A stretch of 38,196 nucleotides of DNA from Spirochaetaceae bacterium (GTDB lineage Bacteria > Spirochaetota > Spirochaetia > SZUA-6 > Bin103): assembly GCA_028821475.1 (NCBI GenBank), contig JAPPGB010000115.1, positions 1 through 38,196 of the forward strand. Direction: 5' to 3'. Position numbers and translations under genes: made by a program. Below, piece by piece: positions 1 to 38,196 of the stretch. Below the pieces are notes generated by a model, which did not search any database, was not told where the DNA came from, and worked only from the letters and a program-made list of their open reading frames with translations. Within the stretch, counting starts at the first letter, position 1, and the number at the start of each line of letters is the position of its first letter.

Positions 1-3
1 GGG

Positions 4-27
4 CGATGCTCGGGCATCGGTTTTCAT
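4..27 (+). terminator. Possible intrinsic terminator of an upstream gene
   Basis: A perfect 6-bp stem (CGATGC/GCATCG) with a TCGG tetraloop is followed by GTTTTCATC, a short T-rich run. This is the form of a rho-independent terminator for a plus-strand gene ending left of the window. The stem is short and the T-run is interrupted, so the call is tentative. Confidence 0.4.
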
Positions 28-487
28 CGTCTTCCCTGTCACGGAGTGACCGTACAGGCTCACGTGAATCGTGGCAGGAGAACCGCGGATCAGGTGCAGG
101 TCGCCAGAATCGATGGGGCGGCGACCAGGCGGTGCGTGACAGACCGCGGTTTCGTAGCGTGGAATAGTCCTGGCTACCCCTCCTCGCCCTTTTCGCGGCC
201 CGGCCGGGTCCGAACGCCGGAGTCGGCAGAGTCCCAGGACCGGGATCGGCGGCAGCCTGCAGAGCGCGCGACGGGCGGCCGATTCCGAACGCGGCTACGG
301 CGTAGAGGTCGCACTACTTCGCCAGTTCCGACGGCGGCGCCGGTCCGTAGCGGTGGTACATGCGGTGGTAAGCAAGGCACGCAAGCGCCTATGCAAAGCA
401 CCGCACGAGTTCCCATTTCCTTCGGGCCGAGCGCCGTGCTACCCTGGATCCATCCTTCCCCGTGTGGCGGGAGCCTGCGCCCATCCT
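26..487. other. Stretch without recognisable gene
   Basis: Open frames on both strands here are Arg/Pro/Ser-rich and show no recognisable domain, so I read them as chance frames in GC-rich DNA. The stretch leads into a DUF262 gene remnant starting at 488. A GGGAG about a dozen bases upstream of that start may be its ribosome-binding site. Nothing else is seen. Confidence 0.5.
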
Positions 488-760
488 ATGAATGCACACG
501 ACAGACCTATCCTCAGCTTGGTAAGCGGACCGGGCCAGTTCATCATTCCCCCCGTTCCAGCGGCCTTATCGTTGGAGTGATGAGCCGTGCCTGGTGCTCC
601 TTGATGATGTCGAGCAGGCAGCAGCAGGGTCCGCCTCCGGTGAGCGTCATTTCCTCGGCAGTATCGTCCATTACCCGAGGATCACGGAGTTTGGCTTCAC
701 AACAAGCCTGCTCATCGACGGCCAGCAACGACTTACCACGCCTGGGAGGCATCTGGCAGA
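488..760 (+). pseudogene. GmrSD/DUF262 restriction-type protein, frameshifted N-terminal remnant
   Basis: An ATG at 488 opens a frame that reads into GQFIIPP and then continues, one base out of phase, as FQRPYRWSDE (from about 555), HFLGSIVHY and LLIDGQQRLTT (ending about 738). These are the consecutive hallmark motifs of the DUF262 N-terminal domain found in GmrSD-type modification-dependent restriction enzymes and related proteins; IDGQQR belongs to the nucleotide-binding/cleavage core. The break is explained by one extra C in the run at 548-553. Beyond about 740 the similarity stops, and no C-terminal HNH (DUF1524) part is present. The gene is therefore both frameshifted and truncated. It lies directly upstream of an IS256-type remnant, which may have caused the truncation. 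Domain identity is confident from the motifs. Whether the frameshift is real or a sequencing error cannot be told here, but the missing 3' part makes it a pseudogene either way. Confidence 0.8.
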
Positions 761-819
761 CCGCCGGTCGGCCCTGAACGACATCGTGGGAGGCAGTATC
801 ACGATTCCCGCTCTTGCGG

Positions 820-1110
820 GATCCGGTGGCGCTGCTGATCGAGATCGAAGTAGGTTTGCTGGCGCACAGCACCGCCCAAGTCGGGGCTGAACGCTAACAG
901 GAGCACAGCGAGTGGCACAAGCGGATCGACGACGAGATCGTGTACCTGCGGATGGACGGCGTGTACCTGAAAGCCGGACTAGAGAAGCAGAGGGCGGCGT
1001 TACCGGTGACTATCGGAGCGAGAGCGACGGCCACAGGTGGTGCTGGCGGTGAGCAGCGGGAATTGGGAATCGACGGCGTCGTGGAGCGGCTTGCTGCGCG
1101 ACGGGCAGGT
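820..1110 (+). pseudogene. IS256/Mutator-family transposase fragment
   Basis: Frame 1 from about 898 reads EHSEWHKR, then VYLRMDGVYLKAGLEKQRAA and VTIGARA. After a shift at about 1030-1040 the next frame reads VVLAVSSGNWESTASWSGLL. This matches the catalytic-domain start of IS256-family transposases: the D of MDGVYLKA is the first catalytic Asp, and the later block corresponds to the conserved VLAV.G.RES..SW segment. A weakly similar in-frame stretch begins near 820 but contains a stop near 892. Everything after the SW motif, including the other catalytic residues, is missing, and no terminal inverted repeats were found. It is a dead fragment, not a mobile element. Fragment identity is confident; its boundaries are approximate. 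Confidence 0.75.
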
Positions 1111-1127
1111 GTTGGGCGCGCTGCCCA

Positions 1128-1545
1128 GGACCGATTGTCCACCTGCGCGGCGCACCCATCGCTACGTTCGGCGCCTCCGACCTCCTGCTGCGCGACGCCC
1201 AAGGCGCGTGGCGGCGTTTCCTGGAGGCCGACCAGACCGTCTACCTGCACCTCCGGACCACGCGGCCCCTGGGCGCCAGGATCGAGTGGGCAGCGACACG
1301 CTGCCGGACGTGGTGCTGAAGGTCGACCCCAACACCATAGCGTACCAGCAGGTCCCCGCCCACGAGGCGCCATCGGCCTGCGGTGCGCAACCTGCCGCCG
1401 GGTGCTCCGCGACGGGGAACTGCTGCGCCGGTGGTTCGAGGCCGTGAAGGCCAGCCAGGTGCAAGGTCCCCGGATCGCCCTCATCGGGGCGTCCTCCAAC
1501 ACACGGGTTTCGCTACGCCCACTGCTCACGTCGTCCGCAGGCGCA
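1128..1545 (+). pseudogene. Unrecognised broken coding remnant
   Basis: Three plus-strand frames carry protein-like pieces in succession: one from about 1128 with GAWRRFLEADQTVYLHLRTT; a second from about 1285 with SDTLPDVVLKVDPNTIAYQQ; and a third from about 1375 with RDGELLRRWFEAVKASQVQ and GPRIALIGASSNTRVSLRPL. Read together they look like one protein interrupted by at least two frameshifts, lying directly against the transposase fragment. I do not recognise the family. It could be debris of the same accessory module as the DUF262 remnant. The opposite-strand frames here are low-complexity and unconvincing. Confidence 0.4.
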
Positions 1546-1556
1546 CGCCTGCATCT

Positions 1557-2597
1557 TCACTCCCGCCCAGGCCACTGCCGGGCTCGCCACAGGAAGATCG
1601 CCGGCGCCTCGTGCCACTCCCGGTAGCCGATACGCCCGCTGTCGGTCAGCCAGGCGATGTGACGATCAAGACACTCCGCCAGATCCGCGTCCCTCGCCGC
1701 CAACGCGAACCCGCCGGTTTCCGCCCGCGCATCGAGCGCCGTAACCACCAACGCCCCGCCATGCGCGCGGGCGGTGGACCGGTTGCCGATCTCACCCCGG
1801 GCTAGCGCGTCGATCCGTCCGGCGGTCAACGCATCGATCATCGCCGCTTCCTCGGTGAAGTAGACCACCTGCGGCTTGTCCTCATCGACGGGCCACAGAC
1901 GCTGCCGGTCGGCCAGGCCCAGTGTGGCGCCCGCAGCGCCCACGACGTAATCGGCGCTGCCGTCGGCTACCACCACACCGCCGGCCGTCTCCACTCGTGT
2001 GCCGGCGGCCAGCACCCCGGCGGCGTCGGCGATCCCGGTCAGCTCCAGGAAGCGCGCCTCCCCCGTGGTCCCGGTCAACACGCCTACCCGGTCCGCTCCG
2101 GTCAGATCACGGTGCCCGGACAAACGCTCCGCGTCCGCCGCCCGCACCAGCAGCGACTGGCGAAACGTGATGTGGCCGGCGGTGAACACGACCACACTCC
2201 TGCCGGAGGCGTCGCGGGTGCGGGAATCAAGGATCGTGATGCCGCCCGCCACGATGTCGTATTCAGTGCCGACCGGCTGCTGCCAGATTCCGTCCCATGC
2301 CCCGATCCCGCCCCGGTCGAAGGTCAGGTTCGCCCCCTCCATCGCTTCCAGCGCGGTCAGCAGGTCCGCCTCATATCCCCGATGGTCGTCGAACCCAGGT
2401 GATGCCGGATCCGGGTCGGCGCTGTAGCTCACCGGCTCGAAGTGCGCATAGAAACCAAGCCGCAGGACACTCCCCGCCGGTGCGCACGCGCCCGCACCTT
2501 CGCCGATGAGCGGCGAGACCGCGGTGAGGCCACACAGCAGCCCGATTCCCGCCGTCCTGATTCCGGCCGCTGCCCCTCTCCGGCTTCCTGTCTGCAT
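1557..2597 (-). CDS. Family-3 extracellular solute-binding protein
   Basis: The predicted protein (346 aa from the ATG at 2597) has the layout of family-3 (amino-acid-type, PBPb) periplasmic solute-binding proteins: an N-terminal export signal, a first lobe beginning LRLGFYAHFEPVSY, a GYEADLLTALEAM helix, the WDGIWQQP...YDIVAGGITI block that lines the ligand cleft, and a hinge return near TEEAAMIDALTAGRIDA. It would capture a small solute outside the membrane and deliver it to an ABC permease, but no cognate permease is adjacent. The frame is open up to a GTG at 2690; I prefer 2597 because a basic n-region and hydrophobic core (AGIGLLCGLTAVSPL) follow directly. The signal ends in GAGAC, which could be a loose lipobox, so it may be a lipoprotein. 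No clear ribosome-binding site. It is divergent from the Gfo/Idh/MocA gene. Substrate unknown; cyclohexadienyl-dehydratase-type relatives share this fold. Confidence 0.75.
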   Translation of the reverse strand: MQTGSRRGAAAGIRTAGIGLLCGLTAVSPLIGEGAGACAPAGSVLRLGFYAHFEPVSYSADPDPASPGFDDHRGYEADLLTALEAMEGANLTFDRGGIGAWDGIWQQPVGTEYDIVAGGITILDSRTRDASGRSVVVFTAGHITFRQSLLVRAADAERLSGHRDLTGADRVGVLTGTTGEARFLELTGIADAAGVLAAGTRVETAGGVVVADGSADYVVGAAGATLGLADRQRLWPVDEDKPQVVYFTEEAAMIDALTAGRIDALARGEIGNRSTARAHGGALVVTALDARAETGGFALAARDADLAECLDRHIAWLTDSGRIGYREWHEAPAIFLWRARQWPGRE

Positions 2598-2785
2598 CGC
2601 TTCAGGTAGCGTCTCTGGCTTGGCACCGAGCGTCAACACGCGTTGCGATGCCGGCCTGCAAGCGGGTGTCTCCGTGTTGGAGCGTGCCACAGGTCAAGCG
2701 CCGACTGGTGAAAGTGGCCGCAAGCAGAGAAGGCTCGGCTCGCGCGTCCGGCCGGTCGGCCGGCGTCGCGGTGCTGCCATACACT

Positions 2786-2797
2786 GGATAGCTATCC
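2786..2797. promoter_or_regulatory. 12-bp perfect palindrome in a divergent intergenic region
   Basis: GGATAGCTATCC is a perfect palindrome lying between the divergent binding-protein and oxidoreductase genes. Its position suits an operator for a dimeric regulator. A 12-bp palindrome can occur by chance, so this is only a candidate. Confidence 0.25.
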
Positions 2798-2856
2798 CAA
2801 GGGTCTAGTCCCGCTGCTCTTGGCGTCCGTACCCTCACGGGTCGTAGCGGGCGGCG

Positions 2857-2886
2857 TTGACGGCCGGTGGGAAACAGGGCTACCAA
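2857..2886 (+). promoter_or_regulatory. Candidate sigma-70-type promoter for the Gfo/Idh-PhyH operon
   Basis: TTGACG at 2857-2862 and TACCAA at 2881-2886 are separated by 18 bp, placing a start site about 30 bases before the ATG at 2922. The -35 matches the consensus well, the -10 only partly. Confidence 0.35.
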
Positions 2887-2921
2887 ACAGACGCGGCGTT
2901 GAGAGCCGGGAGCGAGGTTGC

Positions 2922-3959
2922 ATGGCGGATGGCTTGAGATACGGTTTGATCGGGTGCGGAGGCATCGCGCGCGGGCACATGGCGGCCTACAGCCATCTGT
3001 TCGAGATGGTGGCCTGCTGCGACATCTACGAACCAGCCGCCGACGAGTTTCAGCGGCGGTTTGGCTTCGAGCGCACCTACACCGACGTGCGCGCCATGCT
3101 GGAGGCCGAGCGCCTGGACTTCGTGACCGTGTGCACCTCCACCACCCACGACCGCCTCGACATCGTGCTCGCGTGCGCCGCGGCGGGCGTCCACCCGCTG
3201 GTGGAGAAACCGATGGCGCTGACCCGCGAGCAGGCTCGGCAGATGGTCGCGGCCTGCGAGGCGGCGGGCGTCAGGCTGGCTGTGTCGCAGCAGTACCGTA
3301 ACTTCCCGCACGTCAAGGCGGCGTACGACCTGCTGCGCTCCGGCACCCTCGGCAAACCGTTCCTGGGCGAGTTGCGCATGGCGCACTTCGCCTGGTTTCC
3401 GCTCAAGGGCGCCAAGCGCAGCGACTACTTCGTGAAGTTCGACAAGGTGATGCTGCTCAACGGCACCGTGCACCACTTCGACATGCTCCGCTTCCTGCTC
3501 GCCGAGGAGCCGGAGCGCATCTACACGCGCGCCGGACAGGCGCCGTTCCGCACCGCCATCGGCGAGCGCGGCGACACCTGGGGCGTTTCCACGGTCGACT
3601 TCCCGGACTGCACCTTCCAGGTGTTCAACTCCTCCGACTGCCACGGCGGCGAGATGCAGTGGGACGGCTGGACGCACATCGAGTGCGAGCGCGGCTCGAT
3701 CTACCTCAACCCCGACGCCGACACCCCGCTCAAGGCGTACAGCGCCGACCTGAAGTCGTGGATCTTCCCCGACCTGCCGGCGCGCGACGAGTTCCGCACC
3801 GTCGCCTGGCAGACCACGGTGCGCCAGTTCACGGAGTGGATCGCCGGCGGGCCGGAGCACCCCACCAGCGGGCGCGACAACCTGGGCACGCTTGCGATGG
3901 TGTTCGCCGCGTACGACTCGGCCGAGCAGGGAGCTCCCCTGGAGGTGGGTTCGGTATGA
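2922..3959 (+). CDS. Gfo/Idh/MocA family NAD(P)-dependent oxidoreductase
   Basis: The 345-aa product has the standard two-domain layout of this family. The N-terminal Rossmann fold starts YGLIGCGGIARGH, with the dinucleotide-binding Gly pattern. The VEKPMALT motif carries the Lys-Pro that contacts cofactor and substrate, and a C-terminal alpha/beta domain contains the HHFDML segment, where the catalytic His is usually found. Such enzymes oxidise or reduce a hydroxyl of a sugar, inositol or related compound, or act on other groups, in the cytoplasm. The frame is open from 2820, but ATG 2922 fits the family start and has a GGAG/GAGG-rich stretch just upstream. The stop overlaps the start of the next gene (ATGA at 3956-3959), so this gene and the PhyH-type dioxygenase are translationally coupled and probably act on the same compound. 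Family is confident; substrate is unknown. Confidence 0.9.
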   Translation: MADGLRYGLIGCGGIARGHMAAYSHLFEMVACCDIYEPAADEFQRRFGFERTYTDVRAMLEAERLDFVTVCTSTTHDRLDIVLACAAAGVHPLVEKPMALTREQARQMVAACEAAGVRLAVSQQYRNFPHVKAAYDLLRSGTLGKPFLGELRMAHFAWFPLKGAKRSDYFVKFDKVMLLNGTVHHFDMLRFLLAEEPERIYTRAGQAPFRTAIGERGDTWGVSTVDFPDCTFQVFNSSDCHGGEMQWDGWTHIECERGSIYLNPDADTPLKAYSADLKSWIFPDLPARDEFRTVAWQTTVRQFTEWIAGGPEHPTSGRDNLGTLAMVFAAYDSAEQGAPLEVGSV

Positions 3960-4852
3960 CGTTCGACGGCGTGCTTGCCGACTCGCAACTGGCCGAGTTG
4001 CGCGAGCAGGGGTTCTACCTGCTGCGCGGGCTGATCGACGAGGCCGAAGCGGGGGAGCTGCTGGCGGAAACCCGCCGGCTGATCGACCGGGCACCGGCCG
4101 CACCGAAGGGGCCGTTCGACGCGCACGGCGATCCGGTCAGCCATCCCGAGGACTACATGTTTCCGCTCGACGCCGCCGGCGAGCCGGTGCTGAACCGCAT
4201 CCGGTACCCGGCGTGGCGGTCGCGGCTGTTCCTGGAGGCGTACGGCAACCCGCGCATCCTGCACGCGGCGCACGAGCTGTACGGCGACCTCATGGTGCCG
4301 TTCGACGAGTCGATCGTGCTCAAGATGCCGCACCACGGCGCCAGCTTTCCCTGGCACCAGGACGGCAACTTCAAGACCGGCGCGGTGGCCGAGCGCGGCC
4401 ACAACTTCGGCATCTACCTGACCCCGTCGGCGGTCGCCAACGGCGCGGTGCACGTGCTGCCCGGCTCGCACCGGCGCGGCATCCTCGACCTGGAGGCGAT
4501 GGTGGAGCGGCACGGCTTCGCGCTGCCGGGTGCGTTGGCCGCCCCGGCGGGTCCGGGCGACGCCAACATCCACAGCCGTTCCATTGCGCATGGTTCGCAG
4601 CCCAGTGTCTCCCCCGACCTGCGCGTCACCTGGTACGTGGGCTTCCACCACCGCGATGCGATCCGCCGCGCGTGGGAAAAAACGGCGATCGAGGCGCGCC
4701 GGCTGCTGATCCCGATCGCCGTCGAAGCCCGCCGCATCTCGGGCCGCTTCCCGAACGAAGCCCCGTTCCCCTACCGCCGCCTGGGCCTCGAACCGCCCGC
4801 CAACCCCGCCGACCGCGAACGAGCCCTCCGCTCCATCGCCCTGCACGTATAG
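3956..4852 (+). CDS. Phytanoyl-CoA dioxygenase (PhyH)-family Fe(II)/2-oxoglutarate oxygenase
   Basis: The 298-aa product belongs to the PhyH family of non-haem iron oxygenases, which use O2 and 2-oxoglutarate to hydroxylate small molecules. The metal triad is visible as H134 and D136 in WHQDG and a distal His in IAHGS (about H212). An Arg shortly after (LRVTWYVGF) is placed to bind 2-oxoglutarate. A VHVLPGSHRRG block, typical of the family, lies between. Start choice: ATG 3956 overlaps the previous stop by 4 bases, and the upstream part of the open frame (from 3659) lies inside the oxidoreductase gene. A second PhyH protein at 5762-6652 shares the overall order of motifs and a C-terminal RFPNE.PFPY block, so the two look like paralogues. 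The substrate is not predictable; bacterial PhyH proteins act on varied metabolites, not necessarily phytanoyl-CoA. Confidence 0.9.
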   Translation: MTFDGVLADSQLAELREQGFYLLRGLIDEAEAGELLAETRRLIDRAPAAPKGPFDAHGDPVSHPEDYMFPLDAAGEPVLNRIRYPAWRSRLFLEAYGNPRILHAAHELYGDLMVPFDESIVLKMPHHGASFPWHQDGNFKTGAVAERGHNFGIYLTPSAVANGAVHVLPGSHRRGILDLEAMVERHGFALPGALAAPAGPGDANIHSRSIAHGSQPSVSPDLRVTWYVGFHHRDAIRRAWEKTAIEARRLLIPIAVEARRISGRFPNEAPFPYRRLGLEPPANPADRERALRSIALHV

Positions 4853-4887
4853 CCGCCGCCACACGGGAACCTGACATGGAACAACGC

Positions 4888-4893
4888 TATAAT
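4888..4893 (+). promoter_or_regulatory. Perfect -10 box (TATAAT) upstream of the RES-like gene
   Basis: A consensus TATAAT lies 25-29 bases upstream of the RES-like start. A CTGACA at 4871-4876 is only 11 bp away, too close for a normal -35, so the promoter is incomplete or has lost spacer. GAGG at 4908-4911 is a reasonable ribosome-binding site. Confidence 0.35.
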
Positions 4894-4918
4894 GCGTCAA
4901 GACGTGTGAGGTAGTAGC

Positions 4919-5356
4919 GTGATGAGATTCCAGGAATATGTTGAGGACCAGGTGTTTCACCGACGCGTCATCGCTGACGGGCTACGCGCCATACGCGAAG
5001 CGCAGCCGCTTGGCCGTCCGATGCAGCCGTTGACCCTGTGCTGCTACGAGGTCGATGTCGAGCCGGTCTTCGATGCGCTCGACGAAGAACGGCAACGGGA
5101 GTCGGAAGTGACCGAGTCAGATCTCGTCTGCCCCAACTGGGAAAGTGACATGCTCGCCGGTGGGGTGCCGGCTTCGCAGGCCATCGCGGACCGCTTGATT
5201 GCTTCCGGCTACGCGGCCATGAGGGTCGGGAGCTTCGCGGCAGGGGCTTCTGCTGACGACCTGAACCTCGTGATGTGGCGTTGGGGCACCGAGCGCCCCG
5301 CCCGCGTGGTCCTGATCGACGATGAGGGCCGGCTCTCCCGCTCAGCGAGGCGCTGA
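4919..5356 (+). CDS. RES-domain protein, N-terminally truncated (toxin remnant?)
   Basis: The 145-aa product (GTG 4919, or ATG 4922 with GAGG 10 bases upstream) matches the C-terminal two-thirds of RES-family NAD+-degrading toxins. It has the REAQPLGRPMQPLTLC.YEVD strand with the conserved Glu, a WESDM.AG segment, ADRLIASGYAAMRVGSFAAG with the conserved Ser, and the closing LNLVMWRWG...VVLIDDEGRL. Intact members of this subgroup start with a segment containing a conserved Arg in an RWN/RFN-like motif before the Glu strand. Here that segment is missing, replaced by about 25 unrelated residues. The first residues could derive from a fused upstream antitoxin, but that is speculation. No Xre/MbcA-type antitoxin gene precedes it, as one would normally expect. 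The protein has therefore probably lost toxicity. Convergent with a Phd-type antitoxin gene, 18 bases between stops. Confidence 0.65.
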   Translation: MMRFQEYVEDQVFHRRVIADGLRAIREAQPLGRPMQPLTLCCYEVDVEPVFDALDEERQRESEVTESDLVCPNWESDMLAGGVPASQAIADRLIASGYAAMRVGSFAAGASADDLNLVMWRWGTERPARVVLIDDEGRLSRSARR

Positions 5357-5374
5357 TTGGTCACTATAGCGGCG

Positions 5375-5704
5375 TCAGTAGTCAGCCTTTCTCGCCGGGC
5401 GACATCCCGCTGACGCCGGTCTCCCGAGGTGAATCGCTCGGTGGTTGGGGGTGCTGCTGTCGATGCCGTCGCGGTCGCGGTAGAGTAGCTCGGCAGCCGA
5501 TTCGGCGGTTGTTCCTTCCGGGTATAGCCTCTCCAGCCGTTCGACAAGGTCCCGCCAAGCCGCGGACGGCTTCTCGGGTGAGTAGGGGACGACCCGAGCG
5601 ATCACGCGGCGCCGGCGCCGCACTTCCAGGACTTCACCCGCCTCGACCGCATCCAGGTAGCGACCGAGATGGTGTTGCAGTTGGCGCACGTCGACCTGTG
5701 TCAT
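5375..5704 (-). CDS. Phd/YefM-family antitoxin, apparently orphan
   Basis: From ATG 5704 the product (109 aa) opens TQVDVRQLQHHLGRYLDAVE, followed by a basic strand and RVIARVVPYSP. This is the N-terminal DNA-binding fold of Phd/YefM antitoxins, which repress their own operon and neutralise a partner toxin. The frame extends to 5728, but 5704 fits the family start. After about residue 80 the sequence (STPNHRAIHLGRPASAG...) no longer resembles an antitoxin C-terminus, so the tail may be out-of-frame read-through after loss of the original 3' end. Normally a VapC/PIN or Doc toxin gene overlaps the 3' end; here the next thing downstream is the 3' end of the convergent RES-like gene. It is either a solitary regulator or a remnant of a toxin-antitoxin pair. 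Confidence 0.65.
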   Translation of the reverse strand: MTQVDVRQLQHHLGRYLDAVEAGEVLEVRRRRRVIARVVPYSPEKPSAAWRDLVERLERLYPEGTTAESAAELLYRDRDGIDSSTPNHRAIHLGRPASAGCRPARKADY

Positions 5705-5761
5705 GTTGGACAAACTGCACTTCCGCACCGCTCCGGGTCAATCCGTTGCCCCAAAAGGCCG

Positions 5762-6652
5762 CTATCGCTTTGTTTTTGGTTTGAGCTGGGAGAACCACTC
5801 CGGGCTGGAGCCGGGCAGGGCGTCGGGGGTGACCGCTTGGTAGGGAAAGGGGGTCTCGTTCGGGAAGCGGCTCGCGCGCAGGGCGATGGCGTCGCAGACC
5901 GACTGCTGCGCCCAGAGGTAGAGGCGGCGCCAGTGGTCGTCCTCGGAGCGCAGCGCGATGTCGGTGTAGTTGTCCCAGTGGAAGTACAACGCGCGCCGCA
6001 GGCGCGGCGTGCGGCTGGCGAACGATCCGTGCACCACCGAGTTGGCGTGCAGGTTGACGTCGCCGGGCTTGGCGATCACCGGCACCGCGCCGGGTACGTC
6101 GCCCGCTTCCCTGCCCCCGGTGTAGCTGGCGATCACCTCGTTGCGCAGATCGGGGTTGTAGCCGGCCAGGTGGCTGCCGGGAATGCCCCACAGGCCGCCG
6201 TTGTCGGGGTCGCTCTCGTCCAGGTAGATGTCGGTGTCGAACACCGGCCAGCGGTTTACGGTCACGCCGTCCTGGTGCCACCCCACCGGCACCACCGAGT
6301 TGGGCAACTTGAACACCACCGCCGCCGCCGAAGCGGCGAAGTGCTCGCGCCCCACCACTTGCCACACCGCGGCAAGCAGGGGCGGGTAGGCGAGCATCAG
6401 CTTGACGCTTTCGAGCCGATGGGTGCCGATCAGCTCGTTGATCCGGTACAGCCACGACCGTTCCGCGGAGCGCGGCGACGAGTAGTACATGTAGGTGTAG
6501 TCGGGCGCCGGGCCGTCCTTGGCGGCGTCGATCAGGCGGCCGAGATCCTCCCGCACCGGGCCGTACACGCTCTCCGGAATCAGCCCCGGGATCAGCAGCA
6601 GCCCATCGGCGTTGAACTGCTGCACCTGGGCGTCAGTGAGTACCTTCTCCAT
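5762..6652 (-). CDS. Phytanoyl-CoA dioxygenase (PhyH)-family oxygenase, second paralogue
   Basis: The 296-aa product is a second Fe(II)/2-oxoglutarate oxygenase of the PhyH family. It shows H126 and D128 in WHQDG, a distal His in VVHGS (about H208), an Arg-rich LRRALYFHW segment suited to 2-oxoglutarate binding, and the GLWGIPGSHLAGY block. The ATG at 6652 is chosen over the longer frame (to 6856) because it begins with a typical MEKVLTDAQVQQF helix and is preceded by GAGGCAAGG; the extension is proline-rich and covers the promoter region of the neighbour. It is divergent from the family-5 binding-protein gene and shares the intergenic region 6653-6753, so the two may be co-regulated. Similar to the PhyH protein at 3956-4852, including a RFPNETPFPY C-terminal motif. 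Substrate unknown. Confidence 0.9.
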   Translation of the reverse strand: MEKVLTDAQVQQFNADGLLLIPGLIPESVYGPVREDLGRLIDAAKDGPAPDYTYMYYSSPRSAERSWLYRINELIGTHRLESVKLMLAYPPLLAAVWQVVGREHFAASAAAVVFKLPNSVVPVGWHQDGVTVNRWPVFDTDIYLDESDPDNGGLWGIPGSHLAGYNPDLRNEVIASYTGGREAGDVPGAVPVIAKPGDVNLHANSVVHGSFASRTPRLRRALYFHWDNYTDIALRSEDDHWRRLYLWAQQSVCDAIALRASRFPNETPFPYQAVTPDALPGSSPEWFSQLKPKTKR

Positions 6653-6690
6653 CCTTGCCTCGCGGAGACCGTAGTGTGTCGTGCAGGAGC

Positions 6691-6719
6691 TTGACAACGG
6701 TGCGCATTCGTCGTGCACT
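6691..6719 (+). promoter_or_regulatory. Candidate promoter for the family-5 binding protein
   Basis: A perfect -35 TTGACA (6691-6696) is followed after 17 bp by TGCACT (6714-6719), about 35 bases before the ATG. AGGAG at 6741-6745 is a strong ribosome-binding site. The -10 is a poor match, so confidence rests on the -35 and position. Confidence 0.45.
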
Positions 6720-6753
6720 GGCCGGCAATCCCAAGGAGAAAGGAGCTTTCGTG

Positions 6754-8802
6754 ATGAGAATTGGAGCGAAGGTGATGGCGCTGGGGTGTGTGCTTGCCCT
6801 GGCAGTCGCGATTCCGGTGTTCGGCGCGGGGGAGGCGGATCAGACCGCCGCCGCACCCGAGGCGGACGAGTCCCCGCGCGCGCTGATCGGCGAGCTGGAG
6901 GGAGTGCGCATCCTGCGTGACTTCGTGCCGGCCACCTACCAGGAAGCGCCGATGCTGGCCGAGATGGTGGCCGCGGGCGAGTTGCCGCCGGTGGAGGAAC
7001 GGGTCGGACCGGAGCCGCTGGTGCTGAAGCCGATTCACGAGATCGGCACGTACGGCGGCACCTGGCGGCGCGGGTTCATCGGGCCCAACGACGGCGCAAA
7101 CGCCACCCGCGCCGTGCTGCACGACCGGCCGCTGCACTGGAACTACACCGAGACCGAGATCGTCCCCAACATCGCCCGCGACTGGGAGGTGAGCGCTGAC
7201 GGCCGTACCACCACCCTGCACCTGCGCCAGGGCATGAGGTGGTCGGACGGTGCCCCGTTCTCGGCCGACGACTGGGCGTTCTGGTATGACCACATGGCCA
7301 CCAACAACGACCTGCGGCGCGGCGGCATCGGCGAACTGATGCTCAACGGCAAGCCGGTGCGTGTGGTCAAGGTGAGCGACACGGCGGTCGCCTTCGTGTC
7401 GGACGACCCCTACTACGGACTGCTCAACAAGCTGGCCAGCACCAGTTGGCTGAGCGGCCACGGTCGCTGGGGTGGCGCCTCCGGCGGCGGATTCGCTCCC
7501 GCCCACTACATCAAGCAGTTCCACCCCGACTTCATCGGCCAGGACAAGGTGGAGGCGATGGCGAAGGAAGCGGGCTTCGACAACTGGGCACTGTTCGTCA
7601 ATGAAAAGAACCGCTCCTGGTTGAATCCGGAGTTGCCGATCGTGTCGGCGTGGCAGGTTACCGTGCCGATCACCGAGGAAACCTTCGAGTGGAAGCGCAA
7701 CGCCTACAGCATCTGGATGGACGAGGCCGGCAACCAGTTGCCCTACATCGACTACATCGTCATGACCAAGGGCGAGAACCTGGAGGTGCTGAACCTGCGC
7801 GCCATCGCCGGCGAGTTCGACTCGATGGCCCGCCACATGGACCTGCGCAAGCTGCCGGTGTTCCTGGAGAACGAGGAGAAGGGCAACTACAAGGTGCACC
7901 TGGACACCTCCCAGCACGGCGGCGACGCGGCGATCTACGTCAACTCCACCTTCGAGGCCGACCCCGAGATCGGCAACTGGCTGGGCAACGTCGACTTCCG
8001 CCGCGCCCTGTCGCTCGGCATCGACCGCGACGCGATCAACGAGGTGTTCTTCCTCGGCCTCGGCACGCCGGGCTCGATCGCGCCCGAGGAGACCACCATC
8101 TACAGCCCGGGACCCGACTCCGAGTGGCGCACCCTGTGGTCCACCCACGATCCGGACACCGCCAACCGGATGCTCGACGAGATGGGGCTGACCGCGAAGG
8201 ACGCCGAGGGCTACCGGCTGCGCACCGACGGCGGCGGCCGGTTGGTGATCGAGTTGATGACCTACCTGTCGTTCATGGACTTCACCGGCCTCGGCGAGAT
8301 GGTGAAGGAGCAGTACCAGCAGATCGGCATCTTCCTGGACGTCAAGGAGTATGAGCGCTCCTTGTCGGCCCGGCGGGTGGCCGCCAACGAGCACCACCTG
8401 ACCATCAACGTGCCGTGGGGAGCCGGCAACGTATTCGGTCACCCCACGGCGCTGTGGCCCAACCGAGCCAACGCCTACCAGGGGCCGCTGTGGGGCGAGT
8501 GGATCGCCACGAACGGCGAGAGCGGCCGTGAGCCGCCCGCCGAGGTGAAGCGGGTGAACGAACTCTACCAGATCGCCAAGATGGCGCCGCCGGACGAGGC
8601 CGCCGAGATGGCCAAGGAGATGTGGCGCATCATCCTCGATCAGCAATGGATGATCGGCACCGTCGGCCTGTCGCCGACCATTCAGGGGGTGCGCATCGTG
8701 TCCAACAACCTGGGCAATATTCCGGCCCGGCAGATGAACAACGCCAACACCTCCAACCCCAACATCTCCCGTCCGGAGCAGTGGTTCTTCAAGAACCTTT
8801 AG
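6754..8802 (+). CDS. Family-5 (peptide/oligosaccharide-type) ABC solute-binding protein
   Basis: The 682-aa product is a large family-5 (OppA/DppA-type) extracellular binding protein. A signal peptide (MRIGAKVMALGCVLALAVAI) is followed by VFGAGEADQTAAAPEADES, an Ala/Glu-rich linker of the kind seen in spirochaetal binding proteins. The family signature follows: IGTYGGTWRR, then the WEVSADGRTTTLHLRQGMRW.DG.PF.ADD block, and later VDFRRALSLGIDRDAINEV. It lacks a lipobox Cys at the signal end. Being longer than OppA (about 540 aa), it fits the subgroup of 600-700-aa family-5 proteins often linked to sugar or polyol oligomers, but the ligand cannot be told. ATG 6754 has AGGAG 8 bases upstream; a GTG at 6751 is a less likely start. 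It converges with the dpp-type permease/ATPase operon at 8942-13241, which has no binding protein of its own, so the two probably form one transporter. Confidence 0.92.
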   Translation: MRIGAKVMALGCVLALAVAIPVFGAGEADQTAAAPEADESPRALIGELEGVRILRDFVPATYQEAPMLAEMVAAGELPPVEERVGPEPLVLKPIHEIGTYGGTWRRGFIGPNDGANATRAVLHDRPLHWNYTETEIVPNIARDWEVSADGRTTTLHLRQGMRWSDGAPFSADDWAFWYDHMATNNDLRRGGIGELMLNGKPVRVVKVSDTAVAFVSDDPYYGLLNKLASTSWLSGHGRWGGASGGGFAPAHYIKQFHPDFIGQDKVEAMAKEAGFDNWALFVNEKNRSWLNPELPIVSAWQVTVPITEETFEWKRNAYSIWMDEAGNQLPYIDYIVMTKGENLEVLNLRAIAGEFDSMARHMDLRKLPVFLENEEKGNYKVHLDTSQHGGDAAIYVNSTFEADPEIGNWLGNVDFRRALSLGIDRDAINEVFFLGLGTPGSIAPEETTIYSPGPDSEWRTLWSTHDPDTANRMLDEMGLTAKDAEGYRLRTDGGGRLVIELMTYLSFMDFTGLGEMVKEQYQQIGIFLDVKEYERSLSARRVAANEHHLTINVPWGAGNVFGHPTALWPNRANAYQGPLWGEWIATNGESGREPPAEVKRVNELYQIAKMAPPDEAAEMAKEMWRIILDQQWMIGTVGLSPTIQGVRIVSNNLGNIPARQMNNANTSNPNISRPEQWFFKNL

Positions 8803-8836
8803 GTTCCATCAAGAACCAATAGGTTCTTGAGAACCT
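8783..8836. repeat. Cluster of GGTTCTT/AAGAACC inverted repeats across a stop codon
   Basis: Alternating copies of GGTTCTT and AAGAACC occur at 8783-8789, 8791-8797, 8811-8817 and 8822-8828, with partial copies at 8801-8806 and 8829-8835. They can fold as AAGAACC-AATA-GGTTCTT or as neighbouring alternative hairpins. The first pair encodes the last residues of the binding protein. No T-tract follows, so the role may be mRNA 3'-end protection rather than termination. Confidence 0.5.
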
Positions 8837-8874
8837 GTAGCACCGTCGGCTGGCTGACCGCCGGCCGCCTGCGC

Positions 8875-8914
8875 AAGAGGGCTCCGCGCGCCGTCGCGCC
8901 GCGGAGTCCTCCTT
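8875..8914. terminator. Bidirectional terminator-like hairpin between convergent genes
   Basis: AAGAGGGCTCCGCG (8875-8888) pairs with CCGCGGAGTCCTCCTT (8899-8914) around a short GC-rich loop, giving a long stem with A's and T's at its base. It sits between the convergent binding-protein and ATPase genes, where a shared terminator is expected. Confidence 0.55.
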
Positions 8915-8941
8915 CATTGGGCGTTCATTGGCCGCCCGCCA

Positions 8942-9982
8942 TCAGGACGCGGCGCCGGTGGTGACGCCGGCCAAGTCGAGGTCGCGGACGTGGTGGCAGC
9001 TTGCCTCGTGGCCGGCGGCGACCGGCTCCAGCGCCGGTTCGCGAGCGTGGCACACATCGGTGGCGTAGGTGCAGCGCGGGTGGAAGCTGCAGCCGGGCGG
9101 CGGGTCGGCGGGGTTGGCCACTTCGCCGCGCAGGATGATGCGTTCGGTGCGCACGCGCGGGTCGGGGCGCGGCACCGCGGACAGCAGCGCCTCCGTGTAG
9201 GGGTGGCGGGGCGCGGCGAACAGCTCCTCGGTGCGGGCCGTCTCCACGATCTTGCCCACGTACATCACCGCAACCCGGTGGCAGAACTGCTTGACCACGC
9301 TCAGGTCGTGCGCCACGAACAGGTAGGAGAGGCCGATCCGGCCGCGCAGGTCGGCGAGCAGGTTGAGCACCTGCGCCTGGATCGACACGTCGAGGGCCGA
9401 CACCGGCTCGTCCGCCACCAACAGGCGCGGCTCCGGCGCCAGGGCGCGCGCAATGCCGATGCGCTGGCGCTGGCCGCCGCTGAACGCGTGCGGGAAGCGG
9501 CGGATGAACTCCGGCCGCAGCCCGACCAGCGTGAGCAGCTCGGCGACCCGGTCCTCACGCTGCGCGCGCGAGCGCATGCCGTAGTTGAGCAGCGGGTCGC
9601 CGACGATGTCGAACAGCGTCATGCGCGGGTTGAGGGAGGAGAACGGATCCTGGAAGATCATCTGCACCTCGCGCCGCACCTCGCGCAACTCGCGGTGGTC
9701 GAGGGTGGCAAGATCGACGCGCTCCCCGGCCCGGGTGCGAAAGTGCATCTGGCCGGAGGTGGGGTCGAGGGCGCGCAGGATGCAGCGCGAGGTGGTGGTC
9801 TTGCCGCAGCCGCTCTCGCCGACCAGCCCGAGCGTCTCGCGCTCGTCGAGGCTGAAGCTGACGTCGTCCACCGCGCGCACCTGGCCCGTTACCCGCCTGA
9901 GCAGCCCCTTGCGGATCGGGAAGAGCTTGGTGAGGTTGCGCACCTCCAGGAGGGGGCCGGCGTCGGCTGGTGAGTCGCTCAT
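8942..9982 (-). CDS. Dpp/OppF-type ABC transporter ATP-binding protein
   Basis: The 346-aa product is the second ATPase of a peptide/nickel/oligosaccharide (Dpp/Opp) importer. It shows Walker [10 protein letters not shown] (about residue 53), the Q-loop [13 protein letters not shown], the ABC signature FSGGQRQR (about 165), Walker [13 protein letters not shown], an H-loop in VAHDLS, and the C-terminal oligopeptide-transporter extension [10 protein letters not shown]. The two ATPases hydrolyse ATP as a pair at the cytoplasmic face of the permeases. The ATG overlaps the TGA of the upstream permease-ATPase gene (ATGA, 9979-9982), so it is translated from the same mRNA. Last gene of the operon, ending at the convergent terminator. 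Confidence 0.95.
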
Positions 9983-12249
9983 CGGGTGCCCACCGGCGTG
10001 TCCTGGTGCGTCGGGTTCAGGAAGCAGCTCGCGCCGTGGCCGGGAGCCACCGGCAGCAGCTCGGGCACGGAGCGGTCGCAGGTGTCGGGGATGAAGGAGG
10101 GACAGCGCGGATGGAACGGGCAGCCGGATGGACGCTCGTTGGGGTGGGGGACGGTGCCGGCGATCGAGTCGAGCTCCTGCCCGGTGGGAGCGGTGATGCT
10201 CGGAATGGAGCGGTGCAGTGCCTGGGTGTAGGGGTGCCTGGGGTTGTGGAAGATGTCGTCGACCGGCGCGCTCTCCACCACGCGCCCGAGGTACATCACC
10301 ACCACCTCGTCCGCCATCTCCGCGATCACCCCCATGTCGTGGGTAATCAGCATGATCGCCATGCCGTGCTCGCCCTGCAGCTCGCGGATCAGGTCCAGGA
10401 TCTGCGCCTGGGTGGTGACGTCCAGGGCCGTGGTGGGCTCGTCGGCGATCAGCAGGCTCGGGCGGCAGGACAGGGCAATGGCGATCATGGCGCGCTGCCG
10501 CAGGCCGCCGGACAGCTCGAACGCGTACGAGTCGATGCGCTGCTCGGGGTTGGGGATGTGCACCTGGCGCAGCGCCTCGATGCCGATCGCACGCGCTTCC
10601 TCCTTGCCGGCCTCGGGCCGGTGCAGCCGGATCGCTTCCAGGAGCTGGGCGTTGACCGTGTGCACCGGGCTGAACGAGGCCATCGGCTCCTGGAACACCA
10701 GCGCGATCTCGCCGCCGCGGATGGCGCGCATCTGCTCGCCGTCCGCATCGAGCGCGGCCAGGTCCAGGATCTCGCCCTGACCGTTGCCGGGCGCGCGCCG
10801 GAACAGGATCTCGCCGGCGACGATCTCGCCGGGGCGGTCGAGGATGCGCAGCACCGAGCGCGCCGTGACGCTCTTGCCGCAGCCGCTCTCGCCCACGATG
10901 CCGAGGGTCTTGCCGGCCGGCACGTCGAAGCTCGCGCCATCCACCGCCACCACGGTGCCCTCATCGACCGGGAAGTGGGTGTGCAGGTCGCGCACCTGCA
11001 GGATCGGCGGCGCGCCGGCGGCGGCGGAGGGCCGCGCGTGCGACCCGTCCGCCGCTCCGGAGGTGCCGGCGCGCGCGATGAGCCGCCGCCGGCGGTCCCC
11101 GCCCTTGCGGCGCGTGGAGGCGTGCTGGGAGTAGGGGTCGGCGGCGTCGCGCACGCCGTCGCCGAGGAAGTTGAAGGCGAGCACGGCGACGATGACCGGG
11201 ATCGCGGGAAACATCAGCCACGGCGTGAGCGCCACGGTCTGCACGTTCTGAGCCGCCTGCAGCAGCGTGCAGTAGCTGACCGCCGGCGGCCGGATGCCCA
11301 GCCCGAGGAAGCTGAGCGCCGTCTCGCTGATGATCATCTGCGGAATCGACAGGGTGATCTCCGCGATGATGTGGCTGTAGAACGACGGCAGCATGTAGCG
11401 GAAGATGGTCTTGGTGCGGCTCGCCCCGGAGAGTTGCGCGGCGGTCACGAAGTCCTCATCGCGCAGCGCCAGGAACCGTCCCCGAACCACCCGCGCCAGG
11501 CCGGTCCAGCCGAGTACCGAGATGATGATGGTGATCGCGAAGTAGATCTGCAGCACGCTCCAGTCGCGCGGCAGGAACGCCGCCAGCCCCATCCAGAACG
11601 GGATCGCGGGAATCGAGCGGATAATCTCGATGGCGCGCTGGATCACCGAGTCCACCACGCCGCCGTAGAACCCGGAGATGCCGCCGAGCAGGATGCCCAG
11701 GAACAGGCTCAACGTCACGCCGACCAAGCCGATAGACATCGACACGCGCGTGCCGTACACCACTCGTGACCAGAGGTCGCGGCCCTGGACGTCGGCGCCG
11801 AGCAGGAACAGGGTCGGCGCCGCGGCGTCGGGCGCACCGAGCAGGTGGATGTCGGTGGGAAAGACCCACAGCAGCTTGTAGGGAAAGCCGCGCGCGAACA
11901 GCCGCACCGGGTACTTGCGGTCCGTGTCCTCGGTGTAGACGCGCTTGAAGGTGCGCGGGTCGCGCGCGCCCTCCACCGCGAACACGTGTGGCTGCAGCCT
12001 GCCGCCGTCGAACCAGTGGATCTTCTGCGGCGGCATCAGCGTGCGCTCCGCTTCCGACAGCGTTGGGTCGTGGACGGCGAAGAACGGTGCGAACAGCGTG
12101 ACCACGTAGAACACGAGCAGCACGACGCCCGAAGCCACCGCCAGGCGGTGGCGGCGGAACCGCCACCACATCAACCGCCACTGGGAGGCGACGAATACCT
12201 GCTCCTGCGCGGTTGCGCCCGACCTCACCTCTGCTACGGCGTCGGCCAC
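9979..12249 (-). CDS. Fused DppC-type permease and DppD-type ATPase
   Basis: One uninterrupted frame (756 aa from GTG 12249) encodes two normally separate subunits. Residues 1-370 form a DppC-type permease: a membrane anchor [20 protein letters not shown], a long periplasmic insert, then the permease core with the cytoplasmic coupling motif [19 protein letters not shown] and the end [16 protein letters not shown] basic, Ala/Ser-rich linker of about 45 residues leads to an ATPase (about 415-756) with Walker A GESGCGKS (about 453), signature LSGGLRQR (about 577), Walker [13 protein letters not shown] and a C-terminal CPFHPRC extension. Start: GTG 12249 lies 2 bases after the upstream permease stop, with GAGGG in front; GTG 12228 is an alternative. 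The frame stays open further upstream to 13263, but that part is the shadow of dppB. Similar permease/ATP-binding fusions are known in databases, so the arrangement is unusual rather than unique. Confidence 0.92.
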
Positions 12250-12251
12250 GC

Positions 12252-13241
12252 TCAGCGGCCCTCGAACCGGATGCGCGGATCGATCAGCATCAGCAGGATG
12301 TCCGAGATCAGCGTGCCGGCCACCGTCATGGCGCCGATCAGCAGGATGATGGTGCCGGCCAGGAACATGTCCTGGGAGAGCAGCGCGCGCAGCAGCAGCG
12401 GCCCCACGGTAGGCAGGCTCAGCACCACCGAGACGATGATGCTGCCCGATACGATGAACGGCAGGATGTAGCCGATGGTGCTCGCGAACGGGTTGAGCGC
12501 CACCCGCACCGGGTACTTCACGATCAGCCGCGACTCCTTCATGCCGCGGGCGCGGGCCGATACCACGTATGGCTTGCGCAACTCGTCGAGCAGGTTGGCG
12601 CGCATGATCCTGATCAGGGTGGCCGTGCCGGCCGTGCCGAGCACCAGCGCCGGCACCCACAGGTGGCCGAGCATGTCGGCCACCTTGGCCAGGCTCCACG
12701 GCGCGGTGACGTACTCGGGCGAGAACAGCCCGGTCACGTTGACGTTGAAGTAGCGGAACGCGAAGTACATCAGCACCAGCGCGAGCAGGAAGTTGGGGAT
12801 CGCCAGGCCGATGAAGCCCAGGAACGTGAACAGGTAGTCGGCGAACGAGTACTGACGGTTGGCCGAGAAGATGCCGATCGGCAGCGCCACCACCCACACG
12901 AACACCACCGCGGCCGCCGCCACCACCACGGTGAGCCACAGGCGGTCGCCGATCACCTCCGCGACCGGGCGGCGGTACTCCATCGAGAAGCCGAAGTCGC
13001 CGCCCGCCATGCGCAGCATCCACTTGAAGTACTGCACCAGGAACGGCTGGTTGAGGCCGAACATGTCGCGGAGCTGCTCTTCCTCGTCGGCGCTGACCAC
13101 GTCGCCCATGCCTTCCAGCTCCTGCACGTAGGCGGTCACGAAGTCGCCGGGCGGGAGTTGGATGAACGCGAACGACACTACCGAGAGCACCAGCACCGTG
13201 CCGATGGCCACGAACACCCGGCGGGTCAGGTACGCCACCAT
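12252..13241 (-). CDS. Dpp/OppB-type ABC transporter permease
   Basis: The 329-aa product is the first permease of a peptide-type ABC importer. It starts with the family's N-terminal anchor (LTRRVFVAIGTVLVLSVVSF), has the LPPGD segment and a periplasmic region ending in GDFGFSMEYRRPV, and then the core helices with the coupling motif YVVSARARGMKESRLIVKYP that docks on the ATPase. It ends ISDILLMLIDPRIRFEGR, typical of DppB. It is the first gene of the minus-strand operon dppB - dppCD fusion - dppF; the fusion begins 2 bases after its stop. The binding protein is absent from the operon and probably is the convergent gene at 6754-8802. Confidence 0.95.
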   Translation of the reverse strand: MVAYLTRRVFVAIGTVLVLSVVSFAFIQLPPGDFVTAYVQELEGMGDVVSADEEEQLRDMFGLNQPFLVQYFKWMLRMAGGDFGFSMEYRRPVAEVIGDRLWLTVVVAAAAVVFVWVVALPIGIFSANRQYSFADYLFTFLGFIGLAIPNFLLALVLMYFAFRYFNVNVTGLFSPEYVTAPWSLAKVADMLGHLWVPALVLGTAGTATLIRIMRANLLDELRKPYVVSARARGMKESRLIVKYPVRVALNPFASTIGYILPFIVSGSIIVSVVLSLPTVGPLLLRALLSQDMFLAGTIILLIGAMTVAGTLISDILLMLIDPRIRFEGR

Positions 13242-13245
13242 GCCG

Positions 13246-13276
13246 GCTATCTTCGCCGCTCACGCGGAGTTGTCAA
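13246..13276 (-). promoter_or_regulatory. Candidate promoter of the dpp-type operon
   Basis: On the minus strand a perfect TTGACA (13276-13271) is followed 18-19 bp later by AGATAG/GATAGC (13252-13246). The predicted start of transcription would fall at or within a few bases of the dppB ATG, implying a leaderless or very short-leader mRNA; no clear ribosome-binding site is present there. Confidence 0.4.
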
Positions 13277-13312
13277 GCGTGACGCGTGGTGGGGTGCGTC
13301 GTGGAGCGGTCG

Positions 13313-14491
13313 TCAGGATGGAGCTAGGCGAAAGGTCACGCGGACGAACTTGTTGCGTTCATCTTGCATGAGTTCCGGCTCGGTACCGTTGAATTCGCGC
13401 ATCTCTCTTTGCATGATCAACCAGCCGCGGCCGCGCTGCTCCATGAACCCCATCGCGGCCATGAAATAGGCCATGGAGTCATTTCTCGACCGGGGATTGG
13501 CGCCGGCGCGCACCCGCTCCACGGTCATGTGGTTCGGCAGCGCGCCGGGACTGGTCACGTCGACACGACCGTCGAACACTTCTATGAGCACCTTGGACCC
13601 GGTAATGGCATAGTCGCGATGCGTGACCGCGTTGACCAGCGCCTCCCGGATCGCCGCTCTTGGCAGCAGGTGGCGGTCTTCGCGGGCCAAGGCATGGTAC
13701 GACTCGAATCGGCCTAGACCCAGGAACCAGCCGACCGCCCGATTCACCTGGTCGTCAAGCCGTCCGGCGGCCGCGGCGACCTGCAGTACCTCCGAGGCGC
13801 GATCGCCGCCGGCGTAGGCAACGCACTCCACTCGAAAGTTGCGGGTCTGCGGATAGCGCTGCGGATCGGTGCCGAATGCGAGCGCGCCATAGAGCGTCGC
13901 GAGAAGCTCGCCGCCTATCTCCGTCAGTACGCCGCGGTTGCGCAGGTCGTCGTCTCTATGCGGTTGCGGCTCTTCCTCGGTGTCGAATCCAAACCGACTC
14001 AGATAGGAGCGGAAGGAGCGCATGTCGATGTGGTCGACCGTAGCGCCATGAATGGCGCGCTCTTCGGTGAGGATGTATCCGAACGTGTTGTAGAGTTCCT
14101 GAAGCTCGGTAGGGGACGGCTCCACACTACTGCGTTCGCGGCGTATCCATACGCGTCCGTCGTAGCGTAGCGGCTCGAAGCCGCGCTGCCTCGGGATCTC
14201 CACCCAGTGCACCCAGCCGCGCGGATCCTGATGGCGCCCGGTGCGCGCGGACACAGGCGTGCTGCAGCCGGTATGGAGAAACGAGGTCAGACGTTCCTGA
14301 ACCTGCTCGCTGTCCCCCTTGACGCCGACTATCTCACGGGCATTGTTGACGCCGAGAATGATGACGCCTCCTTCGGTGTTGGCGAACGCGCAGACCGCCT
14401 TTCCCACGAGCGACAGGTCAAGTCCCCGCTTGAACTCTGTTCGGCGGTCTTCACCCGCCTCGACGCGTTGCAGGATGTCCAGCCACTCCAT
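13313..14491 (-). CDS. AlbA_2 (Schlafen-like) domain protein with C-terminal histidine-kinase-type ATPase domain
   Basis: The 392-aa product begins with an AlbA_2/Schlafen-type domain: EDRRTEFKRG, then VCAFANTEGGVIILGVNNA, the diagnostic core (about residues 15-55), running to about residue 130 with VWIRR. The C-terminal part carries a GHKL/HATPase_c_4-type ATP-binding domain: AAIREALVNAVTHRDY (helix with the metal-binding Asn), a VEVTSPG-like strand (DVTSPGALP) and a glycine-containing lid (QRGRGWLIM). Proteins of this architecture are usually annotated as putative transcriptional regulators or ATP-binding proteins; their roles are poorly defined, and AlbA_2/Schlafen relatives include nucleic-acid-binding and nuclease proteins linked to immunity. 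The start lies 9 bases after the stop of the PHP-ATPase gene with no obvious ribosome-binding site, implying coupled translation. Together they look like a two-gene accessory module. Confidence 0.85.
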   Translation of the reverse strand: MEWLDILQRVEAGEDRRTEFKRGLDLSLVGKAVCAFANTEGGVIILGVNNAREIVGVKGDSEQVQERLTSFLHTGCSTPVSARTGRHQDPRGWVHWVEIPRQRGFEPLRYDGRVWIRRERSSVEPSPTELQELYNTFGYILTEERAIHGATVDHIDMRSFRSYLSRFGFDTEEEPQPHRDDDLRNRGVLTEIGGELLATLYGALAFGTDPQRYPQTRNFRVECVAYAGGDRASEVLQVAAAAGRLDDQVNRAVGWFLGLGRFESYHALAREDRHLLPRAAIREALVNAVTHRDYAITGSKVLIEVFDGRVDVTSPGALPNHMTVERVRAGANPRSRNDSMAYFMAAMGFMEQRGRGWLIMQREMREFNGTEPELMQDERNKFVRVTFRLAPS

Positions 14492-14500
14492 GACCGGCGG

Positions 14501-17254
14501 TCAGAATCCGTACTTCAGGCGGCGCAAGCGGAACGCGTCGTCGCCGCCGTCCACGGTTCGCACGATGGCGTCACGCACCGCCGGATCTTCGATAGCGCCG
14601 GCCTCGGCCACGCGTCCATGATTGGAGCTTGCCTCCAATTGGATCACCTGATCGGCGTCGCCATTCACGACGATGTTGGCGTTGTGCGTCGCTACGATGA
14701 TCTGGCGGCGTCCCTTGAGGCGCTTCAGCGCCGGTAGCACCGTGTCGAACAGGAATCGATTATCCAACTCATCCTCGGGCTGATCGATCACCAAGGGACG
14801 CTGGTCGCTGGTCTCCAACAGCAGGGAGAGCAGGACGCTGACTCGTTGTCCGCCGGAAAGGTCTTCCAACCTTCGATAACTACCGTCGTCCATCCGAAGT
14901 TCCAACACGTACCGATCGGGACAGCGAATGGCCGCCAACTCCCGCCGTTTCGCTTGGCTCATGGCTTCACGGAAAGTAGCTTGAACTGCGCTGCTCATGC
15001 CAACGGAGCCCAACCGATCATCGTCCAGAGCTTCAAGCAGATCGTGTGGCGGGGGTCGCCCGTCGTCAGACGTATCGTTCCACCAGCGTGTTACACCCCG
15101 CTGGTTCAGGCTACGGAGAAATCGATCCAACCGCCGCTGGTCACCTTGGTCAACTCGGCGGGCCACAAATTGACCGTTGAACTCCGATCGCACCGTCTTG
15201 AGGACGCGGTCAAAGGCCGCCCTAATCCGACTGGTGAGATCCGCCCGATCGTCGATCAGTGTTTGGAACGCACGCTCGGCGGATTTGTGCTGGTCCCATG
15301 TCTGCTTGAGCGTAGCCTCGTAGCTCGTGCGGAGAGAAGCATGGCTGCTGAGCGCTTGGAACTCCTTGATCTTCGCCGCGGCCAGGCCGCGGTCGGCTAA
15401 CCCTCGTTCCACGTCGGTCCGGACTGAGTGTTCGTGGTGTTGCAGTGCAGCTGCTGCCTTCTCCATCATCGCGTTCGTTTCTGTCCAGGTTGCAGTGACC
15501 GTCTGAAGTTTCCCGCGGATGCCTCTCCAGCGTTCGCGAAATTCCTGTGGGTTGTTGCTGATGCCCGCTGCCTGCAGGGTGTTAGCCAAGACTGCGCCGA
15601 TCTCGGGTATTTCGAGTGAGGCAGCCGATTGCAGCACACGGTTCAACTCACCCGCCAGTTGTCTTGAGCCATCCGCCGCATCCTGCCATTCCCTAAAGTC
15701 CCGAGATGCACGATGCAGGTTCTCGATGCCGGCGTCGGAGAATGCTTCGAGGTCCTCGGCAGCCTGTTGGCTTCGGTCGAATGCCTGGGCGGCATCGGCA
15801 AGATCCTCATCGAGCTTCGTCAGACGTCGTACTGCGCTGCTTAGCTCCCGGTCGAGAGCCTCCAAGCGGGTCTTCTTGTTCGTGATCTCGCCGATCTCGG
15901 AACTTGCCAACCGAGCGAGGATTTCTTCGATCGCTTCGGGGGCTTGCGCCAATCGCTGCAACTCGTTCTGCGCATGGAATACTGCCGGCCATCGCTCGTG
16001 AAGCGATGAGGTTGAGTCACTCCCAGGGCAATCCAACGAGATCGCCGGCAATCCGCCGAGGAAGCGCTCCCGCGCGCGCGCTTCGACCTGGGCCCTGACC
16101 GCTTCGTCCTGCGGCAGCCTTGCACCCACGTACACGCGCAAGCCGTCGAGCAGGGTACTCTTGCCGGTCATGCTCCCGCCGATGATGCAGGTCAGGTCGG
16201 GGCTGAGGTCAAATCGTGAGTCGCGGTCGTCGGGAGAGCCAAAGAAGGCAGCCCGTCCATTCACCGTAATCGACTTCAGCCACGGGCGTTCACTGACCGT
16301 CACGTCGGGAGCGGGAATCTCGGACAGATCACCGCACTCATTGCGCTCGTAAGCGATGCGCATGCGGGAGTCGCTCGCTATGAAGGCTTGCCGTAGCGAT
16401 TCTATCCTGGGGCTCGCAAGCTTGAACCACGTATGGCGTTTACCAATGTCCTTGACCCGGTATGCATCACTCCCGTGAAAGAACGCTTGTCGGTGTTCTG
16501 CCATTCCGTCTGTCAGCCACCGACGTTTACGCACCGTATCCACTGGCAGTTTCATGTCACCGAGCTCGAGACCGGCTATCTCATCATGCCGAAAGAGCCG
16601 TAACACTTGCGCTTTCTGTGCACCTAGCAATCCCTTGTCATCGTCGATGTGAGGTGCGAGTGTCAGGTAGTTCCACCGAGAAGCACCGCTCCGTGTTGCC
16701 ACGCGAGCTTGGAATTCGCGCAGCTCCCGGAACACACTCGGAGCGCTCTTGCTGGACACTTGTAGCTCGGTGTCGTGCCAAGGAGACACGCCTCCCATCA
16801 GCAAGTCGAACGCTTTGAGATAGTGTTCGCGGCCGATCTCGGGATCGAATATGAACAGCAGGTGCAAGCCGCTCTTGCCGTTGTTCAGTGACGGTTCGAA
16901 ACCCGGAAACACGGCGTATATCTTGTCCCTGAACGGTATGCCGCCGTCGTCCACACCTGCATTCCACTCCTCGACGATCCGCCATGCCGCGCTGATCCCG
17001 TCGTCGACTCGGGGCGAGTGGGGCGTGACGGCGATCACGCGGACGTTGTGCTCGACGGCCTGTTTCAGGAAGCATCGAGCGTAGGCTGTGATGGCTTGTT
17101 CCGAAGTCGCCGGCCCTGGCACGCCCGGCGGCATCTTCGCGCGGCCACCGGGAAGGTCGTCAATGGTGTGGACGTGCAAGTCAGTCTTGAACCAGCGTGC
17201 TCCCGGGACTTCACGATGCCAACTGTCAGTCTTGTTCCGAGTGAACCCAGACAT
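14501..17254 (-). CDS. PHP-domain / SMC-like ABC ATPase (TrlF-like)
   Basis: The 917-aa product (ATG 17254, with GAGG about 10 bases upstream; the frame is open to 17329) fuses three parts. Residues about 18-320 form a PHP metal-dependent phosphoesterase-type domain with KTDLHVHT (His-x-His), VTPHSP, FPGFE, LAPHIDD and FFHGSDAY. About 335-380 contain the ATPase start with Walker A GGSMTGKS (about 359-366). A long helical middle, rich in Glu/Arg/Ala and probably coiled-coil, leads to the second ATPase half with signature LSGGQR (about 799), Walker B PLVIDQPEDELD (about 820) and H-loop VATHNAN (about 857). This SMC/Rad50-like organisation with an N-terminal PHP domain corresponds to what databases call TrlF-family AAA-like ATPases. 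The final metal residue of the PHP set is Tyr rather than His in GSDAY, so phosphoesterase activity is not certain. Local G+C is lower than in the flanking operons (31 of 60 at 16441-16500), suggesting acquisition by transfer. Confidence 0.88.
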   Translation of the reverse strand: MSGFTRNKTDSWHREVPGARWFKTDLHVHTIDDLPGGRAKMPPGVPGPATSEQAITAYARCFLKQAVEHNVRVIAVTPHSPRVDDGISAAWRIVEEWNAGVDDGGIPFRDKIYAVFPGFEPSLNNGKSGLHLLFIFDPEIGREHYLKAFDLLMGGVSPWHDTELQVSSKSAPSVFRELREFQARVATRSGASRWNYLTLAPHIDDDKGLLGAQKAQVLRLFRHDEIAGLELGDMKLPVDTVRKRRWLTDGMAEHRQAFFHGSDAYRVKDIGKRHTWFKLASPRIESLRQAFIASDSRMRIAYERNECGDLSEIPAPDVTVSERPWLKSITVNGRAAFFGSPDDRDSRFDLSPDLTCIIGGSMTGKSTLLDGLRVYVGARLPQDEAVRAQVEARARERFLGGLPAISLDCPGSDSTSSLHERWPAVFHAQNELQRLAQAPEAIEEILARLASSEIGEITNKKTRLEALDRELSSAVRRLTKLDEDLADAAQAFDRSQQAAEDLEAFSDAGIENLHRASRDFREWQDAADGSRQLAGELNRVLQSAASLEIPEIGAVLANTLQAAGISNNPQEFRERWRGIRGKLQTVTATWTETNAMMEKAAAALQHHEHSVRTDVERGLADRGLAAAKIKEFQALSSHASLRTSYEATLKQTWDQHKSAERAFQTLIDDRADLTSRIRAAFDRVLKTVRSEFNGQFVARRVDQGDQRRLDRFLRSLNQRGVTRWWNDTSDDGRPPPHDLLEALDDDRLGSVGMSSAVQATFREAMSQAKRRELAAIRCPDRYVLELRMDDGSYRRLEDLSGGQRVSVLLSLLLETSDQRPLVIDQPEDELDNRFLFDTVLPALKRLKGRRQIIVATHNANIVVNGDADQVIQLEASSNHGRVAEAGAIEDPAVRDAIVRTVDGGDDAFRLRRLKYGF

Positions 17255-17284
17255 TACATCCAAACCTCGGCGATTCCCCGGTGC

Positions 17285-17314
17285 ACTATACGGTACAGCA
17301 CCCGCGCTTACCAA
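17285..17314 (-). promoter_or_regulatory. Promoter of the PHP-ATPase / AlbA_2 operon
   Basis: On the minus strand TTGGTA (17314-17309) and TATAGT (17290-17285) are separated by 18 bp and lie about 30 bases before the ATG at 17254. Both boxes match the sigma-70 consensus at four or five positions, a good promoter for this GC-rich genome. Confidence 0.55.
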
Positions 17315-17318
17315 CCGC

Positions 17319-17334
17319 TTCCCTTGCAAGGGAA
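17319..17334. promoter_or_regulatory. 16-bp perfect palindrome next to the -35 box (candidate operator)
   Basis: TTCCCTTGCAAGGGAA is a perfect 16-bp inverted repeat with no loop, lying 4 bases upstream of the -35 box of the PHP-ATPase operon. This is a typical site for a dimeric DNA-binding regulator. The AlbA_2 protein of the same operon is one possible ligand, but that is inference. Confidence 0.45.
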
Positions 17335-17395
17335 CGCATTCTGTCCGAGGATGCCCGTCGTTGGGACCACTTCATCGTCACCGGTTGTCAGCCCG

Positions 17396-18574
17396 TTACG
17401 CGCTGCGGTAGAGCTTGGTGAGGGAGAACTCGCGGTGGCCGAGGGTTTCGGCGCAGGTGAGGCGGCCGTTGCAGGTGCGGAGGGTCAGGTCGATCAGGGC
17501 GTCGCCGGCCTCGTCGTAGGTCATCTCGCGGCGCAGGATGCCGGATACGTCCAGGTCGATGTGCTCCGCCATGGTGCGCGCGGTGCGCGGGTTGGCGGTG
17601 AGCTTGATCACCGGCTCGATCGGGTGGCCGATCACGTTGCCCTGGCCGGTCGGGAACAGGTGTACCACGAAGCCGGCCGCGGCCTGCAGGGTCACGCACT
17701 CGGCGGCCGCCGACGAGGTGTCCATGAAGTACAGCCCCGGCCTGTCGGGCGGCTCCTGGGCCGGCTCGAGCACGTCGACGAAGCGCGTGCTGCGGCCGAT
17801 CTTCTGCAGGTTGCCGAACGCCTTCTCCTCGATGGTGGTCAGGCCGCCGGCGATGTTGCCCTTGGTGGGCTGCGACTCCGACAGGTCGCTGGTCTTGTGC
17901 GGCTCGATCACCTCGTCCATGTACGCCTGCCAGGTGGCCAGGAACTTCTCCTTCACGGCGGCGGTGGCGGCGCGCTCGGCGCACACCTGCTCGGCGCCGG
18001 TGAGCTCGGAGGTCTCCCCGAAGCAGGAGGTGATGCCGAGCGGGTCGAGCTTGTCGAGCAGGTTGCCGACCGTCGGGCAGGAGCCGCTGCCGGAGGTGGT
18101 GTCCGACTCGCCGCACTTCATCGACAGGTGGAGCTGGTCGATGCCGCACTCCTCCCTGCGCAGCTCCGAGGCCCAGATCGCGAATTCCTGGGCGGTGCGG
18201 GAGGCGGCGGCGATGGTGGCCAGATCGCCGTGTTCCTCGATCGAGAAGCCGGCCACCGGCTTGCCGGTGGCGCCGATGCCGTCCACCACCCGCGCGGTCC
18301 AGCCCGGCTCAATGCCGATCACCACGCACGCCGCGACGTTGGGGTTGCAGCCGGTGCCGATGATGGTGCGGAAATACAGCTCCAGGTCGGCGCCGAACTG
18401 CAGGCGTCCGTAGGCGTGCGGAATCGCGAGCGTGCCCTTGATGTTGTTGGCCACCGCCTCGCAGGCGGCGTTGGAAATGTCGTCGAGCGGCAGGATCAGC
18501 ACGTGGTTGCGGATGCCCACGCGGCGGTTCGCGCGCCGGTAGCCCCAGAACGAACCCGGCAGAGTCGCAGCCAT
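17396..18574 (-). CDS. suyB: UxaA-family lyase, resembling (2R)-sulfolactate sulfo-lyase large subunit SuyB
   Basis: The 392-aa product belongs to the UxaA/GarD (altronate/galactarate dehydratase) family: [20 protein letters not shown] at the start, [39 protein letters not shown], a [10 protein letters not shown] cluster whose conserved Cys is of the type that binds the metal centre, [17 protein letters not shown], and the closing [14 protein letters not shown]. The detailed sequence, and the split into a small and a large subunit, recall SuyB, which with SuyA cleaves (R)-3-sulfolactate to pyruvate and sulfite. Altronate or galactarate dehydratases are usually one longer chain with the SAF domain fused. 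The start lies 1 base after the stop of the small-subunit gene, so the pair is coupled. It closes an operon with a sugar-type ABC importer, which may bring in the substrate. Family is certain; the sulfolactate assignment is from remembered similarity and moderately sure. Confidence 0.75.
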
Positions 18575-18575
18575 G

Positions 18576-18860
18576 TTACCAGCGCCTCGTCTTGACGTTG
18601 TGCACGTGTACGTGACGGCCCGCGCCGATCGGCGCGATCGCGCGTCCGATGTCGTGGCCGTACTTGATGATGGAGTCGCCGGGGGCGATCTCGGTGAGCG
18701 CGATCTTGTGCCCGAGCGGAATCGGATCGTGGGCCCGTATGGTGACCGTGACGTCGCCGTCCATCAGCCAGCCGGTCAGCTCCTGCTCTGCCCCGATGCC
18801 CTCCGCAACCGCCACTCCGACGGTATCTTCTTTATGGTGAATAACATAGTGCGTAGCCAC
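18576..18860 (-). CDS. suyA: SAF-domain small subunit, resembling sulfolactate sulfo-lyase SuyA
   Basis: The 94-aa product is a stand-alone SAF/UxaA N-terminal domain: FVIHHKED-like start ([17 protein letters not shown]), [30 protein letters not shown], and [20 protein letters not shown]. The HVHVHN ending is the conserved feature of these subunits. In split enzymes such as SuyAB this subunit completes the active site of the large one. The GTG at 18860 is the only reasonable start; the upstream gene ends TAGGAGG, so its stop codon runs into a strong Shine-Dalgarno sequence (18876-18880), although the 15-base spacing is long. Directly followed by the large subunit. Confidence 0.75.
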
Positions 18861-18879
18861 TGGTGTCCGTGAAATCCTC

Positions 18880-19734
18880 CTAGCCTTTCAGCGCTCCGCT
18901 GGTAAGTCCCTTCACGATGCGCTCGTGGAACAATACATAGATGATGATGCTCGGGACGATGGTAACCACGATCGCCGCGAACATCGCCGTGTAGTCGGTA
19001 AAGAACTGGTGCACGAAGTGGCGGATGCCGAACTGGACGGTGCGCACCTGCTGGCGCGAGGTGAGCAGCAGGGCATAGATGAACTCGTTCCAACCGAACA
19101 GGAACACGAACGTGCCCGCGGTCACCAGGCCCGACTTGGACAGCGGGAACACCACCTTGGTGAAGCGCTGCAGGAAGGTCGCGCCGTCGATCACCGCCGC
19201 CTCCTCCAGCTCGAACGGAATCGACTTCATGTAGCCGTGCATCAGGTAGGTCGAGATCGGCAGGTTGATCCCGGTGTAGGTCAGGATCAGCGCCAGCCGC
19301 GTGTCGTACAGGCCGAGCGCGTTGATCAGCCGGAAGTAGGGCGCCATCAGCCCGATGATCGGGATCAGCACGCCGGCCAGGATAAGGCTCAACAGCACCC
19401 CGCTGAACGGAAACCTCTCGCGCGCGAACACGAACGCCGCCATCGAGGTCACCAGCACGGTGATCGCGGTGGACGCGAACGAGATGATGATGCTGTTGCG
19501 GAACAGGCCGAACAGCCCGGCGATCCGGAACGCCGTCACGTAGTTCTGGAACTGCCACACCTCCGGCAGCGCGAACGGCCGCGTGGTCAGCTCCAGGTTG
19601 GTCTTGAAGCTGGAGATCACCAGCCACAGCAGCGGCACGAACGTGAACACCAGGAAGAACCCGAGCACCAGCCACTTCCCGGTGCGCCCGGATGCCACCC
19701 CGAAAGTCATCCGCGCGCCGGCGATATCGCTCAC
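18880..19734 (-). CDS. Sugar-type ABC transporter permease (MalG/UgpE-like)
   Basis: The 284-aa product is an inner-membrane permease of the carbohydrate uptake 1 type. Six hydrophobic segments are recognisable, beginning WLVLGFFLVFTFVPLLWLVI. The cytoplasmic coupling motif reads ELEEAAVIDGATFLQRFTKV, followed by FPLSKSGLVTAGTFVFLFGWNEF, characteristic of MalG-type proteins. It pairs with the permease encoded at 19744-20634 (9 bases between them) and the binding protein at 20720-21985. No ATPase gene is in the operon, so a shared MsmK/UgpC-type ATPase encoded elsewhere is expected. Its stop overlaps the ribosome-binding site of the following SAF-domain gene. Confidence 0.93.
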   Translation of the reverse strand: MSDIAGARMTFGVASGRTGKWLVLGFFLVFTFVPLLWLVISSFKTNLELTTRPFALPEVWQFQNYVTAFRIAGLFGLFRNSIIISFASTAITVLVTSMAAFVFARERFPFSGVLLSLILAGVLIPIIGLMAPYFRLINALGLYDTRLALILTYTGINLPISTYLMHGYMKSIPFELEEAAVIDGATFLQRFTKVVFPLSKSGLVTAGTFVFLFGWNEFIYALLLTSRQQVRTVQFGIRHFVHQFFTDYTAMFAAIVVTIVPSIIIYVLFHERIVKGLTSGALKG

Positions 19735-19743
19735 CGCGGCCTC

Positions 19744-20634
19744 CTATTGCGCCGACTCGGACGCGGCATCGCGCCTGCCGACGGTGGTGCGGATCAGCGT
19801 GATCAGCGCCAGGCCGATCAGCACCAGCGTGCCGCCGGTGGCGTTGGCGTGCCCGTAGTCCAGGGCGGCGGTCATCTTGTAGAGTTGCAGGCCGAGCACC
19901 GTGGTGCGGAACGCGGGACCGCCGTCGGTGAGCAGGAAGGTCGCCTCGAAGTGGCGCAGGGCGAAGGCGGTGGCCAGCGTCATGGTGGTGATCAGGATCG
20001 GCTTGAGCATCGGCAGGGTGATGTAGCGCTCCTGCTGCAGCACGTTGGCACCGTCGAGCTGGGCGGCGTCGTAGTAGCTCTCCGGGATGGTCATCGCGTA
20101 GGCCAGGATGATGATCATGAAGTAGCCGATGTAGAACACTTCCTGGGTCAGTATGGCCGGCAGCGCGGTGGCCAGCTCGCCGAGCCAGTTGCGCGTGAGG
20201 TGCGCCGCCCCGAGCCGTTCCAGCGCCTGGTTGATGATGCCGTACTCGGCGTTGTAGATGGCCCGCCACATCATCGCGATCGCCACCTGGCTGATCACCA
20301 CCGGAACGAAGTAGACCGTGCGCAGCAGCCGCCAGGCGAACGGCTGCCGCGCCAGGATCATCGCCACCAGCGCGGCCAGCGCGATCTTGCCGACCGCCAG
20401 CGCCGCCACCCAGACGAAGTTGTTGCGTAGCGCGAACTGGAACTGGCGCGCCTGGAAGTTGTCAAGGTAGTTCTGCACGCCCACGAACACCGGCGCCGTG
20501 ATGCCGTTCCACTCCAGCGTGCTGATCACGAACACGAAGCCGAGCGGGTACACGAAGTACATCGCGAACAGGGCCAGTGTCGGGGCCAGGAACACGGCGC
20601 GCCAGAACCAGACCCGGCTGGACCGCACTGTCAT
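19744..20634 (-). CDS. Sugar-type ABC transporter permease (MalF/UgpA-like)
   Basis: The 296-aa product is the partner permease. It starts with a short basic tail and a first membrane helix (AVFLAPTLALFAMYFVYPLG), and carries the EAA-type coupling motif in the form SYYDAAQLDGANVLQQERYI followed by TLPMLKPILITTMTLA, as in UgpA/MalF proteins. GGGAGGCGG about 8 bases before the ATG is a good ribosome-binding site. An intrinsic terminator lies just upstream (20657-20696), so its expression probably depends on read-through from the binding-protein gene. Confidence 0.93.
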   Translation of the reverse strand: MTVRSSRVWFWRAVFLAPTLALFAMYFVYPLGFVFVISTLEWNGITAPVFVGVQNYLDNFQARQFQFALRNNFVWVAALAVGKIALAALVAMILARQPFAWRLLRTVYFVPVVISQVAIAMMWRAIYNAEYGIINQALERLGAAHLTRNWLGELATALPAILTQEVFYIGYFMIIILAYAMTIPESYYDAAQLDGANVLQQERYITLPMLKPILITTMTLATAFALRHFEATFLLTDGGPAFRTTVLGLQLYKMTAALDYGHANATGGTLVLIGLALITLIRTTVGRRDAASESAQ

Positions 20635-20656
20635 CGCATCACCGCCTCCCCATGCG

Positions 20657-20696
20657 AAAAGAAAACGACCCGCCGCCTGGTGAGACAGCGGGTCGT
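20657..20696 (-). terminator. Intrinsic terminator/attenuator between binding protein and permease genes
   Basis: On the minus strand ACGACCCGC pairs perfectly with GCGGGTCGT (20696-20688 and 20673-20665, 14-base loop), followed by TTTTCTTTTC (20664-20655). This is a classic rho-independent terminator. It lies 24 bases after the binding-protein stop and 20-odd bases before the permease start, so it should lower permease expression relative to the binding protein. Confidence 0.85.
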
Positions 20697-20719
20697 CCCA
20701 TCATCGAACTCCGGCCGGG

Positions 20720-21985
20720 CTACCGGTTGGCGTCGACCAGCATCTGCACGAACTCGGCCGGCGTCGCCTCGCCGAGCGCCATCGCCGCGAGCGCCTCCTT
20801 GAACGTGTCCACCACCTGCACCTTGTGGGCGACGGTAAGCGGAGGGATCACGAACGTCGCGTCGCTGCTGGCCTGCACGAACGCACGCTGCAGCGGGTCC
20901 GCCGCGTCGGTGAGCTCGTACTTGATCGAGAACATCGATCCCGCCGACTCGCTGACGAAGCGGACGTTCTCGGGATCGGTCATGAACTGCATCCACGTGA
21001 CCACCGCCGCGCGCCGGTTCGGATCGTCGGTGTTCGCGGCCGCCAGGTTGGACAGCATGAACCCGATCTGGTGGCCGTGGTGGTCGCCGACCTGAGGCGC
21101 CGCCGCCACCTTGGTGGCCGAGTAGGTGTCCGGCGCGTCGTTGCGGATGCGGCCGATGTACCAGGGGCCGTTCAGGAACACCGCGGTGTTGCCGGCCATG
21201 TAGTGGCCGCCCGACACGCCGGCGTCGCCGCCGACCGCGTCGCGGGTGGTGTTGCCGTCCTGGTACAGGCGCATCAGCACCGCCGCCGCCTGCTCGAACA
21301 CCGGGTCGGACAGCGGCTTCGACCACACGTCGGGGCCGCCGATGCTGCCGGCCAGGTGGCTGAACCACAGCATGCTGGTCCACGCGTTGCCGCCACCGGT
21401 CATCTGGCTGGTCGGCACGATGTCCGCCGCCTTCAGCGCGTCGGCCAGCGCCCAGAACTCGTCCATCGTTGCCGGGAACTCGTCGTACCCGACGGTGGCG
21501 AGGTGCGCGCTGTTGTACCAGATCGGCGTCAGGCCGATCTCGTACGGGACGGTCTTGGTGCGGCCGTTGCGCGTGCTCGCCTCGATATAGCCGGACACGA
21601 AGTTCTCCGACCACGGCCCGCTCAGTTCCTCGGTGAAGTCCATCAGCACGTCGGAGTCGTAGTACTGGAAGGTGGTCGGGTTGGGGGAGAAGATGAACAG
21701 GTCGGGCGCGCTGCCGCTGGCAAGCTGCGTATTCATCTTGTCCGCGTACCCGTCGTAGTCGGGGATGCCCTCCAGCTCGATACGAATCGCGCCCTCGTTC
21801 TCCTCGTTGAAGCGCTCGATCAGCGCCGCGATGGTCTCCGACTTGGAGTCGGGCGGCACCCAGATCGTCGGCCAGTCGAGCACCACCTCGCCTGCCGCCC
21901 CTTCCTGGCCGGGGGCACCCATCACCGGCGCCGCGGCCGCCAGCACCAGGGCTCCCACCAGGAACCCCATCAATAGTCGTCGCAT
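20720..21985 (-). CDS. Family-1 (sugar-type) ABC solute-binding protein
   Basis: The 421-aa product is a family-1 extracellular binding protein, the class that serves MalFGK/UgpAEC-type importers. A signal peptide (MRRLLMGFLVGALVLAAAAP) is followed by VMGAPGQEGAAGEV, and the mature protein has the family hallmarks IAALIERFNEENEG, then YADKMNTQLASGSAPDLFIF, GNTAVFLNGPWYIGRIRN and GHQIGFMLSNLAAAN. AGGAGG 4 bases before the ATG is near perfect. The ligand is not predictable; such proteins bind oligosaccharides, glycerophosphodiesters or other polar compounds. Given the SuyAB-like lyase downstream, an organosulfonate or an acidic sugar is possible. Followed by a terminator, consistent with higher expression than its permeases. 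Confidence 0.93.
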   Translation of the reverse strand: MRRLLMGFLVGALVLAAAAPVMGAPGQEGAAGEVVLDWPTIWVPPDSKSETIAALIERFNEENEGAIRIELEGIPDYDGYADKMNTQLASGSAPDLFIFSPNPTTFQYYDSDVLMDFTEELSGPWSENFVSGYIEASTRNGRTKTVPYEIGLTPIWYNSAHLATVGYDEFPATMDEFWALADALKAADIVPTSQMTGGGNAWTSMLWFSHLAGSIGGPDVWSKPLSDPVFEQAAAVLMRLYQDGNTTRDAVGGDAGVSGGHYMAGNTAVFLNGPWYIGRIRNDAPDTYSATKVAAAPQVGDHHGHQIGFMLSNLAAANTDDPNRRAAVVTWMQFMTDPENVRFVSESAGSMFSIKYELTDAADPLQRAFVQASSDATFVIPPLTVAHKVQVVDTFKEALAAMALGEATPAEFVQMLVDANR

Positions 21986-22008
21986 ACTTCCTCCTGTTGC
22001 GTCCCCTG

Positions 22009-22037
22009 AAATAATCGAACACGAGCCCGCGGGTCAA
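22009..22037 (-). promoter_or_regulatory. Candidate internal promoter before the family-1 binding protein
   Basis: On the minus strand TTGACC (22037-22032) stands 17 bp before TTATTT (22014-22009), or 15 bp before the better -10 GATTAT (22016-22011). Either fits a start site close to the AGGAGG. The AT-rich -10 area stands out in this genome. Confidence 0.4.
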
Positions 22038-22115
22038 GTTCCTGTGTCACTCCGTCACCCCGGCCGCGACGAGTCGGGCGTGCATCCATGAATCCGGGCA
22101 GGACCAGCGCCCCGG

Positions 22116-23120
22116 TCAGCGGTCCGACCAGTGGATGAGGGCGCCGATCACGCCTTCACGGTTGCCGTGCAGGATGCCGCGGTACAGGTTCGGGGCGTCG
22201 CGGCTGGAGACCCTGTGGGTCACGGTGTGCTGCCACGGCAGGTAGCCGAGCGCCAGGTTGTGCATGATCATCTCGCGCGCCGGCTCCTCTCCGTCGTTAC
22301 AGGGGAAGAACATCTTGACCCGCTTGCCGTGCGGCACCGGGTAGCGGAAGTGGATCGGATCCTTGCCGTAGTGGCCCTGCCACACGAACTTGCCGCGCGG
22401 CCGGGTCAGGGCGATGGCGGCGTCGATGTTGGCCGGCAGGCCGGTGGCCTCGAACACAACGTCGCAGCCGCCCGGCCAGCGCTCCTCGACGGCGCGCGCC
22501 ACGTCGGTGGTGGAGGCGTCGATCAGGTGGCGGGCGCCGAGCTTGCGCGCCACCTCCAGCCGCGCCGCGTCCCGGTCCACCGCCACCACCACGCAGCCGC
22601 GCTGGTTGGCCCACACCACCACCGACAGGCCCACCAGGCCGACGCCGAACGCCAGCACCGAGTCGCCGAGCCGCGGGTTGCTGATGTCCACCCCATGCAG
22701 ACCCACGCCCGGCAGCACGAAGGCGCTGGCGATGTCCACCGGCACGCCGTCGGGCAGGAGGGCGGTGTCGGGGCGCCCCGCGTCCAACACGGCGTGGCTG
22801 GCGTGGCTGCCGGCGACGGTGTGCACCGGTGCGCCGTCGAGCACCATGCCGGGGCTGGCGCGGAAGTACACCAGGTCGCCGGCGGCGTAACCTGACACCT
22901 CGGCGCCGGCGGACTCGACCACCCCGGTGGCCATGTAGCCGGTACACAGCGGGTAGCGGACGCCGTCGAGCGTCCCGCGCACGAACATGAACTCGGTGCC
23001 GATGCTGACCCCGGACCACAGCGTGCGGACCACCACGTCGTTGGCGCCGGGATCGGGCAGCGAGACTTCACGCAGCGCGAAATCGTGCTGCGCGTCGCAG
23101 ATCAGGGCTTGCGCTTCCAT
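22116..23120 (-). CDS. MDR-type (zinc-alcohol-dehydrogenase superfamily) oxidoreductase lacking the zinc ligands
   Basis: The 334-aa product has the two-domain medium-chain dehydrogenase fold: an N-terminal GroES-like domain (DVVVRTLWSGVSIGTE, CTGYMATGVVESAGAEVSGY, GDLVYF) and a Rossmann domain (VLAFGVGLVGLSVVVWANQRG, VVAVDRDAARLEVARKLGA, CDVVFEATG). The position of the catalytic zinc Cys is SGVSIGTE rather than CGxCGTD, and no four-Cys structural zinc lobe is visible. It therefore resembles the BchC-like, zinc-free branch of the family. It would use NAD(P)H to oxidise or reduce an alcohol or carbonyl. The ATG has GAGG about 10 bases upstream. It is the first gene of the minus-strand operon leading to the ABC importer and SuyAB-like lyase, suggesting it acts on the imported compound. 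Confidence 0.85.
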   Translation of the reverse strand: MEAQALICDAQHDFALREVSLPDPGANDVVVRTLWSGVSIGTEFMFVRGTLDGVRYPLCTGYMATGVVESAGAEVSGYAAGDLVYFRASPGMVLDGAPVHTVAGSHASHAVLDAGRPDTALLPDGVPVDIASAFVLPGVGLHGVDISNPRLGDSVLAFGVGLVGLSVVVWANQRGCVVVAVDRDAARLEVARKLGARHLIDASTTDVARAVEERWPGGCDVVFEATGLPANIDAAIALTRPRGKFVWQGHYGKDPIHFRYPVPHGKRVKMFFPCNDGEEPAREMIMHNLALGYLPWQHTVTHRVSSRDAPNLYRGILHGNREGVIGALIHWSDR

Positions 23121-23139
23121 TGGGGCGAACCTCCTCGTC

Positions 23140-23167
23140 CCGGCCGCGGGGCAGGGCCCGCGGCCGG
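23140..23167. promoter_or_regulatory. 11-bp perfect inverted repeat in the 5' leader of the MDR gene
   Basis: CCGGCCGCGGG (23140-23150) and CCCGCGGCCGG (23157-23167) form a perfect, entirely G/C stem with a 6-base loop, 20 bases upstream of the ATG and between the promoter and the ribosome-binding site. No T-run follows. It could act as an attenuator, an mRNA stabiliser or an operator. Confidence 0.45.
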
Positions 23168-23176
23168 CGGCTGTTT

Positions 23177-23205
23177 CTGGTAGTCCGTTTCCGGGACGGT
23201 GTCAA
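23177..23205 (-). promoter_or_regulatory. Candidate promoter of the MDR-ABC-SuyAB operon
   Basis: On the minus strand a perfect TTGACA (23205-23200) is followed after exactly 17 bp by TACCAG (23182-23177). The leader to the ATG at 23120 would be about 50 bases and contains the GC-rich hairpin. Confidence 0.45.
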
Positions 23206-23509
23206 GCAATCCGTCCCAATCCCCATCTCTTCCACCGTCTGCCGCGGCTGGGTGGGTGCGGCGGCGCTGCCCGGCTGCTGCAGATACCGCGCGGCCGCGA
23301 ACCCGCGAACCCGCGCTGGCGATGCCGTACCCGGTCCGGCGGCGGAAGGGCGGTGGCCTTGCCGCCCCGACTGCCCGCGACTCCCGGAACGGCTGGCGCC
23401 CGGCGCCGCGGTATCATAGAGTGCAGGGTGTTGTGATGCTGGCTGTTGCAGCGGTCCTTGGCGCGCCCGGCCGTCGGAGCGCCGCCGGCGGCGAAGGTGG
23501 CCCGTCACC

Positions 23510-25390
23510 GTGAAGTTTCCGCCCCGACTGGAGGGGAATCTCCGTCATTTGTACGGCCCGCGGGCCGCCGGCGCGCTCGCGGAACTGGGGGAGTTGTGGC
23601 TGCGCCACGGCCTGGCCGCGGGAGCGCGCGAAGACGCGTCGGCGGCACCGCCGGGAGCGGTGCGCATGCCCGACGCAGGCGACATCGCCATGATCGCGTA
23701 CGCCGATTCGATCCGCGGCGCCGACGGGTCGCCGCTGGCCGCGCTGCGGCGCTTCGTGCGGCGCTACCTGTCGGGGGGGTCGATCAACACGCTGCACCTG
23801 CTGCCGTTCTTCCCGTGGGACACCGACCGCGGCTTCTCGGTGCAGGACTACCGCGCGGTGGACCCGCGCAACGGCACCTGGGAGGATATCGAGGCGCTGG
23901 CCGGCGAATTCGCCCACCTGATGGCCGACCTGGTGATCAACCACGCTTCGCTCGACAACCCGCTGGTGCAGGGGGCGCTGACCGGCGATCCACGCTACCG
24001 GGACTTCGTAATCCGTTATGACGACGGCGAGCAACCCGATGCGGCCGCGCTCGCGGCGCTCACCCGGCCGCGGCCGGACCCGGTATTGACGCGTTATTTC
24101 CTGGTGGCCACCGGTGGCCACACGCGGGCGACGTTCGATCCGCCGGTCGTCGAAGCGGCGCAGGGCGATGAAACGCCCGTCCATGGCGGCGGCTGGGTAT
24201 GGACCACGTTCTCGCGCCCGCCCAACGCGGATGGCAGCGCGGCCACCCGGCAGGTCGACCTCAACTTTCGCAACCCGCGCGTGCTGCTGGAGATGCTGGA
24301 GGTGCTGCTGTGCTATCGCGGGCACGGCGCCGACTGGGTGCGGCTCGATGCCGCCGGCTACATGTGGAAGGAGCTCGGCACCGCGAGCATTCACCATCGC
24401 AACACCCACCGGCTGCTGCAGGTGCTGCGCGATGCGCTGGCGGGGCGAGCGGACCTGGTGAGCGTGGCCGAAGTGAACGAGCCGCAGGACACCATTCTGC
24501 CCTACCTGGGCAGCGCGGAAGCGGGAGTGGAGAGCGACCTGGTGTACCAGTTCGCACACTTTCCGCTGGCGGTGCACGCACTCCTGTCGGGCGACGCGAG
24601 CCACTACAAGCGCTGGCTCGGCACCCTGGAGCAATTCGGGGGCCGGCAGTTCATTACGGTGTACGGGAGCCACGATGGCATGGGCCGCAAGCCGGTGCTC
24701 GGCCTGCTGCCCGACGCCGACCTGGAACGCATGGTGCGGGATATGGTCGCCGGCCACGGCGCGCTGCCCAACTACTCCAGGCAGCCGGGCGGCGGCCGCA
24801 TCATCTACGAGCTGTGCGCCACTCCGTGGAGCCTGATCAACCGCGCGCACGCCGATGAGCCGCTGCAGCTCCAGGTGGACCGCTACGTGGCGTGCGCGGC
24901 GCTCGGCCTGACCCTGCGCGGCGTGCCGGCGTTCTACGTCAACGGCCTGCTGGGCGTTCCCAACCGGCTCGACCCCGACCACCTGGACGAGAACCGCTCG
25001 ATCAACCGCGAGCAGTTCGACGAGGCGGCACTGTACGCGGAACTGGACGACCGCGGAAGCCGGATGCGACAGGTGCTGGAGCGGCTCCTGCGCCTGATCG
25101 CGGTGCGCGCGGGCGAGGCGGCGTTCGCACCCGGCGGACCACCCCTGCAGGTGCTCGACACGCCGCCTGCCGTGGTGGCGCTGGTCGCGGACGGCGGCGC
25201 GCGCCGCGTGGTTGCTTTGACCAGCGTGTCCGCTGCCGCGCAGCGGGTTGCGCTGGACGCCGCCCTGTTCTCGGGCCGTAGCGCGGTGGTCGAGCTCATC
25301 ACCGGCAGCGCACCGGCGCGTCCGATCGGAGCGACGTGGGAACTGACGCTCGGTCCCTACGAAGTCCAGTGGCTGGCGGGCGCCCGGTAG
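23510..25390 (+). CDS. GH13_18 sugar phosphorylase (sucrose/glucosylglycerate phosphorylase type)
   Basis: The 626-aa product is a glycoside hydrolase family 13 enzyme of the phosphorylase subfamily. Phosphate-dependent cleavage of an alpha-glucoside gives glucose 1-phosphate in the cytoplasm. Visible active-site parts: HLLPFFPWDTDRGFSVQDY (characteristic of subfamily 18), ADLVINHAS, the nucleophile D280 in WVRLDAAGY, the acid/base E321 in SVAEVNEP, and the transition-state Asp D389 in YGSHDGMG. The length (about 490 for classical sucrose phosphorylase) is on the long side, closer to the members that act on glucosylglycerate or glucosylglycerol. The PFFPWDTDRGFSV loop separates it from hydrolysing amylosucrases. 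The acceptor specificity cannot be read with confidence. Start is GTG 23510 with a GAAGGTGG about 10 bases upstream. With GlgX at 28478-30589 it points to glycogen/glucoside metabolism in this region. Confidence 0.88.
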   Translation: MKFPPRLEGNLRHLYGPRAAGALAELGELWLRHGLAAGAREDASAAPPGAVRMPDAGDIAMIAYADSIRGADGSPLAALRRFVRRYLSGGSINTLHLLPFFPWDTDRGFSVQDYRAVDPRNGTWEDIEALAGEFAHLMADLVINHASLDNPLVQGALTGDPRYRDFVIRYDDGEQPDAAALAALTRPRPDPVLTRYFLVATGGHTRATFDPPVVEAAQGDETPVHGGGWVWTTFSRPPNADGSAATRQVDLNFRNPRVLLEMLEVLLCYRGHGADWVRLDAAGYMWKELGTASIHHRNTHRLLQVLRDALAGRADLVSVAEVNEPQDTILPYLGSAEAGVESDLVYQFAHFPLAVHALLSGDASHYKRWLGTLEQFGGRQFITVYGSHDGMGRKPVLGLLPDADLERMVRDMVAGHGALPNYSRQPGGGRIIYELCATPWSLINRAHADEPLQLQVDRYVACAALGLTLRGVPAFYVNGLLGVPNRLDPDHLDENRSINREQFDEAALYAELDDRGSRMRQVLERLLRLIAVRAGEAAFAPGGPPLQVLDTPPAVVALVADGGARRVVALTSVSAAAQRVALDAALFSGRSAVVELITGSAPARPIGATWELTLGPYEVQWLAGAR

Positions 25391-25522
25391 AGTAGACCGA
25401 ACGGAGGGCACTCCGCCGCCGCGGTGCTCGCTCGACAGCAGCTCCGGTGGTGGCACGTGCTACGCTCTCGGGCACGCGGGAGCCCACGAGACCGGGTGCG
25501 CCGGGTGCGGCGGCCCGTTGCC
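25391..25522. other. Short non-coding stretch after the GH13 gene
   Basis: A small hairpin (CGGAG-GGCA-CTCCG, about 25400-25414) follows the GH13 stop, without a T-run. The rest is GC-rich sequence leading into a permease gene ghost. Nothing else is seen. Confidence 0.35.
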
Positions 25523-25702
25523 CTCGTTGGCCTGAAGCCGCCTGCGGTGAGTTGGGGCGTGCTGCTTCAGGACGCCCAGAACGTACGCACCGTGGCGCTG
25601 TACCCGTGGCTGCTGCTGCCCGGCGTGTTCATCATCATCACCGTGCTGGCGTTCAACTTCCTCGGCGACGGCGCCCGCGACGCCGCCGATCCCTACCGCT
25701 GA
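25523..25702 (+). pseudogene. C-terminal remnant of a DppC-type ABC permease
   Basis: About 58 codons encode [20 protein letters not shown], then [20 protein letters not shown] and [17 protein letters not shown] with a stop. This is the final transmembrane helix and tail of a DppC/OppC permease, and closely parallels the end of the permease half of the fusion at 9979-12249 (IRPPAVS...[13 protein letters not shown]...[16 protein letters not shown]). Nothing upstream encodes the rest of a permease, so most of the gene has been deleted. No other transporter parts are next to it. It is evidence that a second peptide-type ABC operon once stood here, or that a recombination joined the GH13 gene to its remains. 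Confidence 0.85.
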
Positions 25703-25723
25703 CCGCCTCCGAACCGCCCGCCG

Positions 25724-26680
25724 TCAACACCAGCGGCCTGGCGGCGTCGTGATCTCCCGGATCGCGCGGACTGCCCGCCTGGCTCGTTGCGCACTTCGGG
25801 ACTCGGCTGACTCGGCTGCGTCCAGGGCGAGGAGCTGCTTCCACAGCGCCCAGCCGCGCGCCCGCCGCCAAGTGAGCTCGTCGGGTTGTAGCTGCGCGCG
25901 GAAGACAGTTCTGCTGCGTTGGTCCAGCAGGGTCCAGGCCACCGTCAGATCGCACGCCGGATCGCCCGCCGCCAACTGGCCGAAGTCGATCACCGCATGC
26001 AGTTGTCCATCCCGCACCAACAGGTTACCGGGCGCGATGTCTCCATGCACCCACACCGGATCTGCCTGCCAGCGCGATTCCAGGGCCAGGAGCCACGTTT
26101 CCAGCGCCGCGTGGTGGTCGACGCGGCCGCGGCAGCGATCCAGCAGTCGGTCGGTATCGGCGGCATAGGTGGAGAGATTGCCTCCGCGGTAGAAGTTCTC
26201 CGGACCCGGTGCGGGTGCGCCGGCGGTGTCCACACCCTGCAGCGCGCTCAGAAAGCTCGCCAGCCGGCGGGCAAAGCCGCTCAGGTCGCGGATGTTCGCC
26301 CGCGTGGCCGGCTTGCCCCGGATCCATCGGTTCAGCGTCCAATGCCATAGGTAGCCCGCACCCGGCGCTCCCAGCGCGACCGGGTGCGGGATCGGCAGGG
26401 GCAGGTGGCCCGCCAGCCGCGGCAGGCACGCATGCTCGATCAGCGGGCGGGAAGCGTAGCGGCTCGCGCTCGGCAGGCGCGCGCACAGCGAGTCGCCAAC
26501 CCGGAACGTGCGATTGTCATGGCCGCCGGGGACGACGGCGGCCACCGGCAACGCACGGTACCGGGGAAACTGCTCGGCAATCAGCCGGCGCACGAGGCGG
26601 GCGTCGATGGCAGCCGCGGTATCCCGCCATGGCGATGGGCAGCGTGCCGGTCGGCGGGACGACACCGTCGCTTGCGTCAT
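25724..26680 (-). CDS. Aminoglycoside-phosphotransferase-family kinase
   Basis: The 318-aa product has the APH/choline-kinase fold. The N-lobe has PGGHDNRTFRVGDSLCARLP, where a glycine-rich strand is followed by the nucleotide-contacting region. The catalytic loop is VHGDIAPGNLLV (H212-G-D214, Asn at the metal site), and the second metal Asp is in VIDFGQLAAGDPACDL (D232). Members phosphorylate small molecules such as aminoglycosides, macrolides, homoserine or other hydroxylated metabolites; resistance should not be assumed. The ATG overlaps the stop of the fic gene (ATGA, 26677-26680), so the two proteins are translationally coupled. That pairing suggests a common function, but I know of no defined system with it. 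The C-terminus (SAQRARRAVRAIREI) is Arg-rich. Confidence 0.85.
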   Translation of the reverse strand: MTQATVSSRRPARCPSPWRDTAAAIDARLVRRLIAEQFPRYRALPVAAVVPGGHDNRTFRVGDSLCARLPSASRYASRPLIEHACLPRLAGHLPLPIPHPVALGAPGAGYLWHWTLNRWIRGKPATRANIRDLSGFARRLASFLSALQGVDTAGAPAPGPENFYRGGNLSTYAADTDRLLDRCRGRVDHHAALETWLLALESRWQADPVWVHGDIAPGNLLVRDGQLHAVIDFGQLAAGDPACDLTVAWTLLDQRSRTVFRAQLQPDELTWRRARGWALWKQLLALDAAESAESRSAQRARRAVRAIREITTPPGRWC

Positions 26681-28248
26681 GAGTTGCCTCCCTCCTGGGT
26701 GGTGGCACGTGCGTCATCGCCGAACGTATCCCGGAAGAGCGCCTCGACCCGGTTGACCTCTTCATCGGTCAGCCGTGCGAATTCCCTCGTCCGTCCGCGG
26801 TGGGACAGTCTGCCGCCGTTCTGGCGCAGAAACCGGAACAGGAGGTTGGACAGACGTTCCGGCATGTCGACGATCAAGTTCACCCCTGTGTCGAAAGCAT
26901 CGTACTGTTGTAGATACGTGGTTTCCTCCGGCAGGTCGTGCTCGATGGTGTGCCGCACGCACCCGTACAAGAATTCCGCGTGCGCCGTGGCATCGAAGAA
27001 CCGGTAGAAGTCGGCCGTGTCGTTCAGCACGGTCACGTTGCCGAGTTCGGTCGGTTTCCAATCGACTACCGGCAACAGTCTCTTCGAGTAGTCCTCCAGT
27101 GTCGTGCGGTACTCGCGGATTCTGTCCAGAATCGCAGCCGAGACGGGAAACGTGACGCCGAGAGGGTTGAAGCCCCGCGCGGCCAGGACGTGGTGGATCA
27201 GGTAGCGGTGTATTCTGCCGTTGCCGTCCTCGAAAGGATGGATGTAGACGAATCCGAATGCCAGTACCGCAGCGGCCAGCACCGGATCGAGTTCCCGTGC
27301 CGCCTTCTGGTCGAAGGCGATCAGGCCGTCGACGAGATCCGACAGGTCCTCCGGCCTCGCGCTTACGTGGTCCGGGATTGGCTGTCGGGTGTCCCGATCC
27401 CACTCGCCGACGAATCCTCCTTCGTTCCTGAGACCGAGTTCCACGAAGCGCGCATCGCCGATCACGATCTCCTGCAGTCGAAGCAGTTCGTCGAGGTTCA
27501 GCGGCTGCGTGCCCGCTTGACCGATCGCGCGGCCCCAGCGCTGGATGCGGTCTTGCGGGGGGCGTTCGCCTTCGATGACGAAGCTCGCCTGGGAGTCCTT
27601 GAGCAGCAGAAACGCCGCGGCGCGCGCCATCAGATCCTGCGGCACCGCGGCGGCGGCTTCGCGTGCGCTTGACGGCAGGTCCAGCTCGATGAAGCGTTCA
27701 AGGGGCTCGGTGCGGGACACGAGCGGGCAAAACTCGGGGACACCGGGCAGGTTGTTCTTGACGCGATGGCGCGTGGAATTCTCGGCGGCGGCGGGGAACT
27801 GCAGTTTCGGGTCGACGACCAGTGGATAGGCGCCGCGGTCGGCGTTCGGCAGATCAAGCCTTCTGCCGGTAAGCCATTCGTGCAGGAACCAGACGCGCCG
27901 TGCGTAGGCGCCGGTAGGAGCGGCTCTGACGAGAGCCTCGATCGGCGCGGGCCCGGTGGCAAGGAACAGCCGCTTGAGCACGGCCAGATCGAGCCCCTCG
28001 TGTTTGAGAGCGAAGGTCAGGTGGCCTGCCAGGCTGGGCGGAGGAGCGTGCCGCGGCGAATAGATCCGCCAGCCGGCCTGCGCCAGGAACCGATGCCGCT
28101 CGCCGGTGGCACTCAACGTGCGCGGTAGCGGCACGCGCAGATCGTATGCATCGATAAGCGCCGCGTAGCCCGCCGGAGTGGCGGTAACCGGTAAGCGTTG
28201 TTCGCGAAAAACCGTAACCGACTGTGAAAAACGATGCTGTTGAGCCAA
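26677..28248 (-). CDS. Fic-domain AMP-transferase with N-terminal inhibitory motif
   Basis: The 523-aa product contains a complete Fic motif, HPFEDGNGR (about residues 337-345), the catalytic signature of enzymes that transfer AMP from ATP to a target protein. About 110 residues earlier SFVIEGE fits the (S/T)xxxE(G/N) inhibitory helix, which blocks ATP binding in self-inhibited class II Fic proteins. The N-terminal region (INAY-like IDAYDLRVPLP, HLTFALKHEGLDLAVLKRLF, and a DUF4172-like helical part) and a C-terminal winged-helix-like region (FLRQNGGRLSHRGRTREFARLTDEEV) complete a typical layout for stand-alone regulators. TTG 28248 is the only upstream start in frame and has no well-spaced ribosome-binding site, so the start is uncertain; the first codons overlap the direct-repeat region. 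Coupled by a 4-base overlap to the APH-type kinase gene. Confidence 0.88.
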   Translation of the reverse strand: MAQQHRFSQSVTVFREQRLPVTATPAGYAALIDAYDLRVPLPRTLSATGERHRFLAQAGWRIYSPRHAPPPSLAGHLTFALKHEGLDLAVLKRLFLATGPAPIEALVRAAPTGAYARRVWFLHEWLTGRRLDLPNADRGAYPLVVDPKLQFPAAAENSTRHRVKNNLPGVPEFCPLVSRTEPLERFIELDLPSSAREAAAAVPQDLMARAAAFLLLKDSQASFVIEGERPPQDRIQRWGRAIGQAGTQPLNLDELLRLQEIVIGDARFVELGLRNEGGFVGEWDRDTRQPIPDHVSARPEDLSDLVDGLIAFDQKAARELDPVLAAAVLAFGFVYIHPFEDGNGRIHRYLIHHVLAARGFNPLGVTFPVSAAILDRIREYRTTLEDYSKRLLPVVDWKPTELGNVTVLNDTADFYRFFDATAHAEFLYGCVRHTIEHDLPEETTYLQQYDAFDTGVNLIVDMPERLSNLLFRFLRQNGGRLSHRGRTREFARLTDEEVNRVEALFRDTFGDDARATTQEGGNS

Positions 28249-28384
28249 TTCCTTGAATTAGTGTTTCTTCTTCAGTCCTACTCTCGTGCCTTCGTGGCAG
28301 ATGGCGCTGAGGGTGAGCCCGTGAAAAACGATAACTAGAGGTGAATTTAGGTAACTGAATACCATATCCATGAAAAACAGTAAC
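28205..28384. repeat. 14-bp direct repeats in an AT-rich stretch before the fic gene
   Basis: Five related 14-mers lie on the plus strand: 28205-28218 (CGAAAAACCGTAAC), 28225-28238 (TGAAAAACGATGCT), 28322-28335 (TGAAAAACGATAAC), 28342-28355 (TGAATTTAGGTAAC, degenerate) and 28371-28384 (TGAAAAACAGTAAC). The consensus is TGAAAAACNGTAAC. The spacing is uneven. The surrounding sequence is strikingly AT-rich for this genome (20 G/C of 60 at 28321-28380). The repeats cover the fic start and its upstream region, as expected for operator sites; they also resemble iterons. Confidence 0.65.
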
Positions 28385-28477
28385 ACGCACCCCTGCCGGT
28401 CGTCAATCAAAGTAGTGGGTCACCTGGCGAGCCTCGCCGGCGATGTAGTGCGCGATCAGCGGTTCCGCCACGGGCTG

Positions 28478-30589
28478 CTATCGCCCGAAGTCCGGTGACG
28501 CCGCCAACAGTGCCAGCGACCGCGCGGCTGCATTGTAGGACTCCTGGGGCGTGATCAACAGGCACGCGTTGAGCGGGCTGATGTCGTCCGGCGGTGCCAG
28601 CGCGGTGTCGATCAGCCGCCGCCAGGCGCCGCCGTGCGGTGCCGCCGGGACGGCGAACGGGCGTTCGCCGGTGGTTGCGTTGAGCATCAGGTAGAGGTCG
28701 CCGGCGGCGTTCGACAGGCAGGCTGCCAGGCAGGACCGCTCCCGTTCCCAGTCGGGTGCGCCGCCGCCGGCCGCGTACCAGCGCACGCCGTCGTCGCCCG
28801 GCGAAGGGTCGGGGTAGAACGCGTCGCGGTGCAGGGCCGGGTGGGCGGCACGCAGCGCCGCCAGCGCGCGGCAGAAACGGCTCAGTTCGGCGCCGGGCGC
28901 GGTGGGGGTCCAGTCGAACCACGACAACTCGTTGTCGTGGCAGTAGGCGTTGTTGTTGCCGCGCTGGGTGCGCGCCAGTTCATCGCCGCCGAGCAGCAAC
29001 GGCGTGCCGAGGGACAGGAACAGCGTGGCCAGCAGGTTCTTGCTCTGGCGCAGCCGGATCGCACCGATCGCGGGATCGTCGGTGGGCCCCTCGACGCCGT
29101 AGTTGGCGCTCAGGTTGTGGTCGCTGCCGTCGCGGTTGCCCTCGCCGTTGGCATGGTTGTGCTTGGCCGCGTAGCTCACCAGGTCGTGCAGAGTGAAGCC
29201 GTCGTGGCAGGTGATGAAGTTGATGCTGTGCGCGGGACGGCGGCCGTTGCCCTGGTACAGGTCGGCGCTGCCCGCCAGCCGGGTCGCGAGGTCGGCGGCG
29301 GCGCCGTCGCCGCGCCAGAAGCGGCGCACGTCGTTGCGGAAGCGGTCGTTGAGTTCCGCCCAACGGTCGCCCGGAAACTTGCCGACCTGGTAGGCGCCGG
29401 AGGCGTCCCACGCCTCGGCGATGATCTTGGTGTCGCGCAGCACCGGGTCCTCACCGATCTGCTCCAGGATCGGCGTGTTGGCGCTCAGGTTGCCGGAGCG
29501 GTCGCGCCCGAGCACCGACGCCAGGTCGAAGCGAAAGCCGTCGACGTGCATCTCCACCACCCAATAGTGCAGGCAGTCGATGATCATCCGCCGCACCACC
29601 GGGTGATTGCAGTTCAGGGTGTTGCGGCAGCCGGTGAAGTCGAGGTAGCGGCTGCGGTCGGCGGGGTCGAGCAGGTAGTAGATGCTGTTGTCCAGGCCGC
29701 GGTAGGAGAGGGTGGGGCCGGCGGCGTCGCCCTCGGGGGTGTGATTGAACACCATGTCCAAAAATACCTCGATCCCGGCCGCGTGCAGCTCCCGTACCAT
29801 GTGCTTGAACTCGACGACCTGCCCGCCGGGAGCGGCCTCCGCGCTGTAGCGGCGCTTCGGGGCGAACAGGCCGATCGGGTTGTAGGCCCAGTAGTTGACC
29901 AGCGGCGCGGCGTCCGGCTGCGCACCGGGGGCGTACTCGTCCGACTCGTGCACGGGCAGCAGTTCGACCGCGGTGACGCCGAGCGAGCGCAGGTGAGGGA
30001 TCCGCTCGCACACGCCGAGGAAGGTGCCGGGATGCGCGCCGTCGGCGCTCGGATGGGCGGTAAAGCCGCGCACGTGCACCTCGTAGATCATGCTGCGGTG
30101 CAACGGGTGGCGCGGGTGGCGGTCGTCCGCCCAGTCGAAGGCGGCGTCCACCACGACGCAGCGCGGCGGGGTAGCGGGCAGCTCGGCGGCGCGCTGCCGT
30201 GCGGGCACTGCGCCCGTGAATGCCCTGGCGTATGGGTCGAACAGCAGCCGGCGCGCGTCGAAGCGATGGCCGTGCCGCGGGGCAAACGGCCCGTCGACCC
30301 GGTACAGGTAGCACCAGCCGGCGCCCACGCCCGCAACCTCGGCGTGCCAGATGTCCCCGGTGCGATGGTGGTTGCGGTCCAGCACAACCTCCGCTGTCGC
30401 GCGCACCGCCACCGCGTCCTCGTACAGCAGCAGGGTCACCGCGGTGGCGTGGCGGCTGAACAGGGCAAACTGAGTGCTCTGGCCGACCACGGTGGCGCCG
30501 AGCGGCACCGGACGGCCCCGGCTGACGGGAAACGTGTTGCGGTGGGCGGACACGACTCGATACGTACCACGAGGGATGCGCTCGCGCAA
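28478..30589 (-). CDS. glgX: Glycogen debranching enzyme GlgX (isoamylase-type, GH13_11)
   Basis: The product (703 aa from TTG 30589) is a glycogen/limit-dextrin alpha-1,6-glucosidase that removes short branches during glycogen breakdown. An N-terminal CBM48 domain begins VPLGATVVGQSTQFALFSRHA. The GH13 barrel then shows YEVHVRGFT, VELLPVHES, NPIGLFAPKRRY, DMVFNHTPEG, the nucleophile D355 in FRFDLASVLGRD, the acid/base E392 in IIAEAWDASG and D463 in ITCHDGFTLHDLVSY. The GDELARTQRGNNNAYCHDNE block is diagnostic of GlgX/TreX. The start is uncertain: TTG 30589 is the longest, but a GTG about 12 codons in is closer to the usual GlgX start. Size is normal for the family. No other glycogen gene is adjacent, though the GH13_18 phosphorylase lies within 6 kb. 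Confidence 0.95.
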   Translation of the reverse strand: MRERIPRGTYRVVSAHRNTFPVSRGRPVPLGATVVGQSTQFALFSRHATAVTLLLYEDAVAVRATAEVVLDRNHHRTGDIWHAEVAGVGAGWCYLYRVDGPFAPRHGHRFDARRLLFDPYARAFTGAVPARQRAAELPATPPRCVVVDAAFDWADDRHPRHPLHRSMIYEVHVRGFTAHPSADGAHPGTFLGVCERIPHLRSLGVTAVELLPVHESDEYAPGAQPDAAPLVNYWAYNPIGLFAPKRRYSAEAAPGGQVVEFKHMVRELHAAGIEVFLDMVFNHTPEGDAAGPTLSYRGLDNSIYYLLDPADRSRYLDFTGCRNTLNCNHPVVRRMIIDCLHYWVVEMHVDGFRFDLASVLGRDRSGNLSANTPILEQIGEDPVLRDTKIIAEAWDASGAYQVGKFPGDRWAELNDRFRNDVRRFWRGDGAAADLATRLAGSADLYQGNGRRPAHSINFITCHDGFTLHDLVSYAAKHNHANGEGNRDGSDHNLSANYGVEGPTDDPAIGAIRLRQSKNLLATLFLSLGTPLLLGGDELARTQRGNNNAYCHDNELSWFDWTPTAPGAELSRFCRALAALRAAHPALHRDAFYPDPSPGDDGVRWYAAGGGAPDWERERSCLAACLSNAAGDLYLMLNATTGERPFAVPAAPHGGAWRRLIDTALAPPDDISPLNACLLITPQESYNAAARSLALLAASPDFGR

Positions 30590-30737
30590 ATCCCCGTGTG
30601 TGTCGGTTTCGATGCGACACCGTCATGTCAGCACCTGCGCGGGACCGTGTGTCGGGTGTGCCCGAAACACCGATCACGGTACACGTCACGAGAACCCAGG
30701 GTACACCTGATGCGGATCCGCCGATACTATGAGCAGA
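30590..30737. other. Intergenic region between glgX and the truncated DUF1828-like gene
   Basis: The stretch contains a small hairpin (CGGG-TGTG-CCCG, flanked by GTGT and ACAC) near 30645 and no convincing reading frame. It should hold the glgX promoter, but I found no pair of boxes I would defend. Confidence 0.35.
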
Positions 30738-30792
30738 ATGACAACCGTGCCCTACTGGATCGAGACGGGCGGCTGTACCCTTCATCCACCAT

Positions 30793-31314
30793 GTGTCCGT
30801 AACTGGCCCCGATGCAGGTTCGATATCGCCCGAAGCTGTCTCCCGATGGCGAGTGTCTGAAGAACTTTCTCAAGCCATCTTCACATTCGGTCAAGCATTG
30901 ACGAAAGTATATGACCTAACGCTACTTTCACGTGCGAGCGTTTCGTCTACGTTTTATGCTGATTTAGCCGATCTTCTGTTCAGTTTGGTAGATGAATCCA
31001 AGGTTCAACGAGACTACGAGCCGGAAGTGCCCAATTCTGAAGCCTATCGTGTGGATTACCGTGTCGACAGCAAGGGTGGAGCACCTCTTTTCTTGTATGG
31101 TATTCCGAATCGTGACAAAGCACGATTGACGACCATCATGTTGTCCTACTTCCACCGGAATGACCTGCAATTCGAGTCGCTTCTCGTTTTTGCTGATCAG
31201 GCATCTATACCGAGATTGGATCTCGCACGACTATCTGATGTTGGCGGTGACATGATTTCGTCTCTGGCATCGCACGAATCATTCAGTCGGAAGATCCTGC
31301 AGCGTGTTGCTTGA
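30793..31314 (+). CDS. DUF1828-like protein, 5'-truncated
   Basis: The 173-aa frame (GTG 30793) reads ELSQAIFTFGQALTKVYDLT, then SSTFYADLADLLFSLVDESK, YRVDYRVDSKGGAPLFLYGI and LDLARLSDVGGDMISSL. From memory this resembles the C-terminal part of small proteins annotated as DUF1828-domain or hypothetical, which normally start with a further 70-90 residues. Just upstream a different frame opens at ATG 30738 with TTVPYWIE, like the start of such a protein, and is cut by a stop near 30858. A deletion or frameshift has therefore separated the two ends. G+C is low (26 of 60 at 30901-30960), which indicates foreign origin. Function unknown. No partner gene with a known role is adjacent, and the ORF may no longer be translated from a proper start. 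Confidence 0.55.
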   Translation: MSVTGPDAGSISPEAVSRWRVSEELSQAIFTFGQALTKVYDLTLLSRASVSSTFYADLADLLFSLVDESKVQRDYEPEVPNSEAYRVDYRVDSKGGAPLFLYGIPNRDKARLTTIMLSYFHRNDLQFESLLVFADQASIPRLDLARLSDVGGDMISSLASHESFSRKILQRVA

Positions 31315-31371
31315 ATTGGAGTGGGACAGTAACAGTCGCCCCATAGGTTTCCACCTCTCCGCTACCTTCAC

Positions 31372-34300
31372 TTACCAGAGGTGCAGTTTGCCGGTGGTGG
31401 TGAGCCACAGGCCGTACCCGGCTACCCGCATGCCGGCGGCCTCGACGGCCCGGCGGTACTGATCCAACTGGGGACGGTAGCGTGCCTGCAGCGCGCGTAC
31501 GCCGTCCGGGCCTGCCGCGGGCAGGGCATCGGTCTTGTAGTCGGCCAGCACCCAGCCGTCCGCTTCCTCGAATGCCAGGTCCACGAACCCTTCCACATAC
31601 CGCCCATCCCCGCCGTCACGCCCGTCGTACCATGCAACCGGCAGTTCGCGCAGCACTCGGCGGGCAGACCTCACGCGCAGCATGGCGGCGCTGTTGATGA
31701 CGGTGGCGGCGTGGCGCTTCACCTCGTCTGCGAGTTCCGGCACGCCTTGCTCACCGGCGAGACGCCGCGCCCACGCCGCGGCGTCCGCTTCGTCGCCGAG
31801 CGCGCAGCGGTACAGCACCTCGTGCACCAGCGAGCCGCGTCGCAGGCCGGCCGATGAACCGACGAAGGCAACCCCCGCCGCGCCATCTGCCGTACCGAGT
31901 GCTCGGTCGGCATCCCCGAAACGGTCCAGGTCCTTCTCTGGCGCACTGCGGTCGGGCGGCTCGGTTTCGCGCGGCTCCTTGTGCGCCTCGGCGGCCAGCA
32001 TCGACGGGGTGGTATACCGCGGCCCCTGCTCCAGGTGCGCGGTGCGGCGCGCGTGGTGCTGCCGCCATTGGTCGGAGAGGTCGACCGGAAAGCGGGCCGG
32101 GGCCGGCTGCGCCGGTCGCCGCGCTTCCGGGAGGTCGGTGTCGAGGATTGCGCGCGCCCCCGCCGGCGCGTTGCGCAAGCCGCCGTCGAACACCGACACC
32201 CAGGAGGGCAGGTCGGGAAGGTGCACGAACATGCCGGGGTGTTCTTCGGACCGGAACGCCGACACCACCAGCAGGTCACGCGCGCGGGTAGCGGCCACGT
32301 ACAGTAGGCGCGCCTGCTCAGCGTGGCCGTAGGCTTGCTCGCGGGCCGCGGCGGCCGCGAACCCCGGCGTACTGAATCGGTTGTCGCGGTTGCCGACCGC
32401 GAACTCCAGCATGCCGCGGTCGCGGTCCACTACCGAGCGGGCCGCACCATGGTTGATGCCGGCGCTGAGCTTGGCCAGGATCACCACCGGGAACTCCAGC
32501 CCCTTGGCGCCGTGCACGGTCATGACGCGTACCACGTCGTCGTCGGTCTCCGCCAGGTGCAGGTCCCGTTCGCCGCCGGGGTCGCCTTGGCGGGCGGTGA
32601 GCCAGCGTACGAACGGACGCAGCGCGTCGGTCTCGCCCACCGCGAATTCGGCGGCCCGGTCGACGATGGCGCGCAGGTTGGCAACGCGTTGCCGGTCTCG
32701 GCTGGTGATCAACAGCGGTTCCGCCAGGAAATTGGCGCGGATCGCGCGGTCGACCAGAAACGGCAGCGTCACACGGTTCTTGGTCTCATACAGCGCTGCC
32801 AGTTGGCGCAGGCCCCGGCCCACGGGGGTGTCGGGAAACGTCCGGCCCAGCAGACTGAAGCGGCCGCCCGCGATGCGGTGCTGCAGCAGGTCGACGTCGG
32901 AGCAGCAGAACGCCGCCGACTTCAACGCCGCCACCAGCGAGACCTGGTCGCTCGGGTCGTCGACCGCGCGCAGGATCGAGGCCACGTCGTTGATCTCCTG
33001 GTGCTGAAAGAAGTCGCGCCCACCGTCGACGATGTAGGGCACGCCGTGGCCGGCCAACGCCTCGGTGTATACCTCCACCGCGGTGCGGGTCTCCACCAGG
33101 ATGCAGATGTCGCGCAGGGCGATGGAGCGCACGCCGGCGGCGCTGTCCTCCGCGGCGATCTGCCAACTCGGGTTGCCAACCAGGTCCGCGATCAGGCGCG
33201 TCACGGCGGCGGCCTCGTCACGGCGCAGCTCGGCGAGCTTGGTGTCATGCAGGTCGGCGGCGGGATACATCAGCCTGACCCGCGGGTGTCCCGCCGCATC
33301 GCGGTAGGCGTGGATGGGCCGGTAGGCCGGTTGGGCGCCGGGAAACTGGGCGCTGGGCCTGAGCACGGCGGCGAACGTGGCGTTCACCCAGTCGGTGATT
33401 TCCGGCACCGAGCGGAAGTTCTGCGACACCGTGGCGATCCGCGCCTGCCCATCCGGCTGGCGCCGAAACACCTCCTTGGCGCGCAGGTAGGTGTCGATGT
33501 CGGCACGCCGAAAGCGGTAAATCGACTGCTTCGGATCGCCCACGATGAACAGTTTGCCCGGCCGCAGCGCCACCTCCTGCCAGGAGGGGCGGGGGCTCGC
33601 GGGCGCTGCGGTTGGTTCGTCGGCAGCGAGCAGAAACACCATCTCGGCCTGCAACGGGTCGGTGTCCTGGAATTCGTCGACCAGGAGAAAGCGGTACCGG
33701 TCGCGCAGCGCGGCGCGCACGGCAGCGTTGCCTGCAACCAGTGCCCGCGCCTCGATCAACAGGTCGTCGAAGTTGAGTTTGCCGGCACGCCGCCGTTCGG
33801 CCGCCGCGTTCCTGACGAACACGGTCAGCGCACCGGCGAGGCGGTGCAGGGCATCGTCGTTGAGCCGGGCCTGGTAGCGCGCGAGCTGGTCGCGGGCCTC
33901 CCGCTGCAGTGCGCGCATCTCCTCGAGCGCCTCCTCCGAGCGCCAGTTGCGGCGGTTCCCCTGCGCCGGCCGAAACCACACCGCATGCAGCGCCGCCTCG
34001 ATGAGGACGCTCCGGCGAGGACCCGGTGCGCTACGGGCAAGTTGTTCCACCGCAATCAATTGATCGCGCAACGTGCGGAAACTGGACAGGCCGCGGTCGT
34101 GGGCCCGGGTGCAGGCCTCGGCCAAGCGGTCGCCCGCGGTGCGCAGATCCTGCATGCGCCGCAGGACGCGCGCGGCGTCCGGGCGGCGCGCGGCCGCGCC
34201 GGACAACCGCAGTTCGCGGTGACGGTCCAGGATACCGGCCACCTCGTGGACGGTGTCGAGCGACATGCCTAGGCGTAAGCAGTACTCGACGGCGGCCAGG

Positions 34301-34833
34301 CGGGGCCCTTCGACGTTCCAGATCCAGTCGTCCCACTGCTCCTGGAAGTCGACCCGGCTGGCCACCTCGTCGAGCTGCTGAAATCCGGGATTGACACCCG
34401 CCTCGAGGGGAAACTCGCGTAACAGGCTGGATGCGAACGCGTGGATGGTTTCAATGTGAGCACTCACAAGGTCACGCAGGGCGGCACGGCAGCGGGAGCG
34501 GTGCGGCTCGGCGGCATGTTCGATCTCAGCGTGCAGGCTGTCCCGGATCCGCGCGCGCAGTTCGCCGGCCGCCTTTTCGGTGAACGTGATCACCACCACC
34601 TGCCGAATTTCGGCCGCTCCGCGGCGCACGATCTCGACCACGCGCTCGACCAGAATGCGCGTCTTGCCGGTACCGGCGCCCGCTTCCAGGAAGAAGCTGG
34701 TGTCCAGATCCCCGGTGGCGGCGGCGCGGATTTCGTGGTCGACCGGTCGCCCCGGCCCGTTGCCGGTTGCGCGTTCGGGATCGGGTGGGGCCGGTGACGA
34801 GCCCGCGGCCCGGTGGCTTGGCTTGCGTGTCAC
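31372..34833 (-). CDS. addA: AddA/RecB-type UvrD helicase-nuclease
   Basis: The 1153-aa product is an SF1A DNA helicase with a C-terminal nuclease, the AddA-like partner of a double-strand-break repair complex. Motifs: Walker A LEAGAGTGKT (about 50-58), VVITFTEKAAGELRARI (Ia), the DEFQDTDPLQ helicase motif II (about 385), FIVGDPKQSIYRFRRADI (III), MTVHGAKGLEFPVVIL (V) and LLYVAATRARDLL (VI). The nuclease part has GFVDLAFEEADGWVLADYKTD (about 1096), the PD-(D/E)XK core. With its partner it would unwind and resect DNA ends for RecA loading. The GTG at 34833 overlaps the TGA of the preceding addB-like gene (GTGA); the longer frame up to 34971 lies inside that gene. Normal length and motif set. 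Confidence 0.92.
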   Translation of the reverse strand: MTRKPSHRAAGSSPAPPDPERATGNGPGRPVDHEIRAAATGDLDTSFFLEAGAGTGKTRILVERVVEIVRRGAAEIRQVVVITFTEKAAGELRARIRDSLHAEIEHAAEPHRSRCRAALRDLVSAHIETIHAFASSLLREFPLEAGVNPGFQQLDEVASRVDFQEQWDDWIWNVEGPRLAAVEYCLRLGMSLDTVHEVAGILDRHRELRLSGAAARRPDAARVLRRMQDLRTAGDRLAEACTRAHDRGLSSFRTLRDQLIAVEQLARSAPGPRRSVLIEAALHAVWFRPAQGNRRNWRSEEALEEMRALQREARDQLARYQARLNDDALHRLAGALTVFVRNAAAERRRAGKLNFDDLLIEARALVAGNAAVRAALRDRYRFLLVDEFQDTDPLQAEMVFLLAADEPTAAPASPRPSWQEVALRPGKLFIVGDPKQSIYRFRRADIDTYLRAKEVFRRQPDGQARIATVSQNFRSVPEITDWVNATFAAVLRPSAQFPGAQPAYRPIHAYRDAAGHPRVRLMYPAADLHDTKLAELRRDEAAAVTRLIADLVGNPSWQIAAEDSAAGVRSIALRDICILVETRTAVEVYTEALAGHGVPYIVDGGRDFFQHQEINDVASILRAVDDPSDQVSLVAALKSAAFCCSDVDLLQHRIAGGRFSLLGRTFPDTPVGRGLRQLAALYETKNRVTLPFLVDRAIRANFLAEPLLITSRDRQRVANLRAIVDRAAEFAVGETDALRPFVRWLTARQGDPGGERDLHLAETDDDVVRVMTVHGAKGLEFPVVILAKLSAGINHGAARSVVDRDRGMLEFAVGNRDNRFSTPGFAAAAAREQAYGHAEQARLLYVAATRARDLLVVSAFRSEEHPGMFVHLPDLPSWVSVFDGGLRNAPAGARAILDTDLPEARRPAQPAPARFPVDLSDQWRQHHARRTAHLEQGPRYTTPSMLAAEAHKEPRETEPPDRSAPEKDLDRFGDADRALGTADGAAGVAFVGSSAGLRRGSLVHEVLYRCALGDEADAAAWARRLAGEQGVPELADEVKRHAATVINSAAMLRVRSARRVLRELPVAWYDGRDGGDGRYVEGFVDLAFEEADGWVLADYKTDALPAAGPDGVRALQARYRPQLDQYRRAVEAAGMRVAGYGLWLTTTGKLHLW

Positions 34834-37800
34834 GGCTGCCGTCTCCGCCCGGGAGCGGTGCCCGGCGGCGCCGCGATAGCTTGGAACGGCGCCATGATCG
34901 CGCTGCTCCCGTCCACCTTGCGCTTGGCGTAGTCGGCGACGCGCGTGTGGCATACGTCGTGGTAGTCGCACAGCCGGCAGTGCACGCGGCGTTCGCCCGG
35001 CTGGTAGAAGAACGCGCCGGAGGCGATCGCCTCGGCCATGGCCGCCAGCACCTCGGCAAAGCGCGGGTCGGCGGCGAGCTGCGCGCCGGCAAGTGCCAGG
35101 CGGCGGTAGGCGGCGCGTTCGCTGACGTAGTGCAATTCGGCACTGCCGGCGTCGAGGCCGCTCCGGTACAGGTGGGCGGCGGCGTGCAGGTAGACCGCGA
35201 GCTGCAGGGAGCGGCCCTCGCGGTAGCCGTCCGCGGTCTCGCGGGCAGCCGCGCCGGTCTTGTAGTCGATGATCCGCAGGGCGCCGCGCGAGCGGTCGAT
35301 GCGGTCGATGCGGTCGATGCGGCCCGAGAAACTCAGGCCGCGCCGGCCCGCGGCAATCGGCACTCCCGTGAACACCCGCTCGGCGGCTACCGGCTGCCAG
35401 CCGCCGCCGGCATCCCCATCCGAGCCGGCCCGCGTCCGCGTCGCCCGGCTGCGCTCTTCATCCACGTACGCGGCCAGTTCCTCCGTCACCTGGTCACGGA
35501 TCAGGTTCCACGACAGCGGCAGGCCGGTGACTCCCGCCGGCAACTCGGCGAAGCGCCGCTCCATGATCTCGCGCAACGCCTCGTCGGCGCCGGCGATGAA
35601 CTGGGCCCACGGTTCATCGCCGGCCAGAAACTGTTGCACCAGCTCGTCGAGGATCGCATGCACCAGGTTGCCGCGTTGCAGCGGCGCGATCTCCAGGGTC
35701 TGCTCCGGTTCGCCGCGGGAGCGCACCTGCAGCACCCGCGACAGGAAGAACCGATACGGGCACACCGCGAAGTTCTCCAGCGCGGTGGCGGTCAGGTCGC
35801 GGTCCAGGATGCCGTTGGCGGCGACCAGCTCCGCCGGCACAATGCCGTCGAATGCACCGAAGTTGCGCGTGCGGCGTGCCGCCTGGTGGGCGCGTACCGC
35901 GTCGATGGCGGGCCAGATCCGCTCGATGGCCGGCACCGCGCCCTTGCCGCCCTGTTCCAGTACGTGCCAGCGCAGATCGGAGTCGTCGAGCGCGCGTAGG
36001 GCGCCGTTGACGCCATCGCCGTCGAAGCCGACCCGCGCCACCATGCGCTGGTACCAGAGGCCGGCGCTGCGCTCCAGCGTCTCGGCGGACAGGAAACCGC
36101 CGGCCAGGTCGCCCACCTCCTCCAGCAGGAAGCTCGACGGCAGGCGCACGTTGGTCGAACTGGTACCGCGCCGCGGATAGGAGAGAGTGAGCCGCTCGGT
36201 GGCGGCTTGGCAGGCCAACTCGAACAGCAGGCGCTCCTCGTCGAGCCGGCGTCCCTTGAGCGGCAGGTAGCTGCCGTGCGCCGCGTGGCGGTTGATGTGA
36301 TCCCGTTCTGCGTCCAGCAGCAGCGGATCCTGGCGGATCACCGGCGGAAACGTGCGTTCGGCACAGCCGGTGACGTACACGCGGCGAAAGCGCACCAGCC
36401 GCGCGCTCATCACGTTGCCGACGAACACGCCGCTGCGCTGGAAGTAGCCGCCCGACACGATCGCCTGGCGAATGGCGGTCTCGGCGGCCTGGCGGAACCG
36501 CTCCGGGGTGGCGGCCACCGTCCCGCTGAGCGTCGCCGCCCGGTCCAGAACGGCAAGCGCGCGAATGCGGTGGGCGAGTGCATCCCATGCCAGCGTGTCC
36601 GCTTGCGCCGGCATGAACCGCCGCAACAGGTCCAGGAAACGGTCGGCGTGGGTGGTCCACCGGTCCGCGACGGGAACCTGTTCGGCGGCACCGGCCAGGC
36701 AACGCACCACCGACTGCAGTTGGCGCGCCGCGGCCACCGACTCGGCGGCGCGCTCGTCGGCGTCGCCGCGCGCGCCATGTTCCAGGTGGAAAGCGAGCAC
36801 CGACTCGAATTCCTCCCACCCCTTGACGAGTCCCAGTTCCTTGCTCAGCGCTTCCCAACGGGCGGGGCGTGGCGTCAGCGCCGCGTCCTCGGCCGCGGTC
36901 TCGATCCAGGAGAGGTCGAGTCCCGGCAGCGAGAGCAGCTCCAACAGCGTGCCGCGATGCGGCTCGGCGTAGAGCAGTTGCAGCAGGATGAGAGCGGCGC
37001 GGCCCACCACCGTGCGCCGCACCGGCTGTCCGGCGGAGCGGTAGTGGGGCACCGCGGCGCGGTCGAGCACCCCGCAGATCAGCTCGTCGTAGATCGGGTC
37101 CATGCGGTGCAGGATGGCGATTTCCGCCGCCGGCACGCCCCCGGCGAGGTCCTCCAGTACGCGGCGTACGGTCTCTTCCGTCTCCGCTTGGCGGTCGGCG
37201 CAGGAGAAAACGGCGCGCGTTGCGTGCCGTGCGCGCGCGGAAGTGCCGGCGTCCAGAGTCTGCAGCCGCAGGCCGCGCTCGCGCAGCCGGTCGACGGTCT
37301 CGGCGACGAACGCGAATGGCTCGGTGCTCGTGTGCCAGGGCAGGAACAGCCGTGTCGGCAGTGCCCGCGACAGCGCGCCGAGCATGCCGAACTGCAGCGC
37401 GTTGGCGTCGTAGATGCCATATACCAGGACTTCGCGCGCGCCGGGCGCCGCGTGCTGCACGGCGGCTGCCGCCTGCGCCGGTGTGGCCGCGGCCGCCTGC
37501 GCCACCCGCGAGGTGGCGTCCGCGAACGGCGCCAGCGCCGCCTGGTAGTCCCGTACCATCCCCGCCAGCGTACGCAGCCACGGCCGCTGCGAGGCGCTTG
37601 CGACCAACCGTGGGTCGATCGCTCCCTCGCGCAGATCGCGGATGGTGGCAACCACGGAGTGCACCATGCCGGCATCCGCGAGACCGTGCGCCCGGTCGCC
37701 GTCGGCCCGCGAGCGGCGCTGCGCCACCACGTGCTCCAGCAGCGGGACGTGGGCGCCGTCAGGCAGCGGCAGGGCAGCGTGTTCGCCGGTCGGGCGTTCG

Positions 37801-38027
37801 GCTTCGCGCGTCAAGGCCAGTTCACCGGCCAGATCCATCAGCGTCACGAATCGGACGTTGGCCACCGCGGTCAGCGAGCGGGCCAGCAGCCGGCGCAGAT
37901 AAATGTGCTGCAGGTGGGAGCCGACCACCACCAGCACCGACGCCGCGGGATCTGCCCGCTTGCCGGCGTACACCTGTTCCACGAACTCCTGTTCCAGCCT
38001 GGCGATGTCGGCGCTCACCACCAGCAC
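34830..38027 (-). CDS. addB: AddB-like PD-(D/E)XK nuclease with iron-sulfur cysteines
   Basis: The 1065-aa product is the AddB-type partner. The N-terminal half resembles an inactivated helicase: I see VLVVVGSHLQHIYLRRLLAR but no Walker A, so it is probably not an ATP-driven motor. The middle has YVTGCAERTFPPVIRQDPLLLD and LSYPRRGTS, family-typical. The C-terminal nuclease shows LRIIDYKTG (about 920). Four cysteines, C756 in NFAVCPYRFFL and C1017, C1020 and C1026 in VHCRLCDYHDVCH, match the 4Fe-4S cluster that staples the AddB nuclease. The GTG at 38027 is the first start in frame, but the coding-like sequence continues some way upstream, so the true start is uncertain. An odd in-frame repeat gives RIDRIDRIDR in the nuclease core. 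Upstream gene of the addBA operon. Confidence 0.88.
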   Translation of the reverse strand: MLVVSADIARLEQEFVEQVYAGKRADPAASVLVVVGSHLQHIYLRRLLARSLTAVANVRFVTLMDLAGELALTREAERPTGEHAALPLPDGAHVPLLEHVVAQRRSRADGDRAHGLADAGMVHSVVATIRDLREGAIDPRLVASASQRPWLRTLAGMVRDYQAALAPFADATSRVAQAAAATPAQAAAAVQHAAPGAREVLVYGIYDANALQFGMLGALSRALPTRLFLPWHTSTEPFAFVAETVDRLRERGLRLQTLDAGTSARARHATRAVFSCADRQAETEETVRRVLEDLAGGVPAAEIAILHRMDPIYDELICGVLDRAAVPHYRSAGQPVRRTVVGRAALILLQLLYAEPHRGTLLELLSLPGLDLSWIETAAEDAALTPRPARWEALSKELGLVKGWEEFESVLAFHLEHGARGDADERAAESVAAARQLQSVVRCLAGAAEQVPVADRWTTHADRFLDLLRRFMPAQADTLAWDALAHRIRALAVLDRAATLSGTVAATPERFRQAAETAIRQAIVSGGYFQRSGVFVGNVMSARLVRFRRVYVTGCAERTFPPVIRQDPLLLDAERDHINRHAAHGSYLPLKGRRLDEERLLFELACQAATERLTLSYPRRGTSSTNVRLPSSFLLEEVGDLAGGFLSAETLERSAGLWYQRMVARVGFDGDGVNGALRALDDSDLRWHVLEQGGKGAVPAIERIWPAIDAVRAHQAARRTRNFGAFDGIVPAELVAANGILDRDLTATALENFAVCPYRFFLSRVLQVRSRGEPEQTLEIAPLQRGNLVHAILDELVQQFLAGDEPWAQFIAGADEALREIMERRFAELPAGVTGLPLSWNLIRDQVTEELAAYVDEERSRATRTRAGSDGDAGGGWQPVAAERVFTGVPIAAGRRGLSFSGRIDRIDRIDRSRGALRIIDYKTGAAARETADGYREGRSLQLAVYLHAAAHLYRSGLDAGSAELHYVSERAAYRRLALAGAQLAADPRFAEVLAAMAEAIASGAFFYQPGERRVHCRLCDYHDVCHTRVADYAKRKVDGSSAIMAPFQAIAAPPGTAPGRRRQP
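35292..35318. repeat. Three tandem 9-bp repeats inside addB
   Basis: GCGGTCGAT is repeated exactly three times, head to tail. On the coding strand it encodes the RIDRIDRID run just before the DYKTG nuclease motif. Being in frame it does not disrupt the gene, but it is prone to slippage by multiples of three residues. Confidence 0.8.
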
Positions 38028-38196
38028 CGAGCCGCCATGCGCGGGCGCTTCTTCCGCCGGGCGCTCGTCCGCTGTCCCGCGCGGCCTGGTCGCGGCGTCG
38101 GGTTGGCGGGCAAGTCCGGCACGTGGCTCAGCGCCGGAACCGCCGCCGGCCGGAGCGTGCGCGTGACGGCCGGCGCGCGCGCGGCTCGCCGGATGC
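38028..38196. other. Right edge upstream of addB
   Basis: The last 169 bases are very GC-rich. The addB frame continues open here, but no ATG, GTG or TTG was identified. A plus-strand frame (37903-38166) is low-complexity and most likely a shadow. No promoter could be named. Confidence 0.3.

Follow-up and report, generated by a model that had tools for sequence, protein, structure and literature searches.

A mobile TrlF-TrlG gene pair in a Spirochaetaceae bacterium as a probable accessory immune module

Two adjoining genes in a 38,196-nucleotide stretch of DNA from a Spirochaetaceae bacterium (assembly GCA_028821475.1, contig JAPPGB010000115.1; 'the window', meaning that whole stretch) encode proteins of the TrlF and TrlG types, and together they form a stand-alone member of the TrlF-TrlG (TRL) family that is probably a mobile accessory module of immunity. 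Since relatives of the pair lie so often inside restriction or BREX operons, we consider it most likely, judging from sequence comparison, that the pair helps the bacteria to resist invading DNA. An initial annotation had already read the locus as a defence module, and the genome context of its relatives supports that reading; its statement that no such system had been defined did not hold, and neither the promoter nor any special meaning of the palindrome was supported.

Results

The gene pair and its proteins

Both open reading frames were confirmed as the tightly linked pair that had been described, on the minus strand (Table 1), and the short spacer between them is consistent with a single transcript. 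The first gene likely begins at the ATG at 17254 rather than at the TTG at 17329, because the alignment with its relatives begins there.

Table 1. Features of the gene pair and its cassette (window coordinates, or residues of the TrlF protein where so marked)
Feature	Position	Strand	Basis
trlF-type gene (gene 1), 917 aa	14501..17254	-	NF045780 match, AlphaFold2 model, residues
trlG-type gene (gene 2), 392 aa	13313..14491	-	Pfam, AlphaFold2 model, invariant GHKL residues
Spacer from trlF stop to trlG start, 9 bp	14492..14500	.	
Inserted cassette, 4109 bp, exactly two genes	13286..17394	.	absent from syntenic site of same-genus genome L300
Perfect 16-bp palindrome TTCCCTTGCAAGGGAA, upstream of trlF	17319..17334	.	
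PHP domain of TrlF	residues about 20-300		
TrlF SMC/Rad50-like ATPase lobe 1, Walker A GGSMTGKS	residues 359-366		
TrlF coiled coil	residues about 440-690		
TrlF ATPase lobe 2: signature, Walker B DQPEDELDN, H857	Walker B at residues 824-832		

The product of the first gene matches the NCBIfam model NF045780 (TrlF family AAA-like ATPase) over positions 2-944 of 944, scoring 374 bits (cut-off 350). Three sister TrlF sequences score 326-338 bits, just under the same cut-off, and the window TrlF therefore lies at the divergent edge of the family. This match, together with the PHP ligands and SMC-type folds described below, confirms the assignment of the protein as a PHP domain fused to an SMC/Rad50-like ATPase. 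Pfam recognizes only the ATPase (AAA_21, SMC_N); the PHP model PF02811, which matches 13 of 43 relatives, finds no match in the window TrlF, where the domain is too divergent. The PHP ligands D25, H27, H29, H79, E120, H131, H202 and D263 are present, with P78 at the aspartate position of the 'TDH' motif and Y265 at the position of the last histidine. The Walker A, signature and Walker B motifs, the switch histidine, the coiled coil and the fold of an SMC/Rad50-type ATPase were all found, the Walker A carrying S-M where 36-37 of 39 sequences carry R-G. In an AlphaFold2 model of the protein (pLDDT 86) the N-terminal domain is accompanied by a coiled coil and a pair of ATPase lobes; the best fold matches of the model are to the heads of SMC, MukB, JetC (Wadjet), Rad50, LmuB (Lamassu) and RecN.

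The second protein had been described as an AlbA_2/Schlafen domain joined to a GHKL domain, and Pfam matches both: SLFN_AlbA_2 at residues 14-123 (E 9e-18) and HATPase_c_4, the GHKL ATP-binding domain, at residues 298-387 (E 2e-19). The best fold match of its AlphaFold2 model (pLDDT 90) is to 3lmm, followed by SLFN11/12/13/14 and the ATP domains of histidine kinases. Its GHKL residues are invariant. When aligned to SLFN chains, the positions of the Schlafen triad correspond to E14, E19 and N50; the window TrlG thus departs from E-E-D, the catalytic triad of SLFN11/13. E-E-D is present in 39 of 64 TrlG relatives, and the TRL-type branch carries E-Q-D/N.

A discrete, compositionally foreign cassette

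Comparison with a same-genus genome (L300) revealed an empty site, in which the sequences flanking the pair are contiguous, with 11 bp between them: window positions 13207-13285 match L300 5225-5303 at 90% and positions 17395-22038 match L300 5315-9983 at 91%. We therefore conclude that the pair lies on a discrete cassette. The lower G+C content noted earlier is borne out (61.3% in the cassette, 68.4% in the rest of the window), and the GC3 values of the two genes are 0.70 and 0.77, compared with 0.94-0.97 in five neighbouring genes. Because its composition is foreign, gain of the cassette by the host lineage is favoured over its loss from L300. The genome with the empty site has a different TrlF-TrlG pair, of another branch, elsewhere (L084). 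A dpp-type transporter operon beside the cassette (window 6213-13206) is also missing from L300 (4672-5224), indicating that the insertion site is generally variable.

The surroundings are, as had been stated, metabolic and unrelated to the pair, consisting of transport and sugar-acid (galactarate-type) genes. Neither HsdM, HsdS or HsdR nor any other defence gene was found beside the pair, which stands alone within the window, and a genome-wide search for PglZ and BrxL returned no match, indicating a host genome without BREX. Elsewhere the host genome contains several N6-methylase genes and about a dozen matches to TrlG-like AlbA_2/GHKL proteins; at contig C105 (431-3282) another AlbA_2-GHKL protein adjoins an N6-methylase gene.

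Three further observations concern the window itself. The galactarate-dehydratase-like gene at 17399-18860 consists of two separate open reading frames (94 and 392 aa), comparable to two-part UxaA-type enzymes. A protein encoded at 25727-26680 is weakly similar to APH(3') aminoglycoside phosphotransferases, scoring far under the family cut-off. Permeases of the Opp/Dpp type (DppB-type, as at window 12252-13241) gave 146 matches in the host genome; one genome of the same genus had 89, and each of the other genomes searched had 1-18.

The palindrome upstream of trlF exists as described, and a special meaning for it is not supported: the window contains four perfect 16-bp palindromes, and the upstream regions of the three closest relatives have none. 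The possibility that it is a conserved operator was accordingly rejected. The promoter attributed to the pair fared no better, with one site found where 0.7 would be expected, which is not above chance.

Relatives of the pair in restriction and BREX operons

Relatives of the pair are located in defence operons and not in conserved housekeeping neighbourhoods. Restriction-modification (R-M) or BREX genes lie at most 6 kb from TrlF at 14 of the 27 host-phylum loci, whereas 40 control regions drawn from the same genomes have none (Fisher 2e-7, an optimistic value because the reference set came partly from other TrlF loci, with self-hits excluded). The same conservative search placed R-M or BREX genes near TrlF in 21 of 80 cases in a wider set.

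The arrangements span type I, II and III restriction as well as BREX. Type I R-M operons show two arrangements, HTH-HsdR-TrlF-TrlG-HsdS-AAA-HsdM, as on an IncC plasmid, and HsdM-HsdS-TrlF-TrlG-HsdR; a BREX operon reads pglX-TrlF-TrlG-pglZ-brxL, and further pairs are found in Eco57I-type loci and in type III Mod/Res loci. One type I R-M locus, which has a GmrSD gene too, contains TrlF without TrlG.

The most telling context is that of the window's own branch. Its three nearest relatives (L092, L093 and L094) share 48-51% identity with the window TrlF and 54-67% with its TrlG. The pair of L094 directly follows BrxL. That of L092 shares an island with type I R-M genes, a CBASS cyclase, an E1-E2 protein and a SAVED-HNH effector. 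In L093 the pair is just downstream of PglX and is followed by a second TrlF-TrlG pair; the two pairs, which belong to different branches, stand in tandem at 9001-18985.

Pairing, distribution and co-evolution

TrlF scores above the cut-off in 20 of 393 genomes of the host phylum, a sporadic distribution. The two genes nonetheless occur together widely, rather than rarely: in a genome-collection scan with one genome per species, 44 full-length TrlFs had an adjoining TrlG and 19 were solo, and in the phylum set TrlG was directly downstream of 13 full-length TrlFs, with 10 solo. Across the 27 phylum loci, TrlG directly follows TrlF in most, and overall 33 of 102 TrlFs (about a third) are without it. 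A genome of the same order (L088) carries the pair, its TrlG being essentially identical to that of L130. Over 60 pairs the distances among TrlFs and among TrlGs are correlated with a Mantel r of 0.957 (the best of 2000 permutations reached 0.146), and the two trees have 35 of 57 bipartitions in common.

Carriage of relatives on plasmids and prophages was also seen. Scans of viral contigs with single sequences gave no match; profile scans did, and in these contigs TrlF is almost always without TrlG. One solo TrlF lies in a P2-like Yersinia phage between gpA and Q, which is the tin/old position, a known site of defence cargo. A 14-kb record of a Vinavirales (PM2-like) Vibrio phage has, next to an integrase, a TrlF-like gene split over two annotated ORFs (L358 1334-3959).

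These data bear on whether TrlG is merely a nucleic-acid-binding transcriptional regulator of the operon, with TrlF alone as the immune effector, a proposal that we regard as unlikely. The many TrlFs lacking TrlG would accord with it, as would the annotation of related AlbA_2-GHKL proteins as transcriptional regulators in some records and the state of the triad, with a break in the TRL-type branch and an alteration in the window protein. Invariant GHKL residues and tight co-evolution, however, suggest a physical, ATP-using partner of TrlF, and all published escape mutations within the Photorhabdus operon are in trlG and not in trlF (PMC7554251).

Comparison with the temperature restriction locus and other systems

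It had been stated that no two-gene system of this exact composition was defined. That statement is incorrect, since the trlF-trlG genes of the Photorhabdus temperature restriction locus (TRL), published in 2020 (PMC7554251), have the same composition. In Photorhabdus laumondii the locus is an operon, trlR-trlF-trlG, of which a copy is also found on plasmid pYR3; it is induced by a temperature up-shift, and its published phenotype, an arrest of Photorhabdus growth at 36 °C, is lifted when trlG is mutated or the operon deleted (PMC7554251). The word 'phage' does not occur in the text of that paper.

The TRL (in Photorhabdus and on pYR3) has the same two proteins in the same order as the window, where trlF is directly followed by a trlG with AlbA_2 and HATPase_c_4 domains. 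In the TRL TrlG these domains span residues 14-128 and 298-365, compared with 14-123 and 298-387 in the window protein. The pYR3 copies are about 23% (TrlF) and 26% (TrlG) identical to those of the window and differ from them in the PHP signature (N78/K265 rather than P78/Y265) and in TrlG, with Q in place of E19. Unlike the TRL, the window pair is without trlR: no gene for such a regulator was found upstream of trlF, where 141 bp separate it from the next gene and contain no such ORF.

The locus might instead be a stress- or temperature-responsive growth-arrest locus, as the TRL was described, in which induced TrlG inhibits growth and immunity is secondary or absent. The induction of the TRL by a temperature up-shift, and the growth at 36 °C permitted by its deletion or by trlG point mutations, speak for such a function. 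A physiological thermostat would nevertheless hardly be expected to be mobile, to occur sporadically and to lie within R-M and BREX operons; the window has neither a trlR-type regulator gene nor room for one, and growth arrest could just as well be a by-product of an immune module that acts abortively. We consider this explanation quite improbable.

Less probable again is a restriction-linked addiction cassette, similar to a toxin-antitoxin system, that stabilizes its carrier mobile elements and R-M operons and is not an immune effector. Plasmid and prophage carriage, the relief of growth arrest by TrlG mutations and the exact two-gene composition of the cassette would be expected of such an element, but solo TrlF is common, and loss of the whole TRL operon is tolerated in Photorhabdus, so that post-segregational killing is not apparent there at normal temperature. 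There is very little probability that TrlF is a DNA repair enzyme of the SbcCD/Rad50-Mre11 type with PHP replacing Mre11, as its fold matches to Rad50, SbcC, RecN and SMC heads might suggest, since the defence SMCs JetC and LmuB match the fold equally well, the family is rare and sporadic in the phylum and clusters with R-M and BREX genes, and its PHP ligands are often changed.

Several other defence systems resemble the pair in part. Ppl (NF042955) is a PHP domain fused to an SMC-like ATPase whose C-terminal ATPase region matches the window TrlF; it is a single-gene system, whereas the window pair has TrlG. The PHP domain of E. coli Ppl is an NTP-inhibited 3'-5' ssDNA exonuclease (PMC12904381), and thus provides a precedent for PHP as an exonuclease effector. 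Identification of the first gene as Ppl itself was rejected (159.5 bits against a cut-off of 1000 for NF042955), as was Spaf_1101, for which the score is far under that family's cut-off. Lamassu LmuB and Wadjet JetC share an SMC-type head and coiled coil and match the fold of the window TrlF; the window pair differs in having no kleisin and no separate effector gene of the LmuA type, with a PHP effector in cis.

BREX-linked proteins combining AlbA_2/Schlafen and minimal histidine-kinase domains have the same domain types as the second gene, according to the passages of PMC12839542 that concern them. Those passages list the Schlafen gene, taken to be a BREX-linked backup RNase, for at least 1017 taxa; they do not describe a TrlF partner. 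PARIS (the AriA OLD-ABC ATPase and the AriB Toprim nuclease) likewise couples an ABC-type ATPase gene to a partner gene and, in the part of the same source that deals with it, is recruited to BREX loci as a backup, which on that account offers a precedent for such a pair inside BREX loci. The window pair lacks a Toprim domain, and the similarity of its ATPase core to AriA is weak (34.5 bits). TrlF-TrlG may already have been reported as a defence system, for example in a preprint on bacterial Schlafens.

Variation at the two active sites

Of 60 pairs, 13 keep both the PHP ligands and the Schlafen triad, 19 are altered only in TrlG, 25 only in PHP, and 3 at both sites (Fisher 1e-4). At least one PHP ligand is altered in about half of paired relatives, and cutting by PHP is therefore not a universal output. 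The tree traces the distribution mainly to two old events, a change from H-x-H to Q-x-N in one TrlF branch and from E19 to Q in one TrlG branch, to which single cases such as L092 are added; the apparent exclusion is therefore a pattern and not proof. In the window TrlF, which has P78 and Y265, the PHP set is retained; the triad of the window TrlG is E-E-N. In L092 (8977-11730), a TrlF of the window's branch has a destroyed PHP site, with C, Y, M and R at the positions of H27, H79, E120 and H131, and its TrlG has E-E-D.

A broader proposal, which we put forward tentatively and regard as possible though doubtful, is that methylation-based immunity, whether type I, II or III R-M or BREX, has in TrlF-TrlG a general add-on guard whose two nuclease centres, PHP in TrlF and Schlafen in TrlG, are alternatives, so that lineages lose either one but rarely both; temperature restriction in Photorhabdus would then be autoimmunity. 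Both the window's clade (PHP kept, E-E-N) and L092 (PHP dead, E-E-D) fit such a rule.

Discussion

For an accessory immune module, the reading that we prefer, we infer the trigger, the substrate, the division of labour (an ATPase that senses and a PHP domain that cuts) and the immune phenotype as follows. TrlF would form an ATP-driven head dimer of the SMC/Rad50 type that engages foreign or damaged DNA, such as ends or DNA that has escaped restriction, and its N-terminal PHP domain, a putative metal-dependent phosphoesterase, would be its own effector, acting like the anti-phage protein Ppl. TrlG, apparently a constant partner of TrlF in the window's lineage, would bind nucleic acid through its AlbA_2/Schlafen domain, and in some lineages may cut it, while its GHKL domain would bind ATP and gate the response. 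Upon triggering, nucleic acid would be degraded or growth stopped. Within R-M and BREX operons TrlF-TrlG would be a fallback to methylation-based restriction; in the window it appears to have been gained alone. Several points weigh against this reading: gene neighbourhood is indirect evidence, no defence gene was found beside the window pair and no PglZ or BrxL in the host genome, the published phenotype is growth arrest with escape mutations in trlG and none in trlF, and the window proteins have N at the third triad position and S-M in the Walker A motif.

What was published as a thermal growth switch is thereby recast as a probable mobile immune module, tied to R-M and BREX systems across many phyla, and in the window it is represented by a clean cassette of two genes whose empty site is known. 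If correct, this reading would explain why proteins of the TrlF family (often annotated as 'histidinol phosphatase' or 'chromosome partition protein'), and likewise recG-like 'RNA-binding' proteins, recur in restriction operons, resistance plasmids and prophages.
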